From assembly GCA_028045305.1 (NCBI GenBank), contig JAOFTV010000002.1, positions 62,001 through 126,000 of the forward strand: a stretch of 64,000 nt of DNA, in the 5' to 3' direction. Below are positions 1-64,000 of this stretch, piece after piece. This DNA is from Opitutales bacterium. Its GTDB lineage: Bacteria; Verrucomicrobiota; Verrucomicrobiia; Opitutales; Seribacteraceae. The notes beneath the pieces were generated by a model, which worked only from the letters and a program-made list of their open reading frames with translations, did not search any database and was not told where the DNA came from. How positions within the stretch are numbered: the stretch's first letter is position 1; the number at the start of each line of letters is the position of its first letter. The position numbers and the translations under genes were made by a program.

Positions 1-2
1 GC

Positions 3-1325
3 CTCGAAGAAGCCAAACTCCGGGATCACCGAGTGGTGGGCAAAGACCTTGGCCTTTTTCATATCGACGAACAAGTCGGGCAAGGCCTGGTTCTATGGAA
101 ACCAAACGGTGCGATTATCCGTCAGGAATTAGAGGGTTTTATAACCGAGCAACTCAACCAGCAAGGATACTCCCAAGTCTACACTCCACATATTGGCAAA
201 CTCGACCTCTACCGAACATCCGGTCACTTTCCCTACTACCAGGATTCTCAATACCCTCCAATTATACATCGTGAATGCCTCGAAGAATTAGCCGAGGAGG
301 GATGTACCTGTTCAGAGCTCTCCAATAAGTTGGAAAAAGGAGAAATTGACGGGTACCTGCTCAAGCCGATGAATTGTCCGATGCACATTCGTATCTTCAA
401 ATCGGAACAGCATTCATATCGCGATTTGCCCGTACGTCTGGCAGAATTTGGCACAGTATACCGGTGGGAACAATCTGGAGAATTAAATGGAATGACTCGT
501 GTGCGTGGATTCACTCAGGATGACGCTCATTTATTTATTCGAGAGGATCAATTACAGGATGAAGTCCAAGGCTGTTTAAGCCTGGTAAAACTGGTATTTT
601 CCACCCTCGGAATGAATGACTACCGGGTGCGGGTAAGCCTGAGGGATCCCGAATCAGACAAGTATGTCGGTGCCCCCGAAGCATGGGACAAGGCGGAAAC
701 CGCGCTTCGACAAGCAGTCAAGACTTTGGGTGTGGATTATGAAGAAGAGCTTGGAGAGGCAGCTTTTTACGGACCTAAGATCGATTTCGTGGTCAAAGAT
801 GTCATTGGGCGGGAATGGCAACTTGGCACCGTTCAGGTGGACTACAATTTGCCCGAGCGATTCGATCTTTCCTATGTGGGCAAAGACAATCAAAATCATC
901 GCCCTGTTATGATCCATCGAGCTCCATTTGGATCAATGGAACGATTTTGCGGTGTATTAATCGAACATTTTGGTGGGAATTTCCCAACTTGGCTCGCACC
1001 GGAACAGGTTCGTCTTCTTCCAATGAATGACGATCTCATCCCTTACGCCGAATCCTGTCTCGAAAAACTTAAACTCAAGGGAGTCAGAGCAAGTATAGAT
1101 GGCCAATCCGCAAAATTGGGTGCAAAAATCCGCAAGGCGGAAACAGACAAGATTCCCCATATGTTAATATTGGGCAAAAGAGAGGCTGAAGAAGGCAAGG
1201 TATCGTTGCGCTCACGAAGCAATCCTGATCTTGATGGCCCTCTGATAATGGATGAAGTCGTAAGATTGATCACCTCAGAGATTAGCTCTAAATCTCTTCC
1301 GAAATCGCGCCCAGCCACCCATTAA
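3..1325 (+). CDS. thrS: Threonyl-tRNA synthetase, 5' end outside window
   Basis: This enzyme charges tRNA-Thr with threonine in the cytoplasm. The frame is open from base 3, so the N-terminal TGS/editing part lies upstream of the window; a GTG at 33 is internal, because the residues before it still match the family. The class II catalytic core is clear. Motif 2 reads RVRGFTQDDAH and motif 3 reads HRAPFGSMERF. The zinc ligands are visible as the Cys of MNCPMH, the His of QDDAH and the His of MIHRA. The anticodon-binding domain follows FPTWLAPEQV. One oddity is an insertion of about 25 residues containing two cysteines just before the MNCPMH motif, which is absent from the E. coli enzyme. The stop lies 12 bases before yidD. 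Confidence 0.96.
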   Translation, partial: LEEAKLRDHRVVGKDLGLFHIDEQVGQGLVLWKPNGAIIRQELEGFITEQLNQQGYSQVYTPHIGKLDLYRTSGHFPYYQDSQYPPIIHRECLEELAEEGCTCSELSNKLEKGEIDGYLLKPMNCPMHIRIFKSEQHSYRDLPVRLAEFGTVYRWEQSGELNGMTRVRGFTQDDAHLFIREDQLQDEVQGCLSLVKLVFSTLGMNDYRVRVSLRDPESDKYVGAPEAWDKAETALRQAVKTLGVDYEEELGEAAFYGPKIDFVVKDVIGREWQLGTVQVDYNLPERFDLSYVGKDNQNHRPVMIHRAPFGSMERFCGVLIEHFGGNFPTWLAPEQVRLLPMNDDLIPYAESCLEKLKLKGVRASIDGQSAKLGAKIRKAETDKIPHMLILGKREAEEGKVSLRSRSNPDLDGPLIMDEVVRLITSEISSKSLPKSRPATH

Positions 1326-1337
1326 CCACTGTTTATC

Positions 1338-1685
1338 ATGGGCATGAGAAATTTGTCCGACCGGCAATTAATCGATAGAAAATGTTCAATGGACAACTCG
1401 TTCCAATCATCAATCATTAAGCGATGTATCACCCTGCCCTTTTTGATGGTCATACACATTTATCGATTCTTTTCTCCTGTAAAACAGCTACTATTAGGTC
1501 CCTACGCACGCTGCCGTTTTCATCCCACTTGTTCTGAATATGCACTCGAGTGCTTTCGTTCCCTCCCCTTGCATCTGGCAGTTTTTCGTTCTCTTACTAG
1601 AATTTTTCGGTGTAACCCTTCGCATCCTGGCGGGTACGATCCTGTGTTTCCAGAATCTACGGAGGAAAGCCTACCGCGTTCATGA
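1338..1685 (+). CDS. yidD: Membrane protein insertion efficiency factor YidD
   Basis: YidD is a small membrane-associated helper of YidC-dependent membrane protein insertion. The family signature is plain: a YRFFSP segment, CRFHPTCSEYALE with the paired cysteines, and the C-terminal RCNPSHPGGYDPV. The family is usually 70-90 residues, so the N-terminus may be overcalled: the first ATG at 1338 gives 115 residues, while ATG 1389 gives 98. No clear ribosome binding site decides between them. The stop overlaps the menF start as ATGA at 1682-1685, which suggests translational coupling. Its usual neighbours (rnpA, yidC) are not here. Confidence 0.93.
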   Translation: MGMRNLSDRQLIDRKCSMDNSFQSSIIKRCITLPFLMVIHIYRFFSPVKQLLLGPYARCRFHPTCSEYALECFRSLPLHLAVFRSLTRIFRCNPSHPGGYDPVFPESTEESLPRS

Positions 1686-3115
1686 TCGCACTCTCACAGG
1701 AGGGACCATCACATTGTACTCAGACAGATGATCTAAGTCCTTATTTAAATAGCTTGGTTCTTAAAGCGCGCAGCATCAATCGGTCTATATTTTCATCAAT
1801 TTCATACAAAACTTCGTTTTCCGACCCCTTAGCCCTGCTCGAATCTCTCAACCAACCAAACTCTCCCCACGCTTATTTTGAGAAATCAACAGATGAATTT
1901 TCCATTGCCTGTGGAGATTATATCGCTCGTGAGGAGTTTCATGGGAATGACCGTTTTCAACATGCCAAAAAGTGGGCGGATTCTCTTTTATCGACTGTGG
2001 AACGTGCTGGAGATGCACCCATAGCGGGAACGGGTCCCACACTTTTTTTAAACGCTTCTTTTGAGGCGGGCCAAAATCCTTCTGGACTTCCTTCCCTCCA
2101 AGTATTTCTCCCTGGCTGGCAGGACGTGAACCAGGGTGGAAAACACTTTGTAGTCCTAAACACAGAAATCCACCCCCATTCGGACCCTCAACTACTCCAA
2201 AAACAATTGAGCCAACGATTAGATGCAATGGTCGGATTAAAATTCGATCAATTCCAACAGCCAGTTGCAAATCGTACTACTCTTGGAGCTTCCAAAGAAA
2301 ATTTCAATTACCTCGAGGGTGTAAGCCAAGCACTTAAAGAAATTAAATCGGGGAAGGTTTCCAAAATCGTCCTCGCTCGACAATTAACTTTTGAACTTAC
2401 TTCCAAGCTCTCTCCCTTCTCCATCGTCCATGCCCTACGTGACCGCTTCCCTGACTGCCACACCTTTTCTCTTTCCGCACCCAATCAAGGAGTTTGGGTC
2501 GGAGCTAGTCCCGAAACCTTAGTCCGTCTTCGAGGGAATTCCCTTAAAACCGAAGCCTTGGCTGGATCGGCTCCACGCGGTCCATCAGCAGGGAAAGATG
2601 CTCACTGGGGAGAAACCTTGCTTGCCCGGGAAAAAGAGGTCCTTGAACACCAGCTTGTCATAGAAAGCATCCGTCGCCGTCTTTCCTCAGTTGGTACGAC
2701 CCATTTAAAACAGGGCCTCCCCCGCCTCCTCCGACTGACTAACCTCCAACATGTCCGCACTCCAGTAGAAGGCATCATTCCTGATGGACTTCATCCTTTT
2801 GAAGTTCTCGAAGCCCTACACCCTACTCCTGCGATGGGAGGGTCACCCCGACCGCCTGCTCTTGCCAAGTTGGCTGAAATTGAAGGCAACCCCAGGGGCT
2901 GGTATTCCGGGGTTGCAGGCTGGATGGATGCTCGCGGAAGGTCTGAATTCATTGTGCCCATACGGTGTGGACGCATACTCCAAGATTCTCTCACCCTATA
3001 TGCTGGAGCGGGAATTGTTGAAGGATCAATTCCGGAGCAGGAGAAGGATGAGACAGATTGGAAGTTACAAGCCATGCTTGAAGTCATCACCGGAAGCCCT
3101 AACCTTCCGGTTTAA
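1682..3115 (+). CDS. menF: Isochorismate synthase
   Basis: The protein converts chorismate to isochorismate, the first step of classical menaquinone synthesis. It is a chorismate-binding family protein of 477 residues. Visible motifs are SGKVSKIVLAR with the candidate general-base Lys at residue 228, GASPETLVRL near 275, EALAGSAPRG near 291, HVRTPVEG, and the C-terminal GWYSGVAGWMD and AGAGIVEGS segments. The neighbour menD starts directly after the stop and uses its product, which favours MenF over anthranilate or salicylate synthase. The start overlaps the yidD stop. Confidence 0.94.
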   Translation: MIALSQEGPSHCTQTDDLSPYLNSLVLKARSINRSIFSSISYKTSFSDPLALLESLNQPNSPHAYFEKSTDEFSIACGDYIAREEFHGNDRFQHAKKWADSLLSTVERAGDAPIAGTGPTLFLNASFEAGQNPSGLPSLQVFLPGWQDVNQGGKHFVVLNTEIHPHSDPQLLQKQLSQRLDAMVGLKFDQFQQPVANRTTLGASKENFNYLEGVSQALKEIKSGKVSKIVLARQLTFELTSKLSPFSIVHALRDRFPDCHTFSLSAPNQGVWVGASPETLVRLRGNSLKTEALAGSAPRGPSAGKDAHWGETLLAREKEVLEHQLVIESIRRRLSSVGTTHLKQGLPRLLRLTNLQHVRTPVEGIIPDGLHPFEVLEALHPTPAMGGSPRPPALAKLAEIEGNPRGWYSGVAGWMDARGRSEFIVPIRCGRILQDSLTLYAGAGIVEGSIPEQEKDETDWKLQAMLEVITGSPNLPV

Positions 3116-4804
3116 ATGATTGATACATCCGAGCAAACTGCCCGGGCCAACTTTCTTTGGGGACGGGCAACAGCCCAAGGACTGGCTGACATGGGCGTGG
3201 AACAGGTATTTTTTTCTCCCGGATCCAGGTCCACTCCTCTTGTGGTAAGTTGTGAAAGGGAGGCCAGGCTTTCCTGCCTTCCTGTACTTGACGAACGAAC
3301 CGCTGCCTTTCTTGCTCTTGGCCATGCCCGAAGGACTCAAGTGCCAGTGGCTTTGATCTGCACATCTGGGTCGGCACCAGCTCACTGGTATCCAGCCGTA
3401 ACCGAGGCCAGTTATTCCGGGGTCCCCTTGCTACTCCTCTCTGCAGACCGACCACCCGAACTCCAGGAGTGCGGTGCTGGACAGACGATTAATCAAACCA
3501 ACCTGTTTGGATCTTTTGTTCGTTACTTTCATTTCCTCCCAGTTCCTAGATCCGAACAAGATGACATTAAGATGCTCCAAGCAATCCTGGCTAAGGCTTA
3601 CTTGGAGGCCACCGGTCAATCACCCGGACCGGTACATCTTAACTTTCCTTTTTGCGAACCTCTTTGGCCCACCAAGGAAGTTCCAAGTGAAATTGCACCT
3701 TTGGTCAAAACAGAGGCTTCACCCCGAACGACTGATCACCCAAAAAACCTTGCAGGCAATATTTCAGCCGCAATTCGAAAAAGTGTTCGACCCGTTATCA
3801 TAGCAGGAATGAATTGCCCGCTGAATGCACTTCAAGGTTTGACCACTCTTCCAATTCTTTGCGATTCCTTGAGCCCTCTAAGGGAAAACGAACATCCCGC
3901 CCGTATCTTACGCTACGAAAATTTATTGCGTTGTCCGGAATTCTCGGGTTCCTCAACCCCAGATCTATTTCTCGTCCTTGGTCCCTTACCAACATCCAAA
4001 ACCCTGAGGGCATGGATGGATCAAAGTGGAGCTAAGCGAGTGGTCATCGAACCAAGCGGTCAAAAGGTGGACCCACTAAGTAGTACGGGTGAGCAACACA
4101 CCATGAGATTTGAAGATCTAGCTGACGTTGAAGTTCCCACTCCCGAAAAGGGCTGGTTAGATAAATGGGTGAATGGGGATGTAGCGGTGGAAAAAAATAT
4201 CGCTAGGGAATTTTTAGACCTTTCCTTTTTTGAAGAACCAAAAGTTACTCGCCTACTTTCGGAAAATTTACCCAAAAAATCTCATCTTTATGTGGCCAAC
4301 AGTATGCCAATTCGCGACCTTGAATGGTTTTGGAAACCTGGAAACCGAGAAAGGAAACTATACGGTGCACGAGGTGTAAATGGAATAGATGGAACTTTGG
4401 GCACCGCCATGGGCATTGCTCACCTAAGCAAAGAACCTGTTTATTTGCTCAGCGGAGAACTTGCTTTTTTACACGACTCTAATGCGTTGCTCTGTGCTTC
4501 CCATATGCAAGGCTCACTCACTGTATTTGTTATAAACAACCAGGGAGGTGGAATCTTTGAGAACTTAGCCGTCTCATCACTGTCAGAATTTGAAAAATGT
4601 TTCGCCACCCCTCAAACTTGTGATTTCTCCAAACTTTGCCAGGCCCATGGAGTGGAGTATCATTTATGCGGGAGCGAAGATGAATTAATTTCATGGATGG
4701 GACACCCGCACAAACTTGGTATCCGGTTAATAGAGATACAAACGGACCGGAAACAGGACCGTGACATTCGGGCACGGTTGCTCACCATCGGGCCAAGTTC
4801 TTAA
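3116..4804 (+). CDS. menD: SEPHCHC synthase (menaquinone synthesis)
   Basis: MenD is a thiamine-diphosphate enzyme that joins isochorismate and 2-oxoglutarate to give SEPHCHC. It has 562 residues, normal for the family. The N-terminal part shows FFSPGSRSTPL and VLDERTAAF, where Glu60 is the residue expected to activate thiamine diphosphate, followed by CTSGSA. The C-terminal cofactor domain shows NGIDGTLGTA, LSGELAFLHD and VINNQGGGIF. The gene begins on the base after the menF stop, so the two form one transcription unit. The later men genes are not in the window. Confidence 0.96.
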   Translation: MIDTSEQTARANFLWGRATAQGLADMGVEQVFFSPGSRSTPLVVSCEREARLSCLPVLDERTAAFLALGHARRTQVPVALICTSGSAPAHWYPAVTEASYSGVPLLLLSADRPPELQECGAGQTINQTNLFGSFVRYFHFLPVPRSEQDDIKMLQAILAKAYLEATGQSPGPVHLNFPFCEPLWPTKEVPSEIAPLVKTEASPRTTDHPKNLAGNISAAIRKSVRPVIIAGMNCPLNALQGLTTLPILCDSLSPLRENEHPARILRYENLLRCPEFSGSSTPDLFLVLGPLPTSKTLRAWMDQSGAKRVVIEPSGQKVDPLSSTGEQHTMRFEDLADVEVPTPEKGWLDKWVNGDVAVEKNIAREFLDLSFFEEPKVTRLLSENLPKKSHLYVANSMPIRDLEWFWKPGNRERKLYGARGVNGIDGTLGTAMGIAHLSKEPVYLLSGELAFLHDSNALLCASHMQGSLTVFVINNQGGGIFENLAVSSLSEFEKCFATPQTCDFSKLCQAHGVEYHLCGSEDELISWMGHPHKLGIRLIEIQTDRKQDRDIRARLLTIGPSS

Positions 4805-4814
4805 ATCATTTTAT

Positions 4815-5624
4815 ATGCCCGAACTTGCCGAAGTTGCCTATGCATCTACCCGTTGGAAGGCTGGAATAAACCTGCGAATTCAGGAAGTTACCGTTCATCC
4901 AAAATCCAGGGTCTTCCGGGAACATGATCGTGCGTCCTTTATCGAAGGACTTTCTGGCAGTATCCTCCGATCCTCTCAAACCCACGGCAAACAAATGCTG
5001 TTTGGTTTTTCTGGTAATCGTTGGCTGGGGCTGCACCTTGGCATGACTGGATGGCTTCATTCAGAACCCACAAGCTATTCTCCAGCGAAACACGATGCCA
5101 TAGTCTTTACACAATCCAAGCAAAAGCTCGTCTTTCGGGATCCTCGGCAATTTGGCCGCTTACGCCTTCATATTGGAAAAGAACTACCTGGCTGGTGGTC
5201 CGAACAACCCACATCTATGCTCAATCCATCCTTCGATAAAAAGATTTTAAAGGATGCCCTTGCCCGACATAAGAAAAGACCAATTAAAGCACTTCTTCTT
5301 GACCAACGTTATTTCCCAGGCATGGGAAACTGGATGGCAGATGAAGTTCTTTGGCGTGCCTGTATTCATCCAGCTTGCAGAAGTGGAGAAATTAAAAAGC
5401 TTTTATGTGATATTCTTTTCAATCAGATCTTATTTGTCGCCCGCGGAGCGATGAAATCAGTTGGGATACACGGAGGAGACCCACCCAAAGGCTGGCTATT
5501 TCATCACCGGTGGAAAGATGGAGGGATTTGTCCGAAATCTAAAAACCCGTTGGTCAGGGAAGAGATTGGCGGGCGTACAAGTTGCTGGTCTCCTGCCCGT
5601 CAGTCCCTGGAGGTAGCCAAATAA
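4815..5624 (+). CDS. Fpg/Nei-family DNA glycosylase
   Basis: This is a base-excision repair glycosylase/AP lyase of the Fpg (MutM) family. The start at 4815 is fixed by biochemistry: family members use Pro2 as nucleophile, and translation here begins MPELAEV, keeping Pro2 and Glu3. An upstream in-frame ATG at 4761 lies inside menD and is rejected. The helix-two-turn-helix region (DQRYFPGMGNWMADEVLW) and the HGK lysine are present. Two features depart from classical MutM: PELA instead of PELP, and a C-terminal zinc-finger region that keeps only one cysteine of each expected CxxC pair. It may be a sub-family with altered substrate range. Its end overlaps the end of convergent ribF by 25 bases. 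Confidence 0.88.
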   Translation: MPELAEVAYASTRWKAGINLRIQEVTVHPKSRVFREHDRASFIEGLSGSILRSSQTHGKQMLFGFSGNRWLGLHLGMTGWLHSEPTSYSPAKHDAIVFTQSKQKLVFRDPRQFGRLRLHIGKELPGWWSEQPTSMLNPSFDKKILKDALARHKKRPIKALLLDQRYFPGMGNWMADEVLWRACIHPACRSGEIKKLLCDILFNQILFVARGAMKSVGIHGGDPPKGWLFHHRWKDGGICPKSKNPLVREEIGGRTSCWSPARQSLEVAK

Positions 5625-6559
5625 TTTTTTGCCTGTTCGCAATCTTTTCGGATTTGATCCTTTAATTCTTCCACTCCCAAAAACTTTCTTTCCGACCGTA
5701 GAAAAACATCCAAGGACATGGATAAAGTAGCCCCTGCTTGCCAAATTGAAGAGTTTGGAGATTCCAAGCAATGCACCTCAAGGATAGGTTCACTAGCATC
5801 TTCTTCGATCGTTGGGCGCAATCCATAATTTGCCACTGCTGGCAACACTTGTCCTGAGTTTAATTCCTGCACCCGGCCAGCATAAACGCCTAAGGGAGGT
5901 TGAGCCTCCGGACTCCACGGTAAGTTAAGCGTGGGAAAGCCAATCTTTCCACCCAATGCCTTTCCTTTCTGGACTGTTCCTAAAACCGAATAGTTTCGAC
6001 CCAACATTTTTTTTACTTTCTGCATCTTAGCAGATGCCAAGGCTTCACGAATACGAGAACTGCTAATTGTAATATCCTCAAAGATTAAAGAATCAGCCAC
6101 GCACACCCTAAGTCCGTCCTTTTCTCCATAGCTTGCTAAAGATTCTGAATCGCCCGATCGATTCTTTCCAAAACGAAAATTTTTCCCCACGCAAACTGCC
6201 CGGAGATTAGGAATTCGAGCTTTTAAAAAAGGTAAGAAATCAACTGCTTCCACCTCTGCCAATTCCTGATCAAAAGGTTGTAAAATAACCGCAGACATAC
6301 CGGATTGGATTAATTGTTCAGCCTTACGACTCGGACTCATCAACAAAGAAGGTTCTTTGCCTGGCCTTAAAAAAGCAGCGGGATGCGCAGGGAAAGTCAG
6401 GGCAGCAGCAGCACCCTGACATTGATCTGCATTCTGAACAACTAAGTCTAAAACGGCTTGATGCCCACGATGTACCCCGTCAAACATCCCAAGAGCCAAG
6501 CACACATCGCCTTCCCATTCCTGGCCGAATCGAGCAATCGATTCATAAACTTTTTTCAT
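5600..6559 (-). CDS. ribF: Bifunctional riboflavin kinase / FAD synthetase
   Basis: RibF phosphorylates riboflavin to FMN and adenylylates it to FAD. The N-terminal nucleotidyltransferase domain carries GMFDGVHRGHQ near residue 25, VCVGKNFRFGKNRSG and the ISSSRIREAL segment. The C-terminal kinase domain has GKALGGKIGFPTLNL and GVYAG followed by ANYGLRPT. Length 319 is typical. It is the last gene of the minus-strand run nrnA-truB-ribF, starting two bases after truB ends. Confidence 0.96.
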   Translation of the reverse strand: MKKVYESIARFGQEWEGDVCLALGMFDGVHRGHQAVLDLVVQNADQCQGAAAALTFPAHPAAFLRPGKEPSLLMSPSRKAEQLIQSGMSAVILQPFDQELAEVEAVDFLPFLKARIPNLRAVCVGKNFRFGKNRSGDSESLASYGEKDGLRVCVADSLIFEDITISSSRIREALASAKMQKVKKMLGRNYSVLGTVQKGKALGGKIGFPTLNLPWSPEAQPPLGVYAGRVQELNSGQVLPAVANYGLRPTIEEDASEPILEVHCLESPNSSIWQAGATLSMSLDVFLRSERKFLGVEELKDQIRKDCEQAKNYLATSRD

Positions 6560-6561
6560 GC

Positions 6562-7293
6562 TTAAAAAACGTGAGAGGGAACAGCTTCGCGAACGGGGAT
6601 CAGGTGGTTATGAAATTCTCCCAAGGGGACTTCATTAATTTCCTCAAGAGTCAGGGAATTTGCTATCTCAAACTGATCGATTTTAGTTCTGCGCAAAGCC
6701 TTCAGGTGTGCACCGCAATCCAACCGCTGACCCAAATCATGAACGATAGTGCGAACATATGTCCCCTTGCTACAATCCATAAAAAAATCTCCGGTCGGGG
6801 AAGTCCAACTTTTTAGAGTTAATTCATTGATTCGGATAAACCGGGGTTCGCGCTCCACTGTTTTTCCTTTACGAGCCATCTTGTACAGAGGGACACCGTC
6901 AATTTTTTTTGCAGAAAACATGGGGGGAGTCTGGTATTGATCACCCAGAAAGCTATCCATCTCTTTAATTAATCTTTCCTGGGTTATATCTTCATTAACC
7001 GGTTTTTCCGCAATTACTTCTCCATCTGCATCCTGGCTGTCGGTCTCCACGCCCAAGTGGAAGGTGCCTTCGTATGCCTTGTCCAAGCTAATTAAGAACT
7101 GGGAAACCTTAGTGGCTTTACCAATGAGCATGATCAATAAACCCGTAGCCAAAGGATCGAGGGTTCCAGCATGTCCGATCTTTTTCATCCTTAATTTTCG
7201 GCGCAATCGATCGACCACATCATGGGAGGTGATCCCCTGGGGTTTATCAACCAAAAGAATTCCCTCAAACTCCATATCTTGACGATTATTCAT
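6562..7293 (-). CDS. truB: tRNA pseudouridine(55) synthase
   Basis: TruB makes pseudouridine 55 in the T-loop of tRNAs. The diagnostic motif [12 protein letters not shown] is present with catalytic Asp46, preceded by [13 protein letters not shown] and followed by YEGTFHLG and [10 protein letters not shown]. The 243-residue protein is of the short type and lacks an obvious long PUA extension. The start at 7293 overlaps the nrnA stop by four bases. An alternative Met7 at 7275 cannot be excluded. Confidence 0.96.
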
Positions 7294-8303
7294 AAAACAT
7301 CCCCCTGCTCTACCGCTTGTAAATGCTTACCGATCTCTTCAACTAATCGGTCGTACAATTGATCCAAAGTTCCAGAAAGATTAAACCCAGCAGCACAAGC
7401 ATGACCTCCGCCATCAAATTTCTTGGCAAGTAAATCTACTCGGAATTTGGAATTTTTAGCCCGGAAACTTCCCTTTATATTGCCCGCTCTCTCTTCAACA
7501 AGAACTCCGATATCAACCCCTTCCAAAGAGCGTGCATAATCCACAAAATTTTCGGCATCTTCCGGCTTAGTCCCGGTTTCCTGATAGAAAATATCCTTAA
7601 TACTCCCAATACATACCCGATCTCCAAATTCCATACGAAAACTGGCAAGAAATCTTTGAAGCAATTGAATACGCCCGGGTTTTTCCTTTTCATAAAGTTC
7701 ATGAGCAATCCCGGAAGGGCTTGCCCCTCTCTCGCACAGCATGCGACAAACTTCAAAAACCGATGCGTTGGTTCCTGCATAACAAAATTGTCCGGTATCT
7801 GTACAAATCCCAAGGTACAGAGCCTCCGCAGTTACCTTGTCCACCTCATATCCGGAATCGAAAAAGAATTTTGAAAGAATTTCTCCCGTTGCTGAAGCAT
7901 CACTGAGTATAAAATTCTCTTTCCCGTATAAGGTATTGGAAACATGGTGATCGATATTTAAATCAACCTTGGGAAATCGTTTTAGCAAAATTTCTCCGAC
8001 CCGGGCATGATCAGCACAATCCACGGTGATAATTTGATAATCCCCATCGGGAACTTGTTCAGGTGAGCAAAAAGGGGTATCACCCACAAATTTCAAAAGC
8101 GTGCGGGGAATGGGATCATGATTAACCGCAAGAACATCTTTACCCAGGGCAAGCAGGACCCGGGTCATTGCAACTTGAGAACCAATACAATCACCATCAG
8201 GGCGGCGATGACCAAGCACCAAAATAGGAAGATCCCTTAATTGGGAAATTGCTTGGGCAAAGGAGACGGATTGATCGAGGAACGGACTCATAAAATTTTG
8301 CAA
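7290..8303 (-). CDS. nrnA: DHH-family oligoribonuclease / pAp phosphatase (NrnA type)
   Basis: This is a DHH/DHHA1 phosphoesterase that degrades nanoRNA and 3'-phosphoadenosine 5'-phosphate. It shows [12 protein letters not shown] near residue 32, ITVDCADH, the DHH-type signature NIDHHVSN near 136, and the C-terminal [10 protein letters not shown] substrate-binding motif. Length 337 fits. Clustering with truB and ribF is a common arrangement and supports NrnA rather than RecJ. Met5 at 8291 is an alternative start. Confidence 0.92.
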
Positions 8304-8353
8304 AAAGAAGTAACTTAACAGAAAGGCATGAAGAGTAAAAGCATGGAACTAAA

Positions 8354-10834
8354 TCACTCAGGAAGTAAAAAACCTTCCGGGTCCACATCTTTGACTTCTA
8401 CAAGTTCCTCATCAATTCCTAGCCCTTTTAGAATAAATTCTCCGGAAACTGATTGGTAGGAAAATCCGGGAAGCAAGCGGCCCAATGTTTCATGCCTGTA
8501 TCCTGATTGTAGGGTGTCTCCTTCTTTTTCATTTGGCAAATTCAAGGCAATCAATCCATTAAGATGACTGGCCAATCCTGTCACCCGATAAGATGAATTG
8601 CCCTCCTTAATTGTTTCCTTTTTCAGTACCTCCCATTGACCGGTTTTAGATTCAAGTACCGTTCGGTTGTTTAAAAGAGGAAACCAAGGGAACCACTGTT
8701 CGTACCACCCAATTGAACTTTTTTCTATTAGTAATCCTTTACAATTTAAAAGGTTGGTCTCTTTTAATCTTATCCAGTTCGTGTAGATAACGCGATGGCC
8801 TTCACCAAAATGCTTAATGACTTCCCGTACCCTTTTCGCCCACTCATTTGCAGGATTTGGTAATTCGATGATTGGATCCCGAATTGCTTGAATAAAAGAA
8901 TCCCATCTAATTTCCAAACCTTCTTGGTTAATCAAAAATACACCAGATCTTTTTCGGAAAATTTGCCTACACAACTGCGACTTCATTTCTTCGATTGAAG
9001 GCATTCGTTGATTAAAGGACAGGCGACCAAGTTCCAAAACCTCTTGCCTAACTGATTCAGAAGTTGCTTGCCTAAAACTTATTGGACTCCCTACCCGCAC
9101 CGACATGCGGTAAGGAAAGAAACGGGGAAACTTCCAGAAAAAACTTCCTCCGGACCGGCTAAAAACCGATCCCCAAACCCCATCAAGGTAGACAGGTAGA
9201 ATGGGAACCTTTCCATACTTTGCCAAGAGAACTGAACCTCGCTTGAAGCCTAGGGTTGCCCCGACTCGGGAAATCCCCCCTTCGGCAAACAAGCACAGGG
9301 GAACTCCCCTACCCAAGCGTTCAATGGATTGACGAAAGGAGGCAAGCGATTTACCCGAAGAGATAGTTAGGGTTTCGGTTAAACGAAATACCCATTCAAG
9401 AATACGGGAATTGGCCAGATCGGCGTGTGCAAGGTAGCGAACTTTCCGAGGAAACGCAGCTCCTATAAAAACAGGGTCGGCATAGGATAAATGATTACTC
9501 ACCAATAAAACGCCTCCCCGTTCCGGGAAATTTTCCATACCCTCAATTTTAATTCGATAGAAGATATGTAGAAACAGATGGAACCAGACACGAAGAAAAT
9601 CTTCAAATAAACAGATAATTGAGACTAAAGCGACAAAGCCGAGTGGAACGATGAGAACAAACATTTCCTCTTTTGCAGTCATTCCAAAAACATTGGAAAA
9701 CAAGGCATGAGCCCCGATTAGGGAGATTCCGCCCAATTGGGTAAGCAGGTTGGATGCGGCAAGGATTTTCCCGCGTTCTTGCTCCCCCGCACGATCCTGC
9801 AAATATCCGTTCAAGGGGACAAAAAATAATGCTCCAAAAAAACCAAGAGAGATACAAAGGAGCTCAAAAATACCTCCGGGTGCAGTAGCTAGGTACAACC
9901 CTACTAAACTTAGCGTCATACCAATCGCTCCGATCGGACATAAACCGAGCTCAATTCTTCCACGATTCAAATAAGCACAAAACAAACAACCGCCCATGAT
10001 GCCCATTCCCATCAGTAAAAACCAATATCCGTAAAGACTCCCCATTCCGACCTTCCCCACGGTAACCTCTCCAGAAAGTTTGACTAACAAAAGGTAAAAA
10101 AAGCCACCCACTGCCCAAAAACAGGCATCCCCCAAGGCCGCCCACTTTATGCCCGGACGCTTTAAAAGATCGACCAGATCACCAAGATGAGAATACAAAA
10201 TTTGGGGGTGGAAAGGTCGGGTCTTTAAAACCTTGGTTTCAGGAGTTGGCAGATAAACCATCCACGAAACTAGGGCGAGTCCCGCAATAAACAAGGTGAT
10301 AGCATGAGCGGTTGCCCAACCGCCAAGACCAACAACCCAGCGATCAAAAAGAACGGCACCAGAGAAAGCACCAAATAGTATACCCACAATGGTAAGCATC
10401 TCCATCCACCCAACCGCTTTGCCAAGTTGTTCATAGCCCACCATTTCTTTAAGGATGCCCTTCTTTGCCGGTGACAAAAAACTGGACTGGGTGGAAAGGA
10501 AAAAAAAGCCAACCATACAAATAGCAAGGCTTTGGAAACTGGTTCCCGCAGCCAAAATACCTAACCCGATCAATTGAGCAAGCAGGCTGATTCCAATTAC
10601 CCTTTTTTTAGAAAATCGATCCGCAGTCCAACCGGCTAAGGGGGCAAAGATGATAAAAGGAAGAATTAGGAGAAAAGAAACTTGTTGGTTCACCAAGTCC
10701 ATACTTTCCTTGCCAAAATGATAGGCTGCGAGCACAGGCAAAAATGCTTTCACCGCGTTATCATTGAACGCTCCGATCGTTTGGGAGACCAGCAAGGGAA
10801 TGGTCTGGCGAAATGCAAGCATTATGTTAGGCAT
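8354..10834 (-). CDS. MFS transporter fused to PlsC acyltransferase with a divergent C-terminal domain
   Basis: The 826-residue protein has three parts. Residues 1-420 are a multi-helix MFS transporter resembling the LplT lysophospholipid flippase. Residues about 430-625 are a glycerolipid acyltransferase with the HX4D motif in NHLSYADP and a LFAEGGISR block. Residues about 640-826 look like a shortened, decayed AMP-binding ligase: the segment YRVTGLAS...IALNLPNEKEG...GRLLPG resembles the YGxTE to GRxLPG stretch of acyl-ACP synthetases, but the ATP-binding TSGTTGxPKG loop is missing. The likely role is uptake and re-acylation of lysophospholipids, as in LplT-Aas systems. The third-domain call is inference. 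Confidence 0.85.
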   Translation of the reverse strand: MPNIMLAFRQTIPLLVSQTIGAFNDNAVKAFLPVLAAYHFGKESMDLVNQQVSFLLILPFIIFAPLAGWTADRFSKKRVIGISLLAQLIGLGILAAGTSFQSLAICMVGFFFLSTQSSFLSPAKKGILKEMVGYEQLGKAVGWMEMLTIVGILFGAFSGAVLFDRWVVGLGGWATAHAITLFIAGLALVSWMVYLPTPETKVLKTRPFHPQILYSHLGDLVDLLKRPGIKWAALGDACFWAVGGFFYLLLVKLSGEVTVGKVGMGSLYGYWFLLMGMGIMGGCLFCAYLNRGRIELGLCPIGAIGMTLSLVGLYLATAPGGIFELLCISLGFFGALFFVPLNGYLQDRAGEQERGKILAASNLLTQLGGISLIGAHALFSNVFGMTAKEEMFVLIVPLGFVALVSIICLFEDFLRVWFHLFLHIFYRIKIEGMENFPERGGVLLVSNHLSYADPVFIGAAFPRKVRYLAHADLANSRILEWVFRLTETLTISSGKSLASFRQSIERLGRGVPLCLFAEGGISRVGATLGFKRGSVLLAKYGKVPILPVYLDGVWGSVFSRSGGSFFWKFPRFFPYRMSVRVGSPISFRQATSESVRQEVLELGRLSFNQRMPSIEEMKSQLCRQIFRKRSGVFLINQEGLEIRWDSFIQAIRDPIIELPNPANEWAKRVREVIKHFGEGHRVIYTNWIRLKETNLLNCKGLLIEKSSIGWYEQWFPWFPLLNNRTVLESKTGQWEVLKKETIKEGNSSYRVTGLASHLNGLIALNLPNEKEGDTLQSGYRHETLGRLLPGFSYQSVSGEFILKGLGIDEELVEVKDVDPEGFLLPE

Positions 10835-10933
10835 AATGATATATTTTGACCTGCTTTCAACCCATGGCGATTTCTTTCGATTCCTGTACCATTTATTAGT
10901 TGCTAAGCATTTTTATTTTAAAAAACTACAGCA

Positions 10934-12442
10934 ATGAAATCCTATTATATTTTATACTTTTTTTTAATGGGTTCTGTCTTTTGGGCTTCAGGCAAGCAGC
11001 CAAATATTCTCTTTATTTTTTCTGATGATCATGCCTACCAAGCCATCTCTGCTTATGGCTCGAACCGTAACCAAACGCCAAACCTCGACCGGTTGGCCAA
11101 TGAGGGAATGCGGTTCGACCGTGCTTTTGTAACCAACTCCATCTGCGCTCCCAGTCGGGCAGTTGTCCTCACAGGCAAGCACAGTCACCTGAATGGACAA
11201 TTTACAAATAAAGAAACTTTTGACGGTTCCCAGCAAACTTTCCCCAAACTCTTACGAAAAGCTGGTTACCAAACCGCACTCTTTGGCAAGTGGCACCTAA
11301 AAAGCAGTCCCACTGGATTTGATTTCTGGGAAGTGCTCCGCGGTCAGGGCCCGTATTACAACCCACTGTTTCTCACTAAAAAGGGAAGAAAAAATATCAC
11401 TGGATATACCACAAATATAATCACCGACCGCACCCTCAATTGGCTCAAGAACGAGCGTGACAAAGAAAAGCCTTTTTTCCTTTGCTCCTGGCACAAGGCT
11501 CCCCACCGCAACTGGTTACCTGCCCCAAAATACATGAGTAAATACGATGACCGAGATATCCCAGAACCTGAAACACTGCGTGATAATTATGAAAACCGAT
11601 TATCTCCTGCGTCCACCCAGGCAATGACGATTAATAAACATATGCGGGATGACTGGGATTTTAAACTAAGCACACCTAAAGGATTTAATAATGAACAGAA
11701 GAGAATATGGGAAGCAACCTACGAGCCTAAAAACAAAGCTTTCCGTGAGGCAAAGCTGGAAGGGGATGATCTTCTGAAGTGGAAGTACCAGCGTTATGCA
11801 AAAGACTACCTCAGATGTATTGACTCGGTGGATGAAAATATTGGTCGTCTCTTGGATTATCTCGACCAAACAGGACTTTCTAAAAATACGGTTGTGGTCT
11901 ATTCCTCCGACCAGGGATGGTATTTAGGGGAGCATGGTTGGTATGATAAACGCTGGATGTATGAAGAATCCTTCCGTACCCCACTCCTGGTCCGTTGGCC
12001 CGGAACTATCGAACCAGGTAGTGTCAATATGGATCTCGTTCAAAACCTCGACTATGCACAAACCTTTCTTGATATCTGTGAAGCCAAACAGCCGACGGAC
12101 ATGCAGGGAAGATCTCTGCTTTCTTTACTCAAGGGAGAAACGCCTGAAGACTGGAGGAAATCGATCTACTATCAATACTATGAATTCCCAGGCTCTCATA
12201 ATGTCCGTCGGCACTACGGCGTGCGCAACCACCGCTACAAGCTGATTCATTTCTACATGATCGACGGATGGGAATTATACGACCTACAAAACGACCCCAA
12301 TGAAATGAAATCCGTCCATGGCGAACCTGGATATGAGCAAATTAGAAATGTGATGAAAAAGGAACTCCTTCGACTAAGAAAAAAATATCTGGTGCCCGAG
12401 GATAATCGACCTCTACCACAAGAAATTAAGGAGATTTACTAA
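10934..12442 (+). CDS. Secreted type I sulfatase
   Basis: This is a secreted sulfatase, probably acting on a sulfated polysaccharide or a fragment of one. A signal peptide covers residues 1-20. The metal-binding SDDH lies at 30-33. The sulfatase signature [12 protein letters not shown] has Cys71 as the residue to be converted to formylglycine. GKWHLK and a [12 protein letters not shown] block complete the active site, and the C-terminal part with YKLIHF and [12 protein letters not shown] matches the domain usually found in this group. The exact substrate cannot be read from sequence. It needs a maturase; none with catalytic cysteines is seen in this window. Confidence 0.93.
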
Positions 12443-12445
12443 TTA

Positions 12446-12733
12446 TCACTTAAAAAGTTTTTCGATTGCCAGTGCCAATTCGATGTCTCTATCGGTGACC
12501 TTTCCTCCAGCATCGTGCGTATTAAGCCCAATCTCCAACCGGTTATAGCAATTGAAAATTTCAGGATGGTGATTCATTGCTTCAGCCTCATAAGAAACCC
12601 GTAGAAAAAATGCCATTGCTTCTCTGAAATCAGAAAATTGGAAGGATTTTTTTAACTTATCTTCACTCCATTCCCAGCCATTTAAATTCGCAAGTGAATG
12701 TTGAATTTCATTTTCATTTAACGGTTTAGACAT
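12446..12733 (-). CDS. 4a-hydroxytetrahydrobiopterin dehydratase
   Basis: A pterin-4a-carbinolamine dehydratase of 95 residues, recycling oxidised pterin cofactor and sometimes linked to molybdopterin metabolism. The family fingerprint is clear: EAEAMNHHPEIFNCYN with the catalytic His pair, then LNTHDAGGKVTDRDIELA. It converges on the sulfatase with a three-base gap. No phenylalanine hydroxylase is nearby, so the pathway it serves here is open. Confidence 0.94.
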   Translation of the reverse strand: MSKPLNENEIQHSLANLNGWEWSEDKLKKSFQFSDFREAMAFFLRVSYEAEAMNHHPEIFNCYNRLEIGLNTHDAGGKVTDRDIELALAIEKLFK

Positions 12734-12810
12734 GATTTGAATTTGCTAGTCCAAGCTTTCCTCGTTGTCAATCGGTCCTGAACCCGTTGAGATAGGGTTT
12801 TCCAATTTCC

Positions 12811-13569
12811 ATGCTCGAACTCACGCCCGAAGATAAAAACAACCTTCCCCGACATGTCGCTCTGATTATGGACGGCAATGGTCGCTGGGCCCGGTCTAGA
12901 AAGATGCCCAGATTATTCGGTCATCGTAACGGGGTGGAAAATGTTCGGGCTGTTGTTAATGCAGCCAAAGAAGTGGGCGTTCCTTATGTCACGCTTTATG
13001 CGTTTAGTACCGAGAATCAAAACCGGCCCAAGGGTGAAAAATCCGGCTTAATGAAACTCCTTGAGGAATTTTTAAAAAAGGAATTTCGGTCAATGATGGA
13101 AGATGGTATCCGGCTGCGGGCAATTGGGGATCTTTCCGGCCTACCAGATTTTGCCCGCAAAATAGTGGAAGACACTATCGAACAAACTCGAGAAAATGAC
13201 CGTTGGAACCTTACTCTAGCATTAAACTATGGCAGCCGCCAGGAAGTGCTCCAAGCAATTGCCCAGTATGGACGAGATCACTCCCTATCCAATCATGTTC
13301 CTACTTGGGAAGAATTTTCTCCTTATTTAGAAACCCGTGATCTTCCTGACCCAGACTTGATCATTCGTACATCAGGAGAATTTCGCCTGAGTAACTTCCT
13401 CCTACTGCAAGCTGCCTATGCGGAGATTTTTGTATCCGCCTTGCACTGGCCTGATTTTGGCAGGGATGCTTTTATTGAGGCTCTTTCAAACTATGCACAA
13501 CGGGAGCGCAGGTTTGGGAAAACAAGCGAGCAAATCCAACAACCTGCTGAACCCATTACTTCATCATGA
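12811..13569 (+). CDS. uppS: Undecaprenyl diphosphate synthase (isoprenyl transferase)
   Basis: This cis-prenyltransferase builds undecaprenyl diphosphate, the lipid carrier for cell wall synthesis. The motif HVALIMDGNGRWA contains catalytic Asp21, followed by GHRNGVENV, YAFSTENQNRP and the C-terminal RTSGEFRLSNFLL and AEIFVSALHWPDF. It is the first gene of an envelope and isoprenoid operon. Its stop overlaps the cdsA start as ATGA (13566-13569). Confidence 0.96.
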   Translation: MLELTPEDKNNLPRHVALIMDGNGRWARSRKMPRLFGHRNGVENVRAVVNAAKEVGVPYVTLYAFSTENQNRPKGEKSGLMKLLEEFLKKEFRSMMEDGIRLRAIGDLSGLPDFARKIVEDTIEQTRENDRWNLTLALNYGSRQEVLQAIAQYGRDHSLSNHVPTWEEFSPYLETRDLPDPDLIIRTSGEFRLSNFLLLQAAYAEIFVSALHWPDFGRDAFIEALSNYAQRERRFGKTSEQIQQPAEPITSS

Positions 13570-14426
13570 TCTTACGCACCATTGCCACCGTTTTTCTATG
13601 GGGACTGCTAGGACTTATTGTTTACGGATCAAAAGAACCTGGTGCAATGTGGATCCTTAACTTGTGTGCGACCCTTACTTTATTTGAAGTTTATACAATT
13701 CTCGGAAGAATCGGCTTTGCCGCTAATCGTATAACTGGACTGGTTACCGGTGGATGCATGATTCCCATCGCCTTTTATTTTCCTGGAGCGGGCATTGATG
13801 CCCTTGCCGTAGGAGCATTGTTCTCGTCCGCAGCCTGTGTGGTTTTCCCTCAGGATCAACGCGGACTCTATGTCAAGCGCCTGCTGCCCACCTTTTTCGG
13901 TTTATTATTTGTTACCTTTCTTCTGCACTACTTCGTAAGAATTTTACGGATCGTGGACTCACCTACTGATCCCCACTCGCTCGGATTTGGTCTCTTTTTC
14001 TGTCTATGGATTGTACTCGTTGCCAAGTTCAGTGACATCGGTGCACTGCTCGTCGGAAAAACCATTGGTCGCACAAAGATGGCTCCATCCATCAGCCCGG
14101 GTAAAACGGTGGAAGGCTTACTTGGAGGTTTGGGAGCATCTGCAGGAATTGGAGCCCTGATTCCATGGTTGGCTAACCATCATCTTTCCCATCTCTTTGA
14201 TTTTGGAGCCTGGTCTCTGGAACCATCACAAGGAGCATGGTGGGGATTGGTCATAGGTCTTGTATCGGTAATTGGAGACTTGATTGCATCTGTACTTAAA
14301 CGACTTGCAGGCATGAAAGATTCCGGGGGGTCTATTCCCGGGATTGGTGGATTACTTGACCTAACCGACAGTTTGATCCTTTCCGCTCCAACCGGATATT
14401 TCATCATATTATTGCTCCATCCATGA
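13566..14426 (+). CDS. cdsA: Phosphatidate cytidylyltransferase
   Basis: CdsA makes CDP-diacylglycerol for phospholipid synthesis. The protein has 286 residues with about seven to eight hydrophobic segments. The C-terminal signature reads LKRLAGMKDSGGSIPGIGGLLDLTDS. The conserved KDSG and GG..D elements are present, while the PGHGG histidine of E. coli is replaced by isoleucine, as in many non-proteobacterial members. ATGA overlaps join it to uppS upstream and dxr downstream. Confidence 0.94.
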   Translation: MILRTIATVFLWGLLGLIVYGSKEPGAMWILNLCATLTLFEVYTILGRIGFAANRITGLVTGGCMIPIAFYFPGAGIDALAVGALFSSAACVVFPQDQRGLYVKRLLPTFFGLLFVTFLLHYFVRILRIVDSPTDPHSLGFGLFFCLWIVLVAKFSDIGALLVGKTIGRTKMAPSISPGKTVEGLLGGLGASAGIGALIPWLANHHLSHLFDFGAWSLEPSQGAWWGLVIGLVSVIGDLIASVLKRLAGMKDSGGSIPGIGGLLDLTDSLILSAPTGYFIILLLHP

Positions 14427-15577
14427 GCTTCCCAAGGAAGCTTGTCTTACTTGGAGCCACTGGCTCGATCGGAAAAAGTTCTCTTCGGGTAATCCGTAAG
14501 CATCCCGACAAGCTGAAATTAATCGGTATATCAGCATACCAAAAGGCAGATGAGCTTGCCTCTATTGCACGAGAATTTGGGGTATCTAAAGTTCACCTGC
14601 ATCATTCTCCCGCTTCTCCTCCTACCTTTCCACCTAAAGCAAAATTGTCGACCGGACCTCATTCCCTCACTGAACTGGCAAGTTGGGACGAGGCAGATGT
14701 AGTATTGGTTGCCGTAGTTGGTGCTGCCGGACTTGCCCCCACCCTTGCAGCACTTGAATCCGGCAAGGATGTTGTCTTAGCAAATAAAGAGTCTCTGGTG
14801 GTTGGGGGCGAACTCGTCATGGAAACTGCCCGGCGCACGGGAGCCCGCATTTTGCCAGCAGACAGCGAGCATAACGCGGTTTTCCAATGCTTATTGGGAC
14901 AACCTGAAAAAGCCCTCGATTCCCTAGCACTAACTGCGTCGGGTGGTTCATTTCGGGACTGGCCGATTGAGGATCTGAATAAAGCAACTCCCGAACAAGC
15001 CATGTGTCACCCCAATTGGGACATGGGCTCCAAAATAACGGTGGACTCTGCAACCATGGCCAATAAGGGCCTTGAATTGATTGAGGCAAAGTGGCTTTTT
15101 GATCTCACTCCTGAGAAACTCCATGTTTTAATTCACCCGCCGAGTATAGTCCATGCAATCGTCCGTTTTTCGGATGGTTGCAGTTTCGCTCAAATGTCTC
15201 CCCCTTGCATGACCTTTGCCCTACAAAACGCCATGCTTTTTCCAGAACGCCTTCCCGGCGTCGAGAACGGATTGGATCTTTCTTCGGCTATGGAACTTTC
15301 GTTTTCACCACCTGACTTAGATCGTTACCCCTGCCTGCGTCTGGCCAGGCATGCTCTGGAACAGGGAGGGTCTGCTCCCTTAGTCTACAACGCGGCCAAC
15401 GAATTAGCAGTAGATGCCTTTCTCTCGAATCGAATTGGCTTTGGTGAGATTTCCCGCATAATTGAAAACACTTTGAATCTTTTTGATCACCGATCCGTTC
15501 ACGCACTCGAGGACTTACTTGCCCTCGATCAAAAAGCTCGCTCCCTTACCGAGCATGGGATTGTTCAAGTCGCTTAG
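14423..15577 (+). CDS. dxr: 1-deoxy-D-xylulose 5-phosphate reductoisomerase
   Basis: Dxr commits deoxyxylulose phosphate to the MEP isoprenoid pathway using NADPH. The nucleotide-binding LGATGSIGKSSLRV is at residues 8-20. NKESLVVGG, the metal-binding PADSEHNAVFQ, the active-site ASGGSFRDW, and KITVDSATMANKGLE are all present. Length 384 is normal. Together with ispG downstream it shows that this operon supplies isoprenoid precursors next to uppS. Confidence 0.97.
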   Translation: MSFPRKLVLLGATGSIGKSSLRVIRKHPDKLKLIGISAYQKADELASIAREFGVSKVHLHHSPASPPTFPPKAKLSTGPHSLTELASWDEADVVLVAVVGAAGLAPTLAALESGKDVVLANKESLVVGGELVMETARRTGARILPADSEHNAVFQCLLGQPEKALDSLALTASGGSFRDWPIEDLNKATPEQAMCHPNWDMGSKITVDSATMANKGLELIEAKWLFDLTPEKLHVLIHPPSIVHAIVRFSDGCSFAQMSPPCMTFALQNAMLFPERLPGVENGLDLSSAMELSFSPPDLDRYPCLRLARHALEQGGSAPLVYNAANELAVDAFLSNRIGFGEISRIIENTLNLFDHRSVHALEDLLALDQKARSLTEHGIVQVA

Positions 15578-15600
15578 GCTATCCCCTTGTTCTTTTAGTC

Positions 15601-17088
15601 ATGACTATGCTCTACGACATTGCTTTCCTGTTTGTTGCCCTATTTGCCCTGGGTTTCACTATTTTCATTCATGAACTCGGACATTTTTTGGCCGCCCGCC
15701 AACGAGGGTTGCTCATTACCCGTTTTTCGATTGGGTTTGGACCCAAGCTGTTTGGATGGACCCGTAACGGAGTAGAATACCGGTTGTCCGCCATTCCTTT
15801 TGGCGGTTATGTCGCTCTTCCTCAACTATCTGACATGGGGAGACTGGAGGGCAACGAAGAACAACGAAACAAGGACACCCAAGATCCAGCAGACCGGCGG
15901 TCTGCATGGGATGATTTTGATGACGATGAAGAGGAGGAATCATCAAAGAATGAACCGATGCCCAAGATCACTTACACTGACAAGATGATCGTTTCAGTGA
16001 TGGGGGCTGTCTTTAATGTTTTGCTCGCATTCGCTCTATCTTCAGTCTTGTGGTTTTTCGGCTACGATGTGACCGACGCCCAATTAACTACTAAAATTGG
16101 TTATGTGGCAGATACTGTAGAACGCTGGAATCCTCTGGTAGAAGAAGGGGAAGAGGTCACCTCACCTGCTAAGAAAGCCGGCCTCTTGCCTGGTGACGAA
16201 ATTTTGACCGTCGACGGATCTCAGGTTGACGACTTCATGGACATCCAAAACCGGATCATCACTGGAAAGCAACAAACTGCACAAGGCAGAAGACTTCTCA
16301 ATTTATCTGTTTTACGAAACGGACAGGAAAAAAAATTCGAAGTCTATCCGGAAGTCTGGGGAGCAGAAGAAATGAGGGTCATCGGCATCGGTCCTAAAGA
16401 AACTTTTTTCATTGGAGAATTATCCCTTGACATGCCAGCAATTGAGGCAGGCCTGCAAGTTGGAGATCAACCAATATCAATGAATGGAGAAGTCATCCAT
16501 TCCTTTTCTCAGCTTGTTTACATGCTGGAAAAAACGGATAATAATAAAAGTGTATCCTTGGTCGTTCGCCAAGGAGGTGAACGCGGCCCCGAACGCACCA
16601 TTGAATTATTTCCGGTTGAGAAAAAAATGGTGGTGGCCGGGGTTCCGATCATTCGTCGTTTGATCGGATTCCGTCCGGAGTTTAAGGTTGTTACCACCTA
16701 CCCGAATCCCCTTTCATTGATTTACAGTCGGGTAAAAGACATGTACCTAACCCTTACAGGTCTGGTAAGTCCGGCATCAGATGTAAAACTGCGCAACATG
16801 AGCGGACCCGTGGGCATCGTAAACCATTTGAGTGTGTTTGCGAAGATTGGGTTTAAGAAACTCCTGTGGTTTGTGGTCTTCATCAATGTGAACTTAGCCA
16901 TTCTCAACCTTTTGCCCATTCCGGTTCTAGATGGTGGTCACATGCTATTTGCCACAATCGAAAAGTTGCGGGGCAAGCCGTTGCCCCTCGCATTCCTTGA
17001 ACGAGCCCAGGTTCTCTTTGTAGCTTTGCTCTTCTCCTTCATGCTCTATGTCACCTTTTTTGACATGCAGCGCATTCTTCCCTTCTAA
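15601..17088 (+). CDS. rseP: Site-2 intramembrane metalloprotease RseP
   Basis: This zinc intramembrane protease usually cleaves anti-sigma factors or signal peptide remnants. The zinc motif HELGH is at residues 24-28 in the first membrane helix, and the second active-site motif NLLPIPVLDGGH is near 436-447 with the third ligand Asp444. Two PDZ-like segments lie between them (AKKAGLLPGDEI near 200 and IEAGLQVGDQPI near 290). A highly acidic loop (about residues 96-118) before the second helix is an unusual addition. Adjacency to uppS, cdsA and dxr is the classic context. Confidence 0.94.
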   Translation: MTMLYDIAFLFVALFALGFTIFIHELGHFLAARQRGLLITRFSIGFGPKLFGWTRNGVEYRLSAIPFGGYVALPQLSDMGRLEGNEEQRNKDTQDPADRRSAWDDFDDDEEEESSKNEPMPKITYTDKMIVSVMGAVFNVLLAFALSSVLWFFGYDVTDAQLTTKIGYVADTVERWNPLVEEGEEVTSPAKKAGLLPGDEILTVDGSQVDDFMDIQNRIITGKQQTAQGRRLLNLSVLRNGQEKKFEVYPEVWGAEEMRVIGIGPKETFFIGELSLDMPAIEAGLQVGDQPISMNGEVIHSFSQLVYMLEKTDNNKSVSLVVRQGGERGPERTIELFPVEKKMVVAGVPIIRRLIGFRPEFKVVTTYPNPLSLIYSRVKDMYLTLTGLVSPASDVKLRNMSGPVGIVNHLSVFAKIGFKKLLWFVVFINVNLAILNLLPIPVLDGGHMLFATIEKLRGKPLPLAFLERAQVLFVALLFSFMLYVTFFDMQRILPF

Positions 17089-17112
17089 AGGAAAGCCTTT
17101 TTCCATTTTGTA

Positions 17113-19143
17113 ATGGGTTCGGTTTCTCCCTATTGCGTATCAAGGTTTCATTCCACCCGGCGTACAACCAGGGAGGTAAAAATAGGCGAATTAACCCTCG
17201 GAGGGAAACAACCCGTCCGTGTACAATCGATGACCACCACGGACACCATGGATACCCGAGCTACCGCTCGACAATCCATCGAACTGGCTGAAGCTGGCTG
17301 TGAGATCGTACGCATAACCGCTCCTAATTTAAGGGCAGCCGAAGCACTAAAGGATATATCAAGGGAAGTAAGGGCAGCAAAAATTGAGGTTCCTCTGGTC
17401 GCGGATATTCATTTTATGCCTCAAGCGGCGATGGAGGCGGCAAAATATGTGGAAAAGGTTCGGATAAATCCAGGCAACTATGCAGACCGAAAAAAATTCC
17501 AAATTCGAGAATATTCCGAATCACAATACGAGGAAGAACTGGAACGCCTGCACGAAACCTTTACCCCCTTGGTGCTAAGATGCAAAGAACTTGGACGAGC
17601 CATGCGCATTGGGACAAATCATGGATCCCTATCCGACCGCATTATGAATCGGTTCGGAGATTCGCCAAGGGGCATGGCCGAATCTGCCCTGGAATTTTTA
17701 CGTATCGCCCGCTCCCATCAATACCACGACATGGTATTATCTATGAAATCAAGTAATCCAAAAGTAATGATTGAGGCTTACCGTTTGGTGGTATCCTTAA
17801 TGAATGCAGAAGACATGGATTACCCCCTTCACCTCGGGGTAACCGAAGCGGGTGACGGGGAGGATGCCCGTATCAAAAGTGCCATTGGTATAGGTTCTTT
17901 ACTATTGGATGGATTGGGAGATACTCTGAGAGTTTCTTTGACGGAAGATCCAGTTGCGGAAATCCCAGTAGCTCGAGACCTGGCCCGACGGGCACATATT
18001 TGCTGGGAAACGAAAGACCGGAAATTGGAAGATCCGCGTGAATTCATCGATCCCTATCTTTACGAGCGTCGTGCATGCCCCTCAATATCCCTTAACTCAA
18101 GAACCTTGGATGTGGGAGAAAAACTTCCACCTGCTGTTCTAGCCTCCACCACTCATCCATTGGATAGGGTGGAGGAAATCATTGGGGAAACTGCACATTC
18201 TCAATCCGCGGCCAAGGATGCCCCGGTCGAAGGGTTGATCATTTCCCTAGAAGATTCATCCGTACTTCCTAAATTAGAAATTTTGCGCGAATCTCTATTA
18301 GGGGCAGTTCCCTTGATAGTTGTAGATGACTTGCGAGAAGATCCCTCCGCCGAACTCCCTCCAGCTAAGCATTCCTCCCCCCCTCTGCTTTGGCATGCCG
18401 CACGCATTGGAACCGACGAGTCCGGGGTTGCCAGGTTTCTCGCTCATTGCGAATCTGCGGGTCATCACCCATGTATCTCCCTTCCAGGAACTACTCTTTC
18501 CACAGGAATTGAACTTCTTTTAAGCGGTGCATCCAATCCCCCAGTCATCACCCTGCAAACGACTTCACCATGGAATAACCCGGTGGCAGCATATCGTGCA
18601 TTGGTTTGTGCCTTGGAAGCATCCAGCCTGTTTCTTCCCCTATGGATACGTAATTCCGACCCTTTCAGGTTACTAGCGGGTGACGATTTCTTTTCTTCAA
18701 GACTGCTGGATTCTTCCATTTTTTCGGGTGCTCTGCTCTGTGATGGAATTGGGGATCTTCTATCCGTTGAAAACATGGGAGATCTGGATCGTAACCGTGC
18801 ACTTGCCTACAACCTACTTCAGGGAGCCAGAGCCCGCATTTCCAAAACCGAATTTATTGCTTGTCCGAGTTGTGGACGAACTTTGTTTGACTTGCAAAGT
18901 ACCACCCAACTAGTCAAGCAAGCAACCAGCCATCTTAAAGGTGTGACTATTGCGGTGATGGGCTGTATCGTGAATGGACCGGGTGAAATGGCGGATGCTG
19001 ACTTTGGTTATGTTGGATCAGGACCGGGTAAAATTGATTTATATGTGGGTAAAAAAAGGGTAAAGTCCGCAATCCCACAAAAGGAGGCGGTTGACCGATT
19101 GGTCGATCTCATACAAGAAGAAGGAAAATGGATCGATCCCTAA
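17113..19143 (+). CDS. ispG: 4-hydroxy-3-methylbut-2-enyl diphosphate synthase, long form
   Basis: IspG is the iron-sulfur enzyme that makes HMBPP in the MEP pathway. At 676 residues it belongs to the long form with a central inserted domain, known from plants, Chlamydiae and related phyla; E. coli IspG has 372. The TIM-barrel part opens with VRVQSMTTTDTMDT. The 4Fe-4S ligands are Cys584 and Cys587 (ACPSCGR) and Cys618 (GCIVNGPGE), with Glu625 as the likely fourth ligand; the spacing matches E. coli. Residues about 310-570 are the insertion. The start is 24 bases after rseP. Confidence 0.96.
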   Translation: MGSVSPYCVSRFHSTRRTTREVKIGELTLGGKQPVRVQSMTTTDTMDTRATARQSIELAEAGCEIVRITAPNLRAAEALKDISREVRAAKIEVPLVADIHFMPQAAMEAAKYVEKVRINPGNYADRKKFQIREYSESQYEEELERLHETFTPLVLRCKELGRAMRIGTNHGSLSDRIMNRFGDSPRGMAESALEFLRIARSHQYHDMVLSMKSSNPKVMIEAYRLVVSLMNAEDMDYPLHLGVTEAGDGEDARIKSAIGIGSLLLDGLGDTLRVSLTEDPVAEIPVARDLARRAHICWETKDRKLEDPREFIDPYLYERRACPSISLNSRTLDVGEKLPPAVLASTTHPLDRVEEIIGETAHSQSAAKDAPVEGLIISLEDSSVLPKLEILRESLLGAVPLIVVDDLREDPSAELPPAKHSSPPLLWHAARIGTDESGVARFLAHCESAGHHPCISLPGTTLSTGIELLLSGASNPPVITLQTTSPWNNPVAAYRALVCALEASSLFLPLWIRNSDPFRLLAGDDFFSSRLLDSSIFSGALLCDGIGDLLSVENMGDLDRNRALAYNLLQGARARISKTEFIACPSCGRTLFDLQSTTQLVKQATSHLKGVTIAVMGCIVNGPGEMADADFGYVGSGPGKIDLYVGKKRVKSAIPQKEAVDRLVDLIQEEGKWIDP

Positions 19144-19979
19144 CCAACCAAACACCTGACCTTTCCTCTGCAGATTCTGAACTGCACTTACGGATTCTCG
19201 CAGGACACCAAGCCGTTCTTGAACAAGTGGACTACTTCCGGGCAAACTTTGGGCTTACCCAAAGCCGGTGGAAAGGAGATGGCACCCGAGTGACTGAGGT
19301 GGACGAAACCATATCACTTAAGTTATTCGCTGCTCTAGAAAAAAAATTTCCATTAGATGATTATTGTTCCGAGGAATCAGTGGAAACCCCGGAACCAATA
19401 CCCCTAAAAGGAGAATTTGCTTGGATACTTGATCCTGTTGACGGCACAAATAACTATGCGGTGGGAGTACCTGAATGTGGGATATCTCTAGGCTTACTCC
19501 GAGACGGGTTACCCGTTTATGGATTCATATACGATTATGGACGGGACAACCTTTTGCAGGGTGGTCCTAAGTTTGGAGCTATTGAGGGAGTTTGTTCCGT
19601 GCGTGCCAGTCAATCCCTGGTTAATGAAAAGCTTACCTTTTGCATGCACTTCCCAATACCCGTCAAAGAATTAAACTCCCTTAGCGAAGCTTTACAGATA
19701 TGGCGGATTCGCTGCCCGGGATCTGCAGCCGTCGGCTTGGCTAATGTGGCAACTGGTCGGCTAGACGGTTGCTTAGAATTTCGGGCCAAGCCATGGGACT
19801 GTGCCGCTGGTTATGCGATCTGTGAAGGAGCCGGTGCCCGTTTCCGTTTTATTCGAGATCCTGCCTTTCCCATGCAAAGTTTTAGTCCGGCAATGGGACC
19901 GTGCCCTTTTCGTGTTGGTTCGGAAATTTTTCATCAAGAGGTTTGCCAGGCACTTAGATTAGCTGACAACCAAGCTTGA
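19128..19979 (+). CDS. Inositol monophosphatase-family phosphatase
   Basis: A Mg-dependent sugar or inositol phosphatase of 283 residues. Metal-binding motifs are present in order: EES (acidic pair before the core), WILDPVDGTNNYAVG near residue 103, and the C-terminal KPWDCAAGYAI. The ATG overlaps the ispG stop by 16 bases, so it is probably co-transcribed with the isoprenoid operon. Possible activities include inositol-1-phosphatase, histidinol-phosphatase and 3'-phosphoadenosine phosphatase; sequence alone does not decide. Confidence 0.88.
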   Translation: MDRSLTNQTPDLSSADSELHLRILAGHQAVLEQVDYFRANFGLTQSRWKGDGTRVTEVDETISLKLFAALEKKFPLDDYCSEESVETPEPIPLKGEFAWILDPVDGTNNYAVGVPECGISLGLLRDGLPVYGFIYDYGRDNLLQGGPKFGAIEGVCSVRASQSLVNEKLTFCMHFPIPVKELNSLSEALQIWRIRCPGSAAVGLANVATGRLDGCLEFRAKPWDCAAGYAICEGAGARFRFIRDPAFPMQSFSPAMGPCPFRVGSEIFHQEVCQALRLADNQA

Positions 19980-19988
19980 TTCCCCTTG

Positions 19989-20014
19989 ACCGAGAGCCCC
20001 ACCTTCGGTTTTAT
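19989..20014 (+). terminator. Weak candidate terminator after the isoprenoid operon
   Basis: A five-base-pair stem (ACCGA at 19989 with TCGGT at 20005), extendable by wobble pairs, is followed by a short T-rich run. It lies between the phosphatase stop and tRNA-Gly. The stem is short and the T tract imperfect, so this is only a candidate. Confidence 0.3.
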
Positions 20015-20030
20015 TTCAACCTTTCCTTAA

Positions 20031-20104
20031 GCGGGCATAGTTTAGGGGTAAAACCCCAGCCTTCCAAGCTGGTGTCGAGGGTTCGATTCCCTCTGCCCGC
20101 ACCA
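20031..20104 (+). tRNA. tRNA-Gly(UCC)
   Basis: A complete cloverleaf of 74 bases with encoded CCA. The acceptor stem GCGGGCA pairs with TGCCCGC at 20094-20100, followed by discriminator A and CCA. The anticodon stem CCAGC/GCTGG encloses loop CTTCCAA, giving anticodon TCC. The T-arm GAGGGTTCGATTCCCTC is perfect. It lies between the isoprenoid operon and surface module A. Confidence 0.97.
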
Positions 20105-20251
20105 TTTTCATTGTAAGATCTTTTGAGTCAGAGCAATGGAAAGAGAAAGTTCAAGATTAAGTTTTTGTATTTTGAATTTTCAAAACTGAATAGACAATTC
20201 CCATTGACGAAGAATTCGTTGAATTCAACAATAAGGTATATCTGTTTTGTT

Positions 20252-21979
20252 ATGAAAATATACTTTTCTTCCACCTTACTTGTTTTTTCTACATTCTTAT
20301 TTTTTCTTACCACCTTTGGCGCCACTCTTCCCCACCAAGGTAGAGTATCCGTTAATGGCACGGCCTTTGATGGAAATGCTTCTTTCCGTTTTGCCCTAGT
20401 CGATTCAGTTGGGAATATTGTATGGAACCACGAGGGCTTAACTGGTGACCCATCGTCAGACATAACCTTAGAAGTAATAGATGGTTTCTACCGGTGTTCC
20501 CTGGGAGATACCTCTGTAATCGGAATGGGTGCCCTTTCCTCGACTTTATTTGATCCGGCAAACCCCTTTTCTCTCCGCATCTGGTTCAATGACGGAGTCA
20601 ACGGTTTGCAGCAACTCGGAGTCGACCAACCGCTTCATATTGCCCCCTATGCTCTTAGTTATGCTCGAACTCTAGCAGAACAAGTTTCCAGTCAGTTTGG
20701 AGAAAGTATTAGATCCCAAGCAATCAGCTCAAGCACAACAGAAACAGAACTAATCAACCGGTTATCCTTACTCGCTGACAAGGCAAACTCCAATGGACAA
20801 ATAAGCTCAGAAACCATGGACTCCACCTTGCTTGCTGACTTGAACAGAACTAGGGTAACTACTGACATTGCAGACGGCAACATTACCAAAGAAAAGCTAA
20901 GTTCCGCCCTGCTCGATTATTTAAAACCAAATCTCCTTTCCTCCCCAAGCCTACCTTCCGAATACGGGGGCGTTCTTTACTCCGGACAATCCGTTAATTT
21001 GTCTGTTGGAGTGGATGGGCGGTTCCTTTCTTACCAGTGGCAAAAAAATGGTAATGATTTACCCGGTGAAACCAACGCAACTCTTTCCATTAATGAAGCA
21101 AATGCCACCTTACATGATGGAAATTATACTGTCACAGCATCCAATGATTTTGGAAGCGTCACGAGTAATATTTTGAATCTCGATATCAATACTTCCAAGG
21201 TCGGCTCTCCATTTGGTGATACATTCTATGTTAAATCAGCAGACGACATGGAACTCCTGTGGGTTCAACCTGGTACATTTGAAATGGGGAGTCCACTTAC
21301 CGAAGACAATCGATCCAATGATGAGACTCAACGGAATGTAACGATATCTAATGGTTTCTATTTGGGTAGATTTGAAGTGTCTCAGCACGAGTATTTTAAA
21401 ATAATGAGGAAAAACACAGACAATTTATCAGCACGTCCTAGTGATAACATAGACGACACTAAACCAGTCGAAAATGTAAGTTGGAATGATATTAATTCAA
21501 CCTTTCTGCCTCTTCTTAATAAATTAGAAAGTGACAACGGCAATTTGCCAAATGGTTGGACTTACGCCCTTCCCACAGAGGCTGAATGGGAATTTAGTTG
21601 TAGGGCCGGAACATCAACAGGCTTTCACTTTGGCGATTTTTCTTTTTTTGATCTTAGTAATGTATCTAATATTTTAGATCAATTTGCTCGCGTGTACGCA
21701 AACTCATCAAAAATAAGTGGTAGTTATGATTCTAATGCATGGGGTTTTTATGACATGCATGGAAATATTGAGGAGTGGGTTTCAGATTGGTATGCTGATT
21801 ACAACACTTCTAATTTAATTGATCCGACTGGACCTCCAGCAGGTGACAAAAAAGCTACTAGAGGAGGAAATTATTATGAACATCCTAAATATGCTCGATC
21901 AGCTGCAAGATATAAATTAGGAATCGATGAAAAAGGGGAGAAACTTGGTTTCAGGCTTGCCTTAAAAAAAGCAGAGTAA
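20252..21979 (+). CDS. Secreted Ig-like / FGE-fold surface protein
   Basis: The chosen start at 20252 begins with a clear signal peptide (MKIYFSSTLLVFSTFLFF); an upstream ATG at 20123 would bury it. After cleavage the N-terminal domain starts LPHQGRV and carries DGNASFRFALV, a module I associate with secreted proteins of this phylum. A helical middle follows, then an Ig-like domain (YQWQKNGNDLPGETNATL, about 265-320), and a C-terminal formylglycine-generating-enzyme-like domain (LPTEAEWEFSCRAGT, GNIEEWVSDW, RGGNYYEHP, LGFRLAL). The paired active-site cysteines of true FGE near the C-terminus are absent, so it is likely a binding or structural fold. First gene of module A. Confidence 0.85.
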   Translation: MKIYFSSTLLVFSTFLFFLTTFGATLPHQGRVSVNGTAFDGNASFRFALVDSVGNIVWNHEGLTGDPSSDITLEVIDGFYRCSLGDTSVIGMGALSSTLFDPANPFSLRIWFNDGVNGLQQLGVDQPLHIAPYALSYARTLAEQVSSQFGESIRSQAISSSTTETELINRLSLLADKANSNGQISSETMDSTLLADLNRTRVTTDIADGNITKEKLSSALLDYLKPNLLSSPSLPSEYGGVLYSGQSVNLSVGVDGRFLSYQWQKNGNDLPGETNATLSINEANATLHDGNYTVTASNDFGSVTSNILNLDINTSKVGSPFGDTFYVKSADDMELLWVQPGTFEMGSPLTEDNRSNDETQRNVTISNGFYLGRFEVSQHEYFKIMRKNTDNLSARPSDNIDDTKPVENVSWNDINSTFLPLLNKLESDNGNLPNGWTYALPTEAEWEFSCRAGTSTGFHFGDFSFFDLSNVSNILDQFARVYANSSKISGSYDSNAWGFYDMHGNIEEWVSDWYADYNTSNLIDPTGPPAGDKKATRGGNYYEHPKYARSAARYKLGIDEKGEKLGFRLALKKAE

Positions 21980-22031
21980 TTCTCGGATTTAGAATCCTTC
22001 ATACTAGTTTCAGGCACTCAAACTCATACAG

Positions 22032-23123
22032 TTGAAAACAGTTTTTAAAATTTTCTTTTTTCTAGCATTGCTCTGCAATACAGCATGGGCAAATTACTCC
22101 CTCGATTATGCATTATCTGGAATTGAGACGACTTCAACGGTAAGTCAATCCTACGAGATCGAAAGTGGATGGGGATACCGCACCTTATCAAATCAAACTG
22201 CTAACTCCTATTATATCTCAGGAGAAATCGAAGCATTCCTCGACCTTTTCTTTGATTCAGTAAAACCGAAAACATTACTTTCAAATGGTGTCAGTCTCGG
22301 AAATGGATGGATGCAGCGGGACTGGTTTGGCGTCTATTATGCGACCTCCTACCCTTGGGTATATCACGAAAACCTTGGATGGTCCTTCATTAAAGAACAG
22401 GAAAGCGATCAAGCATGGGTGTATCGCGAATTGCTCGGTTGGCTATGGGCGGAGCGAAATTCCTTTCCCCATCTTTACATGGACGAACGAGCGGAATGGA
22501 CTTACCTTGATTTAAAGCAGCCACGAACCACTTTATATGATTACAGGTACGGGGAATGGTTTGACCCCGAAAAAACCTACTCCATAGAAGCGGAAGCATT
22601 CCCCATCAATGGAGGAACTATCAAGGGAACTAGAATTTATCACCGGTGGGAAAAGGTCATCCTTCAGGCATTACCTGCGGATAATTATACTTTTGCCGGT
22701 TGGTTACTGGACAGCTCAGGAACGGGTGCAAATTTTGAATTTGAAGCAACACAGGATGTGTTACTCGCTTCCAAATTTGCACCCAAACTTAATACCGGAG
22801 CATCCGCAGCTGAATTAACCCAATCCATAAAGAATTTCCTTGATGACCGGGCAGACCTTTCTGAGAAAGATAAGAGCATCGCTTTGGCAGAACTACTCAT
22901 TACCGGGATTTCCGAAACCGCAGGAATCAGTTTTGCTGAAGGCGGAACCTTCACCCTACCTATCGAAGTATCCGCAAATGCATCTCCCCAGCAGCAGATA
23001 GCTGAGATCAAGGAACAGCTTGATCTACTCACGGATATTTCTGAAGATCAAAAAAATAAGGCCTTGGCAGAGATTTTAATCTATGGAAATTCTCCCAGCC
23101 TAGGTCTAACCTTATCTAAATGA
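22032..23123 (+). CDS. Secreted tryptophan-domain / InlB-repeat protein (module A)
   Basis: I know no named function. Translation from TTG 22032 gives a good signal peptide (residues 1-20). Residues 88-176 form a tryptophan- and aromatic-rich domain with LGNGW, DWFGVYY, YHENLGW and LGWLW; the same pattern recurs in the protein at 61209. Residues 184-250 resemble a divergent InlB B-repeat ending in the YTFAGW segment. Residues 256-363 contain two tandem helical repeats of about 45 residues, each with an E/DK-rich helix and an ALAEILI or ALAELLI core. The gene follows the FGE-fold gene by 52 bases and precedes the barrel gene by four. It is probably a cell-surface adaptor; this is inference. 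Confidence 0.8.
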   Translation: MKTVFKIFFFLALLCNTAWANYSLDYALSGIETTSTVSQSYEIESGWGYRTLSNQTANSYYISGEIEAFLDLFFDSVKPKTLLSNGVSLGNGWMQRDWFGVYYATSYPWVYHENLGWSFIKEQESDQAWVYRELLGWLWAERNSFPHLYMDERAEWTYLDLKQPRTTLYDYRYGEWFDPEKTYSIEAEAFPINGGTIKGTRIYHRWEKVILQALPADNYTFAGWLLDSSGTGANFEFEATQDVLLASKFAPKLNTGASAAELTQSIKNFLDDRADLSEKDKSIALAELLITGISETAGISFAEGGTFTLPIEVSANASPQQQIAEIKEQLDLLTDISEDQKNKALAEILIYGNSPSLGLTLSK

Positions 23124-23127
23124 GCAA

Positions 23128-24003
23128 ATGAAAAAATTTAGGTTTTCATTTTTCATTCCCCTTCTTTTGGCTAGCTTTTGCCATTCCATTGGCTTGGCAG
23201 AATTTGGAAATAATAATTTGGTAAATGAACCTGAAGCCAACTCCCAAAAAACGAGAGAAGAATTAATCGAAGGAATTCGAAAAAGGTTTCAATCAGTCCA
23301 GGGAAAGATGAAGCGCTTTGAAAAAAAAGATCCGGCAATCACTAAAAATATACTCCCCGAAAAAACCCTCGCCAGCTCTAATTTCACTTACGACGATTCA
23401 GAACCAAAAAGTAGTTCAGATCTTTCTGATGCTGATGAAAGCAATGCTGAAAGCAGCAATGCTCCCTACTGGAGTGAAAATTCCACTGGCATGTATTTCC
23501 TTCCATTCTTTGGGCTGAGTTTCTCTTCTGACTTGGAATGGACTCCCAAAAGCATCCCGATAACGATTGAACAGAAAAATGGATTTAATGGTGGGTTTCG
23601 GCTCGGGTATAGTTGGGAAAGTTTGTACCTCGAGCACAAAACATTCTACTTTACCAATACTCTTGAAGATACTTCTACCTCTTTACCTGCAGATGGTCAC
23701 TTTTCTGGCTTTTCCACCCTCGTTTCTGCCGGTTTAAATTTTTCCTTTTCGGATTATGTAAAATGGATAGTGGGCGGAGGAGTAGGTGCCACTAATCAGG
23801 AACTCGATGTTGACCTTGATGGCGTAAAAAAATCCGAGAGTGCTTTGGGGCTGACCTATCAATTTTCAACAGGCGTAGAACTTAGACCTTTCGAGCATTT
23901 CCTGCTTGGTTTGCATTACAACTGGTATTTCACTCCCGAATTCTCAACCTTTTCGGACAGGCACTTAAATTCGCTTGAATTATCCTTGGGTTATTTTCAT
24001 TGA
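23128..24003 (+). CDS. Predicted outer-membrane beta-barrel protein with helical N-terminus (module A)
   Basis: The protein has a signal peptide (about residues 1-24), then a charged helical segment (EELIEGIRKRFQSVQGKMKR), a Ser/Asp-rich linker, and from about residue 120 a succession of alternating-polarity strands ending in an aromatic residue (LGYFH), as in small outer-membrane barrels. GGFRLGYSWESLYLEHK and IVGGGVGATNQ resemble OmpA-type or porin-like barrel strands. It starts four bases after the preceding stop. The layout matches the partial gene at 63172. Function is unknown; a membrane anchor for the module is inferred. Confidence 0.75.
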   Translation: MKKFRFSFFIPLLLASFCHSIGLAEFGNNNLVNEPEANSQKTREELIEGIRKRFQSVQGKMKRFEKKDPAITKNILPEKTLASSNFTYDDSEPKSSSDLSDADESNAESSNAPYWSENSTGMYFLPFFGLSFSSDLEWTPKSIPITIEQKNGFNGGFRLGYSWESLYLEHKTFYFTNTLEDTSTSLPADGHFSGFSTLVSAGLNFSFSDYVKWIVGGGVGATNQELDVDLDGVKKSESALGLTYQFSTGVELRPFEHFLLGLHYNWYFTPEFSTFSDRHLNSLELSLGYFH

Positions 24004-24029
24004 TACGGAGGAGACTTCTCTGTCTTTGT

Positions 24030-24785
24030 TTAATAACCGGAAGCATTAACCGCACACTCAATCATTAATTTGTGTGCACTTCGCCGGTCATGAAAGGCAA
24101 ATTCAGATGGAGTCTCCAGAGTAAAGTTTCGTCCTCCTTTGTTCTCGTAGAGGTATACCGCCTCTGGTTTTCCTTCTTTTGGTAAATTCCTTAGGCGTGG
24201 GCGGATCATGCCATCCTTTACCTTGCGACCCTCGATTGTTTTTCTGCAGTCTCTTCTAATTATCGATTCCGCTGAACTGAGAATTTTTTCTGCAAGGGAA
24301 TCAGGTCTACCTCCCCTCCCTGGTTCGTATAAATAAATTCCCTGACCGTCATAGTCTTCATGCAAATTTAAGGACAAACATAGTTCAATAGATTGAAGTT
24401 TTTTACTTACCACTTGAACCAGAGGGTGATCTGCTTGTCCCCAGATCCGGTTTAAATCAACACCAGATTTATCCGTTCTTGAATTATTAAGAAAACCCCA
24501 AGGGTTTAAACATGGATAAATCAGTAGTGGTATGTTTGCCAAAACTGCTATTTTCCTGTTCGCCCAAGAAAATAGTCCAGCAACAGCGGCAGGCTCGTCT
24601 CCATGTATACCAGCAGAGATATATACCCCCTTCTTGGCTCCCAATGTAGGCGACCTTATTTCTAGAACTGGCATACCATCGATTTCCACCACCGAACGGA
24701 TAGATAAACCCGCTTGCTTGCATAAATTTCTCCACGACCGAATCGCTTGTTTAAAATTATGAAAGTTTATAATTTCTGGAGACAT
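24030..24785 (-). CDS. M14-family zinc carboxypeptidase-like protein
   Basis: A 251-residue metallocarboxypeptidase or amidohydrolase of the M14/AstE superfamily. Zinc ligands are visible as His61 and Glu64 (GIHGDE) and His142 (NLHED). The substrate-binding DLNR is at 110-113, and a candidate catalytic Glu224 lies in TLETPSEFAFHDR. No signal peptide is seen, so it is probably cytoplasmic and acts on a small peptide, acylated amino acid or wall-derived peptide. It converges on module A. Confidence 0.85.
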   Translation of the reverse strand: MSPEIINFHNFKQAIRSWRNLCKQAGLSIRSVVEIDGMPVLEIRSPTLGAKKGVYISAGIHGDEPAAVAGLFSWANRKIAVLANIPLLIYPCLNPWGFLNNSRTDKSGVDLNRIWGQADHPLVQVVSKKLQSIELCLSLNLHEDYDGQGIYLYEPGRGGRPDSLAEKILSSAESIIRRDCRKTIEGRKVKDGMIRPRLRNLPKEGKPEAVYLYENKGGRNFTLETPSEFAFHDRRSAHKLMIECAVNASGY

Positions 24786-24880
24786 AGAAAATAATTATCA
24801 ATAATAGGAAAAAGTGCCATCGCAATATTGGAAAAAGGGATCAGTTGACGATTATTGGAAATTGGCAATACATTACACTC

Positions 24881-25393
24881 ATGCCCCAACATTTTACTTT
24901 ATCGTTTATAATTTGTATCGTCCTCGCTGGCTGTGGAGGCAGCGGAGTAACTGTGAACAAAGGCACTACCCTGCCCTACTTGGCTGAAACATTTCAAAAG
25001 AGTAAAAATTGGTTTCGATCGACAGATGGTCAACCAACCAACCCCAATGGGCCGCCTCCTCCTACTCCCTTCCTTCCCACGTCTAACTCACAAAAAAATT
25101 CACCACCCGACAAAGAGGAAACCCAGAAAACTAGTAGAATGGGAAAGCAGGACTACTCTACCGCCATCAATCGCCTCCAAGAGTCTATTCCTGAACTGGA
25201 AAAAGAGTACGGGAAAGGCAGTATGGAAGTTGGTGAGACTTATTACACCATTGGAGCGATGCATGCTATGCAAAAGCAAAAACAGAGGGCTCGCATGCAT
25301 TTTGAAAAGGTAATACCTATTTTTTCTAAATGGTTAGGAAAAGAGCATCCAAGGGTGTGGGAGATTAATAGGCAATTGGAAAGATTGAAATAA
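24881..25393 (+). CDS. Small TPR-like lipoprotein
   Basis: Start at ATG 24881 gives a lipoprotein signal: a hydrophobic stretch ending in LAGC, with the Cys about 18 residues in. A TTG at 24845 would add 12 residues before it. A Pro/Ser/Asn-rich linker leads to a C-terminal pair of TPR-like helices (YYTIGAMHAMQKQKQRARMHF and a KEHPRVWEINRQLERL end). The protein is 170 residues, probably anchored in the outer membrane and facing the periplasm. No specific function is recognised. Confidence 0.75.
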   Translation: MPQHFTLSFIICIVLAGCGGSGVTVNKGTTLPYLAETFQKSKNWFRSTDGQPTNPNGPPPPTPFLPTSNSQKNSPPDKEETQKTSRMGKQDYSTAINRLQESIPELEKEYGKGSMEVGETYYTIGAMHAMQKQKQRARMHFEKVIPIFSKWLGKEHPRVWEINRQLERLK

Positions 25394-25427
25394 AAGGACC
25401 CCTGGTTTCAGTGCTCCATCTCAATGG

Positions 25428-26138
25428 TCAGAGAAGCAAGCTTTGTAACAAATCTAAATTTACGACTGGTGGACCGCTCCAATCAGGCACGGTTAAATCA
25501 GACTTCGAAAAATCGTGCCCCTTAGCAAATTCACTGGGACTGACCACGCAAACCATACCTGCATTTTTCGCTGCCTCCAAACCATGACCAGTATCCTCCA
25601 AGACGACACAGTGCTGAGGATTAACCGAGGCTTTTTCTGCCACCAATAAGTAAACATCAGGAGCTGGCTTTTGTCTTTCCACAGACTCTCCCCCACATAA
25701 GCAAGTAAGGGATTGTAAAAACTCTTTACCCAAAGCCGCCTCCACCACTTTTTCAGCCGCCCAACCAACACAGGCAGTTCCAATAGCAACCGGAAGCCCC
25801 AAGTTCCTTGCCTCATCAAACAAACGAACAATCCCTGAACGAAGTTCAAGATTTCCTGAACGCAAGTCTCGGGTGATCAACTCAACATAAAGCTCGGTTT
25901 TTCTAAGGTATAAATTTCTCTTTGTTTCCTTGAATTTTTCCTCAGGTAAATTAAGCCAAGAAAAAACTTCTCTAAATTTATTGCCTCCCATTGTTTGCAG
26001 ACGATCAACATAATCTTTTTTGCTCCATACTTGTTCCAGCCCGAGCTCCTTAAACAAGGCATTGTAAGCAAGCCTGTGGTAGTCTTCGGTCTCTAGAATG
26101 GTTCCATCCAAGTCCGAGATGAGTAACTTCATCGCCAT
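25428..26138 (-). CDS. HAD-superfamily phosphatase (beta-phosphoglucomutase-like)
   Basis: A HAD hydrolase with the nucleophile motif ISDLDGTILETED at the N-terminus, a helical cap, a Thr in GTAC, the Lys of RQKPAPDVY and the acidic VLEDTGHGLEAA motif. The start at 26138 is chosen because the kinase stop TAA lies one base before it; an ATG at 26150 would overlap. It probably acts on a sugar phosphate made by the neighbouring FGGY kinase, but substrate is not readable. Confidence 0.88.
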   Translation of the reverse strand: MAMKLLISDLDGTILETEDYHRLAYNALFKELGLEQVWSKKDYVDRLQTMGGNKFREVFSWLNLPEEKFKETKRNLYLRKTELYVELITRDLRSGNLELRSGIVRLFDEARNLGLPVAIGTACVGWAAEKVVEAALGKEFLQSLTCLCGGESVERQKPAPDVYLLVAEKASVNPQHCVVLEDTGHGLEAAKNAGMVCVVSPSEFAKGHDFSKSDLTVPDWSGPPVVNLDLLQSLLL

Positions 26139-26139
26139 A

Positions 26140-27564
26140 TTACGGTCCATTCACCTTTATCTTTTCTTGTTTGCACAGCTCACGGAATAAATTAAACCGC
26201 TCCTTGATCGAATCATCAGAAAACTTAACCGGGTTTATGGTTATTGCTGCCTTTACCATCTCCTTAGAAACTTCCCCGACCTTTCGGGAAGTGAATCCAG
26301 CAGCGGCAAGAATAGCAGAACCCATTGCCGAGTGAGGATGCTCAGGCACCACTAGCGAACGCTGCAATACATTCGCACGAATTTGCAAACCCAAAGAACT
26401 TGACGCTCCTCCACCCGTGGCAAAAACCAAAGGCCCTACCTCGCATCCCAATTCTTCCAGTAGATCGAAAGTCATTTTTTCAACAAAGGACAATCCCTCC
26501 AAGCAACCTAGAAAAAGTTCCAACTCTCCTTCGCTCTTATTGAGTCCAAAGGGAATAAATGATGGATCAGAAATAGGTAATCTTTCGCCCCGTCGAATAG
26601 AGGGATAAACGATTGCAGGTCTAACGGTTGAAACCATTCCTTTAGTTTCAAGAGCACGGATTTGACCACCAAAATGAAGTTTAAGAATTTCGCCACCTGC
26701 ATTGGAAGCACCACCAGGTAACCATAAGCCATCTGGGTGTCGATGACAGTAAACCCTCCCCTGTAAATCATTTACCCGTTGCCCAGATAAACCCTTGACC
26801 GCCAAGGTTGTCCCAATGGTAGTTGACCATTCTCCAACCAGCCCCGCTCCTGAGGCATAAAAGGCCGCATTTGAATCAGTTGCTCCGCTTACCAACCGGC
26901 AAGGACCGGACAAACCCCATCTTTTACGATGAATGTTGGAAACTTCACCAACCACTTGACCTGGTGAAACCACCTTGGGCAGATTAACCGATGGTAGATT
27001 TTCTGCCCATTCTCCAGTTTCTAAGTCAACTCCAGTCTTCATCGCATTGGTAAAGTCAGTGGGAATATCAACGGAGCCAACTAACCAAGCATTCAGAAAA
27101 TCAGTCGCATGAAGAAATAATGCATCATCCCCCAAGGTGAGATGTTTTTGCATCCATAAAATTTTCGGCAGAGAAAAAGTGGGCGAACAATCACCTCCAA
27201 AGATGTTTTTACAAGCATCCGCTTCTTCTTTCGAGCGCATGTCATTATGAAGCAGGGCAGGACCAAGCGGACGCCCGAAACGATTCACTGGCAAAACCGT
27301 ACCCGATGTGGAATCGACTGCAACGGCCGAAATTCTTCGATGTTTTGGAACTGCAAATAACTCATCAAATGCAGCTTCAAGTGACCCCGTCCAATCAAGT
27401 GCATTCTGCTCTGATTCACCAGGAGTGTTTGATAGGTTAATCTGCATCAAGGAATGCGAAACTTCCTTAATAATGAATCCATGTTCATCAAGAAGAAGAC
27501 AACGGACTCCCCCGGTACCCAAGTCTATTCCAAGAAATGCCACACCTATATATCTTCCATTCAT
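26140..27564 (-). CDS. FGGY-family carbohydrate kinase
   Basis: A 474-residue sugar kinase of the xylulokinase/gluconokinase group. The start at 27564 places the phosphate-binding motif FLGIDLGTGGVRCLLLDE close to the N-terminus, as in the family; an upstream ATG at 27690 adds an unlikely extension. Further motifs are AVDSTSGTVLPV, the ATDFLNAWLVGS segment, SGATDSNAAFYASGAG and the C-terminal FATGGGASSSLGLQIRANVL. It shares an operon with the HAD phosphatase. The natural sugar cannot be determined from sequence. Confidence 0.9.
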   Translation of the reverse strand: MNGRYIGVAFLGIDLGTGGVRCLLLDEHGFIIKEVSHSLMQINLSNTPGESEQNALDWTGSLEAAFDELFAVPKHRRISAVAVDSTSGTVLPVNRFGRPLGPALLHNDMRSKEEADACKNIFGGDCSPTFSLPKILWMQKHLTLGDDALFLHATDFLNAWLVGSVDIPTDFTNAMKTGVDLETGEWAENLPSVNLPKVVSPGQVVGEVSNIHRKRWGLSGPCRLVSGATDSNAAFYASGAGLVGEWSTTIGTTLAVKGLSGQRVNDLQGRVYCHRHPDGLWLPGGASNAGGEILKLHFGGQIRALETKGMVSTVRPAIVYPSIRRGERLPISDPSFIPFGLNKSEGELELFLGCLEGLSFVEKMTFDLLEELGCEVGPLVFATGGGASSSLGLQIRANVLQRSLVVPEHPHSAMGSAILAAAGFTSRKVGEVSKEMVKAAITINPVKFSDDSIKERFNLFRELCKQEKIKVNGP

Positions 27565-27642
27565 CAGTATAATTGGCAATCTCAACCCTTGGCCTAATTT
27601 AATTTGAATACAATGAGTTGGAAAAGAATGCTTTATTCGATG

Positions 27643-27666
27643 TGCATTTTTTAAAAAATTTGCATT
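27643..27666. promoter_or_regulatory. AT-rich palindrome-like element between divergent genes
   Basis: The 129-base gap between the FGGY kinase (minus) and the DUF1080 gene (plus) contains a TTTTTTAAAAAA centre flanked by TGCATT at 27643 and again TGCATT at 27661. It could be an operator or curved promoter DNA shared by both genes. No regulator gene is adjacent and no clear -35/-10 pair was found, so this is tentative. Confidence 0.3.
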
Positions 27667-27693
27667 CAAATAAGAATGTTTTTTAATCACAAT

Positions 27694-28743
27694 ATGCCAT
27701 CATTATTGTTAATCCCTTCAAGCTTTTTGATCATTTCCAGTCTATTGGCGAAATCACCTAATGAGGAACCTTCCTTCCTTTCACTTAATGATCCACAGTT
27801 GCCCGAGGATTACAATTTTCAGGGGGAATACATTGGGGCAAAATTTGGCGCTCAGGTAATCTCTCTTTCAAATGGGCGGTTCCAAGTAGTGGTATTACCC
27901 GGAGGATTGCCCGGAGCTGGATGGGATCAGAAAAACAAGAGTTTGTTGGATGGAAAACTTAATTCGAAAATAGTTAAGCTAGATTCCCCGAGTGGACCAA
28001 AAAAGTACTTGGCCGATGACGCTAACCTTTTTAGTGCCACCCAAAAGTTTCCACCAGTTGGACAAAAAAATATAGTAGGTAAAATTTTCCCGGATGGAAA
28101 AATGAGACTGCAACAGGAAGGCACCCCTCCTATTCAGCTCAATAAAATTATCCGAAAAAGCTCTACACTTGGAAAAAAACCTCCCGCTAATGCCATATAT
28201 TTATTTGATGGATCCAATGCCGATGCCTTTTCTGGAGGACGCTTGGATGCGACAACAAAAACCCTGCATACCGATGGGCAAGACATTCGTACAAAGAGAA
28301 AATTCCTTAATTATCATATGCACTTGGAATTCATGCTTCCCTACAGGCCTTCTATTCGCGGGCAGCACCGTGGAAATAGCGGTTTTTATCAAGTCGATCT
28401 TTATGAAATGCAAATTCTTGATTCGTTTGGTTTGGAAGGACTTCACTTTGACTGCGGTGGAATTTATTCCCAAGTTCCCCCAAGGATAAACGCCTGTTTC
28501 CCTCCTTTGGTTTGGCAAACCTATGATGTGGATTTTTCGAGTGCTCAATTAAAAGGTGCCAAAAAAGTTAAAATGGCGACTTTAAGTGCTCGTTTGAATG
28601 GTATTGTAATTCATGAAAATTATCAATTTCCTGGAAAAACAGGCGGTTCGAGAAACGAACAAGAAGGCACAGCTGGGCCCATCAAACTGCAAGGGCATGC
28701 CAACCCCTTACAATTCCGTAACATTTGGATCATCGAAAAATAA
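27694..28743 (+). CDS. Secreted DUF1080 (3-keto-disaccharide hydrolase-like) protein
   Basis: Start at 27694 yields a signal peptide (MPSLLLIPSSFLIISSLLA); an ATG 18 bases upstream would extend it. The C-terminal part from about residue 165 matches the DUF1080 concanavalin-like fold: YLFDGSNADAFSGG, the FMLPYRP strand, GNSGFYQVDLYEMQILDSFG and the closing PIKLQGHANPLQFRNIWI. Such domains include 3-keto-glycoside hydrolases and sugar-binding proteins. The N-terminal 150 residues are not recognised. It is divergent from the sugar kinase, consistent with carbohydrate use. Confidence 0.85.
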   Translation: MPSLLLIPSSFLIISSLLAKSPNEEPSFLSLNDPQLPEDYNFQGEYIGAKFGAQVISLSNGRFQVVVLPGGLPGAGWDQKNKSLLDGKLNSKIVKLDSPSGPKKYLADDANLFSATQKFPPVGQKNIVGKIFPDGKMRLQQEGTPPIQLNKIIRKSSTLGKKPPANAIYLFDGSNADAFSGGRLDATTKTLHTDGQDIRTKRKFLNYHMHLEFMLPYRPSIRGQHRGNSGFYQVDLYEMQILDSFGLEGLHFDCGGIYSQVPPRINACFPPLVWQTYDVDFSSAQLKGAKKVKMATLSARLNGIVIHENYQFPGKTGGSRNEQEGTAGPIKLQGHANPLQFRNIWIIEK

Positions 28744-28859
28744 TTGTCTTGCCGATTATAAATACATTCGCGACCAGTAAGTTTTTTGACAATATCATCC
28801 ACCAATGCCTGTCATCTTGAAACGCCAGCCTATCCCCTTAGCAAACGACCTATAGAACC

Positions 28860-30146
28860 GTGAAGCGTGGTCTTTTTTGTTTCAGGCAAGATTTGCGCCT
28901 ACATGATCACCCAGCCTTACTCAATGCACTGGCGGAAAACGATCAACTGGACCTCGTCTATCTTTTTGAGGATAGAGTATGGTGTTCACAGACTCCCGGA
29001 CGAATGGCTTCGCACCGGGCACAATTCATATTAGAATCCCTCCAGTCTCTCAAAAAAAACATCGAAAAAAAAGGGGGCGCCCTACTTTTTGCACGTGGCA
29101 CAGCAACTGAGGTTTTACCTCGCCTTATGCAAAAACTGGGTGCGGATTGTTGCTATATGCAAGCACACAGTGCCCACGAAGAAAAAGGAGAGGAATATAA
29201 ACTGGGTCGACTCGTAAACCTAAAGCTCGTTGAAGGATCAACCCTGATCCACCCTGATGATTTCTCTACTCCTGTAAAAAGTTTTCCTGAAACATTTACA
29301 AAATTTCGAAAACTTGTTGAAAAAGAATGTAAGCCAAGAACTCCTCTGCCCCCTCCCCCATTACTGAGATGCAGCGTTAAGTATTCAGACACCCTTCCTA
29401 AGATTACTCAGTTCTCACTTAAAAAAACTGTATGGGACCATCGTTGCCCCTTCCATTTTGAGGGTGGGGAGGACGCTGCCAAGCAGAGGATCATTTCCTG
29501 GATGTGGAAAGATGATTGGCTGAGAAAATATAAGGAGACAAGAAATGGTCTGCTGGGAAGTTTATTTTCATCTCGTTTTTCTCCCTGGTTAGCACAGGGA
29601 TGCCTCTCCCCCCGGTTGATATACGAACAAATTAAAGAGTACGAGAGCGAACGCGAGGCAAACGAAAGCACCTATTGGCTGATTTTCGAACTTTTATGGC
29701 GGGATTTTTTTCATTTTTTAGCCCGAACCCACGGACCACTCATTTTTTTGGAACGAGGTTTGCACCCAGAAAGACCTCCTCGCCCACAGAACTTAGACCA
29801 TAAAAATCTTTTCGATTTCTGGAAAAAGGGAAGGACTAAGGATACTTTTGTTAACGCCAACATGAACGAACTAAGATTAACCGGATGGATGAGTAATCGA
29901 GGAAGGCAAAATGTTGCTTCCTATCTAATCCATGAACTTGGATTGGATTGGCGGTTGGGTGCTCAATGGTTTGAGGCACAACTAACGGATTACGATCCTT
30001 GCAGTAATTACGGAAACTGGCTTTACCTCTCAGGCTATGGAAGCGACCCTCAACCAAACCGAGTGTTCAACCTATCTAAACAAGCAGAAATATATGATCC
30101 AAAATTTGCATACCGTAAACTATGGACTGAAGACCGAAGCAATTGA
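28860..30146 (+). CDS. Cryptochrome DASH / DNA photolyase
   Basis: A flavin-dependent blue-light protein of the photolyase superfamily, probably repairing cyclobutane dimers in single-stranded or looped DNA as CRY-DASH proteins do. Start is GTG at 28860. The N-terminal antenna domain has CFRQDLRLHDHPALL. DASH-type landmarks follow: FPETFTKFRKLVE, SSRFSPWLAQGCLSPR, FELLWRDFFHF, NANMNELRLTGWMSNRGRQ and SNYGNWLYLSGYGSDP. Length 428 is normal. It stands alone, converging on a small membrane protein gene. Confidence 0.93.
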   Translation: MKRGLFCFRQDLRLHDHPALLNALAENDQLDLVYLFEDRVWCSQTPGRMASHRAQFILESLQSLKKNIEKKGGALLFARGTATEVLPRLMQKLGADCCYMQAHSAHEEKGEEYKLGRLVNLKLVEGSTLIHPDDFSTPVKSFPETFTKFRKLVEKECKPRTPLPPPPLLRCSVKYSDTLPKITQFSLKKTVWDHRCPFHFEGGEDAAKQRIISWMWKDDWLRKYKETRNGLLGSLFSSRFSPWLAQGCLSPRLIYEQIKEYESEREANESTYWLIFELLWRDFFHFLARTHGPLIFLERGLHPERPPRPQNLDHKNLFDFWKKGRTKDTFVNANMNELRLTGWMSNRGRQNVASYLIHELGLDWRLGAQWFEAQLTDYDPCSNYGNWLYLSGYGSDPQPNRVFNLSKQAEIYDPKFAYRKLWTEDRSN

Positions 30147-30154
30147 CCGGAAGC

Positions 30155-30457
30155 TTACCAATTTCTTAGCAATTGATCCCAATAAGTTTCCAGCGTTTTC
30201 GCATCGGGAAAGGATTTTGTCACGATAGCCTCTTTGCTCAAGGCATCGTGGTAATGAAATACAATCTTGTTTTCACCATTTATTTTTTTGAATAAGAAAA
30301 CCTGTGATTTATTAACGCAAACCAGATTACCTTTTTCATCCAATCCTGCCTTAATCACCTTGAGCTTGGTTTCAGCTTTTTGCATGAATGAACCCATGAA
30401 AATTCCAGAGGCCAACAAAAGAAAGGCAACCAACCAAAGTTTTGTATGTTTTCTCAT
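30155..30457 (-). CDS. Small single-pass or exported protein, unknown
   Basis: One hundred residues with one hydrophobic helix (LWLVAFLLLASGIFMGSF, residues 7-24) after a Lys/Arg-rich start, then a soluble tail with KGNLVCVNKSQVFLFKK. It is either membrane-anchored or secreted. No family is recognised. The coding call rests on its clean start, its fit in the gap and typical composition. Confidence 0.55.
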   Translation of the reverse strand: MRKHTKLWLVAFLLLASGIFMGSFMQKAETKLKVIKAGLDEKGNLVCVNKSQVFLFKKINGENKIVFHYHDALSKEAIVTKSFPDAKTLETYWDQLLRNW

Positions 30458-30566
30458 AGTGTTAATAGATGGTTTGAATCTTTCTTTTTTTCAAGCACTT
30501 CCTTTCACTTGCCAAATGATTTCCCCCATCTCAACCTAACTAATTCTTAAAACAATCGACCATAAA

Positions 30567-31085
30567 GTGAAAATCTTTTCCACTTCGAAAGAACAATACC
30601 TTGTTCCCTACAACAAGAAGTGGGATGGGGAACTAAGATCTTGGATCATCAATCAAAAAGATCTGCAACTTTGGTCAGGAAAAACCTTCCATAATGGATT
30701 TTCCTCTACAGCACTTGAAAAACATCGTCTACAAAAGAACCTGTTTTGCTTTGCTCTATCAAATGATAATAACCATTTGCTTGCTTATGGAGAGCTTGTT
30801 CTGGGTAAAGCTCGATCATGCACACTTTGCCGGGTAATTGTTCGACCGAAGGATCGCGGCATTGGTATGGGGAAAAGATTTTGTTCACTTTTAATCAATG
30901 CCGCCAGCAAACAATTGAACTGCCGAGTACTAGCCTTAAATGTATTGGAATGTAATAAGCCTGCCCTAGCCTGCTACCAGTCACTGGGCTTCAAAGTGGA
31001 CCGCATACAGCCCAAGGCAAGGTTGCTTGGCAATGCGATGGAACATCTTGTTTGTATGTCTTTAAAACTAAGTCCAATTTCATGA
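30567..31085 (+). CDS. GNAT-family N-acetyltransferase
   Basis: A 172-residue acetyl-CoA-dependent acetyltransferase with a GTG start. The acetyl-CoA motif is CRVIVRPKDRGIGMGKRFCS, followed by NVLECNKPALACYQSLGF as motif B. Substrate unknown. Its TGA overlaps the ATG of the NUDIX gene (31082-31085), so the two are co-translated. Confidence 0.85.
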   Translation: MKIFSTSKEQYLVPYNKKWDGELRSWIINQKDLQLWSGKTFHNGFSSTALEKHRLQKNLFCFALSNDNNHLLAYGELVLGKARSCTLCRVIVRPKDRGIGMGKRFCSLLINAASKQLNCRVLALNVLECNKPALACYQSLGFKVDRIQPKARLLGNAMEHLVCMSLKLSPIS

Positions 31086-31573
31086 ATAAAATAAGTGGCG
31101 GATTGGTTCTCTATCAAATTGAACCTAGTTCCAAACAGTTAAAGTGCTTGGTAGCACATCCTGGGGGACCTTTTTTTAAAAACAAAGACGATACATGGTG
31201 GAGTATTCCCAAGGGAGAACCCGATCCCGGTGAAGATATTTTTCATGCTGCACTACGGGAATTCAAGGAAGAAACTGGTATGATTCCTTCTGGACCGTAC
31301 CTTGAGCTTGGCTCAATTATACAAAACAATGGAAAGGAAGTTTTTGCCTGGGCTTTCGAAGGGAATTGGCCAGATGACCGGCTACTAGTTTGCAATGAAA
31401 TTTCCATGGAATATCCGAAAGGATCTGGGAAAAGCTGGACATTTCCAGAGATTGACCGGGTTGCATTCTTACCAATAGAAAAAGCCAAGAAAAAGCTGCG
31501 CCCACAACAGGCACCCTTGCTCGATCGCTTGGCAGAAAGAATCTCGTTGGCTAAAGAATCCAGGGCAAGCTAA
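31082..31573 (+). CDS. NUDIX hydrolase
   Basis: A 163-residue NUDIX pyrophosphohydrolase. The box is complete: GEPDPGEDIFHAALREFKEE followed by TGM. ATG 31082 is chosen over an earlier in-frame ATG at 31052 because it gives the ATGA overlap and starts right before the first strand. It resembles small house-cleaning NUDIX proteins; the nucleotide substrate is not evident. Confidence 0.9.
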   Translation: MNKISGGLVLYQIEPSSKQLKCLVAHPGGPFFKNKDDTWWSIPKGEPDPGEDIFHAALREFKEETGMIPSGPYLELGSIIQNNGKEVFAWAFEGNWPDDRLLVCNEISMEYPKGSGKSWTFPEIDRVAFLPIEKAKKKLRPQQAPLLDRLAERISLAKESRAS

Positions 31574-31606
31574 GGTTGCAATTTTTTGTTCTGATTTTAT
31601 AAAAAA

Positions 31607-32215
31607 ATGATGTCCGTTATAAACCAACCAACCAAGCCCATGACTTCCGCTCTCTTAATGGTGGGCCTAATTGCTCTTATTGGGTTTAGTCGATACATCC
31701 CGCTCGATCATCCCGCTTTATTCAACTTCTCTCCGACCCTGGCAATTTTTCTGTTTTGCGGTGCTTACCTTAGAGGGATGTGGGCATGGATTGCTCCTGC
31801 CTGTGCAATTTTTCTCTCCGATTTAATGCTTAACCCATCCTATGGACTGAATATTTTAGAACCTTTCATGCTTGCCACTTTAGGAAGCTATCTTGCGGTA
31901 TGGATGATCGGTAAAAAACTTGGAAAGAAAAGGAGTGGTTATTGTTGGACATTTAGTGCCATTGGTTCTGGTCTCCTCTTCCATATCATCACCTGTTCTT
32001 TTGCCTGGATCATGAACCCCGCATACAACAAAACTTTAATCGGGCTAATACAGGCACTTACCATCGGCGAACCCGGTTTTGCACCCGCCTACTTATTTCT
32101 CAGGAATTCCATTCTCGGAACTGTGTTTTTCGCTCTTTGTTTGAGATGGGCACATCTATGGCTTCACAACTTATCCAACAAAGATAAGTTGGTTTCTTCC
32201 GTGTCTCAAGCCTGA
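31607..32215 (+). CDS. Multi-pass membrane protein, DUF6580-like
   Basis: About 200 residues with five to six hydrophobic helices. The pattern PALFNFSPTLAIFLFCGAYL and the IFLSDLMLNPSYG loop resemble the DUF6580 family, which looks like S-components of ECF vitamin transporters. Function is not established. It ends overlapping the convergent methyltransferase by 10 bases. Confidence 0.75.
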   Translation: MMSVINQPTKPMTSALLMVGLIALIGFSRYIPLDHPALFNFSPTLAIFLFCGAYLRGMWAWIAPACAIFLSDLMLNPSYGLNILEPFMLATLGSYLAVWMIGKKLGKKRSGYCWTFSAIGSGLLFHIITCSFAWIMNPAYNKTLIGLIQALTIGEPGFAPAYLFLRNSILGTVFFALCLRWAHLWLHNLSNKDKLVSSVSQA

Positions 32216-32781
32216 GACATCCGTTGCCGGCGTGCCTCAAAGAGACATACTCCAGTAGCGACTGATACATTCAGACATTCCACCCCCCCACTCATCGGTA
32301 TGTAAACCAATTCATCGCACTGTTTAGCAGTTAACCGACGAATTCCTGTTTCTTCCGCACCCATAATCAATCCGCAAGGACCTGCCAAGGTTGCATCGAA
32401 AACCGATTGAGTGGCTTGATCGCTTGTTCCAATAAGACGAATGCCCATGCTGGATAATTTATCCATATACCTTGCCAAGTTTACCACCCGAGCGATTGGG
32501 AGCTTTTCAGCTGCCCCACAGGCAACATGCCTTACAACCTCCGTCAGCCCTGAAGACCGGTCATTAGGTAAAATCACTAAATCTATTCCAGCACCATCAG
32601 CGGATCGTAAGCAAGCTCCCAAATTCCGCGGATCTTGAACCTGGTCCAGGGCAAGAATAAATGGATCATGCCCAAGTGAATCAAGTCTCTCCAAGGATTC
32701 TTCCTCGCTAAGAGTGGAGATAGGCACATCGGGGTTCCCATGCGTTCTACGCCCTAAAGACTTCGAATATCGACGCTTCAT
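32206..32781 (-). CDS. TrmH-family RNA 2'-O-methyltransferase (RlmB-like)
   Basis: A SPOUT methyltransferase. The three family motifs are present: DPRNLGACLRSADGAG, GLIMGAEETGI and YIPMSGGVECLNVSVATGV, matching RlmB (23S rRNA G2251). At 191 residues it lacks most of the N-terminal substrate-binding domain of E. coli RlmB (243), so target choice may differ. Confidence 0.88.
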   Translation of the reverse strand: MKRRYSKSLGRRTHGNPDVPISTLSEEESLERLDSLGHDPFILALDQVQDPRNLGACLRSADGAGIDLVILPNDRSSGLTEVVRHVACGAAEKLPIARVVNLARYMDKLSSMGIRLIGTSDQATQSVFDATLAGPCGLIMGAEETGIRRLTAKQCDELVYIPMSGGVECLNVSVATGVCLFEARRQRMSQA

Positions 32782-32818
32782 CTATTGTAAAATTAAGCAG
32801 ACGAAAGCAGGTAAGGAT

Positions 32819-34528
32819 TTAATCGTGAAAGTCAGAGCCTTTTACCGTTTCATTAACATATCCTTTGCGAATGCAGAAGTCTCCAAACCTCTCTTCGGAC
32901 GAGCGGTTAGCAGCAAAATCCTCAAGCACGGGTCGCAATTCGCTGACAATTTCTTCATGTGTGATTGCAGGACGGTATAACTTATTTAAACGGGTGCCAT
33001 CAAGGCCAGCTCCCAGGTACAAATTGTATTTCCCTGGTGCCTTTCCAACCAAACCAATTTCACCAAGATAGGGCCGACCACAACCGTTAGGACATCCGGT
33101 CGATCGAATCGCGATTGATTCATTTCTTAGCCCCAGGCCATCAATTATCGATTCCAGTTCGTCCACAAGTTGAGGGAGGTATCGTTCGCTCTCGGCAAGT
33201 GCCAAACTACAAGTAGGCAAAGCTGTACAGGCAATAGAATTAAGGCGAATACCAGACAAATCTTCAGGTAATACTAAACCATTCGAGCGAAGTATATCTT
33301 CCATCCTCTGCTTATCAGATGCATCAACTCGAGCAATAATAACATTCTGATTAGCGGTAAGACGAAACTGGCAAGGTATTTCCTCAGCAATTTTTCGAAG
33401 AGCAACTCGACCACGACTGCCTTCTTCATCCCTTAGTCGACCACCCTCCACAAACAACCCGTAAGCCCATTTTCCATCAGCGTCCTCCGACCATCCATAA
33501 CGATCGGTAGTGGAATCAAAAGTAAAATCTCTGGACTTTTCAAGCGACCACCCTAAACGACGGTTCAACTCTCCAAGAATCCAATCCGCACCCCGATCGT
33601 CCACGGTGTACTTCATACGGGCATGTCGGCGGTCTGAACGATCCCCAAAGTCGCGTTGAATTTTCACAACTTCTTCCGCGACTTGTACCACCTGTTCGGG
33701 AGAACAAAAACCAATTACATCAGCCAGCCTTGGATAAGTTGCGGTTTTACCATGAGTCATGCCAAGCCCTCCACCTACCAGAACATTATAACCTAAAATA
33801 TTATCTCCATCGGCTATTCCCACAAAACCGAGGCAGTTTGAAAATACATCAACATCGTTCCGTGGAGGAAGAGCCACTGCAATTTTAAATTTTCTAGGCA
33901 AGTAAGTTTTTCCATAAATTGGTTCCTCCTCCTCTTCCCCAATCGCTCCCTGTTTTTCGCCATCTAGCCATATCTCAGCGTAAGATGAAGTTTTGGGGGT
34001 TAAATGATCGTGAAGTTTTTGAGCAACATCAAGAGCCTGCTGATGAAGGGCCGATTCGAAAGGATTAGCGGGCGACATAACATTGCGGTTAACATCTCCG
34101 CAAGCGGCCAAGGTATCGAGTAAGGTGTCGTTGATTTCCTTCATGGTTTGCTTCAGGTTGCGTTTGAGCACACCATAAAGCTGGAAGGCCTGACGGGTTG
34201 TTAGTTTTAAAGTACTTTCCCCAAACTTGTCTGCCAATTCATCAATACCTATCCATTGACTGGGAGTACAAACGCCTCCTGGGACGCGTACCCTTATCAT
34301 AAAAGAATAAGCTTTTTCTTTCTTTTCCTTAATCAAGGAAGCACGCTTATCGCGGTCGTCTTGCATGTAAGTGCCATGAAACTTAGTAAGTTGGGCGTCT
34401 TCTGCAGATATAGCACCAGTGGAATCATCGGATAAGCTCTCGAGAATAGTTCCTCGCAAAAAGTTACTGCGTTCCTTGATACCTTCGTTGACGGATAATT
34501 TTTTGGGTTTATTGGGGTCGGAGATCAT
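32819..34528 (-). CDS. cysI: Assimilatory sulfite reductase hemoprotein
   Basis: This siroheme and 4Fe-4S enzyme reduces sulfite to sulfide for cysteine synthesis. It has 569 residues. The cluster ligands are Cys434 and Cys440 (CTALPTCSLA) and Cys479 and Cys483 (STGCPNGCGRP). The siroheme-binding basic residues lie in VRVPGGVC, TTRQAFQLYG and GDVNRNVMSP. The flavoprotein partner CysJ is not adjacent, so the electron donor is encoded elsewhere. Confidence 0.95.
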   Translation of the reverse strand: MISDPNKPKKLSVNEGIKERSNFLRGTILESLSDDSTGAISAEDAQLTKFHGTYMQDDRDKRASLIKEKKEKAYSFMIRVRVPGGVCTPSQWIGIDELADKFGESTLKLTTRQAFQLYGVLKRNLKQTMKEINDTLLDTLAACGDVNRNVMSPANPFESALHQQALDVAQKLHDHLTPKTSSYAEIWLDGEKQGAIGEEEEEPIYGKTYLPRKFKIAVALPPRNDVDVFSNCLGFVGIADGDNILGYNVLVGGGLGMTHGKTATYPRLADVIGFCSPEQVVQVAEEVVKIQRDFGDRSDRRHARMKYTVDDRGADWILGELNRRLGWSLEKSRDFTFDSTTDRYGWSEDADGKWAYGLFVEGGRLRDEEGSRGRVALRKIAEEIPCQFRLTANQNVIIARVDASDKQRMEDILRSNGLVLPEDLSGIRLNSIACTALPTCSLALAESERYLPQLVDELESIIDGLGLRNESIAIRSTGCPNGCGRPYLGEIGLVGKAPGKYNLYLGAGLDGTRLNKLYRPAITHEEIVSELRPVLEDFAANRSSEERFGDFCIRKGYVNETVKGSDFHD

Positions 34529-34595
34529 AATAAAAGATTCTTTTTTAAGGATTTTGGCCGAAGTGGCAAGAAAGGCATTTTGATAACCTGAACAT

Positions 34596-35627
34596 TCAAG
34601 CAGGAATATTCTCGAGGGTTAGTCCAGGATTAAAGTTCAGTATGCCCCCATCATTTGGCCACAACCCATTGGGATCATGATGAGCGGCATGTGCGATCAT
34701 AGCGGCATTGTCACCTGTATATTTCTTTTCAGCCGCCAAAAACATTACTTCGTTTTCAAGGCAAATTTCCTCGAGTCTGTTCCTCAAACCTTGGTTATTT
34801 GCCACCCCGCCGGATAAACCAAAGCTTCGATATGATTTCTTTTTTATAAACTGGAAACATTTTTTACTTAACTGATCAATGGCAGCCTCCTGATAAGATG
34901 CACACAAATTAGCATGACAGGAGCTAATTTCATCCTCGCTCATTTTTTGCAATGTGTAAAGCAGGCTAGTTTTAAGTCCCGAAAAGCTGAAGTCACCATC
35001 CTGCTTCGATTGAAAAGCCCGGGGAAAGGAATAAGCACTTGGATCTCCTTCTTTTGCCCGTTGTTCCAGCTCAGCCCCGCCCGGATATGGTATACCTAGC
35101 AGTTTTGCTCCTTTATCTAACGCTTCACCAGCAGCATCGTCCCTCGTTTTGCCGATCACTTGAATCGACCGATCTTCGTGGATTTCAAAGAGCAAAGTAT
35201 TTCCTCCTGAAACCAGAAGTCCGAGATGTGGAAAACATTGCTTCCAGTTGCTTGGATTTGCCGAGAATTTCATGAAAGGCGAAAATGCATGACCTCTGAG
35301 ATGATTTACCCCATACACAGGAATATCCCATAGGTTACCCAAGGTTTTAGCCACACTCAACCCAACGCCCAGGCATCCAATTAAGCCAGGTCCGCAGGTT
35401 ACCCCAATTTGGGAAACAGACTGCCGCAAGTCATGCTCCTTAACCGCCATGTCGAGCAAGGGAAAGAAATTATTTAAATGTTGACGAACCGCAAGGTCAG
35501 GGACGACTCCGCCATACTCCGCATGCTTTGCAATTTGAGTATGCACCCATTCCCCGACTACCCCAATCTTGGAATCAAATAGGGCCAAGGCCGATTCGTC
35601 ACAAGAACTCTCAATTCCCAAAATCAT
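34596..35627 (-). CDS. tsaD: tRNA N6-threonylcarbamoyltransferase TsaD
   Basis: TsaD transfers threonylcarbamoyl to A37 of ANN-decoding tRNAs, in complex with TsaB and TsaE. It opens with MILGIESSCDESALAL. Other landmarks are YGGVVPDLAVRQH, GPGLIGCLGVGLSVAK, the metal-site GVNHLRGHAFSPF, SGGNTLL, the KTRDDAAGEALDKGAKLLG nucleotide loop and GLSGGVANNQGLR. The start overlaps the upstream protease stop by four bases. Confidence 0.97.
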   Translation of the reverse strand: MILGIESSCDESALALFDSKIGVVGEWVHTQIAKHAEYGGVVPDLAVRQHLNNFFPLLDMAVKEHDLRQSVSQIGVTCGPGLIGCLGVGLSVAKTLGNLWDIPVYGVNHLRGHAFSPFMKFSANPSNWKQCFPHLGLLVSGGNTLLFEIHEDRSIQVIGKTRDDAAGEALDKGAKLLGIPYPGGAELEQRAKEGDPSAYSFPRAFQSKQDGDFSFSGLKTSLLYTLQKMSEDEISSCHANLCASYQEAAIDQLSKKCFQFIKKKSYRSFGLSGGVANNQGLRNRLEEICLENEVMFLAAEKKYTGDNAAMIAHAAHHDPNGLWPNDGGILNFNPGLTLENIPA

Positions 35628-36886
35628 TGAGTTGAGCCATTGCGTGAACCAGCATGAAATAAAACCTCGATGGCTGCAGAAAGTTGATGATCGGGAATAC
35701 GGGGAAACCCAAAAAGCTCTTCATAAGTATGATCATCCAATTCTTTTCCCACATCTCTTTGCAAACGCAACTTTGATTCCTCTTCCTCACTGCAAGGAAC
35801 CAAAAAAATTGGTGCCAGTCCTTTTTGGTGAAGATTCGTTCCATCAGGTAAGCAATAAGTTGAGGTAGTCAACCGAATGCCCGCACCGTCCGCTAGAGGA
35901 AAGACCGTTTGCACCGAACCTTTACCAAAAGAAGTCTCTCCCACGGTACTAGCACGCCCGAGTTTAGCCAATGCACCCGCTAACAGTTCAGATCCACTTG
36001 CGCTGCCTTCATTTATAAGAACCGTCATGGGTTGTTCAAGCGGTGGTTCAGTCCTTGGAGATTTAATTTCTCGGGTTTCATGAGGCGTTCTCCCAATTAC
36101 TTTTACAATTGGTTTATCTGACGGAAGAAAAAATCCAGCCACAGCTACAGCAGAATCAAGCAAACCTCCTCCATTATCTCGCAAATCTAAAACCACCCGC
36201 CTCATACCCTCAGCCTGCATGGCGTGCAGCACAGAGTCGACCTCTTCCTCAGTGCTTCTCGAAAATTGTGAAATCCTCAAATATCCTGTACCATTTTCAT
36301 CTACCCATGCTTCCTCCACGCTAGGCATTTCAATCGAGCCTCTTATAACCTCAGCCTCACAGATTTTCCCTAATACATTGACCATAGTAAGCAAAACGCC
36401 ACTGCCAGCATTGCCGCGTATCATGTTTCCTACTTCCGTAGTGTTTAGGCCAATAACAGAATAATCTCCCACTTTGGTTATTCGATCACCGACCATCAAA
36501 CCAGCCGATTCAGCAGGAGCATCCTTGAATACATGAGTTACTAATGCCCCCTCCGAGGTCGCTCGGATTTTTATCCCGATTCCATAGTACCGCATATTCA
36601 TCGAATTATTAAAATGATCGTATTGCTTCGGTGCGTAATAGGCGGAATGCCTGTCCATAGATTGAACCAACCCGGAGATTGCACGATCAGCTAATTGGTT
36701 AAATCTTGAAACGTTGCGATCATAATATCGGGCTTCGATCAGCCGGATTGCCTCCCCTACTCTGTTAAGTTCGGACCAATACTCTCCCTTGAACCAAGCC
36801 CGAGAGGATGGGTCCTGGTAAATTCGTACAATTGCTCCACCGATAACGACTCCGACACAAAGAAAAAGAGCTTGGCGGACCCACAT
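35624..36886 (-). CDS. S41-family C-terminal processing peptidase
   Basis: A periplasmic PDZ-containing serine protease of the CtpA/Prc type that trims or degrades envelope proteins. The start at 36886 places a membrane/signal helix (ALFLCVGVVIGGAIV) at the N-terminus; ATG 36982 would overlap the divergent MidA gene. The PDZ domain spans about 95-185 (YYGIGIKIR, APAESAGLMVGDRI). The catalytic pair is Ser297 in NEGSASGSE and Lys322 in TSFGKGSVQ, with the normal 25-residue spacing. It is translationally linked to tsaD. Confidence 0.92.
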   Translation of the reverse strand: MWVRQALFLCVGVVIGGAIVRIYQDPSSRAWFKGEYWSELNRVGEAIRLIEARYYDRNVSRFNQLADRAISGLVQSMDRHSAYYAPKQYDHFNNSMNMRYYGIGIKIRATSEGALVTHVFKDAPAESAGLMVGDRITKVGDYSVIGLNTTEVGNMIRGNAGSGVLLTMVNVLGKICEAEVIRGSIEMPSVEEAWVDENGTGYLRISQFSRSTEEEVDSVLHAMQAEGMRRVVLDLRDNGGGLLDSAVAVAGFFLPSDKPIVKVIGRTPHETREIKSPRTEPPLEQPMTVLINEGSASGSELLAGALAKLGRASTVGETSFGKGSVQTVFPLADGAGIRLTTSTYCLPDGTNLHQKGLAPIFLVPCSEEEESKLRLQRDVGKELDDHTYEELFGFPRIPDHQLSAAIEVLFHAGSRNGSTQ

Positions 36887-36948
36887 CTGGAGCAGTACTT
36901 GCTTGAGTTTCACCTGAAACAAGCTACTCAATAACAATGATCTTGCCA

Positions 36949-37935
36949 ATGCCAAAGGCTTCACCACACGCAATTGCATCATTCGATAATTTACTCGGAC
37001 AGAGAAATTGTATGCCCTTTGATGAATTTGTTAAGTGGGCACTTTACGACGGCCAGACTGGTTACTACTCAACCGCAAGAAAGCGTATTGGTAAACAAGC
37101 GGAGTGTGATTTTTATACCTCCTCAACTCTTCATCCAATCTGGGGGGAACTTGTGGTCGAAGCATGTGTCACATTACTAGGCCAACATAATCCAGCGGAT
37201 TTTGTCTTTGTTGAAATTGCAGCTGAACCCAACGACTCAGTGCTTAATTCTATAACACATCCTTTCGGAAAGCATCAAATCATTCGATTGGGGGATCCGG
37301 TCAAAATGCCTAAACAGGCAATTGCATACAGCAACGAATGGTTGGATGCTCAGCCCTTCAAGCGGTTTCGCTTTTCCAAGGAAAGTAAGGGATGGAAAGA
37401 AATTTATGTATTAAAAGAAAAGGATCAGCTCGTTGAAATCGAACAACCTATTCATCCTAATGATGAAAACTCTTTACCTAAAAATGGAAAGGCTGGAGAC
37501 ATTTTTGATTGGCCTTGTGGTGCTCGCCACGCCCTCCGCAAGATGCTAGCATTCAACTCTTGGAGCGGGGTGTTTCTTACCTTCGATTATGGCTTAACGA
37601 GAGAGGTGCTGCTCAGGGACCGCCCCCAAGGAACTGCTAGGGCTTACCATCGACAAAAAATGGAAACGAACCTTCTTTCCCGTCCTTCTGAGCAAGACCT
37701 AACTTGCCATCTTTGCTGGGAAGATTTGGAGGAATGCCTTGAGGAAGAAAACTTCCGCTCCATCGGGGTTAAAAATCAAGAAAGTTTTCTTCTTTCCCAC
37801 TCTTCAAAAAGAATTCGACAGGCATTTGAGGAAAAACTTGGGCCTCATGATCCTAAGATGCAGGCATTGAAGGAAATACTACATCCCGCACATTTAGGAC
37901 ATAGCTTACATGCACTATGGGGGGTACGAGAATAG
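36949..37935 (+). CDS. MidA/NDUFAF7-type SAM-dependent methyltransferase
   Basis: A 328-residue class I methyltransferase of the MidA (DUF185) family, which in mitochondria methylates a complex I subunit; the bacterial role is unclear. Landmarks are MPFDEFVKWALYDGQTGYYS, DFYTSSTLHPIWGELV, the SNEWLDAQPFKRF loop and a FLTFDYGLTREVLL block. ATG 36949 is favoured because the family normally begins with a short P-rich segment before the FDEF motif. The usual SAM-binding GxGxG is replaced by EIAAEPND, an oddity that may weaken cofactor binding. Confidence 0.8.
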   Translation: MPKASPHAIASFDNLLGQRNCMPFDEFVKWALYDGQTGYYSTARKRIGKQAECDFYTSSTLHPIWGELVVEACVTLLGQHNPADFVFVEIAAEPNDSVLNSITHPFGKHQIIRLGDPVKMPKQAIAYSNEWLDAQPFKRFRFSKESKGWKEIYVLKEKDQLVEIEQPIHPNDENSLPKNGKAGDIFDWPCGARHALRKMLAFNSWSGVFLTFDYGLTREVLLRDRPQGTARAYHRQKMETNLLSRPSEQDLTCHLCWEDLEECLEEENFRSIGVKNQESFLLSHSSKRIRQAFEEKLGPHDPKMQALKEILHPAHLGHSLHALWGVRE

Positions 37936-37965
37936 TCAATTGCCTCTCTTCCTTTTAGTCCAGGC

Positions 37966-39642
37966 TCAAGGAAACAAGGCATTTGGGGTGGAATCAACAT
38001 CGGTAGGAGACCCGATTTCAAATAATTCCCTAATTTCTTCTTCCGTCCAGGCGGAGTCAAAAATAGCAAATTCATCAATACACCCATCTAGGGCAATATT
38101 CGGATTGTATCCTCTAAAAGCCTGCGTATGTCCGAGAAGACCTTTCTTTAAAGAAACCGATCGTGCAAAGCCTACCCGTTCACGGCTAAAGGATCTACCG
38201 TTTAAAAAATGATTAACCCATTTACTCTGAGCGTCAAAGCTTGTGGCCAAATGAACCCACTTGCCCATACGGTCACGAGTCAAGGCAACAGGAGATGCAT
38301 ATCTTTCAACCCCAGATGGTGCATTAATTTCCAAAACCAGTTCGCCCTTACGATTGAGTGACCAACCGATAGCACCTGGTAGGTGCGGCCGAGAAAACAT
38401 GATCGGTGCAACCATCTCGCTTATTCTGTCAATCCTCACCCACGCAGATAGCGTAGCAGAAGACAAAGGCTTTGGAAGATTCAGGCAAACCCGGTCATTT
38501 TTTTGAGAAAATTTTAGGGCACCCTTCCCCGGCCATCTACCTTCTGTCCATTTACAACCGATAACTGCACCGTTACCATTGCCATCTCTTTGGTTTGTCT
38601 CATCCCTCAGGGTACGAGACCAAGCGTCATGATTGTCAAATGCGTAGTAAAGCAAAGTTCCGGGATTTGTAGACAAGCGCTTACTCAATTCCATCCATGC
38701 CGATCTCCTTCGTTGAGCCTGCTCCATTGATCGAGTGGCCAAATCAGATGATCCAAGGTAACTTCCTGTGGGCATGTCAATGGAAGAGGCAATTCCACGA
38801 GCATCCAAAAATAAGGCTTCGTTGCCCACAAGTTCACGAATCACTTCATTCCCGAAAGAGTCTAGCCCTTCATACCTTACCTTGCCACGGTATACAAAGA
38901 CTTCAGCAGATCCATCCCCATAAGTGTGCAATCCGAAATCCGTCCCTAAATCGATCACTTTCCCCATCGGCAGATCAACGCTGAAACCAACTGCTACTTT
39001 GGGCACATGGGCACGCATCTTTCCTTGAATAAGAACCGCTGCATTGGAATTTAGAAACTCTACTTCAACTGCTCCTTCAAAAATGACGGTTGCTCCCTGC
39101 ATAAATTCGACCTGGGCAATACCTCTTTTGGTCTCCCATTTTCCTGAATAAATAGAACCGCCTACTTCTAAAGTATCCCCGACATTTTCTAACCACTGCA
39201 AGCCCACAGCCTTGGTAAGAACAGCAACAGGTTCTTCATCAATTATCGCATAAGCTAAACTTTCGGCTTCGTCTGAAGAACCCATGGGGATCATTTTATC
39301 CGCAGATGGGGAAAGAGACGGACTATTCTGATAGGAGAAAAAAATGTAACCTCCAAATAAAAACAACGCAGCGACTGGAAGCAAAGCACGACCGAATTCA
39401 ACTATCCTCGAAGTCAACCTAGAATCATCCTCTCCATCTTGGTCCGCATCACCTAGGGTCTCTTGTGCATAATGACAAAGGCTTGCATTCATGTCCATGA
39501 ACGAAACATAAATTTTACGAACTTCTTCTGATTCTGCTAGCCATTGTTCAAGCTTTCTTCTTTGATCTTGAGAAATATTTTTTTCAACCAACCGATCTAG
39601 AAGATCGTGAAGTTCTAGTATTTTTTCGTCGGAAAGACTCAT
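37966..39642 (-). CDS. FecR-like anti-sigma protein with LamG domain
   Basis: A 558-residue predicted membrane regulator. Residues 1-60 form a helical cytoplasmic segment typical of anti-sigma factors in this phylum. A membrane helix is at 86-104 (ALLPVAALFLFGGYIFFSY). A FecR domain follows (VEFMQGATVIFEG, VIDLGTDFGLHTYGDG), and a C-terminal LamG/concanavalin-like domain (LLYYAFDN, LSAWVRIDRI, GCIDEFAIFDSAWTEEEI). The ECF sigma gene lies three bases upstream. I infer that the LamG domain senses an outside sugar or surface signal and controls the sigma factor. Confidence 0.87.
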   Translation of the reverse strand: MSLSDEKILELHDLLDRLVEKNISQDQRRKLEQWLAESEEVRKIYVSFMDMNASLCHYAQETLGDADQDGEDDSRLTSRIVEFGRALLPVAALFLFGGYIFFSYQNSPSLSPSADKMIPMGSSDEAESLAYAIIDEEPVAVLTKAVGLQWLENVGDTLEVGGSIYSGKWETKRGIAQVEFMQGATVIFEGAVEVEFLNSNAAVLIQGKMRAHVPKVAVGFSVDLPMGKVIDLGTDFGLHTYGDGSAEVFVYRGKVRYEGLDSFGNEVIRELVGNEALFLDARGIASSIDMPTGSYLGSSDLATRSMEQAQRRRSAWMELSKRLSTNPGTLLYYAFDNHDAWSRTLRDETNQRDGNGNGAVIGCKWTEGRWPGKGALKFSQKNDRVCLNLPKPLSSATLSAWVRIDRISEMVAPIMFSRPHLPGAIGWSLNRKGELVLEINAPSGVERYASPVALTRDRMGKWVHLATSFDAQSKWVNHFLNGRSFSRERVGFARSVSLKKGLLGHTQAFRGYNPNIALDGCIDEFAIFDSAWTEEEIRELFEIGSPTDVDSTPNALFP

Positions 39643-39645
39643 GAC

Positions 39646-40176
39646 TCAGGGGCTCTCTGATGCGAGTTCAATATTCACGCAGTCAAATAAATTTTTACGA
39701 ATTCTTGTAAGTGCTTTGTATGCACCTTGAATCGTTCTGCCACACGCTTGTGCTGCAGCTTTTACATTGTGACCAGATTCATACCGAACCAAGACCATTC
39801 TCCGGTCCCGTTCGTTTAACTTTTGCAGACAACGGGATAGAGCTCCGTGTCGATGATCGAGTTCATCTTCCATCTCCACTCGGGTTTGGGAAATTACTTC
39901 GAGCACCTCCTCATTGAAGATAACTTTAGATGTAGCGTATTTCTTTCGGGCAGCCCGAATTTTCCAATAAGCAATTTGACAAGCCCAAGAATAAAAATTG
40001 GTACCTATCTTAAACTCCGGAAATTTTTCGCAGATGGTGAGGCTGGCTTCTTGCAAAATATCCTCAGCATCTGACCTTGAAGGAACCATTGTCATTATAT
40101 ACGCAAACAATCTCCTTTGATACTTCATCATTAGTTGCACCAATTCAGCCGAGCGATTGATTGTATTATCACTCAT
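39646..40176 (-). CDS. ECF-type RNA polymerase sigma factor
   Basis: A 176-residue sigma-70 family factor. Region 2 shows RRLFAYIMTMV, DAEDILQEASLTI and FYSWACQIAYWKIR. Region 4 shows LNERDRRMVLVRYESGHNVKAAA and the helix-turn-helix GRTIQGAYKALTRIRKNL. It is of the Planctomycetes/Verrucomicrobia type and is paired with the FecR-LamG protein directly downstream, its probable anti-sigma factor. Confidence 0.93.
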   Translation of the reverse strand: MSDNTINRSAELVQLMMKYQRRLFAYIMTMVPSRSDAEDILQEASLTICEKFPEFKIGTNFYSWACQIAYWKIRAARKKYATSKVIFNEEVLEVISQTRVEMEDELDHRHGALSRCLQKLNERDRRMVLVRYESGHNVKAAAQACGRTIQGAYKALTRIRKNLFDCVNIELASESP

Positions 40177-40207
40177 TTTAGAAATCGGAACATAGGGTTG
40201 AGGATGT

Positions 40208-40882
40208 TCAAGCAGCCTTGGGTGTCAAGTTGCGGCAGTGTTCAGAATTTACTTTACCACTCGTAAACTTTTCAAATTTGTTCAAACCCCTACGAATAAT
40301 TTCCCGCTCTGCCTTTTCTAATGACTTGGAAGCAAGCTTAACCTTGCGAACTTTAAGTCGTCCCGACTTGCCTTCGATTAACTCTTTCATCTTATAATAA
40401 ATCGTTCCCCCGGTAGATTGTATCAGTCGATCATTTAGGATAGTTTCTTGTTTACGCCGGCGTTTCAACCTCTTGACGCTGCAGGGTGCAAGGGTGCCGT
40501 CACCCTTAGATTCATCGACCCCTAAGTCACCTTCAGCTTCATCCAACAATCTTTCAATTGTTTCTTCATCCAGGTATTTATTACACAATTCTGTACACAC
40601 GAAACCTTCTTCATACACAACCTCTCCCATTGGATCGTTCAGACGCATGGTTTTATGTGGGGCACCCAGAACATCTTTCAAATATTTGGAGTACCAAGTT
40701 GTTGCCTTCTCCACTGCCATTCTGCGGTTGCATCCGTAGAAGGATTTAGTGGCAATAAAGCATCTTTCGGGAGATAATCTGGCTTCGATGAGATACTTAG
40801 TTTCATAGATCAGTTCGAAATATTTTTCATAGGGTATTCTAAGGGTTGCTTCATATCTTTGAAAATCATTGAGTTTCATCAT
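40208..40882 (-). CDS. Orphan basic protein, unknown
   Basis: I recognise no family. The start at 40882 is supported by a strong ribosome binding site (AGAGGAGA, about eight bases upstream on the minus strand); longer starts are unlikely. The 224-residue protein is soluble, with five or six cysteines in the first two thirds, a repeated aromatic segment (YFELIYETKYLIEARL), an acidic stretch (LLDEAEGDLGVDE) and a Lys/Arg-rich C-terminal half (VKRLKRRRKQE, LKVRKVKLASKS). The basic tail suggests nucleic acid binding, which is inference. It sits 31 bases upstream of the ECF sigma gene on the same strand. Confidence 0.65.
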   Translation of the reverse strand: MMKLNDFQRYEATLRIPYEKYFELIYETKYLIEARLSPERCFIATKSFYGCNRRMAVEKATTWYSKYLKDVLGAPHKTMRLNDPMGEVVYEEGFVCTELCNKYLDEETIERLLDEAEGDLGVDESKGDGTLAPCSVKRLKRRRKQETILNDRLIQSTGGTIYYKMKELIEGKSGRLKVRKVKLASKSLEKAEREIIRRGLNKFEKFTSGKVNSEHCRNLTPKAA

Positions 40883-41003
40883 GGTAATATCTCCTCTAGG
40901 CGTTGTTATTGAATAGTTGGTTATATGAACAAATATCCAGACAATGTTTTTTTGGGACAACCCTAAGCAAAAAATCAGTTCAGGGAGCGAAAGGATTTAC
41001 ACA

Positions 41004-41019
41004 TTCCCTCAAAAGGGAA
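41004..41019 (-). terminator. Small hairpin after the TlpA-fusion gene
   Basis: A perfect six-base-pair stem TTCCCT/AGGGAA with a four-base loop lies 12 bases past the stop at 41032 on the minus strand. There is no clear T tract after it, so it may be a weak terminator or an mRNA stabiliser. Confidence 0.35.
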
Positions 41020-41031
41020 ACGGTAAGATCT

Positions 41032-42588
41032 TTACTTCAACAACTTTTCAAGCCGTCTCTTCAGGTCCGTTCCTTGAAAAGGGGAAAAGCCAACAGTTAC
41101 ATCCCGCACAATTCCTGAAGGATCAATAACCACCGTGTGGGGTAGTCCCTTGACCCCGTAACTGGCACCCACACTTTTGTTACTATCCAAGGCAACAGAT
41201 AATTTCCTCAGATCATAATGATTAAGGAAATCATCTACCTGCTCTTTTGATTCCCCCTGATTAACAGCAACAAAAACTACATCCGAAGACGGAAAATCCG
41301 ATACCGCTTCCATGATCATTGGTAATCCACGCCTACAGGGCCCACACCAAGTTGCCCAAAAATCAAGAACAACCGCCTTGCCCAGTTGCGAGGAAAGGTC
41401 AAAAGTTTTACCCGTAGAGAGAGGTAAAGTGAAAGAGGGAGCCAATGAACCCTCCAACGATTGAAAATCGAGTTTGGGAAAAGCGGGTGGTGGGACTGGA
41501 GCCAGATCAGATAAAGCTTGGGAAATTAACATTTCGAGCGAACTCGCATTCAATTCAACAGAACCAATCACTTGTTTGCCTACATTTTTAGTTCTTAATT
41601 GACGGAGTATAGACAAAATAGGGCGGGATGATGGATCTTGACTCATGATAAGTTGAGCCATGCCAATCGTACCCTGATAAAGAGAAAAAACTGAAGATGC
41701 AGTATCGGCATCAACGCAAGAAATAATAGTTTTAAGAAATAGAGAGTCCTCACGAAAACTAGCAGACCATGCAATCTCTCTCGTGCCCTGTAATGCAAGA
41801 ACTAACGAATCATCAGAGCCACCGTTCCTAAGAATATATCTATCAAGCGATGAAGAAGGTATCTTGCAAACAAAAGTAATTTGCCTGTCTTCAGGCATTT
41901 GTGGAATGGTCGAAAATTCGTAGGAAAATTTTTCAGAAAGAAATCCATTTCCAAAAGACTTAGGCATAGCAAAAATCAATCGGGATGAATTATCATCAAT
42001 CTCAGCACTTACACTTACATTAGCATCAAAAATTAGATTAGGGGTATTAATTCGTGAGTGATTTGAATCAGTGAAGTTTAGAAGAAACTCCAGACGATCA
42101 TCTTCGATTTTTGAATTTATTAATACTTTTTTGGAGTAGATAGGACCAAATTCTTCAATGACCTTTTTTTCTATCCAATCGAAGAAAGCCTCGAGGTTCA
42201 TTGGCTTGCCCGCACGCATTCCTAACCCAAAGAAAACCTCAGATCCAAACCTTGGAACCAAAGGACTGTTGTTAAGTAGTGATTCAAGGCCCCCAAAGGC
42301 GAATTCGATCTTGGAAAAATCTTCGTCACGCAAGCCCATCGATTGATATACCTCATCACCATCTTTAAAGTCTTCACTCCATGCATCCGACCATTCACGA
42401 AGGTCCGGATATTTTTTTTCCAACCACCTTGAAATTCCACTATCTTCAATTGCCTTGGCATCCAAACTAAAAAAAAGGTCAGGTTCAATACCATCAGATT
42501 GTGCAAATACAGAATGTGAAATAGCAGAAAGGCAAAGTCCAACCACCCACTTGGACGCTTCGTTACAAAAAGATTTAAGACAAAACAT
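41032..42588 (-). CDS. Secreted TlpA-type thioredoxin fused to a large unknown domain
   Basis: The last 130 residues are a TlpA-like thioredoxin domain with active site WATWCGPCRR and the cis-Pro loop GLPHTVVID. The preceding 380 or so residues are an exported domain without recognised family, rich in alternating strands (FFGLGMRAGKP, RLIFAMPKSFG). Start 42588 begins a signal peptide ending near SHSVFAQ; ATG 42606 is an alternative. The protein probably works in the periplasm, reducing a disulfide in a partner. It overlaps the upstream GNAT gene by 14 bases. Confidence 0.82.
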   Translation of the reverse strand: MFCLKSFCNEASKWVVGLCLSAISHSVFAQSDGIEPDLFFSLDAKAIEDSGISRWLEKKYPDLREWSDAWSEDFKDGDEVYQSMGLRDEDFSKIEFAFGGLESLLNNSPLVPRFGSEVFFGLGMRAGKPMNLEAFFDWIEKKVIEEFGPIYSKKVLINSKIEDDRLEFLLNFTDSNHSRINTPNLIFDANVSVSAEIDDNSSRLIFAMPKSFGNGFLSEKFSYEFSTIPQMPEDRQITFVCKIPSSSLDRYILRNGGSDDSLVLALQGTREIAWSASFREDSLFLKTIISCVDADTASSVFSLYQGTIGMAQLIMSQDPSSRPILSILRQLRTKNVGKQVIGSVELNASSLEMLISQALSDLAPVPPPAFPKLDFQSLEGSLAPSFTLPLSTGKTFDLSSQLGKAVVLDFWATWCGPCRRGLPMIMEAVSDFPSSDVVFVAVNQGESKEQVDDFLNHYDLRKLSVALDSNKSVGASYGVKGLPHTVVIDPSGIVRDVTVGFSPFQGTDLKRRLEKLLK

Positions 42589-43012
42589 TTTTGTAGCGAT
42601 AAACATTAGTTTCACGTCTTTCAAAACCGATCGATTGATATAGCTTATTAGCAACTTCTCTACTGGGTCTAGAAGTTAAGTCAACTGTTAGGACTCCGCG
42701 TTTCTCCGCTTCACCGAGAGCATATTGAGTAAGTGCTTTGCCCACACCTTTACCGCGAGCACGCGTGTCTACTACAACATCTTCGACCCACCCTCTCCAA
42801 CCGGAGGGAATCGGAAACATGACTAAAGTAAGCATACCCATAACTTCTTCATCCACCTTGGCAAAATAAAGATGAACTGCGTTTTCATTCAAAAGCACAT
42901 TCAGTGATTTCATTGTCATTGGCTTTGCAGAACTAGACAATTGTGGAAGCAATCGATTGAGGGGTTCAAGGTTTTCCACGGTTGCCTCATTAACTTCATA
43001 AATTTCAACCAT
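42575..43012 (-). CDS. GNAT-family N-acetyltransferase
   Basis: A 145-residue acetyltransferase with the acetyl-CoA loop VEDVVVDTRARGKGVGKAL and the closing NKLYQSIGFERRETNVYRYK. Substrate unknown; it is similar in size to small GNATs acting on amines or protein N-termini. It is the first gene of a minus-strand set running to the FecR protein and divergent from the RRM gene. Confidence 0.9.
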   Translation of the reverse strand: MVEIYEVNEATVENLEPLNRLLPQLSSSAKPMTMKSLNVLLNENAVHLYFAKVDEEVMGMLTLVMFPIPSGWRGWVEDVVVDTRARGKGVGKALTQYALGEAEKRGVLTVDLTSRPSREVANKLYQSIGFERRETNVYRYKNVLS

Positions 43013-43093
43013 ACCAAATTTTGCAACGACATCGATTGTTTGACGATGCTAAAAGAACATTAATCAGTAGCCTCTTCTTTGGGGTTGAACCTT

Positions 43094-43172
43094 TTGTCAA
43101 AAGCAGACAGTATTCTATAAATTAAACGCCCCGACAATTTGAGGTTACCGATGACACGAGCGATATTTCGCT
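43094..43172 (+). promoter_or_regulatory. Candidate promoter and structured leader for the RRM gene
   Basis: A good sigma-70 match: TTGTCA at 43094-43099, a 16-base spacer and TATAAA at 43116-43121. Transcription from here would give a leader of about 115 bases before the ATG at 43244. The leader contains a small hairpin (AGCGA/TCGCT, loop TATT, 43159-43172). The remaining part of the gap 43013-43243 shows nothing else I can support. Confidence 0.5.
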
Positions 43173-43243
43173 AATGCAAATTCGCTTAACCAACAGGAGT
43201 CTCGTGCGTATCATCAATACAAAAATAAAGAAAAGAAAATATA

Positions 43244-43516
43244 ATGGAAATCTATGTGGGAAACCTACCTTGGTCAGCTAGTGATCAAGATCTTACCGAT
43301 GCATTCAGTGAATTTGGAAATGTGGAACGTGCAAGTATTATCGTCGAACGCCCATCCGGTCGCTCGAAGGGTTTTGGCTTTGTGACTATGAACGACGCAG
43401 AAGAAGGCAATCGTGCCATCGAAGCGATGAATGGCAAAGATATGCAAGGCCGTCCACTCAAGGTCAACGAAGCCCGCCCTAAAGAGGATCGCCCTGCCAA
43501 AAATTCAGACTGGTAA
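43244..43516 (+). CDS. Small RRM-type RNA-binding protein
   Basis: A 90-residue single RRM domain protein. RNP2 is IYVGNLPW at residues 3-10 and RNP1 is KGFGFVTM near 46-53, followed by a charged tail. Such proteins in cyanobacteria and related bacteria bind RNA and often respond to cold. The long leader and the two hairpins that follow the gene suggest post-transcriptional control, possibly including the next gene. Confidence 0.93.
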   Translation: MEIYVGNLPWSASDQDLTDAFSEFGNVERASIIVERPSGRSKGFGFVTMNDAEEGNRAIEAMNGKDMQGRPLKVNEARPKEDRPAKNSDW

Positions 43517-43524
43517 CTTCTTAC

Positions 43525-43549
43525 ACTGAGCCTTTTTTCGGGTCTCAGT
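43525..43549 (+). terminator. Hairpin directly after the RRM gene
   Basis: ACTGAG at 43525 pairs with CTCAGT at 43544, with two further C-G pairs across a one-base bulge; the loop holds six T residues. The T run is inside the loop rather than after the stem, so classical termination is uncertain. Confidence 0.45.
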
Positions 43550-43557
43550 AAATAATC

Positions 43558-43591
43558 GTTTGATTCCCGAAGGTATTTCGGGCAATCAAAC
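43558..43591 (+). promoter_or_regulatory. Strong leader hairpin ending three bases before the gdh start codon
   Basis: A 14-base-pair stem with one bulged C and a five-base loop: GTTTGATT with AATCAAAC, and CCCGAA (43566) with TTCGGG (43577). It finishes at 43591; the ATG is at 43595. The ribosome landing site is therefore inside or behind the stem. CCCGAA can instead pair with an upstream TTCGGG at 43537-43542, giving two exclusive folds. Confidence 0.7.
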
Positions 43592-43594
43592 ACT

Positions 43595-45010
43595 ATGCCT
43601 ATCAATCAGCCTGTATCTTTTCTAGATAGTGTAAACCTATCCTTTGATCGAGCCGCTGCTGCCATGGACTTGCCCAAGGGCTTAGCCAGGCAAATCCGTA
43701 CATGCAATGCCATTTGCGAGATGAAATTTGGCGTTGAGCTTAGGGGTTCGTACGAAATTTTCACGGGTTGGCGGGCAACGCACAGCGAACATGTCCTACC
43801 TGCAAAGGGAGGCATTCGTTATGCTCCTTTTGCTGACCAGCAAGAAGTCGAGGCACTCGCAGCCTTGATGACCTATAAGTGTTCTATTGTTAATGTACCT
43901 TTCGCTGGTTCAAAAGGCGCACTTTGTATTGATCCCAAAGAATACACCCTTGACGAGTTAGAGCACATTACACGCAGGTTTGCGCAGGAACTTGACAAGA
44001 GAGGCTTGCTTGGTCCTGGGCTAAATGTTCCAGCACCGGACATGGGCACCGGGCAACGTACGATGTCCTGGATTGCGGACGAATACCAAAAACTTCACCC
44101 AGCTGAAATTAATGCCCGTGGATGCGTCACCGGAAAACCTGTACATTTTGGAGGAGTTGAAGGTCGGGTGGAGGCAACAGGCAGAGGGGTTCAATATGGC
44201 ATACAGGAATTTTTTAGGCATCCAGACGATGTCGCCTATGCAGGATTGGAAGGAGGGCTTGAAGGTAAATCTATAATCCTTCAAGGTCTTGGGAATGTGG
44301 GTTACCATGCAGCCAAATTCCTACAGGAAGAAAACGGAGCAAAGGTTATTGGCATCATCGAACGGGATGGTGCCCTGTTTGATGAGTCCGGAATCTCTGT
44401 GGAAGCCGCTTTTCAATATAAACTAGATCATGGAAAACTGGAAGGTTTCCCCGTCGGAAAATTTGTTCCAGGTGGACGGGAAGCCCTCGAACTCGCTTGT
44501 GACATTCTGATTCCTGCAGCTCTCGAAAGTGTGATAACCGGGGAAAATGCACCACGAATTCAGGCAAAAGTGATCGCAGAAGCGGCCAATGGTCCAATCT
44601 CCTACGATGCAGATGAGATTTTACGCAAAAAAGGAGTCTTTATTATTCCCGATGCATACCTTAATGCTGGAGGTGTAACAGTTTCATACTTCGAATGGTT
44701 GAAAAATCTTTCTCATGTAAGATTTGGTAGGCTCGACAAAAGATTTGCCGAAGCTCAAAATGCCAAGATCATCCGTTTGATCGAATCGACGAGTGGCAAA
44801 CCTTTAGACAAAAAACTCACCGATGATCTACTCCAAGGTCCAAGTGAAATCGCTTTAGTCCGCTCAGGCTTAGAGGACACTATGCGTGAGTCTTATCAGG
44901 AAATTAAGGAAATGCATGACTCCATTGACAAAATAACTGATCGAAGAACCGCAGCCTTTGCCTTGGCAATACGTAAAATTGCAGATATCTACGATAGTAT
45001 GTATCTCTAA
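43595..45010 (+). CDS. Glutamate dehydrogenase
   Basis: A Glu/Leu/Phe/Val-dehydrogenase family enzyme of 471 residues interconverting glutamate with 2-oxoglutarate and ammonia. It shows LPAKGGIRYAPFADQQEVEA, the catalytic-loop VPFAGSKGAL, NVPAPDMGTG, the nucleotide-binding LQGLGNVGYHAA and EAANGPIS. The family also contains amino-acid dehydrogenases, but the KGGIR loop and length fit glutamate dehydrogenase. Translation may be regulated by the leader hairpin. Confidence 0.93.
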   Translation: MPINQPVSFLDSVNLSFDRAAAAMDLPKGLARQIRTCNAICEMKFGVELRGSYEIFTGWRATHSEHVLPAKGGIRYAPFADQQEVEALAALMTYKCSIVNVPFAGSKGALCIDPKEYTLDELEHITRRFAQELDKRGLLGPGLNVPAPDMGTGQRTMSWIADEYQKLHPAEINARGCVTGKPVHFGGVEGRVEATGRGVQYGIQEFFRHPDDVAYAGLEGGLEGKSIILQGLGNVGYHAAKFLQEENGAKVIGIIERDGALFDESGISVEAAFQYKLDHGKLEGFPVGKFVPGGREALELACDILIPAALESVITGENAPRIQAKVIAEAANGPISYDADEILRKKGVFIIPDAYLNAGGVTVSYFEWLKNLSHVRFGRLDKRFAEAQNAKIIRLIESTSGKPLDKKLTDDLLQGPSEIALVRSGLEDTMRESYQEIKEMHDSIDKITDRRTAAFALAIRKIADIYDSMYL

Positions 45011-45031
45011 CGGGGTGCGACCGTTTTTTCT

Positions 45032-46399
45032 TTAAACTGGTTGCATAGTCCATCCATCGCGGTACGGTTTGTTAAGTAGAGAATTTGCATCCGTTCGACC
45101 ACATGATAACTCCTTCTCATTCCACTTAAATTCACCTCCTGTGGACATGACCACATTTCCCAGCAACATCCATTCGGTCAATTTTCCAGCGTACTCGAAA
45201 TTAGCAAGTGCGAAACTGGGTTGATTTTTTCTAATCGCCTGGACGAGTTCCTCCTTCATCCCGGAGTCACCACGACCATTACGACCAAGAGAGTTAACTG
45301 GTAAGGCTAGCTCAGTAGGTAGTTTCCAACCATCGCCTAAATGGGCTTCCCAGGTTGCTCCAAATGCTGAGGCTGAAAACATCGATCCTTTTGATCCGAG
45401 AATAATACATCCCTGTGGAGAAGGTTTTTTACCGAGGAAAAGTTCTTCATTGGGCAGATTTGGTTCTCCAAGCAAATTGCCTCCAAGGTGACCAACTCTT
45501 CCCTCATGCCAATATAAAGATATAATCTTGGACGAAGATGGAGCAGAAAAATCAAAACGAACTGTTCCCCAGGCTGGGTAAGTCTCTGGATGGTTGGGTG
45601 CCTGAAGCATGCACTTCACTTTTTGAGGAACATCCAAGCCACATCCCATTGCAGGAAGGTTTAACAGATGAATACCACTATCACCTAAAGCACCAGTTCC
45701 AAAATCTCGCCAACCCCGCCAATTGAAAGGCTGATAGGATGGATGATAAGGTCTTTTGAATGCAGGTCCAAGAAATGCATTCCAGTCCAATTCATTAGGA
45801 ATCGGAAATTCTCCAGCAGGGCGAGAATGTATTTTCGGTCCTTGTGGCCATGTCGGACGGTTCGTCCATACATGAACCTCCAAAATGTCACCTATTTCGC
45901 CCGATTGTAAATACTCAACTCCCTGCCGAAAGCCATTATGGGCACACCCCTGCATACCTACCTGCACACAAGCTTTTTTATCGCGAGCAAGTAGACGTAA
46001 CTGCCTGGCTTCCCAAACAGTATGTGCCATAGGTGCCTGCACAAAAACATGCATGCCCGCATTTAAAGCAAGCTGGGTGGCATGAGCATGGGTATGGTCT
46101 GGAGAACTTATTGTTACCACATCAATTTTTCCGGCCCATTGGGAAATCATTTTCCGATAATCACTGTACCTTGCAACCCTTGGATAAGATTGTAAGGCAT
46201 AGTCAAGTTTGCGTCCGTTCACATCACAAGCCGCCACCAATTGCCCATGCCTAGCAAGTTGATCCAAATCGCTACGACCCTTGCCCCCCACACCGATCGA
46301 GCCAATAAGCAAATTCTTATCCGCTTCTCCATGAGCTCTTGGTAAGAAGAGTAAAGCCCCCGATGATGCCATCGACCGAACAAAATTTCTACGCTTCAT
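45032..46399 (-). CDS. Secreted Gfo/Idh/MocA-family oxidoreductase
   Basis: A 455-residue NAD(P)-dependent sugar or inositol oxidoreductase. Start 46399 opens with a Tat-like signal (MKRRNFVRSMASSGALLFL); an ATG 21 bases earlier is possible. The Rossmann motif is IGSIGVGGKGRSDL, followed by ACDVNGRKL, SSPDHTHAHATQLALNAG and VQAPMAHTVWEA. In the last motif the catalytic EKP is replaced by QAP, which removes the usual Lys and suggests altered or lost dehydrogenase chemistry. Confidence 0.88.
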   Translation of the reverse strand: MKRRNFVRSMASSGALLFLPRAHGEADKNLLIGSIGVGGKGRSDLDQLARHGQLVAACDVNGRKLDYALQSYPRVARYSDYRKMISQWAGKIDVVTISSPDHTHAHATQLALNAGMHVFVQAPMAHTVWEARQLRLLARDKKACVQVGMQGCAHNGFRQGVEYLQSGEIGDILEVHVWTNRPTWPQGPKIHSRPAGEFPIPNELDWNAFLGPAFKRPYHPSYQPFNWRGWRDFGTGALGDSGIHLLNLPAMGCGLDVPQKVKCMLQAPNHPETYPAWGTVRFDFSAPSSSKIISLYWHEGRVGHLGGNLLGEPNLPNEELFLGKKPSPQGCIILGSKGSMFSASAFGATWEAHLGDGWKLPTELALPVNSLGRNGRGDSGMKEELVQAIRKNQPSFALANFEYAGKLTEWMLLGNVVMSTGGEFKWNEKELSCGRTDANSLLNKPYRDGWTMQPV

Positions 46400-46482
46400 T
46401 CCTAGAAAACTATGGGGCAATCAATTCAGAAACAAGCTTAGGTTGAACCAATCAGAAAAACCATACTTTTCACATCAGAAAG

Positions 46483-48588
46483 TCAAGGATTCAGCCCAAT
46501 CACTTGTATGGCATCAGCAACCACATATCCCTCCGTATTTTCATTGGACAGTGTAACATGGTAGCTTTTTCCCTTTTGAAAGGAAAAAGTACCCAGGGAA
46601 CTCCAAACATCGCTTCCCAAATGAGGCTTGCGTTGGTCAAGAAGCACCTTATCGATCCCCTCTTCATGAACGATCTCATATCTTATATTACCAGCACGGT
46701 TTCCAAAAGCAGAATAAGAAACTTTGATTTCATGAAGTCCTTCTGCAGGTGCCGAGAATGGAAATTTAATTTTACGCATGCCCTTTCCTCCATTGCCATC
46801 ATGATAATAGGAAGTCCCCACAAACGGACGAAGTGAACTACTTTTAAACCATTCCCCCTCCAACTCCAATTGCTCTCCATCCACAACGACGCCTCCTAAA
46901 CTAGACAAGAAAATCCCGATACCTTCAGTCACCCGGTTATCTTTGGTCAGCTCCAACACCTGTTTATCCTCCAACAAACGCTTACTTAATTCAGCATAGT
47001 CAACACCCTGCACCGGGATGTCTTCATCCACTGCAAGGGCTGCAGCCGTAGCTGCGGATTGACCCAAAATCATAAATACAGGCTCCATTCGTAGGGAGCC
47101 AAAAGCAACATGCGAGGCAGATAAACATACCGGCACAAGAAGGTTTGAACACTCCCTTAGTGGTGGAATAATCGCATCGTAAGAAATCGCATAAGGATCA
47201 ACCACAGGGACCTGGAAATCACCCTCATTGAGCACATAAGATCTTCCCTTTTCATCCTTAGTCACATATCGCTGGACATGACGAGAATCCATTTTGTAGC
47301 TACCCATGCCAATCGGTTTCAGGCTTTGTCTTTTTCCATTAACCTCATGTTCAGTCATCACAAAATCACTCATCATTCTCCTCGCCTCCCTAACATAGAG
47401 TTGCAACGGCCAATTTTCATTATCCACAAACTCATCTTTAGCCAGGCCCCATTTCTTCATCATCAGGCTGACTTCTTCAGGAACTCTCGGGTCATTACAC
47501 AAAAAATAAAAATAACCTTGTTGATACCGCTTGTGCTCATCGATGATTTTTTGACGCTCTTGGTAAGACCCATCGGGATATCCATAGTTCATCCCGATAT
47601 TGTCAGTGCTAAACCCACCGTAATTATTAGTGTCTGTTTTAGCATTGGGAATAGGATCAAACTTATCAAATACATGCCTCGAACCCTTTTTTAATGAACG
47701 CAAAAGCAGCTCATAGTGCCTGGAATCATAACCTTCGGGTTTCGGGAAAGACACCCGGTTCTCCTCTACCTGAGTAAGGCAAAGCCTAAAATTATAAGCC
47801 TGCATTTTTGTATCCATTGAACCATCGGTTCCTGGAATCTTATTACTTATTCGGGCAATCAAACCACTGGCTGGATCTCCATGGACAATGAAAGGATCAA
47901 TCCCTTTGGAAAATTGGTTTTTTAAAGCATGCGCAGTCTGTACACCATTGAATGTTTCACCGTAACGCCGATTCCCTTCCCTCCCGACAAAATAACTTAC
48001 ACCTGCAGCAGCCATCAGGTCTCCTTCGTAAGTACAATCAAGGAATACCTTTCCTTCATACCGATTTCCCGACAGGCAGGTTATGGAAAGTATTCTCCCC
48101 TTGTCGAGTTCCACCCCTTCATTGCGGTCCAAACGTTCATCACGAGCAATTTCCAAGTTATTTTCCCTAACCCATGATTCAAAGATATCCTCCGCAACCT
48201 TTGGTTCAAAAATCCACATGGTCCTACGATTGCCATCGACAGCGGGTGAACCCTGCCCACGGTTTCCATACTCGCTCATTTCCTGCCACTCCCATGCCTC
48301 CGGACTTTGATAATGCCTCCACACTCGGTGATAAAACTCTCGGGCAATTCCTCCGACCACTTCCTTTTTCCCACTATCTGTCCACCCAAGCCCATTACTT
48401 GTCAATCCACCCAACCTACGATCTGGCGAAACAACTATTACAGATTTTCCAATTCTCGTGGCCTGAACGGCCGCAGAAATAGCAGCAGAATTCCCCCCGT
48501 AAATGACAATGTCTCTACTAGTGGAATCCGCCCACAAATGCCAATTAAAAACGAAAAAAAGGCAGAACAAACGATAGACTAGTGACAT
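46483..48588 (-). CDS. Secreted FAD-dependent oxidoreductase with C-terminal golvesin-like domain
   Basis: A 701-residue exported flavoprotein. A signal peptide covers about residues 1-20. The FAD-binding fold starts IVIYGGNSAAISAAVQATR and continues with RRLGGLTSNGLGWTDSG, then FLDCTYEGDLMAAAGVSYFVGREG. The final 120 residues are a beta-sandwich with DGNGGKGMRKIKFPF and VVADAIQVIGL, like golvesin/xanthan-lyase C-terminal domains. Such proteins in Verrucomicrobia and Planctomycetes accompany carbohydrate degradation. Divergent from the haloperoxidase gene. Confidence 0.87.
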   Translation of the reverse strand: MSLVYRLFCLFFVFNWHLWADSTSRDIVIYGGNSAAISAAVQATRIGKSVIVVSPDRRLGGLTSNGLGWTDSGKKEVVGGIAREFYHRVWRHYQSPEAWEWQEMSEYGNRGQGSPAVDGNRRTMWIFEPKVAEDIFESWVRENNLEIARDERLDRNEGVELDKGRILSITCLSGNRYEGKVFLDCTYEGDLMAAAGVSYFVGREGNRRYGETFNGVQTAHALKNQFSKGIDPFIVHGDPASGLIARISNKIPGTDGSMDTKMQAYNFRLCLTQVEENRVSFPKPEGYDSRHYELLLRSLKKGSRHVFDKFDPIPNAKTDTNNYGGFSTDNIGMNYGYPDGSYQERQKIIDEHKRYQQGYFYFLCNDPRVPEEVSLMMKKWGLAKDEFVDNENWPLQLYVREARRMMSDFVMTEHEVNGKRQSLKPIGMGSYKMDSRHVQRYVTKDEKGRSYVLNEGDFQVPVVDPYAISYDAIIPPLRECSNLLVPVCLSASHVAFGSLRMEPVFMILGQSAATAAALAVDEDIPVQGVDYAELSKRLLEDKQVLELTKDNRVTEGIGIFLSSLGGVVVDGEQLELEGEWFKSSSLRPFVGTSYYHDGNGGKGMRKIKFPFSAPAEGLHEIKVSYSAFGNRAGNIRYEIVHEEGIDKVLLDQRKPHLGSDVWSSLGTFSFQKGKSYHVTLSNENTEGYVVADAIQVIGLNP

Positions 48589-48707
48589 TAATACTTTCTC
48601 ATATTTTGAGCCTTCATATAGTCAACATCTTTGTCATACAAGATGAGCAACTCGCTTATCACTTGACATCCATTATTCAGATAATTCGTAGTATGAATAG
48701 TCATGCT

Positions 48708-50000
48708 ATGTTAAAGAATAAAAGATTACAGAATTTACCATTAAAAGCTTATTTATTTTGTTTCCTTATTTGTTTCTTTGGGAACGCAGAGTCTAAAATT
48801 TTTGGGAAAGAGGATAGGTTTATGGAAAACTGGAGGAAAGCATTCGTAGAGTGCGTACGCATCGAGGCCCTTTCGCCCAACATCATGGTGCGCAATATGA
48901 CCATTTTTTCTATTTCTGTTCATGATGCTTTAAATTCCGCGGACAAGCGTTATGAGACTTTGTTTAATCATCAAAGTGCAAAAATCGGGTTTATTAACCC
49001 TGAGGCAATCATCGCGGGGTGTGGGTGGACTGTTTCTCGAGCCTTACACCCAAATCGCCAAGTTGCATTCAAGAGATTATCCTCTTTCGCAAGAAAAGAA
49101 GATGCAAATCAATCTGTCAAAAGCAGCTTCCTTCATGGGAAAAGAGTTGCCGAGAAAGTCTTACATAATCGTCAAAACGACGGGTCTTCAACTACCATCA
49201 GTTACCTAGCAACCGATTCCCCGGGCCAATGGAGAAGAACTCCAAAATTTTACCGCCCACCCGAACAACCACATTGGAGAAAAGTTAGGTTATGGGCATT
49301 ACCCGGAAAACAAAGCTTTCTGCCCCCCCCGCCCCCTTCTTTTGACTCAACAGCCTATGCTTCCTCAGTTAGCGAAGCTAAAACAATGGGAGGGAAATTC
49401 AGCCAACTCCGTTCACCCGAGGAGTCATTTATTGCCAAATTCTGGAAAGATTTTTCCTACTCCCAGACTCCTCCGGGCCATTGGAACGAAATAGCTGCCT
49501 TTGTCAGCCATGCATCAAAACTTGACCTCTGGGAAGAAGCTCGCCTTTTTGCATTGCTTAATCTTGCCATGACTGATGCTGGGATTATCTCCTGGCAGGC
49601 CAAATATCACTACCACCTTTGGAGACCAATCGATGCCATTCGCAATGCAGATGAATTTGCTTCCACCCGAAACCTGGTAAACAAATCATGGTCTCCCCTT
49701 TTGGAAACGCCACCTCACCCAGAATATCCCTCCGCCCATAGTTGCTTTTCGGGAGCTGCATCTCACATCATGCAACTTTTTTTTCAAAGCGATCGATTTT
49801 CTTTCCGTGTATCTAGCGACCAATATCCAGGTAAATATCGAAGGTTTGAAAGCTTCTCCCAGTGTGCTAGTGAAATCGGGAAAAGTCGTCTCTATGGCGG
49901 CATTCATTATAGTTTTTCCAATTTAAATGGGATTCAATGCGGGAAAAAGATTGGATCTTTCATTTACGCCAATCTACTCAAAAGCTTGCAAAGAAAGTAA
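48708..50000 (+). CDS. Secreted vanadium-dependent haloperoxidase-family protein
   Basis: A 430-residue PAP2-superfamily protein. Start 48708 gives a signal peptide (LKAYLFCFLICFFGNAES); other Met codons at 48693 and 48582 precede it. The vanadate-binding set is complete: Lys299 and Arg306 in KYHYHLWRP, Ser342 and the acid-base His344 in PSAHS, and Arg394 with the axial His400 in SRLYGGIH. Spacings (K to R seven, R to H six) equal those of Curvularia chloroperoxidase. The enzyme may halogenate or oxidise organic matter outside the cell; phosphatase activity is the alternative. Confidence 0.88.
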   Translation: MLKNKRLQNLPLKAYLFCFLICFFGNAESKIFGKEDRFMENWRKAFVECVRIEALSPNIMVRNMTIFSISVHDALNSADKRYETLFNHQSAKIGFINPEAIIAGCGWTVSRALHPNRQVAFKRLSSFARKEDANQSVKSSFLHGKRVAEKVLHNRQNDGSSTTISYLATDSPGQWRRTPKFYRPPEQPHWRKVRLWALPGKQSFLPPPPPSFDSTAYASSVSEAKTMGGKFSQLRSPEESFIAKFWKDFSYSQTPPGHWNEIAAFVSHASKLDLWEEARLFALLNLAMTDAGIISWQAKYHYHLWRPIDAIRNADEFASTRNLVNKSWSPLLETPPHPEYPSAHSCFSGAASHIMQLFFQSDRFSFRVSSDQYPGKYRRFESFSQCASEIGKSRLYGGIHYSFSNLNGIQCGKKIGSFIYANLLKSLQRK

Positions 50001-50094
50001 TATTATATTTTATCAAATTGACTTATTTATGCAACATGTGCCTGCAAAAATTTAATTTTTGTTAAAAAAATTACCTTAAAAGACCCTCACGAGT

Positions 50095-53000
50095 ATGAAG
50101 CTTCTCTTTTTCCCATTTTCCCTTTTTCTTTTCCTTTTTTCCCTGTCACATGCAAGCGAACTCACCATGGGGGATTTAAACGGAGATGGTGAGGTTAACC
50201 TCATCGATACGGTTCTCATGGTCAACCACATCCAAGGCACCGAATATATTACTGATTCCGATGCGCTAAAATGGAAGGCAGATGTAAACGGCGATGGATT
50301 GGTCAACTCTTTCGATGTGGAAGAGTCTCTCAATTTTGTGTTCAAAAGAGAGCCAAAAAAACAAATGCCCAAGACCAGTGTTCTCGCCACTAGTCCTTAC
50401 CATGGTGAAGGAAATATAGCACTGACACGAGAATTTGTTGTTCGCTTCACCATGCCGCTCAAGGAAGGCACTGTAATCACCGACGACTCCTTCTACGCCC
50501 ATTCCGCCGGTGACCTTATGATAACTTCTGCGCGCCTATCGTCTGATCGTATGAAAGCCACTCTTTTCCTGGGAGGGTTTCGTTGGCCATCCAACTCCAA
50601 AGTTACTGTTACTTTTAGAGGAACGGGTCTAACCGATTTCCTTGATCGCGAACTTGATTTGGATGGTGACGGGTCTCCAGGTGGCCATGGCGAATGGACA
50701 TTCAGCACACTGGCAGTGGAAGCTAGTGACCCAAGCACCGTTGTTAAAGGCAGAGTCCTAGATTCTGACAATTCCAATGGGGAAAGACCATTGGGCGGTG
50801 TAATTATTTCAGTTGTGGGAAATGAGGAACAATTTACCACCCTTTCGGATGTCAATGGATATTTCACCCTGACCTCGGCTCCCGTTGGTCGTTTTTTTGT
50901 GGTGGTTGACGGCAGACTGGTGGGTGCTGGCGCGGGAGAGACCCTGGCAGATGATCTTTGGAAAGAACGGGATTATTACACCTTTGTGGGTAAGGCTTGG
51001 GAAGGTGTGCCCGGCAAAGAGGTAAATGCCACAAAATATGGAAAATATGATGACTCGGGTGCTTACCAACCCAGCCCCAAAGATGGCAATATTTACCTCC
51101 CCCTCGTCAAAAAAGGTGCCCTACAATCAGTAAACTCCAGCACGGATACAGAAATCGCATTTGCCACGGGCTACTTAGAGGAGGCAAGCCCAGAGCAGGC
51201 AACCATGCTTCATGCAACCTCCATTACTATACCTCCCGGATCTCTTCAAGCCGACGACGGGACCCAGGGCGGTAGTGTGGGAATCGCACCGGTCGATCCC
51301 GAACGCTTGCCCGAACCACTGCCCGAGTCTCTGGCCATGCCACTGGTGATCACGATTCAGACAGATGGGGCCTCCAACTTCGATGTGCCCGTGCCGGCCC
51401 GCTTTCCCAATGTCGACAACCTTCCTCCCGGTACCAAATCTGCTCTTTGGAGCTTCGATCACGACACTGGGGTCTGGGAAATCTCCGGGCCAATGACAGT
51501 GAGCGAAGACGGAAAGTATCTTGAGACCGACCCGGGAGTCGGTATCCGTCAACCTGGCTGGCATGGTGCATCTCCTGGGGCACAGGTTTTTGGGACTGCT
51601 GTTATAACAGGTCCCACCATTAGCAAGCCCACACCCGGGGCTTGCGGTCTTACCCAGGAACAAATGGAGCTAACCGAGCAAGAATTCACCGACCTTGGCC
51701 GTTTATCCGAGGGTATCGAAGAAACGATCTTTGGTGCCAACGATGAGGATATCAGTTTTTCAAAGGAAATCTTATCTGCTGGGCACCATTTTGCCAAAGG
51801 TTCGGCAAACGGTGGGAAAAATTGGGATTTGTTTCGTAACCATGTGTATCGTGATGCCTCCCTTCACCAGGAAATTGCATCAAAAGCAGTGCAGTTACTT
51901 GGCAATGATTCCTTTTGGGCTGCATTTATATCCACTGCCGGGGTGATGAAAGACAATGCCCTGATTGCAATGATTGACCAAAGTAAAAGAGACCAGATTA
52001 ACCAAGCACACCTTACTTTTTTACAAAAGCATACTGTCGCCAAGGAGCAAATTACCAAGCAGCTCAACAAATGGGAAAAATACCTTCAATCCGTCGGTGC
52101 TTTGCTTGGGGAAACCAGCCTAGTTATAAATTATTCAACCATCCAGGGAAACCGAGGAGAACTAGGCCGGACAATCTCCCTTGTTAGTAAAGCCTTCCGT
52201 GCCCTCCCCGGCGGGCGCAAACGCCTGGACTCTTGCCTAAAACGATACGCTAAGGACTGGCAAAACTTCATCGAATCCACCCTCGATGGCAACCTGCATG
52301 CCTACAAAGGAGAATCCTTTGTTTTCTTAAAAAGAATTGGTTCAGATAAGGAGGAAAATCGCCTCCCTCCTATCGCTGCTCAGCGGATTCGTGTGGGAAC
52401 AGGTGGTGCCTATGATGCCATTGTCCGTCCCAACAGCTGGTACGAGGCATGGATGCTCGAACCCACCACCCTGGTCATTGGCTGTACCACCTTTATTTCA
52501 CCACGCAATGGAGGGAATGGTCCCGTGCCGCCCATTCCTCTTTGCAAGGATGACAAACCAGACAGTGACTATGACTACCTCTCCGACCGGGGTGAACGGG
52601 TGGTCGGCACCCATTCCCAGCAGTCAGACACCGATGGAGATGGCATACCCGATGGTTTTGAAATCATGAACGGTACCGACCCTAGCGGTGGCAACCCCGT
52701 GTTTACCGGCATTCTTGCCACCATCCCCACTCCCGACCGGGTATTTTCTGACTCTATCGTAACCGGCAATGACCTCGCCATACTAGGTAATGGGCCCCAT
52801 GGGATCGAAATTTTTGACATTGGTGCAGGTGTTCGCCCAATCAAGCTGGCAGGCATTGATACTCCCGGCTCGGTGCGCCGGGCCGCCCTTTCCGGTAATT
52901 TTCTGGCCATTGCCGATGCCGGGGCCGGCCTCACTGTGGTCGATCTGTCCAACCCCGAGGTGCCTTCTATTCGCTTTAATTTAAAACAGGAATCACCTGC

Positions 53001-56000
53001 CAATGCGGTGGCCGTATATGGTGGGGTTGCATTTGTGGGCCTGGAAAATGGCACCATTCATAGTTTCGATCTATTTAGTGGCCAACCAATCGATCAGGTC
53101 TCTCCTGGCCAACTTGTGGAGGATCTGGGAATTCTTGGTCGCCACCTCATTGTGCTGACCCACAAAAACAGGCAGCATTCCATGCTCCACTCCATTCCCT
53201 TCGTAAACGGCAGGTTTGCGGATGACGACGGGGAGTTTGCCCGGGTCGACCCCGTTAATACACCGGGTTTCCGCCAATGGGGTCTTGGCAATGGGCTGGG
53301 CAGGCGTCTCTTTGTGGGAGATGAATTTGCCTATGTTACCGATCTTATGGGCTTCACCCATTTCGACCTATCCGATCACTCAACCCCGGTTAAGCAAACT
53401 CGCACCAAAACAAGATCCCGTGGTTGGAGGCAAATTGTTGCCAATGGGTCTGGACTTGCGGTCAATTTGGAACATCGAAACAGCCCTAAGTTCGCCCTAG
53501 CCGACCCTGGGGTTTACACAGTTGATCTCGATGGTTCCTTCCTCCGCCCTGCATCAAGCTCTGACCCCCAGTATGTGGAAAACTTCGAGACCCGCTTTTC
53601 CACACCCGGAAACGCTGGGGATTTATCGATTTATAACGGCCTCGCCTACATTGCAGATGGATACTCCGGTTTGCAGGTGGTCAATTACCGCTCTTATGAC
53701 ATCAACGGGATCCCGCCCGATCTCAATGTATCGGTTACGGATTCCAATGGAACTACGGTTGTCCCTGATGGACTGGTGGAGGAAGCCAAGGCCGTGACCT
53801 TGCGGGTATCGACTTATGATGATGTGCAGGTAAAAAATATCGACTTCTTTGTCGATGGGGAGCGAGTTTTTGTGGATGGCAGTTACCCCTTTTCCTACAC
53901 CGTTACCGCCCCGCTTTATCAGGACAAGCAAAGCTTTACCCTGCGAGTAATCTCCCGTGATACCGGGGGGAATGAAGCCTACTGGCCAGGCCCCGGGGCA
54001 GCGGATGTGTATCGGATCAATGTTTCGGAAGATATGATCCCCCCAGAAGTGATCACATACTACCCCAAGGAAGACTCCACCGTGTTTCCCGGGGAAATTG
54101 CCGTGGTGGTGTTTAATGAAAGAATGGACCCAGAATCCATCACCCCCGAGACCATCCTCCTTCATAAGGTTCTGGAAAATGGAGAAACCATACCAGTCGA
54201 GGTGTCCACAGTTATCTATGACGATGCCACCCAGTCTGCCTACCTCACTTTGCCCGGCTCCATTGGACCTGCCCGCTATCGCCTGTTTGCCGATGTTAAC
54301 GCCACGGATCTTGCCGGTAATCCCCTGGTCACGCCCACGCCCGCCCGCCACTTGAATGGCCCGGGTGAACTGCATGGAACCTTCTGGTTTGATAAAAACC
54401 ACAATACCCAGCAGGAACAAGACGAGGAACTCCTCAGCGACTGGATCGCTTTTTTGGACTACAACAACAATGGTGAGCTCGACCCGGGTGAACCCACCGC
54501 TCTTGCAGACAGCGCGGGCAACTACTCCTTCACCGGGCTGCGCCCCGGAGGATATTCCGTGGCCGAAGAGATCCCTTATGGATGGGTGCAAACCTTCCCT
54601 CGCGAGCGTGAACTTGGCAATGAAGAAGACTTCACCAATGAGGGCTGGATCTACCAGGGGGATACCCCATCTGTAGATTCGCCCGCATCGGCACTGGCCG
54701 TGGACTCCCTAGGATACGGATGGTCTGCCGGGATCACCCCAGAGGGCAACTTTTCCCTGGGCAGCCTCTCTCTTGATGGCAACAACACCGCCGGCCAGCT
54801 CTACCTCGCCCGGCTGTCCCCCACCGGCCTTGTAGACCTTGCACTCTTGCTTGGACGCCCGGACGGGGCTGAAAATGGGGTCTCCCCTGCCCTCCTGCTC
54901 CAGGCAGATCAAGATGGCGGCGTCTGGCTGAGCGGTTCCTTTTCCGGGGCCACACTTAGTATTGCTGGAGAAACCCTTGATGCCAACGGCACACAATCGA
55001 GCTTTCTCGCCCGCTTCTCAAACGATGGCAATGTCACCTACCTAAACTCCTTTCCGGATATATCGATCACTTCGCTCTCTGCCGACCCCGAGGGCAGGCT
55101 TGCCCTGGCTGGTGTTTTTTCCGGCGGTGCCGTACTTTCTGAAGACTACACGCTCGAGGCCAACGGCAGCACCGATGGCTTCATTACTGTCTTAAAATCA
55201 ACCGGCGAGCTTGGCTGGGCCCGCTCCCTGGGGGGCAGCCTTGCAGAGTCTGTTGAGTCTGTATCCATCGACCCGATCGGTCGCGTATGGATCGCGGGAG
55301 ATTCCAACTCCTCCCAGTTTTCCAGCGGCAATCATCTGCTCGATCTCTCCGGAGATGCCGGGGGCTATCTTGCACTTTACGATGCCCACGGAAACGACCT
55401 TTGGGCAATCGATCCGGCCGGCATGCTCAGTGTTGCCGATGATGGCACGGGTGCCTGGTTTTTGGACTACAACGGTTCTCTTCCCGTCCTACGCTTCGTC
55501 GATGACAATGGTTCCGAGCATGCCCGGGCAAGCATAACCGGTGGCACAGTTCATCAACTCGCTGCAACTTCAGATGGCAATGCCATTGCCTCCCTGCGCA
55601 GTTCATCCTCCCAGGTTTCGATCAATGGAGAGTCCGTTTTCTCGGGCGAATCCAACCAATCCCTCCTCGTAAAGTTAAAGACCAATGGGGCCGTTGCATG
55701 GACCCTCCCATTGGGGGGTCAGTCCAGCACGATCGGGTTGCTCGCCCGAGGGTCGGATGATTTTGTCTGGGCTATGGGCGAGGTTACTGGGGATGAGGGC
55801 GAGGTACTTTCCCACGGGGACTATTCCATCTCTCTGCAGGGAGGGGGCAGTGTGACCGATGGCCTGGTCGCCTGGTATCCCTTCGATGGTAATGTACTAG
55901 ATATGTCAGAAAATGGCAATCACGGAACAGCACTTGCAATCGCTTTTAGCCCAGACAGAAACAGTAATTCGCTTCATGCCTTAGATACTCATTTCTCAAA

Positions 56001-59000
56001 TAATTATGTATCTTTTCCATCATTCAATGAAACAGTTAGGCGAAACTTTTCTTTTACTTTTTGGGCAAAACCTAGTGGTGAAATCGCTGTGATGCCTGAA
56101 ACTCAAACAGGTAATTACTCGCACCACCACACTCAACCACTTTGGGCAGCGGATCATGGAAATTGGGCGAATGCTGAAATGGGTATTGGAATTTCCCTTG
56201 GATTTAATGGGCTCAATGTGCTTCAGCATACTAACGATATTTATTCATCAATTTTATCGTTAAGCGGAGAACTTTCTGGATGGTTATTTTACAGCATTTC
56301 ATTTAGCAATAATATACCTTCTCTAAGTATAAATGGCATTTATCAAAAAGAAGGGTTAGCGAGCTATAATACTGCTACTCTTTCCCGAAAGATTGGTAAA
56401 GATAGTTACGGCGAATATAATGGTTTAATCGACGATGTCCGCATCTACAACCGTGCTTTATCCCAAGAGGAAATTACTCAATTGTACCAAGGTAGCGGGG
56501 GCAGCGGCGAACAATCCGTACTCCTTAAAGTCGACCCGAGTGGCGAGGTGGCAGGGTTGTGGCGAACTTCTTCCCCCACCGACTCCCTATTGGTTGATGC
56601 CTATGATAATGTATGGACCAGCGGGTTACATATTGGGCAGACAGGCGTGGATCACAACCTCTCCCTGGGCAGCCGAAACCTTTTGGGCGATGCCGCCAAT
56701 AGCCGCTTTTTCGGCCGCATTGGCCGGGGTGGTGCCGAATATCACAATGTACAACTCGGAGCAGCCGAGGTAATAACGGGGCTCGATTTTGGCAATGCCC
56801 TGCCCCTGGTGGAATCCCGCACTGCGATGTGTGTGGGCGGGCCGGATGAAGATGCTTCCCGGGCGGTGGTCACCGACCCCGCAGGCAATGGATATTATGC
56901 GGGTGATTTTACCGGATATACCGAGTTTGGTGGTCGCCGCCTCGAAAGTGACGGGCAAAACGATGCCATGTTTGTAAAATTTCTACCCGGCGGAGAAATT
57001 GACTGGGCACGAAATTTTGGCGGGGATGGAGACGACCTGGGGCACGGAATTTTTGCCGACAACAATGGGTCCCTCTTTGTCTGCGGAACCTTTCAGGGGA
57101 CCGCTCAGTTTGGAGAGTTCGAACTGGTATCCGCCGGTATGCGCGATCTATTTGTATCGCGGTTGGATGACAATGGTTCCCCCCTTTGGGCATTCCGTGC
57201 CGGTGGCCCGGAGGATGACGAGGCAAGAGGCCTCATTGCCGACTCCAACGGCTCGCTCTATGTCGCCGGCTCGGTTAAACAAACGGCAGATTTTGGCCCC
57301 TACTCACTCACCAGCCGGGGCGGCTCCGATGCCTACCTTCTCAAGCTCGATTACAACGGGTCCGTACAATGGGTGGGCTCTCTCATGAGTGAGGATACTG
57401 CGCAGATCACTGCCCTTTCTCTCGATGCTCAGGGGCTACCGGTGGTGGCGGGAGATTTTGCGGGCACTTTGGAACTCCGGGGGACAGGCCATGCCGACGA
57501 TGGCACCCCCGTAGTCATCCGTACCGACACCAACCAGACAGTTGCCTACGGAGATCCCGTGGGGCAATCTCCCGATCTATCCCTGGGCTTGGTTGCCTGG
57601 TACCCCTTCGATGGCAATGCTTCCGATATGTCTGGCAACGGCAACCATGCAACTGTGAGCGGAGCCATTCTTACCCCAGGTTTACTGGGCAATTCTGAGC
57701 ATGCTTACAGGTTCGACGGGGTGGATGATTACATTCAGACTCCTGTTTCCTCAGACATGATGGACACAACCCTATCCTGTTGGTTTAAACTTGGATCGAT
57801 AGAAGCTTATCAAGCAATCATTAACTCTGACACACATGGTCAGCATGGTAGAAGCCTTGTCCATGGTCATTCCGTTGCCAATACGCTCCATGTACAATAT
57901 CACGATAATTTTTATAACTCCGGATATATTCCAACGGTTGGTAAATGGGATCACGCCCTAATCTCTTACACAAGCGGGCAATTCAAATTTTATCTAAACG
58001 GCAACCATTTGGAATCTCACAGTTATGTCCAACAACCCCTGGATGGAAGCAATTACCGACTTGGTCGACATGGACGGCCTGACATAGACGACCAAGCATG
58101 GTGGTATAACGGATCCATTGATGAAGTCCGTATTTACAACCGCTCGCTCATGCAGGAAGAAGTTTCCTCTCTTTACATGGGTGGCCTGGGCCGTGCCCTC
58201 TCTTACAGTTTCGATGGGGAACTGCCCAGCGATGCCAATGTGAGCGGGTATGCCCTGGCGAGTGACCGTTCCGGCTTCCTTGGCCAAGCACTCAGGATCA
58301 ATTCAAGCAACCAGGGATTCACCCTTCCCGAGTACAATGCCACCGATCAGTGGGCCCTCTCTTTTTGGGCAAAGCCGGAAATCCAGGGGGCCAATGCCAC
58401 CTCTGTAATCTCTCTTAGTGAGGACTTAAGCCTGACCTTCTCGCTTGATGAAAATGGGTCCAAGTTGTACCTTCTGCTCGACGATGCCAATGCATCCACC
58501 CCTGCCCTATCCAGTGCCCCGATATCCACTGAGGCACTGCTCGCTCACGATGGCTGGCTTCATCTCTCCCTAACCCATGGGACTGGGAGAACTGCTTCTG
58601 GCAGCAATACTTTAGCCGGTGAAAACGGACACTCCTTATTTCTTAAGGAGGATGGGTCACTTTGGGCAACGGGATACAATAACTACGGTCAGTTGGGCGA
58701 TGGGACTAGATTACAAAAAAATTCTCCCGTTCAAATTGTGGATTCTGGGGTGGTTCAAGTAGCAGCAGGATATTATCACTCCTTATTTCTTAAGGAGGAT
58801 GGGTCACTTTGGGCAACGGGATACAATACCAACGGTCAGTTGGGCGATGGGACTACATCACAAAAATATTCTCCCGTTCAAATTGTGGATTCTGGGGTGG
58901 TTCAAGTAACCGCAGGATCTCATCACTCCTTATTTCTTAAGGAGGATGGGTCACTTTGGGCAACGGGAGACAACACCAGCGGTCAGTTGGGCGATGGGAC

Positions 59001-61188
59001 TACATTACAAAAAAATTCTCCCGTTCAAATTGTGGATTCTGGGGTGGTTCAAGTAACAGCAGGATATTATCACTCCTTATTTCTTAAGGAGGATGGGTCA
59101 CTTTGGGCAACGGGACACAATACCAACGGTCAGTTGGGCGATGGGACTACATTACGAAAAAATTCTCCCGTTCAAATTGTGGATTCTGGAATGATGATGG
59201 GCACAGATGGCACCGGGGCACACACTGGTGGATCGGTGGTATCCCTAAATGTTTACCTCAATGCAGAAAAGAGTGCATCAGGCAGGTTGCAAAGTACTGC
59301 CCTGCCCAGGCTTGCCGTACAGGGGGAGGAATACACCGGCGGGTTGGATGATTATCAACTCATTGTTGGTAACCTAGGAGATCACACGATCCCATCCATT
59401 TACCAGGCAACGGCTGAGTCCCGCCTAAGCACCAACCCAAAATTACAATCTGCCGGGCAGAAAGATTTGTTTGTTGCCCGGGTGGATCAAAACGGGCTGA
59501 TCACCCAGCTTGCTCATGGGGCGGGCACAGGAATAGAGGGGGCAAGCGGGATTGCCCGGGGTCTGCTGGGCGAATATTACTTAACCGGCAAGCATGGCCC
59601 CTCCCTAAGCCTTGGGGGCAAGCAGACCAGTGGGGATAGCCCCATAGTCAATGCTTTCTTTGCCCAACTGGGGGAGGATCTGCAGACCCGCTGGGTCAAA
59701 ACCCTGGGGGGCGGGGGCTTCAATTTGGGCCAATCTGTGGCGGTGGATGCCAAGGGGCGTGCCTTTTTTGTGGGAAGTTACTCGGGCACCGCCCATTTTG
59801 ATGAGCGCTCGCTTACCGCCCGGGGCGGTTCCGATGCCTACCTTGCCGAGTTTGACTATCGGGGAAACCTCCTTCGTCTGTACTCTCACGGAGGAACCAG
59901 CAGCGATTCTGGCACTGCAGTTGCCCTGAACAACGATGGAGGGATCATTCTTACCGGTACTTACCGCGGAGAGGCCGAGATTTTTGACGGCGAGCATATC
60001 TGCCATGAACATGGTGGAACCGATGTGTTTGTGGCCCGCTACGATTATGGAATCGATGAACCCCAGACTCATTATACCGTAAAAGTCGCAGAGGATGACA
60101 ATGGTACAGAAATCATTCTTCTTAATGATGAGCCCGCCCCTGAGGTGGAATTGATCCCCGGCCTTACCTACACCTTCGAACTGGATGGCAACACCACCGA
60201 GGAGCACCCCTTTGTGATTGTGGAGGAGGAAGGGGCTGACCCCGAGCTCTGGGATGTGGAGGAAGATGTGAACAACAGCGGGGCAACTCAAGGTACTGTG
60301 GTGATTAAAGTAGATGAGGAAACTCCCGAGGAACTCGGTTACACCAGTGGCAACAAGCCAACCATCGGTGGAGGCATTGTGGTTAAGCAGGACCCCAAGC
60401 CGAAGTACCGCCTGACCATCGCCCAGTTTGATGACGGGAACAACTCGGTGCACGGTGCGGATATTCGGGTGTTTAAAAATTCCCAGGAAGTCTCGCTGGA
60501 CGAACCATTTGAGGAGGGCACCCGCCTGCGGGTGGAGCTTAAAGAACGCGATGATTATATCTTCGAAGGCTGGGTCGGAGATCTACCCAATGATGCGGCT
60601 GGCCAGCTGAACAAAGCCCATACCTTTGTGTTGAATATGGACCGGGATCGCGACCTCCTTGCCTACTTCTCTACCCCTGCCCCCGATGACCCAAGAGACT
60701 TTCTCGATGAAGTCATACTAGTGATCCAGGGTGAAGAAGTGGATGAAAATGGGGATAAGGTTGGAAATTCGGTACCGTATATTATTATTTTCACCGTCGA
60801 TCAGGATGGAATTAAAGAGGATGGCACCTCGGGCTCTGTTCGGGTAATTGGACGAGTCAATGAAAACGGGACAATTAATGAAGACCTGGACTTCGATGAT
60901 GATGGTAGAAGTGATGTGATAAACGGTAGGTTTATCTTCGAACAGACAGATACAGGAGAAGGCACTTTTCGAATCGTAAACATGACAGCCACCCTGGCCA
61001 CTGGAGAAGAATGGATAGAAAATGGGGAGAAGGTTGAACCTTGGGGAGGAAACATGGAAATGTCTATCGTGTTTCAAAAAGATAATGGGGGGAAAGAGAC
61101 CGGAAACTTTGTCATGTTCAAAGACGATGCCACAGTTGACCAAGGCGGATGGGAATCCGAAAAGGTACGCAAGGACTTTTCACTCTAA
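50095..61188 (+). CDS. Giant secreted multidomain surface protein with N-terminal dockerin-like repeats
   Basis: The 3,697-residue protein has a signal peptide (1-20) and two EF-hand-like calcium loops at 27-38 (DLNGDGEVNLID) and 63-74 (DVNGDGLVNSFD), the pattern of a type I dockerin. Later domains, approximate: Ig/Big_5 95-215; carboxypeptidase-regulatory-like 217-275; calcium-binding DTDGDGIPDG near 845; LVIVD-like propeller 875-1202; two Ig-like 1215-1420; SdrB-like 1423-1500; SBBP-type propeller 1519-1916 and 2140-2480; LamG 1921-2132, 2496-2695 and a split one 2701-3102; RCC1 repeats 2845-3031; more propeller 3103-3320; InlB-like 3436-3529. No C-terminal sorting signal or anchor is seen. 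Much of the gene looks more GC-rich than its surroundings. Probable adhesin or surface fibre; first gene of module B. Confidence 0.88.
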   Translation: MKLLFFPFSLFLFLFSLSHASELTMGDLNGDGEVNLIDTVLMVNHIQGTEYITDSDALKWKADVNGDGLVNSFDVEESLNFVFKREPKKQMPKTSVLATSPYHGEGNIALTREFVVRFTMPLKEGTVITDDSFYAHSAGDLMITSARLSSDRMKATLFLGGFRWPSNSKVTVTFRGTGLTDFLDRELDLDGDGSPGGHGEWTFSTLAVEASDPSTVVKGRVLDSDNSNGERPLGGVIISVVGNEEQFTTLSDVNGYFTLTSAPVGRFFVVVDGRLVGAGAGETLADDLWKERDYYTFVGKAWEGVPGKEVNATKYGKYDDSGAYQPSPKDGNIYLPLVKKGALQSVNSSTDTEIAFATGYLEEASPEQATMLHATSITIPPGSLQADDGTQGGSVGIAPVDPERLPEPLPESLAMPLVITIQTDGASNFDVPVPARFPNVDNLPPGTKSALWSFDHDTGVWEISGPMTVSEDGKYLETDPGVGIRQPGWHGASPGAQVFGTAVITGPTISKPTPGACGLTQEQMELTEQEFTDLGRLSEGIEETIFGANDEDISFSKEILSAGHHFAKGSANGGKNWDLFRNHVYRDASLHQEIASKAVQLLGNDSFWAAFISTAGVMKDNALIAMIDQSKRDQINQAHLTFLQKHTVAKEQITKQLNKWEKYLQSVGALLGETSLVINYSTIQGNRGELGRTISLVSKAFRALPGGRKRLDSCLKRYAKDWQNFIESTLDGNLHAYKGESFVFLKRIGSDKEENRLPPIAAQRIRVGTGGAYDAIVRPNSWYEAWMLEPTTLVIGCTTFISPRNGGNGPVPPIPLCKDDKPDSDYDYLSDRGERVVGTHSQQSDTDGDGIPDGFEIMNGTDPSGGNPVFTGILATIPTPDRVFSDSIVTGNDLAILGNGPHGIEIFDIGAGVRPIKLAGIDTPGSVRRAALSGNFLAIADAGAGLTVVDLSNPEVPSIRFNLKQESPANAVAVYGGVAFVGLENGTIHSFDLFSGQPIDQVSPGQLVEDLGILGRHLIVLTHKNRQHSMLHSIPFVNGRFADDDGEFARVDPVNTPGFRQWGLGNGLGRRLFVGDEFAYVTDLMGFTHFDLSDHSTPVKQTRTKTRSRGWRQIVANGSGLAVNLEHRNSPKFALADPGVYTVDLDGSFLRPASSSDPQYVENFETRFSTPGNAGDLSIYNGLAYIADGYSGLQVVNYRSYDINGIPPDLNVSVTDSNGTTVVPDGLVEEAKAVTLRVSTYDDVQVKNIDFFVDGERVFVDGSYPFSYTVTAPLYQDKQSFTLRVISRDTGGNEAYWPGPGAADVYRINVSEDMIPPEVITYYPKEDSTVFPGEIAVVVFNERMDPESITPETILLHKVLENGETIPVEVSTVIYDDATQSAYLTLPGSIGPARYRLFADVNATDLAGNPLVTPTPARHLNGPGELHGTFWFDKNHNTQQEQDEELLSDWIAFLDYNNNGELDPGEPTALADSAGNYSFTGLRPGGYSVAEEIPYGWVQTFPRERELGNEEDFTNEGWIYQGDTPSVDSPASALAVDSLGYGWSAGITPEGNFSLGSLSLDGNNTAGQLYLARLSPTGLVDLALLLGRPDGAENGVSPALLLQADQDGGVWLSGSFSGATLSIAGETLDANGTQSSFLARFSNDGNVTYLNSFPDISITSLSADPEGRLALAGVFSGGAVLSEDYTLEANGSTDGFITVLKSTGELGWARSLGGSLAESVESVSIDPIGRVWIAGDSNSSQFSSGNHLLDLSGDAGGYLALYDAHGNDLWAIDPAGMLSVADDGTGAWFLDYNGSLPVLRFVDDNGSEHARASITGGTVHQLAATSDGNAIASLRSSSSQVSINGESVFSGESNQSLLVKLKTNGAVAWTLPLGGQSSTIGLLARGSDDFVWAMGEVTGDEGEVLSHGDYSISLQGGGSVTDGLVAWYPFDGNVLDMSENGNHGTALAIAFSPDRNSNSLHALDTHFSNNYVSFPSFNETVRRNFSFTFWAKPSGEIAVMPETQTGNYSHHHTQPLWAADHGNWANAEMGIGISLGFNGLNVLQHTNDIYSSILSLSGELSGWLFYSISFSNNIPSLSINGIYQKEGLASYNTATLSRKIGKDSYGEYNGLIDDVRIYNRALSQEEITQLYQGSGGSGEQSVLLKVDPSGEVAGLWRTSSPTDSLLVDAYDNVWTSGLHIGQTGVDHNLSLGSRNLLGDAANSRFFGRIGRGGAEYHNVQLGAAEVITGLDFGNALPLVESRTAMCVGGPDEDASRAVVTDPAGNGYYAGDFTGYTEFGGRRLESDGQNDAMFVKFLPGGEIDWARNFGGDGDDLGHGIFADNNGSLFVCGTFQGTAQFGEFELVSAGMRDLFVSRLDDNGSPLWAFRAGGPEDDEARGLIADSNGSLYVAGSVKQTADFGPYSLTSRGGSDAYLLKLDYNGSVQWVGSLMSEDTAQITALSLDAQGLPVVAGDFAGTLELRGTGHADDGTPVVIRTDTNQTVAYGDPVGQSPDLSLGLVAWYPFDGNASDMSGNGNHATVSGAILTPGLLGNSEHAYRFDGVDDYIQTPVSSDMMDTTLSCWFKLGSIEAYQAIINSDTHGQHGRSLVHGHSVANTLHVQYHDNFYNSGYIPTVGKWDHALISYTSGQFKFYLNGNHLESHSYVQQPLDGSNYRLGRHGRPDIDDQAWWYNGSIDEVRIYNRSLMQEEVSSLYMGGLGRALSYSFDGELPSDANVSGYALASDRSGFLGQALRINSSNQGFTLPEYNATDQWALSFWAKPEIQGANATSVISLSEDLSLTFSLDENGSKLYLLLDDANASTPALSSAPISTEALLAHDGWLHLSLTHGTGRTASGSNTLAGENGHSLFLKEDGSLWATGYNNYGQLGDGTRLQKNSPVQIVDSGVVQVAAGYYHSLFLKEDGSLWATGYNTNGQLGDGTTSQKYSPVQIVDSGVVQVTAGSHHSLFLKEDGSLWATGDNTSGQLGDGTTLQKNSPVQIVDSGVVQVTAGYYHSLFLKEDGSLWATGHNTNGQLGDGTTLRKNSPVQIVDSGMMMGTDGTGAHTGGSVVSLNVYLNAEKSASGRLQSTALPRLAVQGEEYTGGLDDYQLIVGNLGDHTIPSIYQATAESRLSTNPKLQSAGQKDLFVARVDQNGLITQLAHGAGTGIEGASGIARGLLGEYYLTGKHGPSLSLGGKQTSGDSPIVNAFFAQLGEDLQTRWVKTLGGGGFNLGQSVAVDAKGRAFFVGSYSGTAHFDERSLTARGGSDAYLAEFDYRGNLLRLYSHGGTSSDSGTAVALNNDGGIILTGTYRGEAEIFDGEHICHEHGGTDVFVARYDYGIDEPQTHYTVKVAEDDNGTEIILLNDEPAPEVELIPGLTYTFELDGNTTEEHPFVIVEEEGADPELWDVEEDVNNSGATQGTVVIKVDEETPEELGYTSGNKPTIGGGIVVKQDPKPKYRLTIAQFDDGNNSVHGADIRVFKNSQEVSLDEPFEEGTRLRVELKERDDYIFEGWVGDLPNDAAGQLNKAHTFVLNMDRDRDLLAYFSTPAPDDPRDFLDEVILVIQGEEVDENGDKVGNSVPYIIIFTVDQDGIKEDGTSGSVRVIGRVNENGTINEDLDFDDDGRSDVINGRFIFEQTDTGEGTFRIVNMTATLATGEEWIENGEKVEPWGGNMEMSIVFQKDNGGKETGNFVMFKDDATVDQGGWESEKVRKDFSL
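55843..56504 (+). repeat. Short direct repeats flanking an inserted LamG domain
   Basis: GGGGGCAG at 55843-55850 recurs at 56497-56504, exactly around the first LamG domain of the giant gene. Joining the flanks restores a continuous propeller blade (DYSISLQ followed by SVLLKVDPSG). The enclosed DNA is visibly AT-richer than the flanks. Confidence 0.6.
58631..59189 (+). repeat. 147-base tandem repeats encoding RCC1-like units
   Basis: Units begin at 58631, 58778, 58925 and 59072 with a constant 147-base period (49 residues); the fourth stops after about 118 bases. Copies are nearly identical in DNA, including synonymous sites. Each encodes HSLFLKEDGSLWATG, GQLGDGT and SPVQIVDSG, the RCC1 blade pattern. 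The array interrupts a LamG domain. Confidence 0.95.
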
Positions 61189-61208
61189 TACGGAGAAGAC
61201 CAAAAACC

Positions 61209-63164
61209 ATGAATATTTCCATGAACAAAATACTTTCCTCCCTCTTCTTTCTTACCATACTGTGGTGCCACCTTCCTGCACGAACCACTCTCACACCCTC
61301 GCAACCAAGCGGCCTAGCGGGGGAAGAGTCCCTGGTGGAAATCTATTTTTCCAGCGAAACCACAGAGGTGGTTGGTGCGCAATTCACCCTACAGTACGAC
61401 CCAACCGCGTTAGAAATTGGTGAGATTCTTGGAGGCTCTTCCCTACAAGGGCATGATCTATTTGATGAACAAAATGCCACATCAGGAAGAATTTCCATTA
61501 CCCTGCTATCGATGAATAATAAAGCGTTCAACAATGGAATCCTTGCTAGCATATCATTCACTCTACTAAGCGATCTTGCCGGCAACTCAGACGCTATCTC
61601 TTTTATCGAGGAGGAGACCCTGTTGGTAACTATAGCCGGGCAAAGCCAGGGATATGAAGCCATGGCCATGATCAACGAATTATACCTAAGCTTTTCTTCC
61701 TCCGGAGATGCTAACCGGCCATCCACTTCACGCTCAGTCGCTTTCTCCGCGGATGATGACGGTTCCGACGCCACTTACGAGTGGGACTTTGGAGATGGCA
61801 CTGTAATTGCAGGTAAAACCGCGAGCCATACCTATGAGCAAGCGGCCCAATACCTCGTTACATTAACCGCCACCAATTTACTTGGATCTGTAGAAACCTC
61901 CCAAAATATATCCATCAGTTCCCCCTACTGGGACTTAGATGCTATAGACCTGGGCAATGGATGGAAATCCTTTGACTGGTTTGGACGTTATTATGAATCC
62001 ACTGGTACAAATTGGATTTATCACGAGAACCTCGGTTGGCTCTACCGTTCTGGCACCACAACTGATAACACCTGGCTATGGTCTGACCTATGGCAATGGG
62101 GGTGGGTGAGTGATACAACCTTTCCCTATGTTACCCTGTCAGTATCAGATTGGCTCTATTACTTTAGTGGAACCTCCGACCCAGTAAGGTATTATGACTT
62201 TGAACTAATAAAGTGGCTGGAAGGAAACTTTCTATCTGCCCGCACAATCGAACTTACCGCTGCTAACGAAGGTGGAGAAATAGATGGCCCCACATCTTTC
62301 TACCCCGGACAACAACTCGTTTTTGTTGCCCGGCCCGCTCAGGGGTTTGTATTTGCGGGTTGGACGGGTGACTACAACAGTGGCCAAAACCCCCTCATCA
62401 TTGATGATGCACGGAATTCATTCTCCTTGGAGGCAGAATTTGTGACTGTTCAGACTGTCAGCCAGCAGGGGAGTTCGGTCATCAATCTGGACCACCTAGA
62501 TGGAGAAAGTAAAGAACTCGCAACTGCCCAACTGAATGGACTGGGTGAATCTACCTTCGTAAGCTCAGGTAATGCTCCCGTATTTGAATTTTCAGGAAAA
62601 GGAGATAGCCGTTTACTCTCAGCTGTGAACGCTGGCATCCTCGAGAGCACTGTAAATATCGGTGTTTTTGATGAAAATGCAGCCGAAATCAATCATAAGC
62701 ATTTACCCCTCATGCCAACTCGTGATCTTGAGTATATTTCCGGCCAATCTCGCAGAGTTGGCAGTTGTACTTTTTCTGGAATCGATATTTGGAAAGGCAT
62801 CCCTTGTCTGGTTATGACAATCTCCTTAGGGTCTGAATATACTGAGGATAGAAAACTTGCCCAGGATACCCTTGGCAATGTATGGATGCTCGATTCTTTA
62901 TCCAAAGGGAATTCATTACAACAAGCTCCCACCCTGCTTCTTCCAGTCATTGATTCAATCGTCGATGGGTGGAAAAGCTGGCCCACCGGCTATGTAATCC
63001 CCCCCGATCATGCAATTAGCACGGGCGTGGAAGGAAAGGTCAGAGTAGGAGGACTTGGAGCCCTAGAGAATGTAATTTCTCTGACCTTGAACCGTAAAGA
63101 TGCTCCTGGACAAAAAGAAATCTTTGCCAAAGGGATAGGATTAGTTCAAATATCTCTACCTTAG
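61209..63164 (+). CDS. Secreted cohesin-like / PKD / tryptophan-domain / InlB-repeat protein (module B)
   Basis: ATG 61209 follows a GGAG ribosome site (61192-61195) and gives a signal peptide; an earlier ATG at 61149 lies inside the giant gene. Residues about 30-150 match the cohesin fold: a VEIYFSS strand, VVGAQFTLQYDPTALEIGEI and GILASISFTLLSD. Residues 165-238 are a PKD domain (YEWDFGDGTVIAGKTASHTY). Residues 248-336 repeat the tryptophan-rich domain of the module A protein (LGNGWKSFDWFGRYY, YHENLGWLY, WQWGWV). Residues 345-415 are an InlB-like repeat with FVFAGWTGD. The last 230 residues are unrecognised. I infer an adaptor whose cohesin may bind the dockerin of the giant protein. Confidence 0.82.
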   Translation: MNISMNKILSSLFFLTILWCHLPARTTLTPSQPSGLAGEESLVEIYFSSETTEVVGAQFTLQYDPTALEIGEILGGSSLQGHDLFDEQNATSGRISITLLSMNNKAFNNGILASISFTLLSDLAGNSDAISFIEEETLLVTIAGQSQGYEAMAMINELYLSFSSSGDANRPSTSRSVAFSADDDGSDATYEWDFGDGTVIAGKTASHTYEQAAQYLVTLTATNLLGSVETSQNISISSPYWDLDAIDLGNGWKSFDWFGRYYESTGTNWIYHENLGWLYRSGTTTDNTWLWSDLWQWGWVSDTTFPYVTLSVSDWLYYFSGTSDPVRYYDFELIKWLEGNFLSARTIELTAANEGGEIDGPTSFYPGQQLVFVARPAQGFVFAGWTGDYNSGQNPLIIDDARNSFSLEAEFVTVQTVSQQGSSVINLDHLDGESKELATAQLNGLGESTFVSSGNAPVFEFSGKGDSRLLSAVNAGILESTVNIGVFDENAAEINHKHLPLMPTRDLEYISGQSRRVGSCTFSGIDIWKGIPCLVMTISLGSEYTEDRKLAQDTLGNVWMLDSLSKGNSLQQAPTLLLPVIDSIVDGWKSWPTGYVIPPDHAISTGVEGKVRVGGLGALENVISLTLNRKDAPGQKEIFAKGIGLVQISLP

Positions 63165-63171
63165 AGTGAAT

Positions 63172-64000
63172 ATGAACGTAATTGCCCACACCGTCCAATC
63201 TTCCTTTCGTGCCCTCGCTGTAAGTACCCTTATCCTCCCATCCTTATGTGGTTGGGCAATGAACAATGGGGAAAAGTTGGAAGAACTTCGTGAAAGATCT
63301 AAGAGAATTCTTGCCACCTTGGATGGCCTGGACAGTAGGTTAGAACAAATGCGTTCGACCAATTCCGAACAATCAACACCCGTGAACGAGGTTGGCCCAA
63401 GAGATCAAGAAGTCATTTGGGAAGATTACGAATCAATTCCCCTACCCGGTGATTCGGAAGATAAAGAAACTCCCCAAACCGTGGAAGAGCATACCGAATC
63501 CGGAACTATTGAATGGGAAACCTACTCAGAAAATGAGGTTGAATCCCCTCAGGAAAATTGGACGGAACAGGATACTGAATTCGAATTCGTGATCGAAAAA
63601 TATGAGGAAGGAAATCCCGAAATTTCTGATGATCCAGATTCTTTCAATTCCTCAGACAGCACCTACCGAGTTGTCAAAAGCGATTATTATGTAATCTTCA
63701 ACTATGGTATTCAGCTCGGAAGTGAAATTGACTTCTCCAGCGATTTACCTGCCTTGAGCGGCGAACTCGATGTCGACTGGGGGCACAACCTCTCCCTCGA
63801 ATTGGGAATTCCCTTGGACATGATGGAAAACTTGGAACTTGGAATTTTGCTTGGCTTTAATAACGCAGAAATTAGCGGCTTTAGTGGTTCATCTAAAACA
63901 ACCACTGCATTAACCGGAGCAGATGGTGAGATCTCCAACTATTACTTTGCCATACGCCCAAACTACACCTTCGAACTTTCGGATGAAATGGCTATTCGGG
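63172..64000 (+). CDS. Predicted outer-membrane barrel protein with coiled-coil N-terminus, 3' end outside window (module B)
   Basis: The frame is open from ATG 63172 to the window end (276 codons), seven bases after the cohesin-protein stop. A signal peptide ends near residue 30. A coiled-coil-like helix follows (EKLEELRERSKRILATLDGL), then about 110 residues of acidic, Glu/Asp/Ser/Pro-rich linker. From about residue 165 the sequence shows alternating strands (YYVIFNYGIQLGSEIDF, LSLELGIPLD, LELGILLGFNNAEI, YYFAIRPNYTFEL) typical of an outer-membrane barrel. The plan equals that of the gene at 23128, supporting a shared anchoring role. Confidence 0.78.
   Translation, partial: MNVIAHTVQSSFRALAVSTLILPSLCGWAMNNGEKLEELRERSKRILATLDGLDSRLEQMRSTNSEQSTPVNEVGPRDQEVIWEDYESIPLPGDSEDKETPQTVEEHTESGTIEWETYSENEVESPQENWTEQDTEFEFVIEKYEEGNPEISDDPDSFNSSDSTYRVVKSDYYVIFNYGIQLGSEIDFSSDLPALSGELDVDWGHNLSLELGIPLDMMENLELGILLGFNNAEISGFSGSSKTTTALTGADGEISNYYFAIRPNYTFELSDEMAIR

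Follow-up and report, generated by a model that had tools for sequence, protein, structure and literature searches.

A vanadium-dependent haloperoxidase and a co-inherited giant protein as the probable halves of an extracellular halide-oxidising unit in an Opitutales bacterium

What might a vanadium-dependent haloperoxidase (vHPO) do outside the cell of an Opitutales bacterium, and with which protein would it work? For the natural role of bacterial vHPOs, a partner indicated by both co-inheritance and gene fusion is a testable lead. The original prediction for the window (the whole stretch of DNA that was analysed, 64,000 nucleotides) had placed a secreted haloperoxidase beside a divergently encoded flavoprotein that might supply its peroxide; our results shift attention from this neighbouring flavoprotein to a giant protein encoded on the other side. 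We consider it probable that the exported vHPO and the giant make up a two-part extracellular unit that oxidises halide, the giant either positioning the enzyme or receiving the oxidant. The genes concerned are the following:

45032 to 46420, minus strand: Gfo/Idh/MocA oxidoreductase, the conserved neighbour of the FAD gene, outside the unit (Pfam, neighbourhoods)
46483 to 48588, minus strand: FAD-dependent oxidoreductase, PF12831 plus Golvesin_C, outside the unit (Pfam, distribution)
48708 to 50000, plus strand: vHPO, 430 amino acids, with a signal-like N-terminus (open reading frame, phmmer, profile search; export judged by eye)
50095 to 61188, plus strand: giant, putatively exported partner, 3697 amino acids (Pfam, co-occurrence, fused Rhizobium homologue)
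61209 to 63164, plus strand: cohesin-PKD protein (Pfam; the start is a later ATG than that of the longest reading frame, from 61149)
63172 to 64000 in the window, ending at 64263, plus strand: 363-amino-acid protein with a coiled-coil-like and a barrel-like part (barrel judged by eye)

The vHPO reading frame is intact and starts with ATG, with alternative in-frame starts upstream at 48693 (ATG) and 48582 (GTG). The predicted secreted haloperoxidase holds up in its family assignment: a phmmer search of PDB sequences places the protein closest to an iodoperoxidase of Zobellia galactanivorans (4cit, E 4e-39) and then to the Curvularia chloroperoxidase (E 6e-15), and A2, a profile of 22 relatives, matches 4cit at E 7e-68. 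Export is what the N-terminus would suggest, where a lysine-rich start runs into a hydrophobic stretch that, by eye, resembles a signal peptide. With regard to the all-helical vHPO fold, an AlphaFold model built on an alignment of four sequences reached a mean pLDDT of 37.7, too low to be of use. A viral origin was considered and rejected: viral contigs gave no match and phage records a single weak one (25% identity). A scan of the locus for promoter-like and terminator-like sites counted 1 and 3, the means for shuffled sequence being 3.7 and 2.0.

The giant contains Pfam dockerin, Big_5, CarboxypepD_reg, TSP3, LVIVD, Big_7, SdrD_B and LamG-like domains together with RCC1 repeats; several of these repeats are alike (58624-59181, roughly residues 2844 to 3029), the other domains of the string being unrelated. 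A search with its N-terminal part (residues 20-519, query P0003) matched six of the 42 family genomes, and these are precisely the six that have the vHPO (hypergeometric probability 1.9e-7, kinship ignored), one of the six vHPOs being a 60-residue fragment in genome G311. Across the 322 genomes of the order, the giant occurs in 15, a vHPO in 24 and both in 12, and the giant is present in all 12 genomes with a vHPO of the window's clade (tree support 98/99) and missing from the remaining 12 vHPO genomes (2e-19, again ignoring kinship). Eleven of these 12 clade genomes stand on the tree through their own row or that of an identical genome, and G311 was placed by its fragment only. The giant gene lies directly 3' of the vHPO gene in all six family cases, in G311 after the vHPO remnant, and the gap measures 17 bp in two g154 loci and 94 bp in the window. 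In three f5 genomes both are present and non-adjacent on the stretches examined. Conversely, the giant is found without a detected vHPO in G335, G371 and G496 (3 of the 15 giant genomes of the order), and also in G121, from another lineage. In G311 the start of the giant is intact next to a vHPO remnant, so a giant can persist after its enzyme is lost. We regard the giant, rather than the FAD protein, as the better-supported candidate partner of the vHPO. The literature searches made gave no paper that pairs a haloperoxidase with LVIVD, choice-of-anchor, Big_5, UnbV, FG-GAP, CRTAC1 or VCBS-repeat domains or with an Opitut- name, and none that describes the pair of vHPO and giant.

In the f5 genomes (L128-L137), the dockerin giants come after a protein of 435-442 amino acids that has BACON/Ig domains and, in its N-terminal third, nothing recognised; some of these giants are broken up into two or three reading frames in a row. 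We considered these BACON/Ig proteins as hidden cohesins and rejected the idea, as none of the four tested gave a cohesin match.

The case for joint action of vHPO and giant is strongest in some Rhizobium plasmids, where homologues of both are joined in proteins annotated as 'Ig-like domain-containing protein' (R. beringeri U8P75_26535; R. phaseoli AMC90_RS21490), with a vHPO first and the giant's core after it, as the genes lie here. In the single open frame of R. phaseoli, the vHPO occupies residues 1129-1504 (36% identity), and residues 1707-2145 and 2420-3062 match residues 90-517 (30%) and 731-1411 (28%) of the giant, with their order kept; its Pfam domains are Big_5, CarboxypepD-like, LVIVD and Big_7, with no dockerin match in the translated part, which stops at the locus end. 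In R. beringeri the fused feature is annotated as a single CDS, 7746 bases long. Of 72,556 plasmid records searched, the N-terminal part of the giant matched four, all from Rhizobium; three of these records (H1-H3) carry a vHPO under the same feature name among the vHPO matches listed (60 of 101), and the fourth, NZ_CP140852.1, is absent among those 60. Besides being fused, the Rhizobium vHPO domain differs in falling into another tree group than the window's vHPO, and the two genes may therefore have been fused and brought side by side independently. As a further fusion, the vHPO of Nostoc MS1 is joined to a CARDB domain.

Could a large partner be common amongst these enzymes? In a second Opitutales vHPO clade, 11 of 13 loci have, immediately 3' of the vHPO gene and in the same orientation within the 1.5 kb examined, a gene for a protein of ~1100 amino acids with FG-GAP/UnbV_ASPIC domains (L007-L009, L011, L012, L017 and L030-L034). 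These pairs are alike in that a large exported repeat protein follows the vHPO, yet the partner family is unrelated and the vHPO clade separate. Because two unrelated large exported repeat proteins thus accompany two vHPO clades, such a partner may be a general habit of vHPOs, as this comparison of loci suggests.

How would a unit of vHPO and giant work? Outside the cell, the vHPO would use hydrogen peroxide to oxidise a halide, most likely iodide and possibly bromide, to a hypohalous species, and the giant would be the likely carrier of the enzyme or target of its oxidant. The peroxide would perhaps be external, from algae or other microbes, or be made elsewhere in the cell. Iodide or bromide is a likelier substrate than chloride, given that the Zobellia iodoperoxidase is the nearest relative of known structure. 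At the position of Curvularia Phe397 the window's vHPO has His337, which resembles bromoperoxidases, while similarity over the whole protein speaks for the iodoperoxidase. For the family in general, passages of PMC11871015 describe a cycle in which vanadate binds peroxide, the halide attacks and hypohalous acid departs, and they place specificity outside the first shell; the residues that determine halide choice are called largely unknown in a passage of PMC13198595. The extracellular halogenation that had been proposed is possible, but the nearest enzyme of known structure is an iodoperoxidase; the proposed attack on marine polymers is without direct support.

Two further genes may extend this unit, through the following domains:

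50170 to 50319, plus strand: dockerin type I domain of the giant (Pfam, 41.0 bits against a cut-off of 22.9)
61299 to 61604, plus strand: cohesin domain of the cohesin-PKD protein (Pfam, 40.9 bits against a cut-off of 24.1)

They are the sole dockerin and the sole cohesin found in this genome, which is 77.3% complete, and they lie in adjacent genes; judged by their domains, they make up a cohesin-dockerin pair that is minimal and non-cellulosomal, in a genome of the Opitutales. A cellulosome has dockerins borne by glycoside hydrolases and a scaffoldin with several cohesins; in this assembly a single dockerin and a single cohesin were found, and the giant's Pfam matches include no glycoside hydrolase family. 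The dockerin of the giant could bind the cohesin-PKD protein encoded next to it; the vHPO itself carries no dockerin. The last gene of the row encodes the 363-amino-acid protein, which has no Pfam match and looks by eye like a coiled coil followed by an outer-membrane β-barrel, its C-terminal part ending in Phe; such a protein might tether the complex to the outer membrane. Among relatives, contigs end inside the giant, before any position for a cohesin gene, and the family listing shows a homologue reaching the cohesin part only in G317 and G310 besides the window's genome. G310 has its cohesin-bearing homologue, yet neither vHPO nor giant was found there. G297 has a second copy of the giant, and ahead of this copy lie a homologue of the C-terminal part of the cohesin protein and a barrel-like protein with weak similarity.

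We posit, more tentatively and without expecting it to hold in full, a surface-tethered halide-oxidising machine composed of the vHPO, a giant β-propeller/Ig scaffold and a cohesin dock, in which case many 'orphan' bacterial vHPOs would be one half of two-part systems. The few cohesin-dockerin systems outside cellulosomes would thereby gain one that is associated with a haloperoxidase. Parts of PMC6461901 set out one of these, the 'planctosome' model for Nemodlikiaceae, freshwater Planctomycetes, in which cohesins and dockerins operate without cellulose. Both systems are non-cellulosomal and involve large exported proteins, one of them with thrombospondin type 3 repeats according to the same parts of PMC6461901; the planctosome cargo described there consists of peptidases, whereas here it is a haloperoxidase gene that accompanies the dockerin protein.

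Perhaps the product of the reaction is unneeded, and the vHPO consumes the peroxide (together with iodide) of an algal oxidative burst to shield the cell surface. Such a detoxifying role would suit a trait as patchy as this one, found in one of eight genomes of the genus, and agrees with the upregulation of Zobellia vIPO3 with Ascophyllum nodosum reported in a part of PMC9296495, a study of macroalga degradation. However, it leaves unexplained both the tight link to the giant and the fusion in plant-associated Rhizobium, and we think it unlikely. Halide oxidation is flagged as an accessory, patchy trait in an Opitutales family.

Is the protein a haloperoxidase at all? The vHPO and PAP2-type acid phosphatase families have a common active site, and in Pfam the protein matches PAP2 only, at 26.5 bits and so slightly below the cut-off of 27.2; a search of NCBIfam gave no match. 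A PAP2-type phosphatase that has retained this site is nonetheless very improbable. Run against PDB sequences at E <=0.001, the A2 profile gave 22 matches, of which 21 are vHPO-family chains, NapH enzymes among them, and the remaining one is an unrelated antigen fusion, with no acid phosphatase among the 22; moreover, Trp296 aligns with Trp350 of Curvularia. With similarity to solved vHPOs across the catalytic domain in both the phmmer and the profile search, the product of 48708 to 50000 is, by sequence and by a match far beyond chance, a vHPO.

Its active site can be read from a 39-row alignment of the window's vHPO, 30 other Verrucomicrobiota loci, 6 plasmid records and fragments of 4cit and 1idq, the last of which stops short of motif 3; the short L024, L035 and L037 were excluded. 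The motifs are:

49602 to 49625, plus strand: motif 1, K299 to R306 (KYHYHLWR; K invariant over all 39 rows, R kept in 36)
49731 to 49739, plus strand: motif 2, S342-A343-H344, with Gly changed to Ala in the middle (S and H each in 36 of 39)
49887 to 49907, plus strand: motif 3, R394 to H400, the axial His (R and H each in 35 of the 38 rows with a residue there)

All six vHPO residues (K, R, S, H, R and the axial H) are present, and the predicted completeness of the vanadate-binding and catalytic site is confirmed, K299, R306, S342, H344, R394 and H400 aligning with the vHPO site. The exact fungal spacing also claimed applies inside the three motifs: K and R of motif 1 are 7 residues apart, equal to K353/R360 of Curvularia (counted from the aligned row), the S-x-H of motif 2 equals S402/H404, and R and H of motif 3 are 6 residues apart, as in Curvularia, where they are presumably R490/H496. 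Between motifs it differs, K299 and S342 being 43 residues apart and their Curvularia equivalents 49. The Curvularia inaequalis vanadium chloroperoxidase (1idq) thus resembles the window's vHPO in its within-motif spacing, in a Trp three residues before the Lys and in a TDAGI(I/F)SW stretch, and differs in its length of 609 amino acids, its Phe397 and its distance between motifs 1 and 2. ZgVIPO1 of Z. galactanivorans (PDB 4cit, 4usz) is bacterial, the best solved relative and has the same six residues; it differs in the Gly of its motif 2 (SGH) and in a Phe where the window's vHPO has His337, and it sits on a long branch of the tree that gives its kinship no clear place. We know of no giant partner for ZgVIPO1.

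Does the missing Gly of motif 2 mean that the enzyme is decaying? The Gly to Ala exception noted in the original prediction is real and unremarkable: the middle residue is Gly in 26 of 39 rows and Ala in 8, including Ala343 here. The Gly contacts vanadate through its backbone NH, and because Ala retains that NH we count the Gly as usual, not defining, for vHPOs. That the Ala abolishes vanadate binding is a very doubtful reading. It is the single departure from the SGH consensus, and a vHPO remnant does exist in G311, but in seven of the eight Ala rows the other six site residues are unchanged, the exception being the Nostoc row with Ser changed to Ala, and on a 35-row tree, made without L013, L014, L016 and the Curvularia fragment, the Ala label requires three changes. 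We accordingly rejected the Ala as a mark of inactivity. Truly decayed sequences lose several residues together, which the window's vHPO has not: L013, L014 and L016, which come from other families within the class, no longer have the His of motif 2 and the motif 3 residues and are probably not haloperoxidases. L109, on a Phaeobacter inhibens plasmid, is annotated as a vHPO with Cys-Gln-His in motif 2 and deviates more than the window's protein.

Least credible of all is the proposal that the vHPO draws its peroxide from the exported FAD oxidoreductase, with a divergent promoter region co-regulating both: the divergent arrangement is borne out, with 119 bp between the genes, and recurs in four of the five family genomes with a whole vHPO (the window's, G312, G317 and G326), but G297 has no FAD gene in the 1.4 kb examined upstream of its vHPO and its FAD homologue on another contig, the clade-A vHPO loci of other Opitutales families show no FAD homologue, and the sequence searches of the PF12831 protein gave no sign of an oxidase. 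Against solved structures, its Golvesin_C tail alone was matched. At an orthologue cut-off of E <=1e-100, the FAD gene occurs in 30 of 42 family genomes (14 of 14 good ones included), most of which lack a vHPO, against 6 of 42 for the vHPO, and on this distribution we rejected it as the peroxide-supplying partner. The FAD gene also keeps its own company: 26 FAD-bearing genomes have no vHPO next to the FAD gene, and the neighbourhoods of the 17 that were examined show an epimerase gene as upstream neighbour in 17 of 17 and Gfo/Idh nearby in 16 of 17 (L099 stops at a contig end); neither vHPO nor giant was matched there at the cut-offs applied. As far as gene distribution tells, the FAD gene is a common neighbour and not a dedicated vHPO partner.

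The same epimerase gene lies at 64291-65235 in the window's genome. Because FAD and epimerase genes adjoin in all 17 relatives examined, the stretch from 48589 to 64290 between them, with four genes all on the plus strand and gaps of 94, 20 and 7 bp along the row, is an insert relative to these relatives. In the three g154 genomes whose vHPO is whole, this site beside the FAD gene likewise holds vHPO and giant; in G311, FAD adjoins the epimerase and the giant is on another contig. A search for mobile-element ends of the insert showed that the two boundary stretches share no exact words of 10-12 bases, direct or inverted. Past the window's end, several genes within 65323-80840 are 97-100% identical to those of the relatives G294/G288 (L086, L088, L107), and the adjoining FAD, Gfo/Idh and epimerase genes only about 50-69% identical to their G294/G288 counterparts; this abrupt mosaic of identity downstream of the insert suggests recent between-species recombination.
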